The notes below the pieces were generated by a model. It did not search any database and was not told the DNA's origin. It worked only from the letters and a program-made list of their open reading frames with translations. A DNA stretch of 37,703 nt from positions 1 to 37,703 of the IMG/VR virus record IMGVR_UViG_3300023184_000290; one strand, written 5' to 3'. This DNA comes from a virus. Position numbers and translations under genes: made by a program. Of this stretch, positions 1 to 37,703 are shown one piece after another; position 1 is the first letter of the stretch, and the number at the start of each line of letters is the position of its first letter.

Positions 1-229
1 TGTCAAACCTATCGGTTGGAGAAATGTACGCCTCAACACCAAGAATTGGCTTAATGCCAGTTTCCTTTGCGGCAATCTGCATATCTCTGTGTGAAGAGAG
101 AGTACCATGGTCTGTAATTGCAATCGCAGTTTGCCCAGCATCTAACGCTGCTTGGCATAATTCTTTAGGTGAATTTAGTCCATCCATTAATGAATAGTAG
201 GAGTGAACATGTAGGTGTGTAAAGCTCAT
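1..229 (-). CDS. dnaE: DNA polymerase III alpha subunit, N-terminal PHP domain (partial)
   Basis: The gene runs off the left edge, so only the first 76 codons are present. They read as the start of the PHP domain of a bacterial C-family DNA polymerase. The HLHVHSYYSLMDG block supplies His5, His7 and His9, the ITDHG block supplies Asp40 and His41, and Glu66 lies in GVEAYI. These are the metal-ligand positions of the PHP fold, so the domain looks intact rather than degenerate. The start ATG overlaps the stop of the 47-residue gene upstream as ATGA, which supports translational coupling. With the helicase, primase and SSB-like genes upstream it implies that this phage encodes its own replicative polymerase. 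Whether a full polymerase follows cannot be seen here; a stand-alone PHP phosphoesterase is the alternative. Confidence 0.88.
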   Translation of the reverse strand, partial: MSFTHLHVHSYYSLMDGLNSPKELCQAALDAGQTAIAITDHGTLSSHRDMQIAAKETGIKPILGVEAYISPTDRFD

Positions 230-369
230 TTAAAACCCCTAGATACTAAATATTGATTCATAAGACTATCAAATACTTCTTTACATTTTTCATTATCCCA
301 ACCATTTTCCATAGCGGTAGTTGAGACTGCTTCTCTTAGCTTAATCTTATACCAGAATAAATCATTCAT
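226..369 (-). CDS. Hypothetical protein, 47 aa
   Basis: This short reading frame fills the space between the 68-residue gene and the polymerase gene exactly. Its ATG overlaps the upstream stop as TAATG and its TGA overlaps the polymerase ATG as ATGA. The product begins MNDLFWYKIKLREAV and ends NQYLVSRGFK. It is mostly helix-compatible and charged, with no motif I recognise, no signal peptide and no membrane segment. The double overlap is the main evidence that it is translated. No function can be given. Confidence 0.7.
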   Translation of the reverse strand: MNDLFWYKIKLREAVSTTAMENGWDNEKCKEVFDSLMNQYLVSRGFK

Positions 370-575
370 TAGTATCCGCCTGTGCATTCATTTCTAGTAT
401 GATAAAGTCTTATCTTAGTCATAGTCTTTTTATTTGGTGCAAATAGTTCTTCTTTACAGCATCTACAATTCATATGCCATTCTTTTGTAAAAAAGTCATA
501 TAGCATACCTTTAAAATCTTTATATTTATTTGATACAAAAATATCAAAAGGATCTGGTATGTCATAATATATCAT
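369..575 (-). CDS. Hypothetical protein with Cys pair, 68 aa
   Basis: First gene after the terminator that follows the SSB-like gene. The product has a central NCRCCKEEL stretch with three clustered cysteines and a further Cys near the C terminus (NECTGGY), so metal binding is possible, though the spacing matches no zinc finger I can name. There is no ribosome binding site upstream. Instead a TAAAAT box ends 6 bases before the ATG, with TTGACT 17 bases further upstream, so the mRNA is probably leaderless. It is coupled to the next gene through TAATG. Function unknown; replication-associated by position only. Confidence 0.65.
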   Translation of the reverse strand: MIYYDIPDPFDIFVSNKYKDFKGMLYDFFTKEWHMNCRCCKEELFAPNKKTMTKIRLYHTRNECTGGY

Positions 576-581
576 AGTGTT

Positions 582-610
582 ATTTTACTAAATATAATAG
601 GGGCAGTCAA
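582..610 (-). promoter_or_regulatory. Sigma-70-like promoter, TTGACT-17-TAAAAT, leaderless
   Basis: On the minus strand TTGACT (610-605) and TAAAAT (587-582) are separated by 17 bases. The ATG of the next gene follows 6 bases after the -10 box, so the start site should fall at or next to the A of ATG. The -35 box lies in the loop and one arm of the terminator hairpin at 594-627. Confidence 0.55.
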
Positions 611-627
611 TAGACTGCCCCTATTAT
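594..627 (-). terminator. Rho-independent terminator after the SSB-like gene
   Basis: A perfect 15-bp stem (594-608 pairs with 613-627) with a 4-base loop lies 8 bases downstream of the SSB-like stop codon. The core is GGGGCAGTC/GACTGCCCC and the outer arms are A/T pairs. The U tract on the minus strand is short and interrupted, so termination rests mainly on the strong stem. It separates the helicase-primase-SSB unit from the polymerase unit. Confidence 0.8.
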
Positions 628-635
628 TTAATTAA

Positions 636-1310
636 TTACCAGTCCAAATTGCTGCTGGTAGCAGAAGATTCGGATGCAGTAGATGATCCTTCTCCAGTAT
701 AAAATGCTTCTTGTTCTGCATATGGAACATATCGAACAGCAGTTTTTTCCAAATCGTAGAGTTCTAGTGTACTAGCATCAAATTTTGTTTCATCTTTTGC
801 TAGAGGAATTATTGTGTAGCTAGTGTCTTTATTTGTTCCTGTACGTTTAATGCGCCACATTAAATTACTAATGCTGCCCATTTCTCCCGCATATTCTATA
901 AGTGTTGGTGTAATTGTTTTTCCGCTTGTTCCTTGAGAAAGAATTGCTACGTATGGGGCTTCCTTACCATCATCAACTAGGACATTGATATATAGTCTAC
1001 CCTTAGCTTTCCAACCCGCCTTAAAATCTTTTCTATGTTGTTCTTGTGCCCAGTCACGGCCTTCTGTATCCATTGTATCTAGGGCTTTTCTTCGATAATC
1101 TTTTGGATTAGTATGTTCCATTGCAATAAAACCACAACCTAATTTGTCATCATAGGATGGAGAGTCTGGATCTAGCTCTTGCAAAAAACGTACCTTGACA
1201 CTTTCTGAGTCTTCAATTTTAACCCAGCGTGCTTTGCTTGCATCACCGCTTAGATGCTGCGGCGCATCCATTACCTTACTTAGTTCTTTTAGTCCTTTAA
1301 CGATACCCAT
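636..1310 (-). CDS. Single-stranded DNA-binding protein, T4 gp32-like family of actinophages
   Basis: 224 residues. The core (about 28-200) carries blocks I associate with phage gp32-like SSBs: ARWVKIEDSESVKVRFLQEL, MEHTNPKDYRRKAL, RLYINVLVDDG and ITPTLIEYAGE. The tail after residue 205 is Ser/Thr-rich and ends SSNLDW, a polar tail closed by an acidic-aromatic end, as in proteins that recruit partners through the C terminus. T4 gp32 uses a His and three Cys to bind zinc; here His66 is kept but the later positions read Asp78, Asp86 and Gln89 and the protein has only one Cys, so the zinc site seems lost. The start has a strong AAGGAGAT site. It lies directly after the primase gene and before a strong terminator, so it closes the replication operon. 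The SSB call rests on family resemblance, not on catalytic residues. Confidence 0.72.
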   Translation of the reverse strand: MGIVKGLKELSKVMDAPQHLSGDASKARWVKIEDSESVKVRFLQELDPDSPSYDDKLGCGFIAMEHTNPKDYRRKALDTMDTEGRDWAQEQHRKDFKAGWKAKGRLYINVLVDDGKEAPYVAILSQGTSGKTITPTLIEYAGEMGSISNLMWRIKRTGTNKDTSYTIIPLAKDETKFDASTLELYDLEKTAVRYVPYAEQEAFYTGEGSSTASESSATSSNLDW

Positions 1311-1363
1311 TGTATCTCCTTAGTTTATATTTGATGGTTTTGTCCATCTATTTTTTTAGTATA

Positions 1364-2362
1364 TCATTTATCCCAGGATTGATATTCAATACTGGAAACT
1401 GAATTTTTTATGCATAGGGATATTTCTTGATCTGTCATATCCCCTACATCTTTAGCTTCATGTGGATATATCTTACCATATGAATACGATGCCCACAAGA
1501 TGTCTTTATTTTTTAATCTATTGGCTATTGTTTGACCCAATTCCCTGCCCGCCTCATCAGAGTCAGTCATAATAGTAATTTTATTAAAATATCTATTTAA
1601 TAAATTAATATTTTCTGGAGATATAGAGCCTCCAAGTGTTGCAACAACATTCGGGAATCCAGCTTGATGCACACGGATTGCATCAAAACTTGATTCCACA
1701 ATTATAATATTATCTCCAATTTTTTTTGCACGATGAATATTAAACATAGTTTTACTTCGTGGTAAATTAACGCTATTCTTAAATTTCTTTTCTGATATAG
1801 ATCTTCCCACAATACCCACAGGAATTCCATCTGGGCTATGAACTGGGACTGTAACCATATTTATATTTTCTGAATACCCTAAAGAAAAATATGATATTGA
1901 TTCTAAAGTGATTCCCCTTGATTTAAAATAATCTTTAGCTTCTTGGCTTTTAATTAACCCATTATAAAGTTTTTTTAAAACTTCAACAGGGAATTCTACA
2001 AACTTTGGTTTTTCCTCTAATACAACAGTAAGTATCTCATCAAAATTTTCCATTGCAGCATTTTGTTTAGATGCAATAAATCTTAATGCTTCAAAATCAT
2101 TCTTTTTTAAAATTTTCTTAACAAGTTCAATAAGGCTACCTGACTCTCCACAAGCAGGGTTATAACAAAGCCATGCACCGTTATCGCAACTAATACTAAA
2201 GCTGGCAGTATGTCTATTGCTATGAAATGGACAATACATAAGTAAGTTATTGTTAGCTTCAGATAAATATTTAAGGCCAAGGCCTTTAATAATTTCTTTT
2301 ACGTGAGCGTCGGCATACTGCGTGGAACTATTTTGCCCTGAGTAATTCCTGCTGAATCCCAT
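1364..2362 (-). CDS. dnaG: DnaG-type DNA primase
   Basis: Makes RNA primers for replication. Counting from the ATG at 2362 (332 aa), the N terminus has a CHC2-type zinc finger: CPFH (Cys44, His47) then Cys66 and Cys71 in LCYNPAC. The catalytic Toprim core follows, with the conserved Glu223 in IVESSFDAI and the DxD pair Asp267/Asp269 in TDSDEAG. The helicase-interaction domain of cellular DnaG is not obvious and the protein is shorter than bacterial DnaG (near 600 aa), as is usual in phages. An upstream in-frame ATG at 2413 would add 17 residues. I prefer 2362 because it has GGAAAGAAGAAGG just before it and reduces the overlap with the preceding gene. It sits between the helicase and SSB-like genes. 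Confidence 0.9.
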   Translation of the reverse strand: MGFSRNYSGQNSSTQYADAHVKEIIKGLGLKYLSEANNNLLMYCPFHSNRHTASFSISCDNGAWLCYNPACGESGSLIELVKKILKKNDFEALRFIASKQNAAMENFDEILTVVLEEKPKFVEFPVEVLKKLYNGLIKSQEAKDYFKSRGITLESISYFSLGYSENINMVTVPVHSPDGIPVGIVGRSISEKKFKNSVNLPRSKTMFNIHRAKKIGDNIIIVESSFDAIRVHQAGFPNVVATLGGSISPENINLLNRYFNKITIMTDSDEAGRELGQTIANRLKNKDILWASYSYGKIYPHEAKDVGDMTDQEISLCIKNSVSSIEYQSWDK

Positions 2363-2610
2363 GCCTTCTTCTTTCCAACGTATACGCCATAGAGTGTCAT
2401 TAGGAACATCCATGTTTCACCATCAAATTGTACCGAAAAGTTAGTATCTATGTCAAGTACCCTAACATAGCCGTAGGCCCGCATTTGATTAGTAAGTAAT
2501 TCTTCGTATTGATACTTAACTTTAACCATATCCGAGTCATCTTTAAAGTTAACCTTTGCTTGAAATCTTTTTATCTGTTTGTGATTCATTTTTTTGAAAT
2601 GGGTTCTCAT
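2299..2610 (-). CDS. Conserved hypothetical protein between helicase and primase
   Basis: 103 residues if started at 2610; alternative ATGs at 2589 and 2529 give 96 or 76 residues. The helicase stops at 2549 and the best primase start is 2362, so a gene is expected in this gap. The protein sequence looks native (FSVQFDGETWMFLMTLYGVY, then KKKAWDSAGITQGKI). It resembles small unnamed proteins I recall beside actinophage helicases, but I cannot name a domain. The 2610 start has an AAAGAGA-like site; the others have none. Both ends overlap real genes by about 60 bases, which is unusual for this compact but tidy genome. Confidence 0.65.
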   Translation of the reverse strand: MRTHFKKMNHKQIKRFQAKVNFKDDSDMVKVKYQYEELLTNQMRAYGYVRVLDIDTNFSVQFDGETWMFLMTLYGVYVGKKKAWDSAGITQGKIVPRSMPTLT

Positions 2611-3817
2611 AAATCTCTTTGACGATACCCCTGTTGATATCCCAATCTAAGAATACACCAAAATTGTTTCCAAACCGATTCTTTCTACTAACAACTTCAA
2701 TCATATCTGAATTAGAGTACTTATGAATTGCTATTGCCATATCTGCATCATATTCAATTGCTTTTGACCAAGCAACCTGGTTGAGTGTTGGTGGATTATC
2801 TTGATCAGATATATCGTCTGCGGTTGCAGCAGTAATATCAATAATTGGTATATTGTTAGATAAAGCCAGCATTTTAAATTCACGAGAGATATTCATGTTT
2901 CTTTCAGTTGCACCATTACTTTTTCTATTATCAGAAAACAATTGATGATAATCTAAAATTACTAAATCTGGTTTATGTTGATCAATTTTACCTTGAACGG
3001 TAGCTGGGGTTACCTCACCTGCACCCTCATTAGATATTAAAATAAAACTATTTTTATTATCAAATTTTTTATTACCCCAAGATCTAAAATCGTCTATATT
3101 AACATCACCTCTAGAAAAATCACTTGCTTTAAATAATCCAGAGCCTAACATTGTATATATTCTATTTCTCATATCTTCTGGTGACATTTCAAGAGAAATA
3201 ATCATTGGCTTAAATCCTTGTTCCCACGCTTTGCAAGCTAGGTACGAAGTAAACCAAGTCTTACCTCTACCTGGCCAACCAATTGCAACAATTAAATGTC
3301 CTGGTGCCATACCAGTAGGGTAGGCTAAATCAATTGCATCAAATCCAGTTTTAATTCCTGGAGATCCACCCATTTCAAGTGATAAATTTTTAACATTTTG
3401 AAAATGTCTTACCGCATTATCTGTATCTGTAATATCAAGGTCTCTTACATTATTTGTAAATTTAGTCAAGGAAGCAAGAGATGATTGCATTTCCGCAAGA
3501 ACTCTTGATGCAGCATCTTCTTTTAACATTGAGCCACTTTTTAAAATAATGCTTTTTAATTTACTTGAAAGAAATTCATTGCGTAGTTTTTCTAAATAGT
3601 ATGCCGTTTGCCCAGTAACTTCGACTGGCTCAAAATCCCTAAATCTTTCTTGTAGTATACCAACTTCTGGCACAGCTTTAAATTTAAAGTAATAACTTTT
3701 TAGGGCATCCCAAATATCCCCATGCGATGTAAATAAATCATCTACATTGCCAGAAAGGAGGGTTGCTATATCTTTATTCTTGCAAACCGAGGATATTAGC
3801 GTAGCTTCTGTATTCAT
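2549..3817 (-). CDS. dnaB: Replicative DNA helicase, DnaB family
   Basis: 422 residues, close to the usual DnaB length. An N-terminal helical domain (about 1-105) is followed by a linker and the RecA-type ATPase domain. Walker A is GWPGRGKT at residues 180-187. The next conserved block is MIISLEMSPEDM (205-216), and Walker B is LVILDY at 285-290 with the following HQL typical of DnaB. The C terminus is charged and ends QTDKKISSKG. It unwinds DNA at the phage fork and would act with the primase encoded just downstream. The start overlaps the end of the 108-residue gene by one base, so the two are probably coupled. Confidence 0.93.
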   Translation of the reverse strand: MNTEATLISSVCKNKDIATLLSGNVDDLFTSHGDIWDALKSYYFKFKAVPEVGILQERFRDFEPVEVTGQTAYYLEKLRNEFLSSKLKSIILKSGSMLKEDAASRVLAEMQSSLASLTKFTNNVRDLDITDTDNAVRHFQNVKNLSLEMGGSPGIKTGFDAIDLAYPTGMAPGHLIVAIGWPGRGKTWFTSYLACKAWEQGFKPMIISLEMSPEDMRNRIYTMLGSGLFKASDFSRGDVNIDDFRSWGNKKFDNKNSFILISNEGAGEVTPATVQGKIDQHKPDLVILDYHQLFSDNRKSNGATERNMNISREFKMLALSNNIPIIDITAATADDISDQDNPPTLNQVAWSKAIEYDADMAIAIHKYSNSDMIEVVSRKNRFGNNFGVFLDWDINRGIVKEIYENPFQKNESQTDKKISSKG

Positions 3818-4143
3818 TACATCCCGCCTTCTTCTACCATTTTCTTTGTATCTTCAAGTGTATGAAGACGATATACTTTATCTTTTTCAACTTCAATCTT
3901 AAGCGCTTCTATTTTGTCAAAATTAAAGAAAAAAAATTGAATAGGGTGACCTACCTTATTTATATTATTAAAATAATAGGAAATCAATTCTATTGCTTTT
4001 TCATATCCTACACTATCTATTACATCTTGCATAGCCCATTTTTCACGAAATTTATTTATTGTTAATTGCTTACCATATTTTTCAAAATATAATTTTTGAT
4101 AAAGTCCGATAAGAACATATGGTTCTTTTGTATTACTTGCCAC
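3817..4143 (-). CDS. Small protein coupled to helicase; helicase-loader candidate
   Basis: 108 residues, with its stop overlapping the first base of the helicase gene. A predicted helical body (IGLYQKLYFEKYGKQLTINK, then YEKAIELISYYFNN) is followed by GHPIQFFFFNFDKIEALKI and a charged C terminus ending EEGGM. The pattern of a small helical protein immediately ahead of DnaB fits a helicase loader or DnaD-like accessory, but I see no ATPase motif and no diagnostic signature. The functional suggestion is positional inference. The ATG overlaps the previous gene's 3' end by 11 bases. Confidence 0.75.
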   Translation of the reverse strand: MASNTKEPYVLIGLYQKLYFEKYGKQLTINKFREKWAMQDVIDSVGYEKAIELISYYFNNINKVGHPIQFFFFNFDKIEALKIEVEKDKVYRLHTLEDTKKMVEEGGM

Positions 4144-4336
4144 GCTTTAATTCATCCTCAACTTCTTTTGTTTTTTCAATAAGTTTATTTTCTACAAAAC
4201 CATATACTCTTTCTGTTGCTTCATCTACATGCTCTCCTTCTCTTACATCATCCTCTACACCAATTCCAATTTTAATACTTTCATAATTACCGAGGTTGCG
4301 TGTATATGATAAATCAACTTTAACCCTAGTTGTCAT
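4133..4336 (-). CDS. Conserved hypothetical protein, 67 aa
   Basis: A short acidic protein: residues 1-30 look like beta structure (RVKVDLSYTRN, then YESIKIGIGVEDD), and residues 36-67 look like one charged helix (DEATERVYGFVENKLIEKTK). I recall similar proteins as unnamed conserved ORFs in phage replication regions, but no function is established. Its ATG overlaps the TGA of the CDGSH-like gene (ATGA) and its end overlaps the next gene by 11 bases, so it belongs to one translationally coupled chain. Confidence 0.75.
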   Translation of the reverse strand: MTTRVKVDLSYTRNLGNYESIKIGIGVEDDVREGEHVDEATERVYGFVENKLIEKTKEVEDELKRGK

Positions 4337-4512
4337 TTTTGCCCCCTTGCAATTTTTGCTGCAAGGATTTGCATGCCTACTGCATTATCTACTGATCCTA
4401 TAATTTTTAGGGCTTCAATATCTTTTGCTACCTGCTCTCTTACTTTTTTTACTACCTTATGTGTGCCATTGCACTCAGGATAGATTGTTGAAAAGCCACA
4501 TACACATGCCAT
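4333..4512 (-). CDS. CDGSH-type iron-sulfur mini-protein, 59 aa
   Basis: Residues 3-18 read CVCGFSTIYPECNGTH. This fits the CDGSH signature C-x-C-x2-(S/T)-x3-P-x-C-D-G-(S/A/T)-H at every position except that Asp is Asn. Cys3, Cys5, Cys14 and His18 would be the 3Cys-1His ligands of a [2Fe-2S] cluster. A basic and hydrophobic helical tail follows (HKVVKKVREQVAKDIEALK). The frame is framed by TAATG at its start and ATGA at its end, so it is almost certainly translated. In cells CDGSH proteins handle electron or cluster transfer; what a phage copy does is unknown. A zinc rather than Fe-S site is the main alternative. It is a single-motif protein, smaller than mitoNEET relatives. Confidence 0.75.
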   Translation of the reverse strand: MACVCGFSTIYPECNGTHKVVKKVREQVAKDIEALKIIGSVDNAVGMQILAAKIARGQK

Positions 4513-4622
4513 TATTTATGCTCCTTCATATGTCTAGATAGTGTTGCGTGTGCAAATATTCCAAGCTGTACTTTTATTTCTTTTTTGCATTCTGGACATA
4601 TAACAACTCTACTGTCTGTCAT
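4512..4622 (-). CDS. C2H2-like zinc finger mini-protein, 36 aa
   Basis: The whole product is about one finger: CPEC at residues 9-12, then a helix with L28-S-R-H31-M-K-E-H35, i.e. the L-x2-H-x3-H pattern of classical C2H2 fingers. His25 gives a second possible ligand at the classical x12 spacing. The length between Cys12 and His31 (18) is longer than the classical 12. The start overlaps the upstream gene by 14 bases and the stop overlaps the next ATG as TAATG. DNA or protein binding is likely from the fold; the target is unknown. Confidence 0.65.
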   Translation of the reverse strand: MTDSRVVICPECKKEIKVQLGIFAHATLSRHMKEHK

Positions 4623-4755
4623 CTGTAACCTCTTTATCTTTTAACAAACTTTGAATAACTGGACCATTCAATGAATTCCAGTAGTCCAATTCCTTATCTT
4701 TCTTTCTTTTTTTAGAAGCACCTGACTCTACGCTATATAAAGCATTATATGTCAT
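4609..4755 (-). CDS. Hypothetical basic/acidic protein, 48 aa
   Basis: Begins MTYNALYSVESGASKKRKKD and ends KEVTDDRQ. The middle is lysine-rich (KKRKKDKE) with one tryptophan in LDYWNSLNG. No domain is recognised. It is coupled by TAATG to the MerR-like gene upstream and overlaps the C2H2-like gene by 14 bases, which is the main evidence for it. Confidence 0.6.
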   Translation of the reverse strand: MTYNALYSVESGASKKRKKDKELDYWNSLNGPVIQSLLKDKEVTDDRQ

Positions 4756-5240
4756 TACTCCGCCTTCCATATAGGAATAAACTTTCCTTCGTCTGTTTTA
4801 GTATACAATATAAAGTTATTTTTGAGAAGACCTTGCAGTTCCGCTTTAGAAGGCATTTCTGACGAATGTCCTGAATCTAATATATATTGATGTATATCAA
4901 TTATATCTTTTTGATTAAACATATACTTTGACCAGGCTTTGCTTAGGGGCTCACCTATTGGATATATCTTGGAGGGTGTTTGAACTTTACCCTCTAAAAT
5001 ATAATCTTGAATTGTAACTCTATGCTTATTAAGCATTTTAGAAACCTCAACAATTGTATATGCACTTTCCATATATTTTTTTACCTGAGAATAGGAATAC
5101 ATCATTCTTTTTTGATCAGGATATGACCATGCAATTAATTCATCTTTTGATCTAGATGAACTTAAAACTTTATGTATTTTATTGTTTAAGAAGAAATACC
5201 GTAGTTTTTTTGATTCTTTTGTTCTAGCTCGTCTAGCCAT
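4755..5240 (-). CDS. MerR-like helix-turn-helix DNA-binding protein
   Basis: 161 residues. An N-terminal segment (about 12-55: RYFFLNNKIHKVL, then WSYPDQKRMMYSYSQVKKYM) precedes a MerR/excisionase-type winged helix around residues 60-120: YTIVEVSKMLNKHRVTIQDY, a wing with Pro and Gly, and FNQKDIIDIHQYI. This arrangement is familiar from actinophage proteins annotated as MerR-like. The first ATG overlaps the zinc-ribbon gene by 55 bases. I keep it because the residues before the next Met (46) look conserved. It may regulate the replication block or help replication initiation; there is no direct evidence for either. Confidence 0.78.
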   Translation of the reverse strand: MARRARTKESKKLRYFFLNNKIHKVLSSSRSKDELIAWSYPDQKRMMYSYSQVKKYMESAYTIVEVSKMLNKHRVTIQDYILEGKVQTPSKIYPIGEPLSKAWSKYMFNQKDIIDIHQYILDSGHSSEMPSKAELQGLLKNNFILYTKTDEGKFIPIWKAE

Positions 5241-5371
5241 TTGCCGAATCCATTAGTCTCCTTATTAAACATCCATCTTTTTCCACACATTATACAAAAT
5301 AATTCCATATGTAATTTTTGTGAAAAGACTCTATCTATAAAAACTCTACCTTTACATTTTGTACAAGTCAT
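5186..5371 (-). CDS. Zinc-ribbon mini-protein, 61 aa
   Basis: Two CxxC pairs, CTKC at residues 3-6 and CIMC at 26-29, 19 residues apart, form a zinc ribbon; a polar tail with an aromatic cluster (KRWMF) and a helix follows. Its ATG overlaps the stop of the metallophosphoesterase gene (TAATG). Ribbons this small in phages often act as nucleic-acid binding or protein-docking modules. The specific role is unknown. Confidence 0.72.
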   Translation of the reverse strand: MTCTKCKGRVFIDRVFSQKLHMELFCIMCGKRWMFNKETNGFGKWLDELEQKNQKNYGISS

Positions 5372-6174
5372 TATAGGCTAAACAGCTTTCCATCAACAAC
5401 ACAAGTATAGCTTGGAGAAACATGAACCATTTGAACATGAGGGTATTCTCCATTTTCAATATGTGCAATAGCAAAACCTTTTTGCCAATCATGGTGCTGC
5501 GTATACTTCATGCCTGGACCTTTTTCATCACACATATGTCCAATTTCATATCCTCTTATAGTTTCGCCTTCTCCGCCATTTCTTAGTTCATATGTTTGAA
5601 GGTGAGATGCGATTCTATGTGAATGACCACGAATTAACGAAATTTGCAAATCTTCCATATCTTTTCTTACTGCACCAGAAGCTGCTACAGACAATCCATG
5701 GTGAACGTGTATATCTCCAAATCTCCGCTTAGGCAATTCATTATAATAAATATATTCATACCCAAGTGAGTCTAAACTCCACAAAGCTTCTGGAGTAATA
5801 TCTTGCAGATGCTCTGGAAATTTTGTATCTGCATAATTAAACACTCTAATATCATGATTTCCTAAAGCAGAAAATAATTGAGCCTTAGGAAGAATATCAC
5901 GAGTTTTTTTATAGAATTGCCTTGCGCCTTCCGATTCTTGTCGCATCATTGGAATTACAAAATCTGTGTTAGTGGCATTTGGTAAATTAATAAACTCAGC
6001 CGATGTTCCTTTTGTAAATCTACTGTAGCAAGCTTGATCATCAGTATCTCCAAGGTAATCTACAACATCTGGCTTAAACCATTTCATTACTTTAAACCAA
6101 AGTTCAATCATTTTATCATCTTGATATGGGAATTGCTGATCGGATGATAGCATCCACTTTAAATCATTTGACAT
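5371..6174 (-). CDS. Calcineurin-like metallophosphoesterase
   Basis: 267 residues with most motifs of the metallophosphoesterase fold in order: SDQQFP (11-16), GDTDD (42-46), GNHD (105-108), HHG (158-160) and GHSH (183-186). The first motif is normally D-x-H; here it is D12-Q-Q14, so one metal ligand is replaced. Related phage proteins are thought to hydrolyse phosphodiesters in nucleic acids or nucleotides; the substrate is not readable here. It is the first gene of the leftward replication block and lies behind a consensus-like promoter and a hairpin. The start has only a weak AAGGCG site. Confidence 0.87.
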   Translation of the reverse strand: MSNDLKWMLSSDQQFPYQDDKMIELWFKVMKWFKPDVVDYLGDTDDQACYSRFTKGTSAEFINLPNATNTDFVIPMMRQESEGARQFYKKTRDILPKAQLFSALGNHDIRVFNYADTKFPEHLQDITPEALWSLDSLGYEYIYYNELPKRRFGDIHVHHGLSVAASGAVRKDMEDLQISLIRGHSHRIASHLQTYELRNGGEGETIRGYEIGHMCDEKGPGMKYTQHHDWQKGFAIAHIENGEYPHVQMVHVSPSYTCVVDGKLFSL

Positions 6175-6190
6175 TAAATCGCCTTAATAC

Positions 6191-6215
6191 AAAAAAAATC
6201 ACGGATACGTGATTT
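6191..6215 (-). terminator. Hairpin with U tract ahead of the metallophosphoesterase gene
   Basis: AAATCACG (6215-6208) pairs with CGTGATTT (6203-6196) around a 4-base loop and is followed on the minus strand by further U residues, eight in a row counting the end of the stem. This is a textbook intrinsic terminator for the tail-gene transcript. It also lies only about 6 bases downstream of the expected start of the promoter at 6228-6255, so it is either an attenuator or a 5' stabilising hairpin for that transcript. Confidence 0.8.
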
Positions 6216-6227
6216 AGGTATTACTCA

Positions 6228-6255
6228 ATTCTAGCATATTGGTGCGTATTGTCAA
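6228..6255 (-). promoter_or_regulatory. Sigma-70-like promoter, TTGACA-16-TAGAAT
   Basis: TTGACA (6255-6250) is a perfect -35 box and TAGAAT (6233-6228) matches the -10 consensus at five of six bases, with a 16-base spacer. The expected start is near 6221. It would drive the metallophosphoesterase and the genes of the replication block. It is the closest match to consensus that I found in the window. Confidence 0.65.
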
Positions 6256-6264
6256 TACTATTAC

Positions 6265-6690
6265 TTACATTGAAAAATAATGTACCTTTAATCCGCCATA
6301 AGTTTTTGTTGCTCCGCCCGAATTTGTTGCTTTTGTTAGGCGTATTTTTGCTCCTGATTTAGTAATGCTTACAAGTGTTAAAATAACGTCTGGGTATGCA
6401 CTAGATGCCTGAAGCGTAACTATAGCAAATGAAGGATCTGATGCTAGTGCTGTTCTATACGTGATATCAACATCTGTTGATTTCCCGTAGGTCAGGTCTT
6501 GTTTTTCAATAGCTAGTGCACCCATAACCATTAACTGAGCTTGGGTGGCATTATTATCAGAAAGGGAATTATTTAACTGATCTTTTGTTAAAGAGACTGA
6601 CTTCAAAGTATTAAAATCTTGAAGCAAACCATTTAAATCAGATGCGTCAAGAGGATTTCCTGCCTCAAATGCTATTGTCAATTTTTTCAT
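6265..6690 (-). CDS. Tail-associated small protein, probable fibre or tip accessory
   Basis: 141 residues. The N terminus (FEAGNPLDASDLNGLLQDFN) has the xG-x-LTAxDLN-like style found at the start of many phage tail-fibre and neck-fibre proteins. The C-terminal half is beta-rich and polar (DPSFAIVTLQASSAYPDVIL, then KTYGGLKVHYFSM). It is the last gene of the tail transcript and overlaps its upstream neighbour by 26 bases. The ATG lies directly against an AGGAG; a TTG three codons later has better spacing and may be the real start. Role inferred from position and N terminus only. Confidence 0.68.
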   Translation of the reverse strand: MKKLTIAFEAGNPLDASDLNGLLQDFNTLKSVSLTKDQLNNSLSDNNATQAQLMVMGALAIEKQDLTYGKSTDVDITYRTALASDPSFAIVTLQASSAYPDVILTLVSITKSGAKIRLTKATNSGGATKTYGGLKVHYFSM

Positions 6691-6871
6691 CTCCTAACCC
6701 AAGTGCTGCAGAATATTCTTCTACGGCGCTAAATTTATCTCTATCATTTTTTTCATTTATCATTTGTGTAAATTCTGCCCTCATAACTGCAATTTGTGTC
6801 TCATAGTTTGAAACAATTTCTCCAATGCGTTGCTGTAGGGCTGTAATAATTAGATCAGATTTATCTGTCAT
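6665..6871 (-). CDS. Small coiled-coil protein, 68 aa
   Basis: A nearly all-helical protein (LIITALQQRIGEIVSNYETQ, then MRAEFTQMINEKNDRDKF) with heptad-like hydrophobic spacing, ending GLGDEKIDNSI. It lies among the tail-fibre genes next to two helical paralogues and overlaps the next gene. A GGGG site precedes the ATG. Such small coiled-coil proteins near fibres can be assembly chaperones or trimeric linkers; nothing here distinguishes these. Confidence 0.7.
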   Translation of the reverse strand: MTDKSDLIITALQQRIGEIVSNYETQIAVMRAEFTQMINEKNDRDKFSAVEEYSAALGLGDEKIDNSI

Positions 6872-6876
6872 TTAAA

Positions 6877-7089
6877 TTACCCCGATACCTTTGCTAGTTC
6901 TGCAAGAAGAGCTGTTTTTTTAGAATTTAATTCTTCTAGCTGAGCTTCAATTGAATCTATAGAGCCAGAAGATTCTGATGCATTCTCTTCAATTAAAGAT
7001 AGATTTAAATTAAATATAGAGTACTCTAAATTTTTAATATGCTGATTAATGATTGCAGTTTTTTCTTCATTTGTTAGTTCATATGTCAT
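6877..7089 (-). CDS. Small helical protein, paralogue of the gene at 7121-7357
   Basis: 70 residues from the ATG at 7089, which has a perfect AGGAGG with good spacing; an upstream in-frame ATG at 7104 would only encode MEGGK from the ribosome binding site itself and is rejected. The protein is helical: LTNEEKTAIINQHIKNLEY, then NLNLSLIEEN, then a second helix LEELNSKKTALLAELAK. It lines up with the preceding gene product across its whole length. I recall this family near tail-fibre genes of environmental phages but it has no assigned function. Confidence 0.75.
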   Translation of the reverse strand: MTYELTNEEKTAIINQHIKNLEYSIFNLNLSLIEENASESSGSIDSIEAQLEELNSKKTALLAELAKVSG

Positions 7090-7104
7090 TTTTCCTCCTT
7101 CCAT

Positions 7105-7134
7105 ATCATAGCATATAGGGTTATGCTAGGTCAA
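7105..7134 (-). promoter_or_regulatory. Possible promoter, TTGACC-18-TATGAT
   Basis: TTGACC (7134-7129) and TATGAT (7110-7105) each match consensus at five of six bases with an 18-base spacer. The -35 box lies in the 3' end of the gene upstream. The expected start falls near the ribosome binding site of the 70-residue gene, so if used it would give a very short leader. Confidence 0.35.
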
Positions 7135-7357
7135 TGCCTCTATTTAAATTATCTAAAATAGTATTTAGAGTAATCATATTTGCTTCAGCCCTAGTAATGC
7201 CCTCATTTATTTGAGTAATTTCATCTAAAGTTGCCCCGTTTGTATTTGATTCAATTAAAGCAACATTTAAATGGTACAAAGCATTCTCATTATTTTTCAT
7301 TCTCTCGTAGATTAATATTTTTTTATCATCTAGCGTGATGTGTGTGTAGTTAGTCAT
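7121..7357 (-). CDS. Small helical protein, paralogue of the gene at 6877-7089
   Basis: 78 residues. ITLDDKKILIYERMKNNENA and YHLNVALIESNTNG correspond to the LTNEEKTAII and NLNLSLIEEN parts of the next gene, so the pair arose by tandem duplication. The second half (LDEITQINEGITRAEANMIT) is again helical. A GGAGG site precedes the ATG; a TATAAT (7371-7366) lies just before that, at the spacing of a leaderless promoter, so the mode of initiation is ambiguous. Function unknown, probably tail-fibre associated. Confidence 0.75.
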   Translation of the reverse strand: MTNYTHITLDDKKILIYERMKNNENALYHLNVALIESNTNGATLDEITQINEGITRAEANMITLNTILDNLNRGIDLA

Positions 7358-7393
7358 ATTCCTCCATTATAGCATTTAATAAATTAATAATCA

Positions 7394-10300
7394 TTATACT
7401 GAAGCGTCTCCAAATGGTGTAGGTGAAGGGTTTGTTGTTGTTGAGCTTGTGGCAGTATTTCTTTTCCAAGAACTTGCAATTTGAGTTCCAGCCGTGCCAG
7501 TTCTGCTTGCTCCAGTATACGGGATAACTCTAATTCTATACCAAGCATTTGATCCAGCTGGGGCTGCGGTTGTTGTAGATGTGACCGTTCCAGATCCACT
7601 ACTTAGTGTAAGTAAAGTGCTAGTTCCTGCTGTATACGTAGATGTTGGTGCAACTGTTGCGGAAGCTGCCCTATCAACACGAACATCACAAGAAACTGCA
7701 TTAGCGCAATTTATAGTGTAAGACATAAATGTTGGCCCAGCATTTGTATTTGTAGCTGAAATCTGAGTTACGGATGGAACTGGAACTGCAGCAGTTGTAA
7801 AAGTAACTGAGCCTGCGCCCGATGTACCAATGACATTTATTGCTCTTACATAATACGTATAGGTTGTTGAAGGAGATAGCCCAGTTATCGCCGAAGTTAA
7901 TACATTTCCTATATTTACATAACCGCTTGCTCCTAATTGGGCCTCGTAACTTGTAATTGCAGAACCACCATTTGCTGGTGCTGCCCAGCCAACAGTTGCT
8001 GTAGTAGTTCCAGGTCCGACAGTTACGGAAGGTGCGGGTGCGCTTGGTGCTGTTGGCAACGTATAATAAATTGCATATAATATTATTGAGGATGTAAATG
8101 CGTAGCTTGCTTGATTTGTATATACAACTGCTCCTGCAGTTGATGTTGCCCACCCAGAAAATCCTTTGCCCGATGGGGCTGTGAATCCAAATGCACTAAG
8201 ATTTGTTGCAGTATTTGCGGTTTGAGTATTCATTGTTCCTGTTCCACCATTTGCATCAAACGTTACTGTGAATGATTGTGCTGGTGTAGAAAACAAAGAA
8301 CCAGATGCCGACACGTAGTCACTTGTTGACGACGTTACTGTAACTGTTGGAGTGTAATTTGTACTTGCCGATAATCCTGTTACAGATGCCGAAGTTCCTG
8401 TTGTTCCAGTAAATGGGGTTCCAGTAGATCCTGGGACTGAAAGAGAATATGACGCTTGTGAAACTGATGTCCATGCAACCGATGCACTATTATATGTAAT
8501 TGAGCTTGTTGTTGGAGCCGTAACAGTTGGAACATAGTATGTGCCAGATGAAACTGATCCACCTGAACCAATTGCATTTACTGCACGAACCTGGAATGTA
8601 TTACCAGTTAATCCAGAAGCAGAGGTTATTGCATATGAAGTTGCAACAGATGCAGGACTTCTTGCAACCCAACCAGTGTTATTTATGTTAAATTCATAAT
8701 TAGTAATTGCTGAACCTCCATTTGATGGAGCTGTCCATGTAAATGTTTTGCTTGTTGTATTTAAATTTCTTGATAAACTTGTTGGTGTTCCTGGAACTGT
8801 TGCTGGTGCAACATATGTTACTGATCCACTGCCAGTAGCAGCTGGCGAACTAATTTTATCAACTGGGGCAGCTGAGGGAGATACAGCAGGTGCATATATT
8901 GAGCTTGTGCCTGTGTAATTAACTCCAGAATACACTGTGACAGATAAAGCTCTAACTAAAAGTCCAGAATTTCCAATAACTAATGTTGGTAAAGTTTCAG
9001 TTGTATCTGATACATTATAGCTTCCAGTAAGACCTCCAACATCGTAACTTAATTTAAAACTTCTTGCTCCAGATTGGGTCCATGATATAGTTGCCTTACT
9101 CTTTACTTTGTTTGTTACAGATGCAGTAACTGTACCACTTGTTGTTATAGCAAATGTTGTTGACGTTTGTATTGGATCAAAAATAGTTGTTCCACTTGCA
9201 ACACCAGTCAAAACAACTGTTGCGGTATCTGCGCTTGTTCCATTTGTCCAAGACACCAAGCCTGAATTATTTGAAGGGTTTGTTACGGTAACTCCTGACG
9301 GAGAATAATTTGTTGATGGTGTTGTGTCTGTCACGGCTAAATTATTTGCATTTAATGAAGCTATAATAACCCCAGATACTTGTGATGTAGTTTCAACTAA
9401 ATTATTTGTTATGACATGTAGCGTAAACCTATAGGTTCCAGATAACAAAACATCTGTTGTTACGTTAAGATTTGTTGCACTTAATGCCAAAGAGTTGGGG
9501 GCATCTACTAAAAAATAACTACTATATGTTGAGCCTGAAAGTTTTTCTAATGTTATAGATACTGTATATGTTGGATCGCTTGATGACGCTGAATAAGTCA
9601 CTGTTGCAGACCCTGCACCTGGAGTAACGGTAAAAGAAGAAATAGTTGGCGGAATATATGTATTTAATATTTCATTAGAATATATAAATAATGCGGATTC
9701 TCCATATCCATTTGTTGCCCAAACCTTTACCCTTATTTTTTTATTGGCAAAAGATGACATGTCATACGAAGACGTTGTTGCTCCAGATATATCTGCCCAA
9801 GTTGATCCCGTAGTATTTTGCTGCCATTGATATCTATATGAAGTTGGATTTTTAGTCCATGTCCCCGTATTTGTTACATTATAAACATATGATGACGCAC
9901 TACTTCTTGATATAACTGCTGATGCTGCTGTGCCTATTGGGTAATTACTTGAAACAAGCACGCCTGTACTTATTGACATAAAATCTGTACTGTTTGAATT
10001 TCTTACTCCATATACAATAAATCTAAAATAAATATCATTAACAGTAAATATATCTATTCCTGGTGTAGATGTTACTGTATTAAAAGCGCCCGTTGCTGGA
10101 TTTGAAATTGTTTGATATGCCGCTACGTCTGTCCAATCGGTGTAGACTGCTGAATCAAAATATGGGCACCATTGAAATTTATATTGAATAGTGTCATACT
10201 GGCTCCAATGATAATTTTTACCAGTAAGTATAACTGGATACGTTAAGCTGTTGGCTGATACCTGTACCCTTGATTCAATCATTGGAGAAACAACAACGGG

Positions 10301-10465
10301 CCAAAATTGTATCCAGCCAGTCAATGTCTTAATAAAAGCTTTAGCTGCAGTTTTCCAATCACCTGCTGTTGCAGTATTTGTAGTTTTAACTTTAATTTTT
10401 GTAGCAGATTTCCAATCGGCTGCTGAAGCAGATGAAGTTGTTTTTATCTTTAAACTAATTGGCAT
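7394..10465 (-). CDS. Large tail-fibre/adhesin-like protein with fibronectin type III and InlB-type repeats
   Basis: 1023 residues, rich in Thr, Ser, Ala and Gly. The N terminus has two copies of a short repeat ending in ADWKSATK and GDWKTAAK (about residues 3-43), then an aromatic patch (GWIQFWPVV), probably the virion-attachment end. Fibronectin type III domains follow; two are clear at about 555-645 and 803-891, both with the core TAPSNGGSAITNY or AAPANGGSAITSY. Between them (about 735-803) is a Listeria-Bacteroides (InlB B-type) repeat with TFDANGGTGTM and GFSGWATS. The C terminus is low-complexity (TSSTTTNPSPTPFGDASV). It probably reaches the host surface. No ribosome binding site is seen; TAAAAT ends 6 bases before the ATG. 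Confidence 0.82.
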   Translation of the reverse strand: MPISLKIKTTSSASAADWKSATKIKVKTTNTATAGDWKTAAKAFIKTLTGWIQFWPVVVSPMIESRVQVSANSLTYPVILTGKNYHWSQYDTIQYKFQWCPYFDSAVYTDWTDVAAYQTISNPATGAFNTVTSTPGIDIFTVNDIYFRFIVYGVRNSNSTDFMSISTGVLVSSNYPIGTAASAVISRSSASSYVYNVTNTGTWTKNPTSYRYQWQQNTTGSTWADISGATTSSYDMSSFANKKIRVKVWATNGYGESALFIYSNEILNTYIPPTISSFTVTPGAGSATVTYSASSSDPTYTVSITLEKLSGSTYSSYFLVDAPNSLALSATNLNVTTDVLLSGTYRFTLHVITNNLVETTSQVSGVIIASLNANNLAVTDTTPSTNYSPSGVTVTNPSNNSGLVSWTNGTSADTATVVLTGVASGTTIFDPIQTSTTFAITTSGTVTASVTNKVKSKATISWTQSGARSFKLSYDVGGLTGSYNVSDTTETLPTLVIGNSGLLVRALSVTVYSGVNYTGTSSIYAPAVSPSAAPVDKISSPAATGSGSVTYVAPATVPGTPTSLSRNLNTTSKTFTWTAPSNGGSAITNYEFNINNTGWVARSPASVATSYAITSASGLTGNTFQVRAVNAIGSGGSVSSGTYYVPTVTAPTTSSITYNSASVAWTSVSQASYSLSVPGSTGTPFTGTTGTSASVTGLSASTNYTPTVTVTSSTSDYVSASGSLFSTPAQSFTVTFDANGGTGTMNTQTANTATNLSAFGFTAPSGKGFSGWATSTAGAVVYTNQASYAFTSSIILYAIYYTLPTAPSAPAPSVTVGPGTTTATVGWAAPANGGSAITSYEAQLGASGYVNIGNVLTSAITGLSPSTTYTYYVRAINVIGTSGAGSVTFTTAAVPVPSVTQISATNTNAGPTFMSYTINCANAVSCDVRVDRAASATVAPTSTYTAGTSTLLTLSSGSGTVTSTTTAAPAGSNAWYRIRVIPYTGASRTGTAGTQIASSWKRNTATSSTTTNPSPTPFGDASV

Positions 10466-10471
10466 TTTATT

Positions 10472-10477
10472 ATTTTA
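10472..10477 (-). promoter_or_regulatory. Possible -10 box (TAAAAT) of a leaderless mRNA
   Basis: TAAAAT ends 6 bases upstream of the ATG of the large fibronectin-repeat gene, which has no ribosome binding site. The best -35 candidate at 17 bases (TGGATT) is poor. Confidence 0.3.
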
Positions 10478-10482
10478 CCATT

Positions 10483-13092
10483 TTATGCGTAAGTAATCCA
10501 GACATCTCCGATATTTCCAGCACTTACTGGGTCTGATGTATTTGTATATATATTTCTAAAATAAGCTCCAGTCAAGCTTACTTCAGATGCATTAGACCTT
10601 GCTGTATTTGAAAATGTTGCTGGATTATAAAATGTGGTATTTCCAGACATTTTAATTGTTCCAAATATTTCTGTTGTTCCACCTGTAGATACTGTAAAAT
10701 TAGTACCATTTATTTCTACTGATGGTGATTCTAAATAAATTACTTTGTCTGCTGATAATTTACCACCAAGCATTGACATTGTATTGCCTGTCCAGGTTCC
10801 TGGATTTCCAGTGGTTGAAATTGTTCCCGTAGATCCATCTAGCTGTAGGGATGGAACTGCTCCATTTTTATGAACTGATTTAATGTAAGTACCATCAATT
10901 GAAAATCCGCTGGCAGTTCCTCCGCTTCCGCCAATATAACCTGTTTCAGCTTTTATTGCACCTCTAATTTCGGCACCTTCTGCATAAAGAACACCTGTTA
11001 CGGATGATATGTTTGTGATAGGTCCTGTTACATTTGTAGTAGAATATGCATATATGCCATCTGTATTAATTTTAATTCCTGCATGTCCTGGGGATACAAC
11101 ATCTGCTGTTTTAAAAGAATTGGCAACAACAGTTCCTCCGCTTATTGTTCCAGTTTCTCCGTCTAAAATTAAAGTAGTTGTTCCTGCAGATGCCCCGCTG
11201 GATCTAATTTGTGCTCCAGATATGGACCAACCTTTATTTAATGTTCCATCTAAATTTTTTGAACCTATAAATCCGTCAATAGCTTTTATTGTTCCTGAAA
11301 GATCTACATCTACTGCAGTTAATTTTCCACCGTAAGTAATATTAAATGCATTCGACGATCTAGTTCCTCCAGACCAAATTACAACATCTGTTGATACGGG
11401 TGAATCTGGTGCATAAAATCCAACTTGATTTCCCTTATTAATTGAATTTGAATCTATTGTCCAACCTGCAATTGTTCCGTAATTTGCGGTTATGCTTCCA
11501 TCTATTGTTGATAATTGGACTGCCCTTTGTATTCCCCCAACGGTTTTCCTAACAATTAAACCTGTTGAGTTTAAAATATACCCATCTCCAGATAGCGTTC
11601 CACCAGTATCGGAAGAGGCCGTGGAAGTATTGCCTGTTATTGTTCCGCTATATATTGAGGCCCCGCTTGCTAAATTTATATTGCCGCTAAAAGTTCCTTT
11701 TTTTGCCTGAATATCTCCTATTACTGCAAGCGCTGATCCGTTCCATTGAACATAATTATCTGCACCACCAATTTTTAAAGAAGCACCTTGACTTGAATCT
11801 ATATACCAATAGTTATTTGTATTAAATACTAATCCTCTTTTACCAGTATCTACCCCATATCCAAATTTAAATGCTGTTGAGTCTGCATCTGTAATATTTG
11901 CTTTTGATCTAAAATATCCAGAAACGTCTACGTTTCCAGCAATATAAGGTGTTCCAGTAATTGTAACATTGGTAGTAGAGGCAACATATTGAGTAGAAGT
12001 ATTATTATACTCATCGTAAGTAGCAACTGCAAATTCATATTCTAAACCTGCTCCTAATCCAGATAGGTGGTATGTTGTTGCTGTCCCAGGAGAATCTACA
12101 TAGGAATATGCTGTTGGAGGTGTGGCAACCTGTCTCCATTTAATTCTATACCCACGTATTCCGTTTCCAGTTACTGCTGCCCAAGATATTGTAGCGTGTC
12201 CGTTGAATCCAATTACTCCATCTAAATCTAATGAGCCTACTGCTGTGACAGAAGCCACATTAGCTGGTCCATCTACATCAACTGTTATTGGACTATAAGG
12301 ACTAACACTTTTAACTGAAGAAAAATTTGAATTGGTTGCACTTAAAGTATAATATCTAATTTTAATATATTTAGTGCTTAATACTCCTTGAATAGCTATT
12401 GGACTTTTATCAATTGCTCTTTTAGTAAAAGTTCCTGATTGTGTATCTGACCACCAAACTTCTCCATAATTATATAGTCCTGATGCTATTTGTGCGTCAG
12501 TTAACGTCCAGGCTACTATGAATCCGTTGTCTGTTGCAGTAAGAGACCAAGCTGAATCGGGTATATCGCTTGAAGTTAATCCGTCTGTAAAAGCTGGAAT
12601 TATAAAAGATACACCATTACTGGCTGAATTAATATAATCTGTTCTTAAAAATCCAGTCAGTGATGTCTGAAAAACATTTCCAAAATTTAACATTATTAAT
12701 TCTTTTGATATAACAATTTTTTGGCTTGTTGTTGTTAAATCTTTTTTATGTCCAAACGGTACTGTTTTAGATACGCCCAAAACATTTCCTGTTAATTCAA
12801 TTTGAAAACCAGTAGAGTACGTTGGGCATGTCCAGGAAATTTCTAGGTTGGTTCCTACCCACGCTGCTACTATATTTGTTGATTCTGCTTTTGGAAGAGG
12901 TATTGTTTCTAATATAAATGTATTAGACCAAAAATTTTTATATTTTAAATTTAACGCTGGGTCTTCAAATTCCCATTGAAATTTAAATCCATATACAGTT
13001 TCTGGCAGCAAGCCCTTGATATCAATATCATAATAATTTTTATCAGATGGGTCAAAATACTGAGTTGTCTGTAAATCTGGAAAGTCTGCCAT
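10483..13092 (-). CDS. Tail-tip protein with fibronectin type III domains and repetitive beta C-terminus
   Basis: 869 residues. Residues 1-165 form a beta-sandwich-like N terminus (GLLPETVYGFKFQWEFED). Two fibronectin-type domains follow at about 170-275 and 280-380, the second with ISWAAVTGNGIRGYRIKWRQ and LSGLGAGLEYEFAVATYDEY. The remaining 490 residues are repetitive, Gly- and Ser-rich beta sequence (SGTITGNTSTASSDTGGTLS, then AETGYIGGSGGTASGF), as in the distal part of phage lambda J-like tip proteins. It ends NIGDVWITYA. It follows the baseplate genes and precedes the large fibre gene, so a tip or receptor-binding role is likely. Start by ATG two bases after the previous stop. Confidence 0.78.
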   Translation of the reverse strand: MADFPDLQTTQYFDPSDKNYYDIDIKGLLPETVYGFKFQWEFEDPALNLKYKNFWSNTFILETIPLPKAESTNIVAAWVGTNLEISWTCPTYSTGFQIELTGNVLGVSKTVPFGHKKDLTTTSQKIVISKELIMLNFGNVFQTSLTGFLRTDYINSASNGVSFIIPAFTDGLTSSDIPDSAWSLTATDNGFIVAWTLTDAQIASGLYNYGEVWWSDTQSGTFTKRAIDKSPIAIQGVLSTKYIKIRYYTLSATNSNFSSVKSVSPYSPITVDVDGPANVASVTAVGSLDLDGVIGFNGHATISWAAVTGNGIRGYRIKWRQVATPPTAYSYVDSPGTATTYHLSGLGAGLEYEFAVATYDEYNNTSTQYVASTTNVTITGTPYIAGNVDVSGYFRSKANITDADSTAFKFGYGVDTGKRGLVFNTNNYWYIDSSQGASLKIGGADNYVQWNGSALAVIGDIQAKKGTFSGNINLASGASIYSGTITGNTSTASSDTGGTLSGDGYILNSTGLIVRKTVGGIQRAVQLSTIDGSITANYGTIAGWTIDSNSINKGNQVGFYAPDSPVSTDVVIWSGGTRSSNAFNITYGGKLTAVDVDLSGTIKAIDGFIGSKNLDGTLNKGWSISGAQIRSSGASAGTTTLILDGETGTISGGTVVANSFKTADVVSPGHAGIKINTDGIYAYSTTNVTGPITNISSVTGVLYAEGAEIRGAIKAETGYIGGSGGTASGFSIDGTYIKSVHKNGAVPSLQLDGSTGTISTTGNPGTWTGNTMSMLGGKLSADKVIYLESPSVEINGTNFTVSTGGTTEIFGTIKMSGNTTFYNPATFSNTARSNASEVSLTGAYFRNIYTNTSDPVSAGNIGDVWITYA

Positions 13093-13093
13093 T

Positions 13094-13990
13094 CTAGAAA
13101 GTTATCTCCATTCTATATTCTATATCGGATGGTCTTCCAGAAACTTTTACAAGTGGAGTAGATAGTACAGATCTAGAAATTAAACCGTAGCTTGGATCAA
13201 ATGTATCTTCATCGTTTATTCTAAGGCCTTCAAGGTTTATTTTTGTTGTGCCCGAAGATTTTGCAGTTGCAGAAATTCCTATTTTATAAATAGAATCTAA
13301 ATTTGGAGTACCACTTGAAAGTAATGTTGAAAACATTATATTAGATATTTTATTACCTGTTGTTGCTTCGCCTGTAATTGTAGTATAAAAATAATCAGTA
13401 TCGGAGCTATAAAATTTAATTTTAATTGAAGAAAGATTTGTATCTTCTTGATTATATGCAAGAACAACTGTATCGTTAGCGCTATATCCTGATATATCTA
13501 AATTTGCTATTGTAGAAATATATTCTTTTGTTTGAGATGAAGTAGCTGTAATTGGTATTAATGCATTTCCAATTCTGGGAAATGGGGATACTGACGGACT
13601 GCTAATTATGTCAGCATAACCGTATGGAGATGTTGACTGTGTCCATAACAAATTATTTTCAAAATCAGATAGAATTTTATCATCAAAATTATTTTTAGAT
13701 GTTCTTGATCCTGGATAAATACCAATTTCTGAAATAATTCCAGCCATGTCTTGCGGCAAAGTTGTCTGATATATTACAGCATATGTGCTAGTTCCATTTG
13801 ATTGTGTTTGAATATCAATGCTAGCAAAATCTGCAGGAAGTCTATAAAATTCAAAACCTAGTCTGCTATTTGTATCGGATAGTGCATAATCTGTATTATT
13901 TGCTATACCAATTGCTAAATCTTGCTTAGAAAAAGAATTTAATCCTGCTAGGTAAGATGTTATAAATCTTTTTCCGAATCTTGTAATCAT
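13094..13990 (-). CDS. Baseplate/tail protein
   Basis: 298 residues. It starts MITRFGKRFITSYLAGLNSF and is beta-rich throughout (for example GTSTYAVIYQTTLPQDMAGI, EIGIYPGSR), without membrane segments. The N-terminal motif resembles phage baseplate or fibre-connector proteins, but I cannot name a family. It is coupled to its neighbour by TAATG and lies two bases from the tip gene, so it should be made with the tail tip. Confidence 0.7.
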   Translation of the reverse strand: MITRFGKRFITSYLAGLNSFSKQDLAIGIANNTDYALSDTNSRLGFEFYRLPADFASIDIQTQSNGTSTYAVIYQTTLPQDMAGIISEIGIYPGSRTSKNNFDDKILSDFENNLLWTQSTSPYGYADIISSPSVSPFPRIGNALIPITATSSQTKEYISTIANLDISGYSANDTVVLAYNQEDTNLSSIKIKFYSSDTDYFYTTITGEATTGNKISNIMFSTLLSSGTPNLDSIYKIGISATAKSSGTTKINLEGLRINDEDTFDPSYGLISRSVLSTPLVKVSGRPSDIEYRMEITF

Positions 13991-14340
13991 TATAGTGTTC
14001 TCCTTATATTCATTCCCTTTACAATTTCACCCGTAGAGTTTCTAACCTGTATTGTTAATTTAATTGTTGGAGGAACTGTAGTATAGTCTACAGATTGTTC
14101 CCCTTTTATTGAAATGTCTCCTAACGATGGTATCATAGAAGAGTCAACTGACCCATCGTCTCCGCCGTCTCCATTACCATCGTTGCCTCCGCCAACACCA
14201 CTTGTTTTAGCTATTTTTACCATTAAAGGTAAATACCCTGTGGCTATTCTATAAGATAAGGGGTCCAGGTCTTTATTAGCAACCCTTAAATACATGTAAG
14301 GAGACTGATCTATTTGATTGCTGGAAATCTTATTTGTCAT
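13990..14340 (-). CDS. Small tail protein with Gly/Asp linker, 116 aa
   Basis: Two structured parts are joined by a Gly/Asp-rich linker (GVGGGNDGNGDGGDDGS, about residues 48-64). The N-terminal part includes YLRVANKDLDPLSYRIATGY and the C-terminal part is beta-like (IKLTIQVRNSTGEIVKGMN). Linkers of this sort join domains in baseplate components. There is no ribosome binding site; TATAAT ends 6 bases before the ATG. Function unknown beyond its place in the tail gene cluster. Confidence 0.68.
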   Translation of the reverse strand: MTNKISSNQIDQSPYMYLRVANKDLDPLSYRIATGYLPLMVKIAKTSGVGGGNDGNGDGGDDGSVDSSMIPSLGDISIKGEQSVDYTTVPPTIKLTIQVRNSTGEIVKGMNIRRTL

Positions 14341-14346
14341 ATAAAA

Positions 14347-14352
14347 ATTATA
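14347..14352 (-). promoter_or_regulatory. Perfect -10 box (TATAAT) of a probable leaderless mRNA
   Basis: TATAAT ends 6 bases before the ATG of the 116-residue tail gene in a 15-base intergenic gap without a ribosome binding site. No convincing -35 box is present at 16-19 bases. Confidence 0.4.
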
Positions 14353-14355
14353 CCA

Positions 14356-15717
14356 TTATTGATAAGATATTGATCTTGCATCAATTGTGGTATCTAACCC
14401 CCTATCAAACTTTTGTATTAGGCCATTAACTAAAAATTTTTCTGTTCCATCAAGCCCTTGCCTTGAGTATTTAATAGATATTATATCTCCTACTTTAATT
14501 TTTGGATTTATAATAGCATTCATTGAGATTGTCATTTGTTGAGTTGAACATTGTGTATTAATCCATTGTGCAAGAGCTTTTGCATCAGATGGTCTTTGTA
14601 TCCAGGTTGACTCAAAAGTAATTGGTTCCTGTGTTGAATACTTGCTTACTTCTTCATCTGAATAAATGACTGGGCTAGACCTAACTATATTATTTGCTAC
14701 GGCACTTACTTTAGAATAAGTGCTAGAAAGTAGAGGAATGAATGTACCAGATGTATTTAATATATAGGCCTTAGCATTAAAGGCCGTCAAGTTGCTATCC
14801 AATATCTCTACAAAATCATTTAAATTTGTTGACATATATTTGGGCTGTACTGGCACGGTTGAATAATCTTGATTAACAAATCTTATTTCCCTAGCAACTG
14901 GACCAAATTCTTCAACATGGACATCTGTTGTCGCTACATGTAGAGTATTTATTCCAGACAGCCACATATCTCCGTATGCAATTTGTGCAGATATACCAGC
15001 AAACTGATTGCCATATAAATTTTGAATAGTAGCAGTATTATATTCAGCGGCAGTTATTTTTTTCAAATAAATATAATCAAAGCTTACTATGCCAAGTGAT
15101 GCAAATAAACCCATATTGGATGTTGCTGGAAGTATATTCCCAGCAGAACTATCTGTTGCTGTAATTCTATGTCCGTTTATATATGCAACAATAGTTGTTT
15201 TAAGTGTTTCACATTTTATATTAACATCAATTTTATATGATTCACCTTCAATAATACCTATTACATTTTTTGATTTTGTTATTGATTGTGAATCTGGTAC
15301 TACACTAACTATAGATTTCCCTAAGGAATTTATTTTAACTTTTAATATTTGAAATTCATTTTGTCCTTGTGCGCCAGCAAGCGTAGAAGATTTAATGTTT
15401 AATACATAGCCCTGTGTCCCAGTCGAGTTGGCAAATATTAACATTCCTCCAGAAGAATTACCTACTGAGTCTGATTGTGGTTGAAAAAACATTGTGGTTC
15501 CACAAGAATAGTAACCTGAGTTTGGAGAAGGTATTGTAAGTCCTAAATTTTTAATTGCACATGATACGCTATTTGGGTCACTATCAACAGAATTAATTGT
15601 CATTAAAGATTTACTAATAACAATTCCATCTTTTGTAAATGAGGGACTAAAATCAAGTGCACTTTTTTGAGTTGCTGTTGCAGTTGTTTGAAAAAATATT
15701 GTACCGTCTAATGGCAT
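14356..15717 (-). CDS. Tail/baseplate protein with concanavalin-like (LamG-type) middle
   Basis: 453 residues from the ATG at 15717, which overlaps the upstream stop as TAATG; a GTG at 15732 would add five residues and is less likely. The N-terminal half looks like a LamG/concanavalin jelly roll (FSPSFTKDGIVISKS, MLIFANSTGTQGYVLNIKSS, VAYINGHRITAT). The C-terminal part (about 365-453) resembles the domain that ends many siphovirus baseplate proteins: KALAQWINTQC, INPKIKVGDIISIKYSR, KFLVNGLIQKFDRGL. The two halves suggest a carbohydrate-binding insertion in a baseplate protein. Confidence 0.7.
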   Translation of the reverse strand: MPLDGTIFFQTTATATQKSALDFSPSFTKDGIVISKSLMTINSVDSDPNSVSCAIKNLGLTIPSPNSGYYSCGTTMFFQPQSDSVGNSSGGMLIFANSTGTQGYVLNIKSSTLAGAQGQNEFQILKVKINSLGKSIVSVVPDSQSITKSKNVIGIIEGESYKIDVNIKCETLKTTIVAYINGHRITATDSSAGNILPATSNMGLFASLGIVSFDYIYLKKITAAEYNTATIQNLYGNQFAGISAQIAYGDMWLSGINTLHVATTDVHVEEFGPVAREIRFVNQDYSTVPVQPKYMSTNLNDFVEILDSNLTAFNAKAYILNTSGTFIPLLSSTYSKVSAVANNIVRSSPVIYSDEEVSKYSTQEPITFESTWIQRPSDAKALAQWINTQCSTQQMTISMNAIINPKIKVGDIISIKYSRQGLDGTEKFLVNGLIQKFDRGLDTTIDARSISYQ

Positions 15718-17747
15718 TATGAGGTCACCCACTTTATTCCGCTATATCCATTCCATCCATTTGAAATTGATTTTAGATCTACTGGATGTGCTTTTACTAC
15801 AGTATTAAAACATCCACGAGTTTTAATCCTATATTTTCCTAGATTTTTAACACTTCCAATTACTGCAAGTGATGAATATTTACTAATGTCACCTGGGCTG
15901 GCAATATCGACTTGAATTGCAGACCCTCCTGTTAATGGAATATATTCATACTGAATTGAATCAAATTCAATAACTTCTGCATCTAATAAAAAGTATCCTG
16001 CAAATGCATAAAGTGATGATTGGGTTGATAAATCGCTTGCAGTAATGTCAATCATATCTAAATTTATATAGCTACATCCAGAGTGGTCTGTGGAGTGATC
16101 TAATAGTGTGGCTGTAGATACGGCGGAAATAGATAGAGTCTCTTTTAATCCTGCTGCTGCTAAATATGTGTTTGTATACTCAAGAACTTCTTTACTACTT
16201 TGATCATAACCCGCAAGTCCTGTAGGTGAATACCTAACCCTAACTGAAGATACCCCTGGGATTTTCTTTTTTGATAATGTAAGTATATTTGGTATATTTT
16301 TGATTCCACTAATAGTTTCTTCCGCATCTCTAAAAATATAATCTGTTAATCTATCTGAGTCAAAAATATAACTTCTAGTATAAAATTGCAGTATATTGTC
16401 ATCATCCATGAAGCAAATCATTTGCGAGTCTCTGCATAAATCTTGTATGACAGACCATGCGGTCTCCGTACCGTCGGTCCACCAATAATCTGGTGTGAAT
16501 ATAGAAGATTCTTTTTCTTGAGAAGGATTAGTATTAATTGCATAATTATTAAATCCAACCGAATCAAGGACTCTTCTTATAATTGCTGTTACTGTATAAC
16601 CAGTACATAATATTTGTGGACAAAATATATCTTGTAAAAATTTTGCGCTATCAAGTGCAGTTATATCTATATTGCCATATTCTGAAATATCCCAGCTATC
16701 TATATAAAAATAGCCCTGATTTAACTTAAAATATTTCCCTACTGAATCAGTTAAATCGCCATTGGAATTATATATTTTTAAAAATGGTTTTATTTCTGCA
16801 TTTTTAACTAAGTATATTTCATTTGAATCTAGCTGATCTTGGCTATCTCTTGAATAAGTATTAAATTTAATATGGCTTGCTGTCAAATCAATTAATTGCA
16901 ATGACAATGAATTAGCAGTTACATTTCCTACAGGCAAAAGATCTTGTGTGGTATTTGAACTTTCTTTTGAGGTAGTAAATGAAACAAAATAATCTGTTAA
17001 GTCATAAACTAAATGCGGTGCTATTTCTATAACTCCAATATACCCACCAGGATTTACTGCGTGTAGGCTTAATGATGATAATGTTTTTGGTGTTGCTGTT
17101 AAATTTAAATCTGATTCATTTAAACTCCAAACAGTTCCTGTCCAGTATATCTCTACTGATCCCTTATTTATTTCATTGCTGTTTACTGATGTTCCATCTT
17201 TTAATAACTGCTTATTGCCATATATATACCAGTGACTGGGGGTTGCATGAGATACTTCAAATTTTACTACAATTTTATTACATAGAACATCTTTAGGATA
17301 CGTTGGCTTATCTAATGTAGAATTATTATAATATACAGTTATAGATGCATTAGCATCTTTTGCTGTAAGCCAATACTTGTACTTTACTTCATCCCCAGGG
17401 TAGTAGGTTCTGTATGGGAAATCATAATTTACTCCTTTGGGATCCCCCCATGAATTTTGTGGGATATCTCCCAATATTGCATATTTAATACCTGCACCTT
17501 GAGGACGATTTTGTTTAATAATAGAATCGACTGGAAATAATTTTTTAAATACCTGCTTTGAATTTACTTGTGGTGATACTAGTGCTATTTCACTAGTAGA
17601 GATACTATCTTTATTTGTAAATGATTTAAAACAATTATCATTAAATACAATCATTGAATTAACATTTATATCCATAATTGCAGATGAATTAATTTTTAAG
17701 GTTGTATCTTTATTAAATGATTCTAAAGCAACATCTAGAGCTGTCAT
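15717..17747 (-). CDS. Minor tail/baseplate hub protein
   Basis: 676 residues, immediately after the distal-tail gene, where siphoviruses place the tail-associated hub. Beta-rich with no transmembrane segment. The most diagnostic-looking part is DYWWTDGTETAWSVIQDLCR and MICFMDDDNILQFYTRSY near residues 415-460, which resemble the DUF-type core of phage hub proteins that read as a domain within a lambda L/J-like region. I cannot assign catalytic activity and see no lytic motif. Coupled to both neighbours by TAATG. Confidence 0.75.
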   Translation of the reverse strand: MTALDVALESFNKDTTLKINSSAIMDINVNSMIVFNDNCFKSFTNKDSISTSEIALVSPQVNSKQVFKKLFPVDSIIKQNRPQGAGIKYAILGDIPQNSWGDPKGVNYDFPYRTYYPGDEVKYKYWLTAKDANASITVYYNNSTLDKPTYPKDVLCNKIVVKFEVSHATPSHWYIYGNKQLLKDGTSVNSNEINKGSVEIYWTGTVWSLNESDLNLTATPKTLSSLSLHAVNPGGYIGVIEIAPHLVYDLTDYFVSFTTSKESSNTTQDLLPVGNVTANSLSLQLIDLTASHIKFNTYSRDSQDQLDSNEIYLVKNAEIKPFLKIYNSNGDLTDSVGKYFKLNQGYFYIDSWDISEYGNIDITALDSAKFLQDIFCPQILCTGYTVTAIIRRVLDSVGFNNYAINTNPSQEKESSIFTPDYWWTDGTETAWSVIQDLCRDSQMICFMDDDNILQFYTRSYIFDSDRLTDYIFRDAEETISGIKNIPNILTLSKKKIPGVSSVRVRYSPTGLAGYDQSSKEVLEYTNTYLAAAGLKETLSISAVSTATLLDHSTDHSGCSYINLDMIDITASDLSTQSSLYAFAGYFLLDAEVIEFDSIQYEYIPLTGGSAIQVDIASPGDISKYSSLAVIGSVKNLGKYRIKTRGCFNTVVKAHPVDLKSISNGWNGYSGIKWVTS

Positions 17748-18226
17748 TATATTTCTTCCAGAATTATTTGAACATTCCAGTGTGGTTGTATGCCTCTTTT
17801 TTGAATAGTAAATGAAGCCTGTGAAAATGAAACTGAATATACTTCATAATCTGATGCGCTTTCAGTTTGATCTGTTCCATTTTTTGCCAAATTTATTTTA
17901 ATGTTAAATGGAAGTTTTCCTTCTGGGCTAGCAAAAAAAGATCTTATGTCTTCTGCACCCCAGCCACCATCTACAGTTAAAGTTCTATAAGAAGGAAGCA
18001 TATCCCATGAAACAGTAAATGTTTTTTTATCTGCGACCCAAAATTTTCTAAGCGTTCCATTAGATGTTCTATTTTTAGACTCTATTCTTTCTGTAGCTAT
18101 ATCAAATTGAGATCTATTGTGCTCTGTAATTTTATTCCATTTAACCGTATTCCCAGCTGGTGTCGCTAAAAGATCTTTGGCCTCTATTGATAAAATTGAA
18201 CCTCTTGGCATTGTTACATAGCCCAT
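17747..18226 (-). CDS. Distal tail protein (Dit-like)
   Basis: 159 residues encoded directly after the tape measure, the usual place for the distal tail adaptor. MPRGSILSIEAKDLLATPAG and KFWVADKKTFTVSWDMLPSY are typical of short beta-sandwich tail proteins, and the C terminus (GIQPHWNVQIILEEI) ends a beta strand. It would cap the tail tube and join it to the hub. It is shorter than the two-domain Dit of Gram-positive phages (about 250 aa), so the galectin-like half is missing. Start overlaps the tape-measure stop as TAATG. Confidence 0.68.
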   Translation of the reverse strand: MGYVTMPRGSILSIEAKDLLATPAGNTVKWNKITEHNRSQFDIATERIESKNRTSNGTLRKFWVADKKTFTVSWDMLPSYRTLTVDGGWGAEDIRSFFASPEGKLPFNIKINLAKNGTDQTESASDYEVYSVSFSQASFTIQKRGIQPHWNVQIILEEI

Positions 18227-21200
18227 TATTTAGACCTCGAATTTCCCAGCATAGCTGAATTTATCATATTCTTTTTATCAAGCATATCTACTACCATTGT
18301 AGCAATCATTTTTTCATCTTGGTGCGGCATAGTGTTTATTACCATTCCTCCAACATTGTAGTGATGAGCCGTTGATGAACCACCTGCTGGTAATGGATTT
18401 ACCATTGAAGTTGAAGTACTTGGTATATTGTATTTTGGTCCAGCTAGTCCTCCCATTGCAAAATGCGGAATATGACCACTAGGTAAAGTTCGTTTTGCTT
18501 CAAATACATACTCGTCTAGTAGTTTAGAATAATTTTTTCCACCAATCCATTGATTACCTACAAATGATCCCTCTCCTGGAATTTTATGCGCTAACGGATT
18601 AATTTGTTTTAAAATGTATTCTGTAAATGGCGCAATATACATTTCTTTGTCTGATAAACTTGCCCTATTGCCTCCTATGCCCAAATCCATTAAATTTGGA
18701 ATACCCTTAACATTTTTATCAAATATAACTTTTGCTACGGCATCAGTTTCTCCTCCAGCCGTGCCTCCCTGATGAGCTATGTTTTTAGCCCAATCTAAAC
18801 TATTTGTAAAAGATTTAGCTTTATCTGGTATCCATGATTGTCCTGGCTTTAATGCTGGAGCAAACCATTTAAATGGTGCAGATGCTTCGATATCACTATA
18901 TCTTGGCTCTGGTAATCCAGATTGTTTAATTAAATCTACTGCATTATCTTTCCAACCACTTGCAAAATGAGTCCATGGGGCTTCGTCAACCTTAGATGTA
19001 TGACCCCATTTATCCATCCACTCTTTTCCATTTTGTAGTGCCCTGGCTGGTCTTGTTTGATAGCCTACAATATCCGCCATGTCTTTCATGCTTAACCCTC
19101 TATACATTGTTTGGTTTTCACCAATTGATTTTCTGGTTAACATCGTGTTAATAATTCCCCAGTCATCTTGTTGTGCAAACATGGGTTTTTGTCCATACAT
19201 TTCAAGTGCGTTTATTCCGCCTGGGGGAGTATCTGTTTTTCTAGCCAATTTAAGATTTTTTAACATAGAAAAATTACTTTCTTGATAGTGACTTATAACA
19301 TTTTGTGCATGCTGTGGGTCTGCCCAAGGATTATTTTTATAAAACTCTCCAGTTTTTATTTGGCTAATTTCAGATCTATTTGTTGCCATTGCAGTTTGAT
19401 AAGCTCTAATAGATTTTATTGTATCTTCAGATAATGATTTATTTGTTAAAGCTAAAGTTGAAAGCTTGGAAGATTGGGCTAATGCCTTTATTGGCATTCC
19501 TAACTTATTACCCATTCCCATTCCCATAAAATTAAGTGGAAATAAAGCTGTGGCTAAATTATCTCCAGCTTTACCAAGACCAGCAAGTTTTCTTAATACT
19601 GATGCTGTTCCAAACATTTCAGCGGCAGGTGTATCTTTAGAATTAAATCCCGATACATATTTTTGAAACCAATTTTTATGTTTTGCCTCTCCACCTTTTC
19701 CAAACTTTTGAGCATTTAGTCCATCAAAGAAATCTTTACCATATTGATTTACTGCTGCTGCACGAACTACATATTCTCCATTTGAAAGGTATGCTGGAAT
19801 TGAATCAGATGTACTTGTGCCTGGGCCTCTAACTGCACCAATACTTCCTATTCCGTATTTTTTGACATTTCCTCCCATTGCAAATTTATGTGCAGATGGT
19901 TTAAATATTATTGTGCTAGCCCCTGTTGAATCTTTAACTAATTTTACAACTTCATATCCAGTTCCACTTGAATCTTGAAAGAACGCCCCTGGCTCTATTT
20001 TTTTATAGCCTCTATCATATATAGCTTTTTGCACCCAAGAGTCGTCTGCTGTAATTAATTCTCCCTTACCCGCCTTGTACATTACTGGCTTTCCATCTTT
20101 ATATCCTGTTGTTAATTTTGATGCGGGTGAAGTTTCAATTTTAGCATTAACTTTTGGAGAGTCTTTTACTTGTGCTGTATTATATGAATTTGTTGCTGTA
20201 ATAATTACCTTATCTGCTTTAATACCATTTTTATATGCATCTGTTGCTTTAGATATTGCTTCTGCAGCAATTTCATCAGCAGATTTAGTTCTTGTTCCAA
20301 CGCCAGACTTAGAGCCGCCAGGAAGTCCATATATTGCACTTGCTGTTGGCTTAATGCCCATTGATTCAGGAGTTAAAGATTTTGATTTTAATGCTTGAAC
20401 TAATGCGGCAATATCATTTGTGTAAGCAGAACTACTTAAATATTTATCTCCTAGATCTGCAATATTTTTTTGTATATCAGTAAATGATTTTGCAACTCCG
20501 TTAAATGCTTGTACCAATATGTCTAATTTAGCATTTGCTGCTGCTAATTTTTCTGCTGCTAAAGATGCTGCGTCAGATACTGCTTGATTTGCTGAGTCAA
20601 TTGTTTTTGCTTTTGCCTGTAAGGGTTCAACCTTTGCAATCCTTGCTTGCTCAATTGCATTAATTGCTGCTGTTTTTTGTCTTGCATTTGTTAATGACTG
20701 AATGTCTATTTGAGCTTGTGCAGCTGCGGCCATATCACCAGAAGCAACGGCTTGTTGATATATAATCTGTGCTTTTTTAATTTGAAGATTTTCATCTTCT
20801 ATTGCATTAATATCCTCTAAGGCCTTCTTTCTTGCTTCAGCTTCTTTATTAATAGCATCTATTTGTGCATTAATTGCATCAAGGGCTTTTCTTGAATCAA
20901 TTTGTTTTTGAGCAGAAATTCCAGCGGACTCTAGTGCGTATTGTTTAATCTTTTTTTGCAACGCATCTATTTGTGCATTTGTTTTATACAAAATTCCAGC
21001 ACCCGTACCATCTTTTGCTGGGGCGGCAATTAATGCGGCTTTAGCTGCTGCAGCAATTGCTTCATTTAATACCTGAAGAGCAGAGGCTGCATCACCACTC
21101 ATTCCATGTATATCCGCTCTTGTTCCCTCAATAAGAAGGTTTAGTTTGGCCCAAGCTGTAGTGGTATTATCAGTTGTATTAAGGAATCCTGCCAAGTCTG

Positions 21201-24200
21201 GATTAATTTTTGCAATCTGTGCAATATTTTTTTCAGTTAAATTATTTTGTTTTACTTTACTATTTTCAATCGCTTTTAAAACTTCCTGCTGTGCTTCAAG
21301 TTGAGTAATGGCAATTGTATTTCCAGTTTTGTCTGCTTTTGCAAGTGTTTCAGATTTTGATTTTATTTCATCTATTGCAGATGAAATTCCTTGTAAAGTT
21401 ATAAAGAATTGATTTGCTTGATTTTCACCAGGTACATTTAGGCCTTGTCCAATAGCTAAGGTTTTAATATTTTGAATGGCTGCCGATTTTTGATCGTTAA
21501 CTGAAGCAAACCCTAGTTGTGATATTGAAGATACGCCTTGTCCATATTTATTAGAAGCCTCTATTAATGCATATACTTTTTTGGTTGCTTCTTCAGCAGA
21601 CATTCCAGCTGTAATAAATTGAGCTTTTAAGCTAATTGCAAGCTTTCCAATATCTTGTTTTTTAGTTGCATTTATTAAATTAATATACTCTGGAAGAGTT
21701 TTCTTTACTTCTTCCTTTAATTTTCTATATTCCTCTATTGTTATTTTTAATGGGGTATTAGATAATGTTGTTGTTGCATATATTAATCTATTAGTTTCAG
21801 CTAAAGCTTTTTGATTTGCTACAGCATTTTTAATTTCAGAAGACAAAACGTTTATACTTAGGCCCGCTTTTTTGGCAGAGTCAGCAGTCATTCCATAAGC
21901 TAATGCTTGTAGCTTTAATGAATCTTGATGCTTTTTATACATAATTAATGCTGATTGAAGTCCTATTGCTACAACTCCTATTGGGCCTGCAAATCTTGAT
22001 GCAAATAAACCAGCTCTGCCAAGTGCTGGCGCAATTCTTGATAACGCTCCCGTGGATTTTGCTGCTGATTCTGATAAAGTTTCAAGCGCTGGAATTGCTT
22101 CATTTCTTAAACTTCTAGAAACTAGTTTAGTTGCTGCACTTTGTGCTGCAAAGAATCCACCCATTTGAATTGCAGTATTAGCAATTCCATTTGTAACTCC
22201 CATTCTTGATGCAATATTACCTGCAACTTCTTGACCAACAATTCCTGCGCCAAATCCAGCTGCGCCTCTACCAAACTTTTTAGCCATTCCGCCAACGCCA
22301 AAGTGTTGCACACCAGCTCCTGGAACCATTCCCCCAGAATTCATTCCAATTATTCCGCCTCTATTTCTAAACATATGTGTTGCTCTACGATTTTCTACTG
22401 CAGTAATTCCTGCATTAAATAATCTTTTTAGTAGAGGTGGTGGGGTTGTAGTATGTGCAAAAAATCCTTTAGCTTGTGGAGACTCTAGTGCATCTAATTT
22501 TATTGTTTTACCATTATGAGTTATGGATTTTAATTTCATACTTGGGCTACGCATTGGCTCGCCGCTTGTTCTTAAATTTTCTGAAACTGCATATGCTGGC
22601 TCTGATGAAAATTTATCCCAAAATCCTAATGCATCTGGATTATTAAATAAATGTCTTTTCATAACTGTATTTGATGCAGCCCAATATGGATTTGAAGCAT
22701 CTTTTATTTTTACAAAACTATCTAAATGTCTACGGTATAAAGAATCAATTTCTTTTTGTAATCCCATTGCATCTTTTTCATTAATTATTCCAGCTTTTGC
22801 AAGAGCAGATAAAAATTGATCAGTAGATCCAACATGCTGGTGTTTAGATGCGGCCATAGCTGCCTTATAAACTTCAGTTGGCAAACCGTTTCCTGCCAAT
22901 TCTGAATTTAATTTAGACTTTGAAATTTTTCCATTTTTAACTAAATCTTTATACTTTTCATTATGAATAATTTTAGGATCTGTAATTTCATTTAAATAAA
23001 CTCCTGCAGTGCCTCTTAATCTATATGAACCTCTGCCCCCAGCAAATCTTTCTGGAAATAAAGAAGACATTTGTTCATTTGTTACACCACTAATTCTTGG
23101 AACGGTAGTTGGAACCATTGGTGCAAAATCTACGGCATCAGATGAACCCGTGCTTTGATATGGACCCTTACTTCCAGGTCCATTTATTTGTTGTAGCAGT
23201 CCTAAATTTTCTCTTGTTGCTTTTGCATTTACAACAAATTCTCCTGGTGTAAGCATAGCTGGAACCGTATCTGTTCCCATAGGCTTAAACTCTGGCTCTC
23301 CACTTCCAAGAACTCTATAGACTGGTCCACCCGTTGCAAATCTACGCATAGTTTTTGGAACTGTTGTTTCAATACTAAATGGCGCTCCAGATGTTTTAAC
23401 TCCGAGGCTTCTTGCAATTGTATCAACTAGGCTAGCTGTGGGGCCTTTATGAAACATTTCTTTCATATTAGATTTTCCGCCTGCACCAACAACGGGCTGT
23501 GAAGTTAAAGGCACTGTTGTAAGGTTAATAGTTCTTGACATGCTTGATGCAACCATGGTTGCTGTTTCTATCATCATTGCTTCTACATTAGCATTTAAAG
23601 CAATAATTTTTGCTCTTGCCATATCTACTGTTATTTTACCTGCTTGTAATTGAGAAACAATTGCTTGTGATTCTGTTGCTGCTAATGAGGTAAGTTGCGC
23701 CATAGGTGGCAGCATTGCTTGATAAGATGCTGCCAATTCTGCAGTTACCGTTTTATTAGTAATTAATTCTGTCTTTAACATTGCAAGCTCTGCTTCAGAC
23801 TGAGTAGCTATTGCAGCATTCATTGCATGCCATTTTGCTGCTTCTCCTGCAACAACTCCAGTAGATACTCCATTTACTGCTGTTACGCCATTTATTAAAG
23901 GCATATTATTATGCATATAAGATTGTGGATTTGCACCAATTTTTTTGTTTACTGGGTTTGGCCCAGGAACAACTGAAAATATACTTTGATTAGATCTTTG
24001 TTCTGGAGACATTAATGCAGTTGGGTTCATATGAACCATGTCTCTTGTATAAATAGGTCCTGCTAAAGGATGATTTTTTACTGCCATTCTTTCGTTATTT
24101 ACAGCAAGGGCTTCGCTAGACATAACAGCATTTCCAGCAACTGTACTTATTCCACCACCAGTTACTGTTGTTGCAGCTAATGCTTTTTGTTGTAATATTA

Positions 24201-26076
24201 CAAATGAATTTGCAAGGGCATTTACTGCATCTGCAAAAGTCATTGCTGCTTTTGCGTCGCTATAAAAAACTTGCTCTATTGTTTTGCCTGCATCAGCTGC
24301 AGCCATAATTTCTGGTGTAAGTAATTTAAATCCTGAAGTTCCCTTAAATAATGATTTTAAAGAAAATACTCCCTTTACAATGTATCCAAAGAAGTTTCCA
24401 AGAACACCCGTTAACATAATAAGTGGTCCCGCTACTGCTGTTAATCCGCCAACCAATGTTAATATCTGTTTAATTGGACCTGGTAAATTACCTACAAATT
24501 TTACTATGCCATCAACTGTTTTTAAAACAAAAGTATTAATTACTAAAAACTTTTCTCCAACTGCAGCAAGGTCTGCTTTTACGCTTTCAAGTGCTATTTT
24601 ATATTTACCTGAAGCAGATTGTGTCATTTGTGTTAATTCTCGTGCGGAAATACTTGCAAGATCTGTTGTGCTTGCTTTCATTAAATCAAGGACTTTAAGT
24701 GTTTGTGATCCTTGTTTTCCTAAATTTTCAAATAAGGCTGACATTCTTGCAAATTGAAATTTACCAAATAATTGTTCAATTGCTCTAGATTTACTTAAGG
24801 GATCAAGGGTATCAAGAGATTTTTGTAACTCCATTATAGTACCTGTTAAATTACCAGCATTTCTAGTTATAATACCACCTAGATCAATTCCAAAACCAGT
24901 AAACATCTCTTTTGCAACTTTGGTTGGATTAATTAATGAAGCTAGAGCTGATTTAATTGCATTTGCTCCTTGAGCTGCTTCAACTCCGCCCTCTTTCATT
25001 GCGGTCAAATAAAGCGCAAGATCTTTTACGCTGCCTCCGAGTGCTTGTACTACTGGACCAGCCTTGGGTATGGCTTGAGTTAAATCTGCAAGGCTTGTGG
25101 AAGTCTGGTTTTCAACAGCATTAAGAAAATCAATTGACTGTGTGAGCTCGTCTGTATTCTGCTTAAATGTATTTTGTATAGCAAGTGTTGCTTTCATTGC
25201 ATCTTGTCTATCAATTTCTCCAAGAACTGCAAGTCTGGATGTCTGAATTGTTGATTTAATTAAATCTTGTCCCTCTTTTCCTGTGGCTGCAATATCTGCA
25301 GCAAGAGAGATTGTTTCTTTATACGAAGTTCCATAACTTGCTGCAAGCATTTTAGCAGTTGAAGATACATCATTTCTTATTTTTAACAAGTCTGCTGATG
25401 ATGTTGCTGTTAATCCGCCATACACTTTAGTAAGTCTTACTAGCTCCTGATCTGCCTCTCTAAATGCTTTTGCTGCAGCTGTGCCAAACATCATAAGGGG
25501 AACTGTAAGTCCAACTGTTAACTGTCTACCTGCCCACTGTGTATTTTTTCCCCAATTAACTAGTTGAGTTGAGCCATCTTTCATAATTTTATTCATGATT
25601 GATTGTTCTTGAGCTAGGAGGGCTGTTTTATTTTTAATTGCATCAAGGCCTGTGCCAACCATTACATTGTATTGCATTAAACCTTGAGCATTTCTGCCCA
25701 ATGGCTTAATAATTGCATTTTCAAGCATTACTTGTTGTTTAGCTAAATCTTTTACTAATGTACTTGTTTTTTTAGCATGTCCTTGCCATGTATTAAAGTA
25801 CTGCCCTAGCTTCATTCTTCCTGAATCTAGGTTTTTACCAAACTGATTTACATCTCCCGATAGGGTTACAAAATGTGTAGAAAATTGTCCTGTAGACCGC
25901 ATAGTTTCAGCAAAGGATCTATTCATTATCCCCATCTGATTAGATAGATTTGAATTTAATCCTATTGTTGTTGCTTGCAGTTTTATTAAGCCCGCAGTAA
26001 CCGCATTGAGCTGGCTTGTTAAAGCAGAAAAATTAGCTGTAGCGGTTATATTGGTATTAATATTTTGTTCAGACAA
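18226..26076 (-). CDS. Tape measure protein with embedded ADP-ribosyltransferase-like domain
   Basis: 2616 residues, the largest gene here, located between the tail chaperone and the distal tail gene. It sets tail length and is ejected with the DNA. The N-terminal 500 residues match the phage tail tape-measure core, followed by a hydrophobic stretch (about 515-575, ILTLVGGLTAVAGPLIMLTG). A Gly-rich 'IPA.L..GE.VV.A' module occurs twice, near residues 933-958 and 2085-2113. A second hydrophobic span is near 1350-1375 and a long Ala/Gln coiled coil spans about 1700-1950. Two inserts look like cargo rather than tape: residues 970-1235 (unassigned) and about 2210-2500 (ADP-ribosyltransferase-like). 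Translation starts at a TTG with AAGGAG 11 bases upstream. At about 1.5 angstrom per residue the tail would be 300-390 nm, depending on whether cargo counts. Confidence 0.93.
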   Translation of the reverse strand: MSEQNINTNITATANFSALTSQLNAVTAGLIKLQATTIGLNSNLSNQMGIMNRSFAETMRSTGQFSTHFVTLSGDVNQFGKNLDSGRMKLGQYFNTWQGHAKKTSTLVKDLAKQQVMLENAIIKPLGRNAQGLMQYNVMVGTGLDAIKNKTALLAQEQSIMNKIMKDGSTQLVNWGKNTQWAGRQLTVGLTVPLMMFGTAAAKAFREADQELVRLTKVYGGLTATSSADLLKIRNDVSSTAKMLAASYGTSYKETISLAADIAATGKEGQDLIKSTIQTSRLAVLGEIDRQDAMKATLAIQNTFKQNTDELTQSIDFLNAVENQTSTSLADLTQAIPKAGPVVQALGGSVKDLALYLTAMKEGGVEAAQGANAIKSALASLINPTKVAKEMFTGFGIDLGGIITRNAGNLTGTIMELQKSLDTLDPLSKSRAIEQLFGKFQFARMSALFENLGKQGSQTLKVLDLMKASTTDLASISARELTQMTQSASGKYKIALESVKADLAAVGEKFLVINTFVLKTVDGIVKFVGNLPGPIKQILTLVGGLTAVAGPLIMLTGVLGNFFGYIVKGVFSLKSLFKGTSGFKLLTPEIMAAADAGKTIEQVFYSDAKAAMTFADAVNALANSFVILQQKALAATTVTGGGISTVAGNAVMSSEALAVNNERMAVKNHPLAGPIYTRDMVHMNPTALMSPEQRSNQSIFSVVPGPNPVNKKIGANPQSYMHNNMPLINGVTAVNGVSTGVVAGEAAKWHAMNAAIATQSEAELAMLKTELITNKTVTAELAASYQAMLPPMAQLTSLAATESQAIVSQLQAGKITVDMARAKIIALNANVEAMMIETATMVASSMSRTINLTTVPLTSQPVVGAGGKSNMKEMFHKGPTASLVDTIARSLGVKTSGAPFSIETTVPKTMRRFATGGPVYRVLGSGEPEFKPMGTDTVPAMLTPGEFVVNAKATRENLGLLQQINGPGSKGPYQSTGSSDAVDFAPMVPTTVPRISGVTNEQMSSLFPERFAGGRGSYRLRGTAGVYLNEITDPKIIHNEKYKDLVKNGKISKSKLNSELAGNGLPTEVYKAAMAASKHQHVGSTDQFLSALAKAGIINEKDAMGLQKEIDSLYRRHLDSFVKIKDASNPYWAASNTVMKRHLFNNPDALGFWDKFSSEPAYAVSENLRTSGEPMRSPSMKLKSITHNGKTIKLDALESPQAKGFFAHTTTPPPLLKRLFNAGITAVENRRATHMFRNRGGIIGMNSGGMVPGAGVQHFGVGGMAKKFGRGAAGFGAGIVGQEVAGNIASRMGVTNGIANTAIQMGGFFAAQSAATKLVSRSLRNEAIPALETLSESAAKSTGALSRIAPALGRAGLFASRFAGPIGVVAIGLQSALIMYKKHQDSLKLQALAYGMTADSAKKAGLSINVLSSEIKNAVANQKALAETNRLIYATTTLSNTPLKITIEEYRKLKEEVKKTLPEYINLINATKKQDIGKLAISLKAQFITAGMSAEEATKKVYALIEASNKYGQGVSSISQLGFASVNDQKSAAIQNIKTLAIGQGLNVPGENQANQFFITLQGISSAIDEIKSKSETLAKADKTGNTIAITQLEAQQEVLKAIENSKVKQNNLTEKNIAQIAKINPDLAGFLNTTDNTTTAWAKLNLLIEGTRADIHGMSGDAASALQVLNEAIAAAAKAALIAAPAKDGTGAGILYKTNAQIDALQKKIKQYALESAGISAQKQIDSRKALDAINAQIDAINKEAEARKKALEDINAIEDENLQIKKAQIIYQQAVASGDMAAAAQAQIDIQSLTNARQKTAAINAIEQARIAKVEPLQAKAKTIDSANQAVSDAASLAAEKLAAANAKLDILVQAFNGVAKSFTDIQKNIADLGDKYLSSSAYTNDIAALVQALKSKSLTPESMGIKPTASAIYGLPGGSKSGVGTRTKSADEIAAEAISKATDAYKNGIKADKVIITATNSYNTAQVKDSPKVNAKIETSPASKLTTGYKDGKPVMYKAGKGELITADDSWVQKAIYDRGYKKIEPGAFFQDSSGTGYEVVKLVKDSTGASTIIFKPSAHKFAMGGNVKKYGIGSIGAVRGPGTSTSDSIPAYLSNGEYVVRAAAVNQYGKDFFDGLNAQKFGKGGEAKHKNWFQKYVSGFNSKDTPAAEMFGTASVLRKLAGLGKAGDNLATALFPLNFMGMGMGNKLGMPIKALAQSSKLSTLALTNKSLSEDTIKSIRAYQTAMATNRSEISQIKTGEFYKNNPWADPQHAQNVISHYQESNFSMLKNLKLARKTDTPPGGINALEMYGQKPMFAQQDDWGIINTMLTRKSIGENQTMYRGLSMKDMADIVGYQTRPARALQNGKEWMDKWGHTSKVDEAPWTHFASGWKDNAVDLIKQSGLPEPRYSDIEASAPFKWFAPALKPGQSWIPDKAKSFTNSLDWAKNIAHQGGTAGGETDAVAKVIFDKNVKGIPNLMDLGIGGNRASLSDKEMYIAPFTEYILKQINPLAHKIPGEGSFVGNQWIGGKNYSKLLDEYVFEAKRTLPSGHIPHFAMGGLAGPKYNIPSTSTSMVNPLPAGGSSTAHHYNVGGMVINTMPHQDEKMIATMVVDMLDKKNMINSAMLGNSRSK
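18577..19449 (-). other. ADP-ribosyltransferase-like (R-S-E) domain inside the tape measure
   Basis: Residues about 2210-2500. Helices (SEDTIKSIRAYQTAMATNRS) precede MYRGLSM with Arg2326, the arginine motif. Then comes the STS-type strand KSFTNSLDWAKNIA (Ser2422 to Ser2426, with the usual downstream Ala), and then SDKEMYIAPFTEYIL with Glu2478 as the candidate catalytic glutamate. Order and spacing fit the R-S-E class of exoenzyme ARTs. The residue two before the Glu is Asp2476 rather than Glu or Gln. Flanked by Gly-rich tape-measure modules. This is motif reading, not a profile search. Confidence 0.68.
22372..23169 (-). other. Unassigned insert in the tape measure (residues about 970-1235)
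   Basis: After the first Gly-rich module the sequence changes from Ala/Gly/Gln tape-like to a mixed, globular, His-rich composition: KHQHVGSTDQFLSALAKAG, YRRHLDSF, KRHLF, THNG and AHTT. It ends before another Gly-rich stretch (RGGIIGMNSGGMVPG). I do not recognise a fold. Its position, parallel to the ART-like insert, suggests a second cargo domain. Confidence 0.45.
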
Positions 26077-26084
26077 TTTATACT

Positions 26085-26746
26085 TTACTCCTTAGAGTAC
26101 CCGAGTCCTGCTCCGATACCAAACCCTGCTTCTCCTGCAAAACTACCCTGAAGCGAAACTATATCATCGGCTGATGATGTTATCCCTAATGCTCTTCTTT
26201 TAACATCTTCAAATGTAGTTGTATTTTGATCTTCATTCTCTTCTTCCATATCAATTCCTTGAATAGAGGCTAAGAACTTTCTTTTTTCTGATTCAGACTT
26301 TTGCATTGCTTTAAATGTCTGAATCATTTCTGGCATTGATAAGCTTTCTTCTAGTTCTTCGTAATTTTTCCAATTACCTAGTAAAAAAACTTCTCCCTCT
26401 AAAGCGGCTAAATCTAGTTCTGGCCAGCCAGAACCGCTGCCGCTAGGAGGTTTGGGTCATCCATCTTAATCCCTCCGCAAACTTCAAGAATGCGGTTAAT
26501 TGTTGGGACGTCCAAAACATCTTCAAATGCATCTCTATCTTTAACTAAATCTGGCAATTGCTTTTCTAGTGCAACTGCACAAGCATCAATTAATACATTT
26601 AATGTATCATCTTCTGTTACTGCATCTGCAGTTTTTTGAATAGCTACCATAAATTTTCTAAGCTCTTTAATTGTTAAAGGCTTAAGTTTAACTGTAACTC
26701 CATTTTGGAGTTCAACTTCTTCTACATCATATACTGTTGTTGCCAA
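26085..26746 (-). CDS. Tail assembly chaperone GT, made by -1 programmed frameshift
   Basis: Fusion of the 110-residue G part with a downstream part read in the -1 frame. At 26456-26450 the minus strand reads C CCA AAC, a perfect X XXY YYZ slippery heptamer in phase with the G frame. After slippage the frame continues PPSGSGSGWPELDLAALEGE and then through MPEMIQTFKAM to GLGYSKE, about 120 residues, to the stop at 26085. A stem of 7-8 bp (GTTCTGGC/GCCAGAAC) lies 15 bases downstream of the slippery site and could stimulate slippage. In lambda and most siphoviruses the G and GT products chaperone the tape measure. The downstream half has no start of its own with a ribosome binding site, so it is not an independent gene. 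Confidence 0.87.
26414..26746 (-). CDS. Tail assembly chaperone G
   Basis: The unshifted product, 110 residues: EVELQNGVTVKLKPLTIKEL, then helices (LNVLIDACAVALEKQLPDLV) ending AAAVLAGQN at a TAG. It starts from a strong AGGAGG and has its own candidate promoter after the terminator that follows the major tail protein. Together with GT it should coat the tape measure during tail assembly. The slippery site lies 11 codons before its stop. Confidence 0.88.
   Translation of the reverse strand: MATTVYDVEEVELQNGVTVKLKPLTIKELRKFMVAIQKTADAVTEDDTLNVLIDACAVALEKQLPDLVKDRDAFEDVLDVPTINRILEVCGGIKMDDPNLLAAAVLAGQN
26450..26456 (-). promoter_or_regulatory. Programmed -1 frameshift site CCCAAAC
   Basis: Zero-frame codons CCA AAC preceded by C give an ideal -1 slippery heptamer; a stem-loop at 26434-26417 overlaps the region up to the zero-frame stop codon. 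Confidence 0.85.
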
Positions 26747-26775
26747 TTTAATCCTCCTAGGATATTGTCTTAATT

Positions 26776-26804
26776 ATTGTATCATATCATAAATACAAGA
26801 GCAA
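26776..26804 (-). promoter_or_regulatory. Promoter, TTGCTC-17-TACAAT
   Basis: TTGCTC (26804-26799) and TACAAT (26781-26776) are 17 bases apart. The promoter begins 4 bases after the terminator stem-loop and its U tract and leads into AGGAGG and the chaperone ATG, so the tape-measure operon can be transcribed separately from the major tail protein. Confidence 0.5.
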
Positions 26805-26807
26805 TAG

Positions 26808-26831
26808 AAAACCCCCCATTTTATTGGGGGG
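26808..26831 (-). terminator. Terminator after the major tail protein gene
   Basis: CCCCCC (26831-26826 on the minus strand) pairs with GGGGGG (26817-26812) around an 8-base A/T loop, followed by UUUU. It lies 25 bases after the major tail protein stop. Confidence 0.8.
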
Positions 26832-26855
26832 CAGACTATTAATTAAATAAATTAA

Positions 26856-27593
26856 TTATGCTGGTGTCCATGTGCGGTCAACGATTGTACCGTATTCTGA
26901 ACCTGCTTGTGAACCGTCTGGAAGCAAACGGAATGTAACTGGGAATGTTGATGCTGCGTTACGTGACAATTGGAATTGTGACTGTTGTACAGAAAGAACA
27001 CGACGTGCATAATATACACGCTCAGTTGTTGAAGAGTTTGCTGTAGTTGGTGCTTGTCCAACTGCAATTAGCTGACGCTCTGTTGGAGCCTCACCAAGTG
27101 CTCCACCTGCAAGACCAAGAGTTGATCCACTTAGAGTTGAGCCTTTTTGTCCAAATACGGCAAGAACATTCTCAAGAGTACCTTCTGCCATTTCTGTTGC
27201 AATAGTAACTTCCATTGTCTCCTTGAAAAGCTTTGCTGAGTCAAGAAGCTGATCTACTGTTACTGAACCATATGATGGGTTGTATGTAATTGAAAGACCG
27301 TTATTTGTGTAACCTACGTTACGATAAGCTGCACCAATTGCTGGTGTAGATACTGATGGTGTTGCTGTCTGTGTTAGACCTGTTGTTGGAAGGATCTTAT
27401 TCAAAGAATCTGTATAAGATAATGCAGCATCAAATGCTGGTACCATCTTGTTCTTGCTTGCTACAAATGCTTTTGATGTTCCTGCTGCCATGTTATCTGT
27501 ATAGCCGTCAACTGTTGAGTCTTCGACTGACAGGAATAGTGGTGAAGCACCAACTAAAATATTTTTTGCATTTCCTGCGGCTTGATATGCCAT
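26856..27593 (-). CDS. Major tail protein (tail tube subunit)
   Basis: 245 residues, in the canonical place between the tail terminator and the chaperone. The middle is a compact, beta-rich, polar protein (NNGLSITYNPSYGSVTVDQL, then KETMEVTIATEMAEGTLENV), and the C terminus (FPVTFRLLPDG, then YGTIVDRTWTPA) is typical of tube proteins. Its codons differ from those of most neighbours: more C/G in third positions, with Arg as CGT and Lys as AAG, as in the capsid gene. It has its own promoter, an A/T-rich structured leader with AGGAGG, and a terminator directly after it, all consistent with very high expression. Confidence 0.87.
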   Translation of the reverse strand: MAYQAAGNAKNILVGASPLFLSVEDSTVDGYTDNMAAGTSKAFVASKNKMVPAFDAALSYTDSLNKILPTTGLTQTATPSVSTPAIGAAYRNVGYTNNGLSITYNPSYGSVTVDQLLDSAKLFKETMEVTIATEMAEGTLENVLAVFGQKGSTLSGSTLGLAGGALGEAPTERQLIAVGQAPTTANSSTTERVYYARRVLSVQQSQFQLSRNAASTFPVTFRLLPDGSQAGSEYGTIVDRTWTPA

Positions 27594-27626
27594 TGTAAAA
27601 CCTCCTGTTAAATAAATATATATATA

Positions 27627-27645
27627 TTGACTTACTGTAAATCAA
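27627..27645 (-). promoter_or_regulatory. Stem-loop in the leader of the major tail protein mRNA
   Basis: TTGATTTA pairs with TAAGTCAA around CAG (one T-G wobble), within the roughly 75-base leader between the promoter and the AGGAGG. It is followed by an alternating TATATATATA stretch. A stabilising 5' hairpin is possible; there is no sign of a riboswitch. Confidence 0.35.
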
Positions 27646-27674
27646 GCTGGCTAGGCTCATTTCCTCTAGTACCA

Positions 27675-27703
27675 ATTATAGATGAACTAGTGAACTAAAG
27701 CAA
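27675..27703 (-). promoter_or_regulatory. Promoter, TTGCTT-17-TATAAT, for the major tail protein
   Basis: A perfect TATAAT (27680-27675) with TTGCTT (27703-27698) 17 bases upstream lies immediately after the stop of the tail-terminator gene. It is 80 bases ahead of the major tail protein start. Confidence 0.58.
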
Positions 27704-27704
27704 A

Positions 27705-28211
27705 TTAGATAAACCTTCCGTCTGAGCCTACCATTCTTGAGTATTTGACCTCAACAATTACATCAGCCGACAGGAATCCCTGTAATTCTGCTGATGGGGT
27801 AGTAGAAGAAATCTCTACAACGGAGGTGCTATAAAACTTAAATATCTGTGATATTTTCTGAGAATTTACGTCTCTTGCTGAGTCATCCATTCTTCTGAAT
27901 ATGTCAGTCATTAAATTTCTTATTTCATTAATTTCAGAGACATCTGTTGCATAAATAGTAAATAAAATTTTTTCACAGCATATTAGCCAGATATCCTCAT
28001 AGGAGATTCCGACCTTATCATATACTATATGCTTCTTCCCGCTCAAAAATTGATTAAGTTCTGGCTGTTGTTGTACTGGAATTATTGGTATTATTTCCAT
28101 ATTTATATTATCGCTGTAATAATCAGATGCAGTAAATACATCATTTTTAATTAATTCCTCCCACAAATATCTGCGGATTTCAAAAATAGCATCTACTTTA
28201 TAATCTGTCAT
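27705..28211 (-). CDS. Tail terminator / tail completion protein
   Basis: 168 residues, just before the major tail protein, where siphoviruses encode the terminator that caps the tail tube at the head side. The order of helix and beta strands fits (YKVDAIFEIRRYLWEELIKN, then a beta half with WLICCEKILFTIYATDVSEI, RNLMTDIFRRMDDSARDV, SADVIVEVKYSRMVGSDGRF). The ATG has GGAGG and overlaps the stop of the previous gene as ATGA. Assigned mainly by gene order and shape. Confidence 0.7.
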   Translation of the reverse strand: MTDYKVDAIFEIRRYLWEELIKNDVFTASDYYSDNINMEIIPIIPVQQQPELNQFLSGKKHIVYDKVGISYEDIWLICCEKILFTIYATDVSEINEIRNLMTDIFRRMDDSARDVNSQKISQIFKFYSTSVVEISSTTPSAELQGFLSADVIVEVKYSRMVGSDGRFI

Positions 28212-28999
28212 AGTGATCCTCCAAAGGCTTCTGTTAATGCCATATCTGCTTCTGACCGAATTGTATTTGGAGCAAAAGAATATCTTACTTTTTTAATATT
28301 TAAAGGTACGTCAAGTGCTTTAGATAATTTTGAATTAAATATATTTTGAAAACCAGATGATTTAATTGAATTGCTAACCATTTGTCCATTAAAAAATCTG
28401 TTGTATGCAAGACTAAATTGATTTCTTGCGCCTGGTCCTCCTGGGCGTTTAACGGTCACTGAAGCCCCTTTGGGCATAAAGACTAGTATTCCATCAATCT
28501 GAAATACTAAGCGCTGTGTGGACGTTGGGTGGATTATGATGGGTGTTCCTGCTTCAATGACAGAAGCTTTTTTTGCAAATACATAATCTCTTGTTTGTTT
28601 ACTATTATTTCTTGGTACTTTTGTTTTTGAAAGTTTAAAATCATAATTTATTTTAAATGAAAGTCCTACTGCATCCATAGATGATAGTTTAAATAATCTA
28701 TCTTCTGGAACTCCTACCTTGCCCCACTCATACACATGATGTAGGGATTTTGGCTGAGTTCTGGCTTTTGAATCAACATATAATCCAAAATCTTCATTAA
28801 TTTTATTAAATATTGTTTTTTTAAACAGCATTTTAAATTCTGCATTTGATTCAAGCTTTTGTATAACATTTGCCTGGTAATATAAAAATGCAGATACCTG
28901 TGCAACCGTACTATCAACAATTGGACCCTTTTGTGGGGTGCCAATCATTAAATTTTCTAGTCTGCTTGCTGCTGAAAATAAAGCCACATTAGATGTCAA
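28208..28999 (-). CDS. HK97 gp10-like neck / tail-completion protein
   Basis: 263 residues from a TTG at 28999 that has GGAG 10 bases upstream; a second TTG at 29026 without such a site would add nine residues. The middle is typical of gp10-type proteins with basic patches (KKTIFNKINEDFGLYVDSKA, PKGASVTVKRPGGPGARNQF), and the C terminus is basic and Phe-rich. It is longer than gp10 (about 150 aa). It lies between the head-closure and tail-terminator genes, where gp10-like proteins sit. Family call is tentative. Confidence 0.62.
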   Translation of the reverse strand: MTSNVALFSAASRLENLMIGTPQKGPIVDSTVAQVSAFLYYQANVIQKLESNAEFKMLFKKTIFNKINEDFGLYVDSKARTQPKSLHHVYEWGKVGVPEDRLFKLSSMDAVGLSFKINYDFKLSKTKVPRNNSKQTRDYVFAKKASVIEAGTPIIIHPTSTQRLVFQIDGILVFMPKGASVTVKRPGGPGARNQFSLAYNRFFNGQMVSNSIKSSGFQNIFNSKLSKALDVPLNIKKVRYSFAPNTIRSEADMALTEAFGGSL

Positions 29000-29414
29000 T
29001 TTTCTGATTCTCCGATCTTTTGGCAACAGAGTTATATGCCATTACATTACCAAATGGGTCGGTTACGGGAGTAGAGCTAATTATTTCAAAAACAGTTGGT
29101 GTATCAGAAGGAAAATTTAATTCTTTCCATATTACGTTGCCTTTTATATCTCTTATGTTAGTTATTTTTTCTCTATAAGTTATTTGATCAATGCTTCTTA
29201 TTTCTAGTACTTGTTCATTAGTATACTTTGTACCAATTGCTTGTTTATCACCGCTTCTAGATGTTGCTGAATTTGATATTACACCCTTTGCAGAACAGGG
29301 CATAGTTTTATAATAAGACCATTGTTTTTTAATTGCTCCTGTATTTTCATCTTGAGTATCTGATTGAAGATAAATATCAAGCTTTAATGGCATTAAAGAA
29401 GATACTAGTTCCAT
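28989..29414 (-). CDS. Head closure / head-tail connector protein
   Basis: 141 residues. LKLDIYLQSDTQDENTGAIK and KQWSYYKTMPCSAKGVISN are a recognisable opening of SPP1 gp16-type closure proteins (beta barrel with an N-terminal strand and a DEN-type turn). It starts next to the stop of the adaptor gene and overlaps the start of the gp10-like gene by a few bases. It should close the connector pore after packaging. Confidence 0.72.
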   Translation of the reverse strand: MELVSSLMPLKLDIYLQSDTQDENTGAIKKQWSYYKTMPCSAKGVISNSATSRSGDKQAIGTKYTNEQVLEIRSIDQITYREKITNIRDIKGNVIWKELNFPSDTPTVFEIISSTPVTDPFGNVMAYNSVAKRSENQKIDI

Positions 29415-30383
29415 TTAAAATACAACCATGCCATTTGTGACATATGGCGCAAGGAGCTGATCTGCATATAGGTTTCCTGTACCTCTATGTGCATCTTCCA
29501 TAAACTCAAACTTCCAGTCAAATGTGCTAATATTTTTTACATATTTATCTTTCCATGCACGGTCTTTTTCAAAATATTGCTGCATTAAAATTTTGCATGC
29601 CTCTCTTACATTATCTGGAACATAGAGCCATCCAAATGTGCCCGTTACACTATACCTAAAATCTTTCTTAAATGTACCAGAATAACCTCTATCATTAATT
29701 GATGGCGGTATCATTCCATTTGCCGAATACATTGTATTGTCTTGAAGATCTTGTCTATTAATTCTAATTCCATAATTTGATTCAGAAACAATTGGTGTAT
29801 AAAACCAGTTATTTGATGGCTGGCCTGCTTCAAATACTGTTACATCTTCTTCTTGCAAAGATGCAAGGTCTTCTATTCTAATTGGAAGTGGCAATATATC
29901 AGAGTCGTATCCGTGTGCAATTTGTGTTCCATTATATAGATAAAAAACTTGGTTTGTATAAGCCTCAATTAATTTTCTAGCATATTTTTCTGCTAGCTGC
30001 AGCTCGCCATAGGTCTTGTAGTTTGGATCAGATGGATCTGTACCAAAATTTAAATCATCTATAACATCAGATATATCTACGTATGGAGTTACTATATCTA
30101 CAATTTGAGTATTTCTACCATCAATTCCGCCTACCTGATATGTCCAAGTTATTCTAAGTTTCATAGGATTGAAGGAAAGGCTGAATGGTATCGTAATTTG
30201 ATACGTCCCGATGTCTGACTCTAGTTTTGTGGCAGTATAAGTTGCAAGTGTAGGATAAACGGTTCCATCAGTAGTTACTTTCCTTACTGTTGCTACGACT
30301 GGTCCGTCTGCGTCCGTTATTTCCCCACCCCAGTATATTTTTGTTTTTACTGGTGAAGTTTGATGATTGTATATTTCTGCCAT
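29415..30383 (-). CDS. Head-tail adaptor (gp6/gp15-like) with an N-terminal beta domain
   Basis: 322 residues, longer than usual adaptors (about 100-150). Residues 1-100 form an Ig-like beta domain (TSPVKTKIYWGGEITDADGP, MKLRITWTYQVGGIDGRNTQ). The connector part follows, with YGELQLAEKYARKLIEAYTN and LPIRIEDLASLQEEDVTVF, the helix and strand pattern of adaptor proteins that bind below the portal. The extra domain could act as a decoration or collar. It has no clear ribosome binding site and lies 16 bases after the preceding gene. Confidence 0.72.
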   Translation of the reverse strand: MAEIYNHQTSPVKTKIYWGGEITDADGPVVATVRKVTTDGTVYPTLATYTATKLESDIGTYQITIPFSLSFNPMKLRITWTYQVGGIDGRNTQIVDIVTPYVDISDVIDDLNFGTDPSDPNYKTYGELQLAEKYARKLIEAYTNQVFYLYNGTQIAHGYDSDILPLPIRIEDLASLQEEDVTVFEAGQPSNNWFYTPIVSESNYGIRINRQDLQDNTMYSANGMIPPSINDRGYSGTFKKDFRYSVTGTFGWLYVPDNVREACKILMQQYFEKDRAWKDKYVKNISTFDWKFEFMEDAHRGTGNLYADQLLAPYVTNGMVVF

Positions 30384-30399
30384 TATTTACTGCTTTTTA

Positions 30400-30792
30400 T
30401 TAGCTATAGAAGTCCTGAACTTCTTTGGGTGTAGCTAAACGAAAGCCCTCCTCTGTATTAAAGATTTCTTGAGCTTGTTCTTCTGTTAAAGCTATAAATG
30501 GGTGTGCCTTTGTAAAAGTATTGCCATGTATATCATATCTAGCATTATCTCTTGTCATTCTAACAAGCACAGTGCCCTCAGCTTGAGACTTTGGATCAAA
30601 TTTTGGAAGGACTTCTATCTCTTCTGTTGCCGCTTCTACGGCCTTTGTTGTATTTTCATAAATTGAATATGTAACGCCTTCTTCTGCCATAGCAGCAATT
30701 AGGTCTTTTTTATTTTTTAGTCCGTTAGTATCTACTGCAAAAGATTCTGCAATTTCTTTTAATTCAGCTACTTTCAATGTCTCGAATGACAT
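30400..30792 (-). CDS. Rho-N/SAP-like small head protein, 130 aa
   Basis: The N terminus carries a Rho N-terminal or SAP-like helical module (SFETLKVAELKEIAESFAVD, then LKNKKDLIAAMAEEG), which in phages is often found in a gene just after the capsid gene. Residues 60-130 form a small domain: VLVRMTRDNARYDIHGNTF, then FIALTEEQAQEIFNTEEGFR. Proteins of this type are annotated in actinophages as a head-tail connector with a Rho-type domain, possibly a capsid-associated protein. AAGGAG precedes the ATG and the gene has its own promoter. Confidence 0.72.
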   Translation of the reverse strand: MSFETLKVAELKEIAESFAVDTNGLKNKKDLIAAMAEEGVTYSIYENTTKAVEAATEEIEVLPKFDPKSQAEGTVLVRMTRDNARYDIHGNTFTKAHPFIALTEEQAQEIFNTEEGFRLATPKEVQDFYS

Positions 30793-30821
30793 AGTTTAAT
30801 CTCCTTTTTCTAGGTTTATCC

Positions 30822-30850
30822 ATTATAGCATTGATAAATTTAAATGAAAA
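30822..30850 (-). promoter_or_regulatory. Promoter, TTTTCA-17-TATAAT
   Basis: A perfect TATAAT (30827-30822) with TTTTCA (30850-30845) 17 bases upstream. The -35 box is formed by the U tract of the terminator at 30847-30872, so terminator and promoter share bases. Confidence 0.55.
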
Positions 30851-30872
30851 GCCCCCAAAATTAATTGGGGGC
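30847..30872 (-). terminator. Terminator after the major capsid protein gene
   Basis: GCCCCCAA (30872-30865) pairs with TTGGGGGC (30858-30851) around a 6-base A/T loop and is followed by UUUU; it starts 26 bases after the capsid stop codon. Confidence 0.8.
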
Positions 30873-30897
30873 CTTTCTGGGATTTACCCCTAATTAA

Positions 30898-31971
30898 TTA
30901 GGAAGCAATCTTAATGTTCTTAACAACAACCCAAGCATCTGCCTGCTCGATTTGTGTACCAACACGAGTATACATTGTATATTCGATTGTGTCCTTCTTA
31001 GGGACAAAGAAACGGTATACAGTTACATCACGCTTAATACCAATAACAGTGTTATTTGGGAATGTCAAGTGGATGTCACCGTGTGAGCCAGCTGCACCTG
31101 TGTATGAGCCAGTCTGTACTTCTGAAAGAAGTGGTACTTCAATGATTGGAATACCAAATGCGTATGGAGCAACATAACCTGCTGGTCCACCAAGAACTGG
31201 AACATCTCCACGAATTACGCCAGAAGCGATATCCTGTGGTGTAATGTTCTGTACATTCTGTGAGTTAGAGTACAAGTAATCCTGAATCAAGTTTGATCCT
31301 GATAGGAAGCGAAGGTCTGTACGACGCTGCTTGTACTTACGTGGAAGTGCCTTAAGGGCTGCATTAAATACTGCACGGTCAAGACCAGTTGCAGTGTTTG
31401 CTCCCTTAATTTGTGCAGCATCAACTACGTGACCGCTTGTCTTTGCCTTCTTAACAATGCCATTAAATGCCTTGTATAGAGCATCTCCTGTTAGAGATGT
31501 ATCACCATTAAGAACTAGGTCCTCAATGTCGTTTCCAGCCTGTGTCGCCATTAGGCGTGCAATGTGATCTTCAAGATCTGCACCTTCAATGTTGTCTTCT
31601 AGAGACTCTGTTGAAAGTTCCCAGTCTAGGCGAAGCTTCTTTGTTGTAAGAGAAATCTTTGAGAATGTAACAGCTGAATTAGATCCAGTGTTATCTGCTT
31701 CAGTTGCAAGCTTTACAAGCTTTTCACCAACAGACATTCTATCAATTTCGGTTGTATCTGACTTCATGCGGACCGTACGTGCAACCTTACCAATTACGGT
31801 AGCATCGAACATGTAGTCTAGAAATCTTGCAGATTGCTCTGGATTTAAAAGACCACCGTTGCCGTCTTCAGCTGCAACGTGTGATCCAGTTGCGCCTGCT
31901 GCTGTAGAAGCAAAAGAACCTGTTACGTTGGTTCCTGCTGCTACTGATTTTTCTAATAGTTCATTACTCAT
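30898..31971 (-). CDS. Major capsid protein, HK97 fold
   Basis: 357 residues. Residues 1-40 are Ala/Gly/Ser-rich, like a delta or N-arm segment. The body follows the HK97 pattern: N-arm near LNPEQSARFLDYMFDATVIG, E-loop region (RMSVGEKLVKLATEADNTGS), spine helix (EGADLEDHIARLMATQAGND), and P-domain and A-domain with VPVLGGPAGYVAPYAFGIPI and IGIKRDVTVYRFF. Third-position C/G and AAG/CGT codons are frequent, unlike the AAA/AGA-rich neighbours, consistent with selection for high expression. It is followed by a terminator, and its prohead protease is encoded just upstream. Confidence 0.93.
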   Translation of the reverse strand: MSNELLEKSVAAGTNVTGSFASTAAGATGSHVAAEDGNGGLLNPEQSARFLDYMFDATVIGKVARTVRMKSDTTEIDRMSVGEKLVKLATEADNTGSNSAVTFSKISLTTKKLRLDWELSTESLEDNIEGADLEDHIARLMATQAGNDIEDLVLNGDTSLTGDALYKAFNGIVKKAKTSGHVVDAAQIKGANTATGLDRAVFNAALKALPRKYKQRRTDLRFLSGSNLIQDYLYSNSQNVQNITPQDIASGVIRGDVPVLGGPAGYVAPYAFGIPIIEVPLLSEVQTGSYTGAAGSHGDIHLTFPNNTVIGIKRDVTVYRFFVPKKDTIEYTMYTRVGTQIEQADAWVVVKNIKIAS

Positions 31972-31985
31972 TTTTTTACCTACCC

Positions 31986-33299
31986 TTAGTTTGAAAAGAT
32001 TTCATTTACGGAACCGAGGAAAGAACCGTTCCATTTTGATTTTGATTTTGTTACAACCTCAGACCCGCCAAGGTATGAGGACTTCTTAATTGCAGTATCA
32101 TTTTCAACTGCGTCTACCTGCTTTTGTACACCATCTATGGTGCTCTTTATTTCTGTTACAGCTGCACTAAGTACGCTGTGCTTTTCTGATAGCTCAGAAA
32201 TTCTAGCATCAACATTCTTGCTAAATGTCTCAACTGATTCTTTGATCTCTGAAACCTGACTAGCATTTGCTTCTGTAGCTTTTGTGAGCGTATCTGATAG
32301 AAATCCCTTTAGGTCGCCTAACATTTTTGCAAAATCAGGCGCATCGCTTTCAACAACTGCTTCAACTACAGCTTCAGCTGTAGGTGCCTCAATTGTTTCT
32401 AGTGACTTATCAAAAAGATCTTCAGAAGTATTTTCGACAACTGCAACTTCTGCAATTGGCTCTTCAACGATAGCCTCTGTGGCTACAACTTCGTTATTAT
32501 TATCTAACACTTCATTACCTCCTTGTACGTTTACCTGTTTTGCAATTATTTGTGTATCAGGTAACGATAATCTTGTCTTCTTAAATGAAGCAAGAATCTT
32601 ATCTATTTCTTTTGACTTATTAATATCTGAAGTTTCAACCCAGCCAATCAAAACTGTTTGCTTTCCAGATATCGGAGATTCAAATGTTTTTTCTGTTGAC
32701 ATAAACACTGAATCGCTTTCTTCACAATAAAAAATATTTTCTGCTACAACTTCTGTAGCTATTCCCTTATATACCATTTGTCCATTTATTTTTTCAATAG
32801 AAAAAATATTACATAGCTCATTTGCTGGAGAATCTACAATTGATAATTCTATCAGGTCATACTCTTTAATAAATCTGACTGATTGACCTGTTGACTTATT
32901 TACCTCATTATCTGAAGTCTTTATTTTACCGCCAATTGAAAACCCAGATAATGTTCCATCCAAAACCTTTTCCCATGTGTCTTGTGCACCCTTAGAAATA
33001 TATGACGTTACGTATACGCCATTATAAAATTCTTTTGATTTTTGATCATAAAATGTTTCTGGTTTAAATGAGACAACTTTGCCAACAGCTAGTGGCTGAT
33101 GCATCTCACGTAAATTCCCTCTAAAGTTTTCAAAAGCTGACATACTTGCTTCTGCTGTTACAACGTCACCTGTCTGATCAACATTGTCTAATGTTGCAAA
33201 GCCAGAGACAGTGCGGTTTTCACGATTAACTTTTGTAAAGGGCACAGAAAGATGTAGATTTTCTCCATCTGTTGACCAGTATGATTTCTCGATATTCAT
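31986..33299 (-). CDS. Prohead protease with C-terminal scaffold region (S78-type/XkdF-like)
   Basis: 437 residues from the ATG at 33299; a TTG at 33335 is possible but lacks a ribosome binding site. The N-terminal ~175 residues fit the phage prohead serine protease family: NRTVSGFATLDNVDQTGDVV, REMHQPLAVGKVVSF with His67, GTLSGFSIGGKIK with Ser118/Ser121, and ELSIVDSPANELC. The remaining half is acidic, Ala/Val/Glu-rich and then coiled coil (VSEIKESVETFSKNVDARIS), as expected for a fused scaffolding part that is cleaved during maturation. TAAAAT ends 7 bases before the ATG with TTGCAT 17 bases upstream of it. Confidence 0.85.
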   Translation of the reverse strand: MNIEKSYWSTDGENLHLSVPFTKVNRENRTVSGFATLDNVDQTGDVVTAEASMSAFENFRGNLREMHQPLAVGKVVSFKPETFYDQKSKEFYNGVYVTSYISKGAQDTWEKVLDGTLSGFSIGGKIKTSDNEVNKSTGQSVRFIKEYDLIELSIVDSPANELCNIFSIEKINGQMVYKGIATEVVAENIFYCEESDSVFMSTEKTFESPISGKQTVLIGWVETSDINKSKEIDKILASFKKTRLSLPDTQIIAKQVNVQGGNEVLDNNNEVVATEAIVEEPIAEVAVVENTSEDLFDKSLETIEAPTAEAVVEAVVESDAPDFAKMLGDLKGFLSDTLTKATEANASQVSEIKESVETFSKNVDARISELSEKHSVLSAAVTEIKSTIDGVQKQVDAVENDTAIKKSSYLGGSEVVTKSKSKWNGSFLGSVNEIFSN

Positions 33300-33306
33300 A
33301 TGCTTA

Positions 33307-33335
33307 ATTTTATATCCTAATCCACTACAATGCAA
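33307..33335 (-). promoter_or_regulatory. Promoter, TTGCAT-17-TAAAAT, leaderless
   Basis: TTGCAT (33335-33330) and TAAAAT (33312-33307) lie 17 bases apart in the gap after the portal stop. Transcription should start within a base or two of the protease ATG. The -35 box resembles TTGCTC and TTGCTT of the two tail promoters. Confidence 0.48.
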
Positions 33336-33351
33336 ATAGCGGTTGAGTAAA

Positions 33352-34938
33352 TTACTTTACTTTAGGACCATCCCCTTTAGCATTTCTGCCTTCCCCAGTT
33401 TTATCTGGGGCATTTGCCGCTCTTTGTTTGTCCCTGGTTTTATTTCCCGTAGATTTTGCTTTTTGGTCTGCAGCCTGCTGAGGCTTTAATTCTACGACTT
33501 CATCCCCACCATCTCTGGGTATCATATTTTTTCTAATTCTAACTTCATTTGGTGTTATGACCTGCATCCTCAAATAAATTTCATCAATCTGGCTTTGAGA
33601 TATTTCATCTGTCAAGCTTAATTCATTAAATTTAATAGCAAGCGCATCTGTCTTTTCTGAAATAATTAAATTAATTCTTTTTTCAAGTCTCATTTGAGCT
33701 GGTCTACATACCTGCTCTTTAAATGTTTTATCAGCATCTCTGGCTACGGCAAGATTTACTCCCTCTGGAGTTCCTAATTTATTAATAGGTACTCTGTGTG
33801 CCAAGAGTATTTCATCTCTATTTGTTTTACGATAAATATTAAATGAAGACTCTTGTTCACCCGCTTCAATCGGCTCCATTTTAAATTCAGTCTTGGAGTC
33901 TGGAGTATCTGCTGGAAGAGGAATATAAAGAGATCTATGATTTTTGCCCTTTAGCCCTACTTGAAAAAATTCAAGAAGTTTTCTTTCGGATTCTGGAGAA
34001 AGCTTTGCTCCTTTAACTGTAATAATATATCTAGGGACTGCTTTATTTTCAAAATAATCTAGGTTATATCTTCCAGCAAATTCATTTCCCGCTAAAGCTT
34101 GCTGGGCCGCAATAATATCTGGTACGCCATAATAGTTATTCATTGGGGTATACTTTTTTAAATGTATGATCTCATTAGGTCTGTCTTCTGCTGTTGTAAT
34201 TGGATTTTCTGTTTCAGTGTCTCCAAAGTTTCTGAAGAAAACTACTTTCCCATAAAGCAATTGCATGAATCCATCTCGTAATCTACGGACACGCATTGTT
34301 TTTGCTGGGATATGACCAATATACCCAATGTTGCCTCCAGTGGTTCTACCTATTTCAATATAACCATTCCCCGTAGCTTCTAAATCAGTATATGCCTTAA
34401 TTAATGTTTCTGTAAATGTATCCTCGTCATTTGTTGAGTCAAGCCATCCCTCTAAATCTTGCTTTAACTTATTAATTTTTCTTCTTGCACGATCTAATTG
34501 CTTGGTATCTGTTATTTCATCAATAGCATCATTTGTTTTTCTTGTTTCCATAAATGTATAACCTAAGCCAACAATGTTAGAAACCTTTGCATTTATTGCA
34601 GAATAATTATAAGTAGATACTTCATAAATTTTAGATAGATACTCTAAATTATAAACTGGCTCAACCAGGTCAAACATAGCGTACCCAGTGATTGCCATTT
34701 GCAGAAGGTTCTGCTGAGTTCCAGAACCGTCTACTCCTGTAAATGATTTAGCAAAATCTCTGCTAATTTTTCTTTTAAAAGTTGGACCTATGCCACGAAG
34801 TTTTTTAATTTCATCAAGCTCAATTGAAAATGGGTCTACAGAGTTTTGTTCTTTTTTTGTAAATGAGAACATGTCTGAGCCATTTGAGATATTAATATCC
34901 TCATTGATTTCATACGAGTCTTCCATATACTCGGTCAT
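33352..34938 (-). CDS. Portal protein
   Basis: 528 residues, in the size range of HK97/PBSX-type portals. Signature features include QNLLQMAITGYAMFDLVEPV, NAKVSNIVGLGYTFMET, TDLEATGNGYIEIGR, ILLAHRVPINKLGTPEGVNL and VITPNEVRIRKNMIPRDGGD. The C-terminal 60 residues are charged and probably disordered (KAKSTGNKTRDKQRAANAPD). It forms the dodecameric DNA entry ring at one capsid vertex. Strong GGGAG site; the ATG overlaps the preceding stop (ATGA). No MuF-like gene follows; the protease comes next. Confidence 0.93.
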   Translation of the reverse strand: MTEYMEDSYEINEDINISNGSDMFSFTKKEQNSVDPFSIELDEIKKLRGIGPTFKRKISRDFAKSFTGVDGSGTQQNLLQMAITGYAMFDLVEPVYNLEYLSKIYEVSTYNYSAINAKVSNIVGLGYTFMETRKTNDAIDEITDTKQLDRARRKINKLKQDLEGWLDSTNDEDTFTETLIKAYTDLEATGNGYIEIGRTTGGNIGYIGHIPAKTMRVRRLRDGFMQLLYGKVVFFRNFGDTETENPITTAEDRPNEIIHLKKYTPMNNYYGVPDIIAAQQALAGNEFAGRYNLDYFENKAVPRYIITVKGAKLSPESERKLLEFFQVGLKGKNHRSLYIPLPADTPDSKTEFKMEPIEAGEQESSFNIYRKTNRDEILLAHRVPINKLGTPEGVNLAVARDADKTFKEQVCRPAQMRLEKRINLIISEKTDALAIKFNELSLTDEISQSQIDEIYLRMQVITPNEVRIRKNMIPRDGGDEVVELKPQQAADQKAKSTGNKTRDKQRAANAPDKTGEGRNAKGDGPKVK

Positions 34939-35270
34939 ATTACTCTCCCTTGTCTTGCTCCGTCTTTATAATTTCCTATGTCCAGCGGGTCTGGAATTAG
35001 GCCCCACTTTAGCCTATCTTCCTGTTCTTGAAATTCTTCATCTGTTATTTTTCTGCTGCCCGCAAGAAAATGAGGAGATCCTTCGTAAATACCATACGAC
35101 CTAACTTCTCTAGCAAGCTCGTCAATTCTGGTTCTATTGCCTTTTCTTGATGGCACAGACAGGTAGTTTCCGTCGTCATCTCCTATCCACCTTCCATCTG
35201 GCATTAACCAAACATAAACGCCAAGCGTAGTTTCATCTACATATTGCTTTTTTTGTCTAAGTATCTTCAT
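34935..35270 (-). CDS. Conserved hypothetical protein upstream of portal
   Basis: 111 residues: a beta-like start (LGVYVWLMPDGRWIGDDDGN), a basic middle (SRKGNRTRIDELAREVRSYG), then EGSPHFLAGSRKITDEEFQE and WGLIPDPLDIGNYKDG. I recall similar small proteins directly before actinophage portals, annotated only as conserved. There is no ribosome binding site; TAGAAT ends 8 bases before the ATG. Coupled to the portal gene by a 4-base overlap. It may be an assembly or terminase-associated factor. Confidence 0.7.
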   Translation of the reverse strand: MKILRQKKQYVDETTLGVYVWLMPDGRWIGDDDGNYLSVPSRKGNRTRIDELAREVRSYGIYEGSPHFLAGSRKITDEEFQEQEDRLKWGLIPDPLDIGNYKDGARQGRVI

Positions 35271-35278
35271 AGATTACA

Positions 35279-35307
35279 ATTCTACCATTCTTTTTAACCA
35301 AAGTCTA
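35279..35307 (-). promoter_or_regulatory. Promoter, TAGACT-17-TAGAAT, leaderless
   Basis: TAGACT (35307-35302) and TAGAAT (35284-35279) are 17 bases apart; the ATG of the 111-residue gene follows 8 bases after the -10 box. The -35 box lies inside one arm of the inverted repeat at 35299-35324. It would drive the portal gene and beyond. Confidence 0.45.
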
Positions 35308-35324
35308 TATTTTGTTAGACTTTG
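35299..35324. repeat. Inverted repeat, 9-bp arms (CAAAGTCTA / TAGACTTTG)
   Basis: Perfect 9-bp arms with an 8-base spacer, starting 7 bases downstream of the LamG-gene stop. It lacks a U tract on the minus strand, so it is a weak terminator at best, or an operator overlapping the -35 box of the portal promoter. Confidence 0.6.
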
Positions 35325-35331
35325 TGACAGA

Positions 35332-37110
35332 TTATACTGTTTTTGTCACTACCCAGGTCCCAGAAAGGGCCCCAATGTTAATTAATGTCTGTAGCCTACT
35401 TTGATTTTCAGATATTGTCATTGTAGAAATTGCGTCTGAATTTGAAGAAATTCCTGTTGCAAAATTATAATGCTCAACTGCCATAACTATATCTACTGCG
35501 GAATTATAAAAAATAATATCCTTGTAAGAAGCAGCAGTCCATGGGGCGGGTGCCCCATCTGAAATTTTATTAAAAGTAAATTCTGAAGAACTTATTGGGC
35601 TTGAAAATATAATAAATACATGATTAATTTGATTATTTAAAAATACTGTTGCTGCCGAAGTATCTGCTGTTCTGTCAATTCCATTAATAAAAATATTGCT
35701 AATATTTTGTTTTAAAATAGTGCCTGATTTCCATTCAAATTTTGTTCCCGATGCAAATATAATTCCGCCATTAGTATTTACCGTTGTTGGCATATAAAAT
35801 AATTCAATGCCGTATACATCTTTTGTCATTGTAGAAGTTTTAAAATACCCATCGTTTTTAACAGATATACCATTAATTTTTTTTCTTAATAGGGCTGGAT
35901 AATTATTTTTTGCCAGAGAGTACTCGGAATCTGAGTAAATATAGCTGTCTGATGAATCTGCCTGTATTTTATTTGTAGAAAAAAGATCTATTTGGAAATA
36001 TGATAACGTTGGCATAATGTTATTTGCTTCATTTGTAGACATAATAATTTTTAAGTATAAAGTTCTTTCTGAAGAAACAAAACCTCTTTTGTATTGCGGT
36101 ATAGCGTATCCATTTTCACAAGTTTGCCAATCTATATTATTAATACTTGTTTGTACTACTATTCCATTTTCTGATGCCCATTCAATTTTTGAAGAATTTA
36201 TATCAACATTAGATGGGATTATAATTATTTTTTCTATAGTATACGTTGGGCTTCCAACTGAAGAATAAAACTCTAATTTATTTTTATTTTGATCATAATA
36301 AATGTTTGACTGATTAAATATTAAATCAAGATCTAATTCAGAAAACCTATATTTAAATGCTGATTTAACTGACTGTTGATTTAATGAAAATAATATTCCG
36401 TTATTTGGTTTAGATATTTGAGTTGCAGAAATTGATTTTATTCCACTTATATAATGACTATATATTTTTTGATCTGACAATGAATATCTATATACTGCGG
36501 GTGCACTACAAATAAAGTTGTCAGTAGTATTTTTTGTTGGTCCAATTTTTAACGTTAAGTTTGTATTTAAAAAAGAAAATCCAGATATACTTTTTGTTGC
36601 TGAAAGTACACCATCGATATAAATAGACATTGCATTTAATGAATATGTGCAAACAATATGCATTGCTTTATCTTTTGTGTCTAATAAACACTCTAGTTTT
36701 TGTCCTGCCATTTTAAATACAATTTGATCGTTTTCATAATATATTCCAAATACGGATGTCTCGTCTGCAAAAATTGGAGTGGATGTAGCAATAGATATAA
36801 ATGGCTTAATCCAAATCTCCATTGAAAAATCGTTATCTTTTGTGTATTTAGTTCCAAAACCTGGAACTGATGATATCGCATAAAAATTTTTGTTTATTGA
36901 AGCTGTAATATATTTTGAATTTGTTATCATTACAGAATACTTACATCCTTGAACAATTGGCAATATTGCAGCAGTTAAACTACCAGAGTATGTTCCATTG
37001 TTATAGCAACCTGATGCATCATAAGTATCGGGTTTATATAATCCAGTCTGCTTATCAAGTGGCATAAACATTATTGGAAAATCTTTAAGTACATTTAGCT
37101 TATAGGACAT
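35332..37110 (-). CDS. LamG/concanavalin-like domain protein, probable virion protein
   Basis: 592 residues, all beta-rich. The clearest domain is a LamG jelly roll at about residues 85-205: DFSMEIWIKPF, ADETSVFGIYYENDQIVFKM, YIDGVLSATKSISGF, ending with a YSLSDQKIYSHY-type strand. A second similar region may follow (about 420-560: GIELFYMPTTVNTNGGIIFA). LamG domains bind glycans or proteins. Its place, between the oxygenase and the portal operon rather than with the tail fibres, is unusual; it could be a capsid or neck fibre. TACAAT ends 6 bases before the ATG. Confidence 0.75.
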   Translation of the reverse strand: MSYKLNVLKDFPIMFMPLDKQTGLYKPDTYDASGCYNNGTYSGSLTAAILPIVQGCKYSVMITNSKYITASINKNFYAISSVPGFGTKYTKDNDFSMEIWIKPFISIATSTPIFADETSVFGIYYENDQIVFKMAGQKLECLLDTKDKAMHIVCTYSLNAMSIYIDGVLSATKSISGFSFLNTNLTLKIGPTKNTTDNFICSAPAVYRYSLSDQKIYSHYISGIKSISATQISKPNNGILFSLNQQSVKSAFKYRFSELDLDLIFNQSNIYYDQNKNKLEFYSSVGSPTYTIEKIIIIPSNVDINSSKIEWASENGIVVQTSINNIDWQTCENGYAIPQYKRGFVSSERTLYLKIIMSTNEANNIMPTLSYFQIDLFSTNKIQADSSDSYIYSDSEYSLAKNNYPALLRKKINGISVKNDGYFKTSTMTKDVYGIELFYMPTTVNTNGGIIFASGTKFEWKSGTILKQNISNIFINGIDRTADTSAATVFLNNQINHVFIIFSSPISSSEFTFNKISDGAPAPWTAASYKDIIFYNSAVDIVMAVEHYNFATGISSNSDAISTMTISENQSRLQTLINIGALSGTWVVTKTV

Positions 37111-37116
37111 CTATTT

Positions 37117-37122
37117 ATTGTA
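37117..37122 (-). promoter_or_regulatory. Possible -10 box (TACAAT) of a leaderless mRNA
   Basis: TACAAT ends 6 bases before the ATG of the LamG gene; no -35 box is seen. The GAGG further upstream is 13 bases from the ATG, too far for a good ribosome binding site. Confidence 0.3.
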
Positions 37123-37135
37123 CCTCAATTTGCTT

Positions 37136-37703
37136 CTAAGGTTTGTACCAAAATCCTGGAGCCATGTATTTATTGCCTGCAGTTATTATATGAGCTCTAT
37201 GATAATATGGGGCAACAGACGGGAACATTATTAGACTGCCCGCTTCTGGCTTAATTTTTATTCCCTGCTCTTTAAACTCTATCTCGCCACCCTCATAGTC
37301 ATCGTTAATATAAAAAACAAGGGAAAATGAAAGCTTTTGAAATGAGTCATTATAGTCTTGATTATCTACATGGTTACCCATTTGCTGACCTGTGTTATAT
37401 TTTTGTATTCGAAAGCTATCTGCAAATCCAACATCTTCTTTTATTTGTTTAGAATAATCATCAGAACAAAGATTCATAATATTTTCAATTTCAGATATAA
37501 TTTCAATACATTTTTTATTAATATCTGATGTAGAAGAAGAATATTTTTTAGAACAGTCTTTATATTCTCCATAGACTTCTTCAAAAACTGTGCTGGATCT
37601 CCATGTTTTCCATGGAGAAATACATTGAGTTCCATCTAATAATTCATTTGTAGACTCTATTAATTTTACAAAATCTAAAGGTGATTCCAAAAGGTTACGA
37701 TAA
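37136..37703 (-). CDS. 2OG-Fe(II) oxygenase, prolyl-4-hydroxylase type (5' end outside the window)
   Basis: The frame is open to the right edge, so the start is missing; an internal TTG at 37690 is not convincing. Counting from it (184 codons), the metal ligands read NHVD (His107, Asp109) and YYHRAH (His164), and Lys174 in AGNKY takes the place of the residue that binds the C5 carboxylate of 2-oxoglutarate. The strands SFSLVFYINDDYEGGEIEF and GSLIMFPSV are the double-stranded beta helix. Enzymes of this type hydroxylate proline or other residues; phage copies are frequent in aquatic viruses but their targets are largely unknown. Close to the structural genes, so a virion protein may be the substrate. 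Confidence 0.87.
   Translation of the reverse strand, partial: YRNLLESPLDFVKLIESTNELLDGTQCISPWKTWRSSTVFEEVYGEYKDCSKKYSSSTSDINKKCIEIISEIENIMNLCSDDYSKQIKEDVGFADSFRIQKYNTGQQMGNHVDNQDYNDSFQKLSFSLVFYINDDYEGGEIEFKEQGIKIKPEAGSLIMFPSVAPYYHRAHIITAGNKYMAPGFWYKP

What the first reader, a model, noticed from the sequence alone, without database searches (positions are those of the whole stretch)
18577..19449. ADP-ribosyltransferase-like domain built into a phage tape measure protein
Residues about 2210-2500 of the 2616-residue tape measure show, in order, the arginine motif (MYRGLSM, Arg2326), an STS-type strand (SFTNS, 2422-2426, followed by the usual Ala-rich helix) and a candidate catalytic Glu2478 in KEMYIAP. 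Preceding helices also resemble the N-terminal lobe of exoenzyme ARTs. The domain is flanked by Gly-rich tape-measure modules and is in frame, so it is not a separate gene. Tape measures are ejected into the cell with the DNA, so this could deliver an effector that modifies a host protein, RNA or DNA at the first moment of infection. ARTs fused to MuF head proteins and injected ARTs of T4 (Alt) are known; I know of no well-described tape-measure fusion.
Basis: partly seen in the sequence, partly recalled or inferred. Interest (0 to 1): 0.88.

Follow-up and report, generated by a model that had tools for sequence, protein, structure and literature searches.

The report
ADP-ribosyltransferase built into phage tape measure
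A virus of bacteria carries, inside the long protein that sets its tail length and enters the cell with the DNA, an enzyme domain of the kind that chemically tags host molecules; related phages carry this enzyme or other swapped-in domains at the same place, so the tail ruler seems to double as a carrier of injected effectors.

Summary
ORF 18226-26076(-) is a 2616-aa tape measure protein (TMP). Residues ~2213-2540 match no sequence library, but eight divergent relatives were found in other viral contigs, always in a TMP frame (two are truncated at their 5' end). In the eight-sequence alignment R2326, S2422-x-T2424 and E2478 are invariant. An AlphaFold2 model aligns best to R-S-E ADP-ribosyltransferases (VIP2-NAD Z 14.1; all 50 listed entries are ARTs). 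Selection is purifying (dN/dS about 0.26-0.29 for the closest pairs). The domain moves independently of its carrier: against L106 the ART is 61% identical but the TMP N-core 44% and the middle 21%, while TMPs with 67-76% identical N-cores lack it. It sits in one of two hypervariable cargo sites; other TMPs hold kinase-like, OmpA-like and unidentified domains there. Best explanation: an effector delivered with the ejected TMP that modifies a host molecule using NAD+. Fold, triad and exchangeability are shown; catalysis, delivery and target are inferred. Injected phage ARTs (Alt, MuF-VIP2, polyvalent proteins) are known; TMP as carrier was not found in the papers searched. New variant of a known kind.

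The parts
18226..26076 (-). tape measure protein, 2616 aa, carrier of the ART domain
   Evidence: PF10145 and phrog_10030
18457..19440 (-). ART domain with its N-terminal helices, residues about 2213-2540
   Evidence: homologues; AlphaFold2 model and structure comparison
19099..19101 (-). Arg2326 (MYRGLS, strand 1), invariant in 8 of 8
18805..18813 (-). Ser2422-x-Thr2424 (STS-type motif, followed by an Ala-rich helix), invariant in 8 of 8
18643..18645 (-). Glu2478, candidate catalytic Glu (KEMYIAPFTEYIL), invariant in 8 of 8; the residue at -2 is variable (D/A/Y/S), so neither ExE nor QxE
18508..18516 (-). Asp2521-Glu2522-Tyr2523, invariant, last predicted strand of the ART domain
19516..19683 (-). 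leader module before the cargo (NWFQ.YVS ... LFPLNF.GMG), shared with TMPs that carry other cargo
18229..18456 (-). Gly-rich module and C-terminal tail of the TMP, after the ART domain
22357..23079 (-). hypervariable site A insert (residues about 1000-1240), unidentified domain with relatives in L026, L067, L081, L003
   Evidence: no family match
24763..25359 (-). PF10145 conserved TMP core, residues 240-438

Best explanation
Residues about 2213-2540 of the TMP form a folded mono-ADP-ribosyltransferase domain of the R-S-E class (VIP2/C3/iota-type fold), carried as an exchangeable cargo module near the tail-tip end of the tape measure. The TMP is packed in the tail tube and expelled at infection ahead of or with the DNA; by analogy with other siphophages about three copies per virion. 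The ART domain would then reach the host cytoplasm and transfer ADP-ribose from NAD+ to a host molecule (protein or nucleic acid) in the first moments of infection, to redirect host machinery or disarm defence. Shown here: TMP identity, ART fold of the model, invariant R / SxT / E, purifying selection, occurrence only inside TMP frames, exchange independent of the carrier. Inferred: catalysis, delivery to the cytoplasm, the target, the benefit.
For: Model of the domain (8 sequences, pLDDT 68, pTM 0.61) aligns best to ARTs: VIP2-NAD 1qs2 Z 14.1, 156 residues, 2.8 A; C3bot2 Z 13.8; all 50 listed entries are ARTs. Foldseek PDB E 1e-5 to 5e-4 with ART exoenzymes, BFVD hits to phage and giant-virus ARTs. 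R2326, S2422, T2424, E2478 invariant. dN/dS 0.26 (L090/L112) and 0.29 (WIN/L106). Eight relatives, all in TMP frames (L108 and L118 are C-terminal TMP fragments cut by the contig start). ART 61% versus TMP N-core 44% and middle 21% identical to L106; TMPs with 67-76% identical N-cores lack it. Ejection and trimer state of TMPs: T5 TMP is lost with the DNA from emptied particles (PMC11313276), JBD30 TMP trimer proposed to be ejected and form a channel (PMC11445458). A TMP-related effector with a C-terminal nuclease is loaded in a contractile injection system (PMC11126660).
Against: No sequence-level match to any ART family: Pfam, NCBIfam, PHROGs, PADLOC, PF03496 in this and 49 related records, PDB profile search, hhalign against T4 Alt/ModA/ModB. 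The model is of moderate confidence and rests on 8 sequences; residue pairs of the structural alignment were not seen. The usual first Glu/Gln of the ARTT loop is missing. Only about three copies would be delivered. Whether a folded domain fits the tail lumen or unfolds to pass is unknown. The TMP is also made late in infection, so the enzyme could act in the producing cell.
Confidence: 0.7

Rival explanations
1. The ART fold is real but catalytically dead or only structural: a spacer or binding module in the tail tip.
For: Missing first Glu/Gln of the ARTT loop; no activity data; TMPs often carry folded modules at the tip.
Against: R, SxT and E are invariant across 23-67% identity while most other positions vary; a dead domain would not be expected to keep exactly these; dN/dS 0.26-0.29.
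Confidence: 0.12
2. The ART acts in the producing cell during late infection (shut-off, exclusion of competing phages, or modification of phage proteins), not after injection.
For: TMP is a late structural protein that must be made in the cytoplasm, where NAD+ is available (general knowledge, no tool result).
Against: Being fused inside a TMP, next to an OmpA-like domain in L106 and near the C-terminal end that leaves the tail first (PMC11445458), fits delivery better; a free gene would do for late action.
Confidence: 0.13
3. The fusion is an assembly artefact or a one-off accident of this contig.
For: No close relative is found by direct search.
Against: The same domain lies in TMP frames of eight other contigs from different metagenomes.
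Confidence: 0.02

Closest known systems
MuF-VIP2 / MuF-ART head proteins (e.g. Microbacterium phages, AXL1; PMC7302621, PMC9206674, PMC9503650)
   Same: ART of the Alt/VIP2 fold class fused to a virion structural protein and proposed to be injected
   Different: Carrier is a head protein, not the tape measure; those ARTs are recognised by sequence profiles, this one is not
T4 Alt (also ModA, ModB)
   Same: Phage ART; Alt enters the host with the DNA and modifies host RNA polymerase
   Different: Separate capsid-packaged protein; no significant sequence-profile match to the domain here
Polyvalent proteins (PMC5512222)
   Same: Large virion-associated multidomain proteins with ART, kinase and GNAT domains
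   Different: Described with MuF, portal and RNA polymerase modules; the text holds no mention of tape measure
Tme, tapemeasure-related effector of the Streptomyces davawensis contractile injection system (PMC11126660)
   Same: TMP-like protein with a C-terminal enzymatic effector domain, loaded in an injection machine
   Different: Bacterial contractile injection system, nuclease domain; not a phage TMP and not an ART
T5 pb2 and other TMPs with envelope-acting enzyme domains (T5 pb2 peptidase as told in PMC11445458)
   Same: Enzymatic domain within a TMP near the tail tip
   Different: Peptidase in that part of the TMP, not an NAD-using effector

Membership tests
Phage tape measure protein | TMP family profile and position in the tail gene cluster | tested here: met
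   PF10145 E=1.2e-24, phrog_10030 E=4.4e-118; minor tail and tail protein genes at 13094-17747, portal, protease and head proteins at 30898-34938
R-S-E ADP-ribosyltransferases (ADPrib_exo_Tox / VIP2 type) | ART fold | tested here: met
   VIA-align Z 14.1 to VIP2-NAD, all 50 listed rows ARTs; Foldseek E 1e-5
R-S-E ADP-ribosyltransferases (ADPrib_exo_Tox / VIP2 type) | Arg on strand 1, S-T-S-type motif on strand 2, catalytic Glu on strand 5 | tested here: met
   R2326, S2422-x-T2424, E2478 invariant and on predicted strands 145-150, 244-247, 301-304 of the model
R-S-E ADP-ribosyltransferases (ADPrib_exo_Tox / VIP2 type) | ExE or QxE in the ARTT loop (defines the Arg- and Asn-specific subgroups) | tested here: not met
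   Position -2 is D/A/A/A/A/Y/S/S; membership in those subgroups is therefore not claimed
Pfam PF03496 (ADPrib_exo_Tox) | Match to the curated profile | tested here: not met
   No match in Pfam scans nor in a genome-level search up to E 10; not filed as a member of PF03496
R-S-E ADP-ribosyltransferases (ADPrib_exo_Tox / VIP2 type) | NAD+-dependent transfer or hydrolysis | not testable with these tools
   needs an assay
Injected phage effector (Alt / MuF-ART / polyvalent type) | Part of a virion protein | tested here: met
   in frame inside the TMP; presence of the TMP in the virion is taken from the family, not measured
Injected phage effector (Alt / MuF-ART / polyvalent type) | Enters the host cytoplasm | not testable with these tools
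   inferred from TMP ejection in other siphophages (PMC11313276, PMC11445458)

The most novel reading that the evidence does not exclude
The tape measure proteins of this clade are a general delivery platform: two hypervariable cargo sites in an otherwise conserved ruler take exchangeable domains (ARTs, kinase-like, acetyltransferase-like and others), in the way of polymorphic toxins, and deliver them into the host with the DNA.
Probability: 0.5. Interest if true: 0.85.

Novelty: new variant of a known kind. Interest (0 to 1): 0.74.

Why it matters
It would add the tape measure, the tail component known to be expelled from the tail at infection, to the carriers of injected phage effectors, so far described mainly for the head. 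It makes testable whether TMP domains reach the cytoplasm, predicts that tail length follows the conserved core (about 1780 aa) and not total TMP length (1616-3961 aa), and points to a pool of unidentified domains that may act on hosts or their defences in the first minutes of infection.

Tried and rejected
Sequence searches with the single domain found nothing: Pfam, PHROGs, PDB by sequence, phage records, viral contigs. PF03496 over 50 records: none. hhalign of the family against T4 Alt, ModA, ModB: not significant, not surprising with so few sequences. Second AlphaFold2 job on the 'YHGG' cargo class (A4), which looked by eye like an H-Y type ART: failed (pLDDT 35), so that class is left unidentified; its profile matched nothing convincing in the PDB. 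Kinase-like cargo: PF03109/PF01636 at E 2.8e-4 to 1.8e-3 but below the curated cut-offs, so only 'kinase-like'. Profile comparison of the two kinase-like classes: not significant. GNAT-like cargo in L105: PF13508 E 0.076, weak. A scan of bacterial genomes with A2 gave no relative. Assembly artefact: rejected because of the independent contigs. Structural search rows say nothing against families that are not listed.

Full report
Observation. The window is a 37,703-base virus record. The minus-strand frame 18226-26076 codes for 2616 residues without a stop and is a tape measure protein by PF10145 (E 1.2e-24) and phrog_10030 (E 4.4e-118). Tail genes follow it (minor tail protein, tail proteins, fn3 proteins at 7394-17747) and head genes precede it (portal, protease, head proteins). 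No sheath was recognised among the proteins scanned, which fits a siphophage, but not every frame was scanned. The three motifs are at the stated places.

Finding relatives. Direct searches with the domain found nothing. The conserved TMP core, however, brought 80 related TMPs. Comparing them with the window's TMP shows a conserved N-terminal core (residues 1-970) and middle (1250-2120), separated and followed by two hypervariable sites: A (191-1181 aa) and B (0-1527 aa). In 53 non-redundant frames with no open 3' end, total length is 2705 +/- 502 aa while the core is 1778 +/- 117 aa. The ART domain is the site-B cargo of this TMP; none of the 80 has it as far as their sequence is held. A short leader at the start of site B (NWFQ.YVS...LFPLNF.GMG) is shared with TMPs that carry other cargo and was used to find 24 more loci. 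Two of these, L089 and L090, hold distant relatives of the domain (phmmer E 7e-29 and 2e-13). An alignment of the three then found L106, L107, L108, L109 and L112, and a later scan L118. Counting the window, nine contigs carry the domain. In every one the frame is a TMP: L106, L107, L109, L089, L090 and L112 align to the window's TMP outside the ART domain as well, and L108 and L118, cut by the start of their contigs, continue into TMP-type C-terminal tails. No free-standing copy was seen; the one scan of bacterial genomes gave none, but it reaches only rather close relatives.

Catalytic residues. In the eight-sequence alignment A3 (23-67% pairwise identity) 22 of 173 fully occupied columns are invariant: among them R2326, S2422, T2424 and E2478. 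Only one of four Arg and two of eight Glu in these columns are invariant. L090 and L112 lack the roughly 70-residue insertion between R and SxT that the other six have (R to S spacing 26 against 95-112). E2478 precedes a strand (KEMYIAPFTEYIL) in the manner of the ARTT Glu. The residue two before it is D, A, Y or S, so the ExE (Arg-modifying) and QxE (Asn-modifying) rules, known to me from the ART literature, do not apply and the acceptor cannot be predicted.

Structure. AlphaFold2 on A3 gave pLDDT 68.3, pTM 0.61. Helices precede strand 145-150 with R2326 (model residue 149), strand 244-247 with SxT is followed by helix 250-259, strand 301-304 begins at E2478. VIA-align puts 1qs2 (VIP2 with NAD) first at Z 14.1 (156 residues, 2.8 A), then C3bot2 at 13.8, and all 50 listed entries are ARTs. 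This is a second look at Foldseek's own list, which also begins with ARTs at E 1e-5. BFVD gives phage and giant-virus ARTs. TM-scores normalised by the query are low (0.24-0.32), probably because the model includes long low-confidence ends and an insertion. Residue pairs were not printed, so the superposition of R2326, SxT and E2478 on the active site is inferred from invariance and strand order.

Selection and exchange. dN/dS is 0.26 for L090/L112 and 0.29 for WIN/L106, higher for more diverged pairs where dS approaches saturation. The ART is 61% identical between the window and L106, but the N-core 44% and the middle 21%; conversely the 80 TMPs, with about 67-76% identical N-cores, lack the ART. 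So the domain is exchanged between carriers.

Other cargo. OmpA-like domains above the Pfam cut-off stand in L032, L034, L062 and next to the ART in L106. Kinase-like segments with a D/HxD...N and DFG/DWG pattern reach PF03109 or PF01636 at E 2.8e-4 to 1.8e-3, under the cut-offs. L105 has a weak GNAT match. A 'YHGG...FDLFTT...YA' class in 16 loci resembles H-Y type ARTs by eye only; its structure prediction failed. L093/L036/L091 and L095 hold further candidates recognised only by eye. These are leads, not identifications.

Mechanism. In T5 the TMP fills the tail tube and is gone from emptied particles (PMC11313276); in JBD30 a TMP trimer fills the tube, its C-terminus lies in the baseplate core and leaves first, and ejected TMP is proposed to form the channel (PMC11445458). 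The ART ends about 75 residues before the C-terminus, so it would sit near the tip and be expelled early. I propose that it reaches the cytoplasm and ADP-ribosylates a host target. Three copies per virion is little, which suits an enzyme better than a binder. Steps shown: TMP identity, ART fold of the model, invariant triad, selection, exchange. Steps inferred: activity, entry, target, benefit. The host is not known; the closest cultured TMPs by tblastn are those of Streptomyces phages, which hints at an actinobacterial host but does not show it.

Known systems. Phage ARTs carried into cells are known as Alt of T4, MuF-VIP2 fusions (PMC7302621, PMC9206674) and polyvalent proteins (PMC5512222); a survey of viral NAD/ADP-ribose systems names MuF, portal and head contexts (PMC9503650, passages read). 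A tapemeasure-related effector with nuclease activity is known from a Streptomyces contractile injection system (PMC11126660). I found no description of an ART in a phage tape measure in the open papers searched; subscription papers and preprints are not covered. Hence a new variant of a known kind.

Noticed in passing
window 22357-23079 (-), TMP residues about 1000-1240: Second hypervariable insert in the same TMP; relatives in L026, L067, L081 and L003, no family match. Function unknown.
   Followed up: partly
L048, L016, L102 and other TMP loci (58 hits), site A (e.g. L048:9545-10279): A domain shared by many related TMPs with conserved K, E, GD.D....N and D, possibly kinase-like; no family match; related copies follow the site-B leader in L082-L089.
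   Followed up: partly
L082, L090, L091, L099, L101, L034, L062: Kinase-like cargo (D/HxD..GN ... DFG/DWG), PF03109/PF01636 just under the cut-offs where matched.
   Followed up: partly
L017, L039, L055, L062, L007, L032, L082 and others: Cargo with 'YHGG ... FDLFTT ... YA', by eye like H-Y type ARTs; structure prediction failed.
   Followed up: partly
L093, L036, L091 and L095, site B: Further cargo with an Arg / S-T / Glu pattern by eye (LFKGVR...TYFSTN; MFRAVR...YWSLSS); not tested by structure.
   Followed up: no
L105:6250-6681: Possible GNAT acetyltransferase cargo (PF13508 E 0.076); a relative in L107.
   Followed up: no
L106:8045-8932, L032, L034, L062: OmpA-like domain in the TMP, possibly a wall anchor during penetration.
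   Followed up: partly
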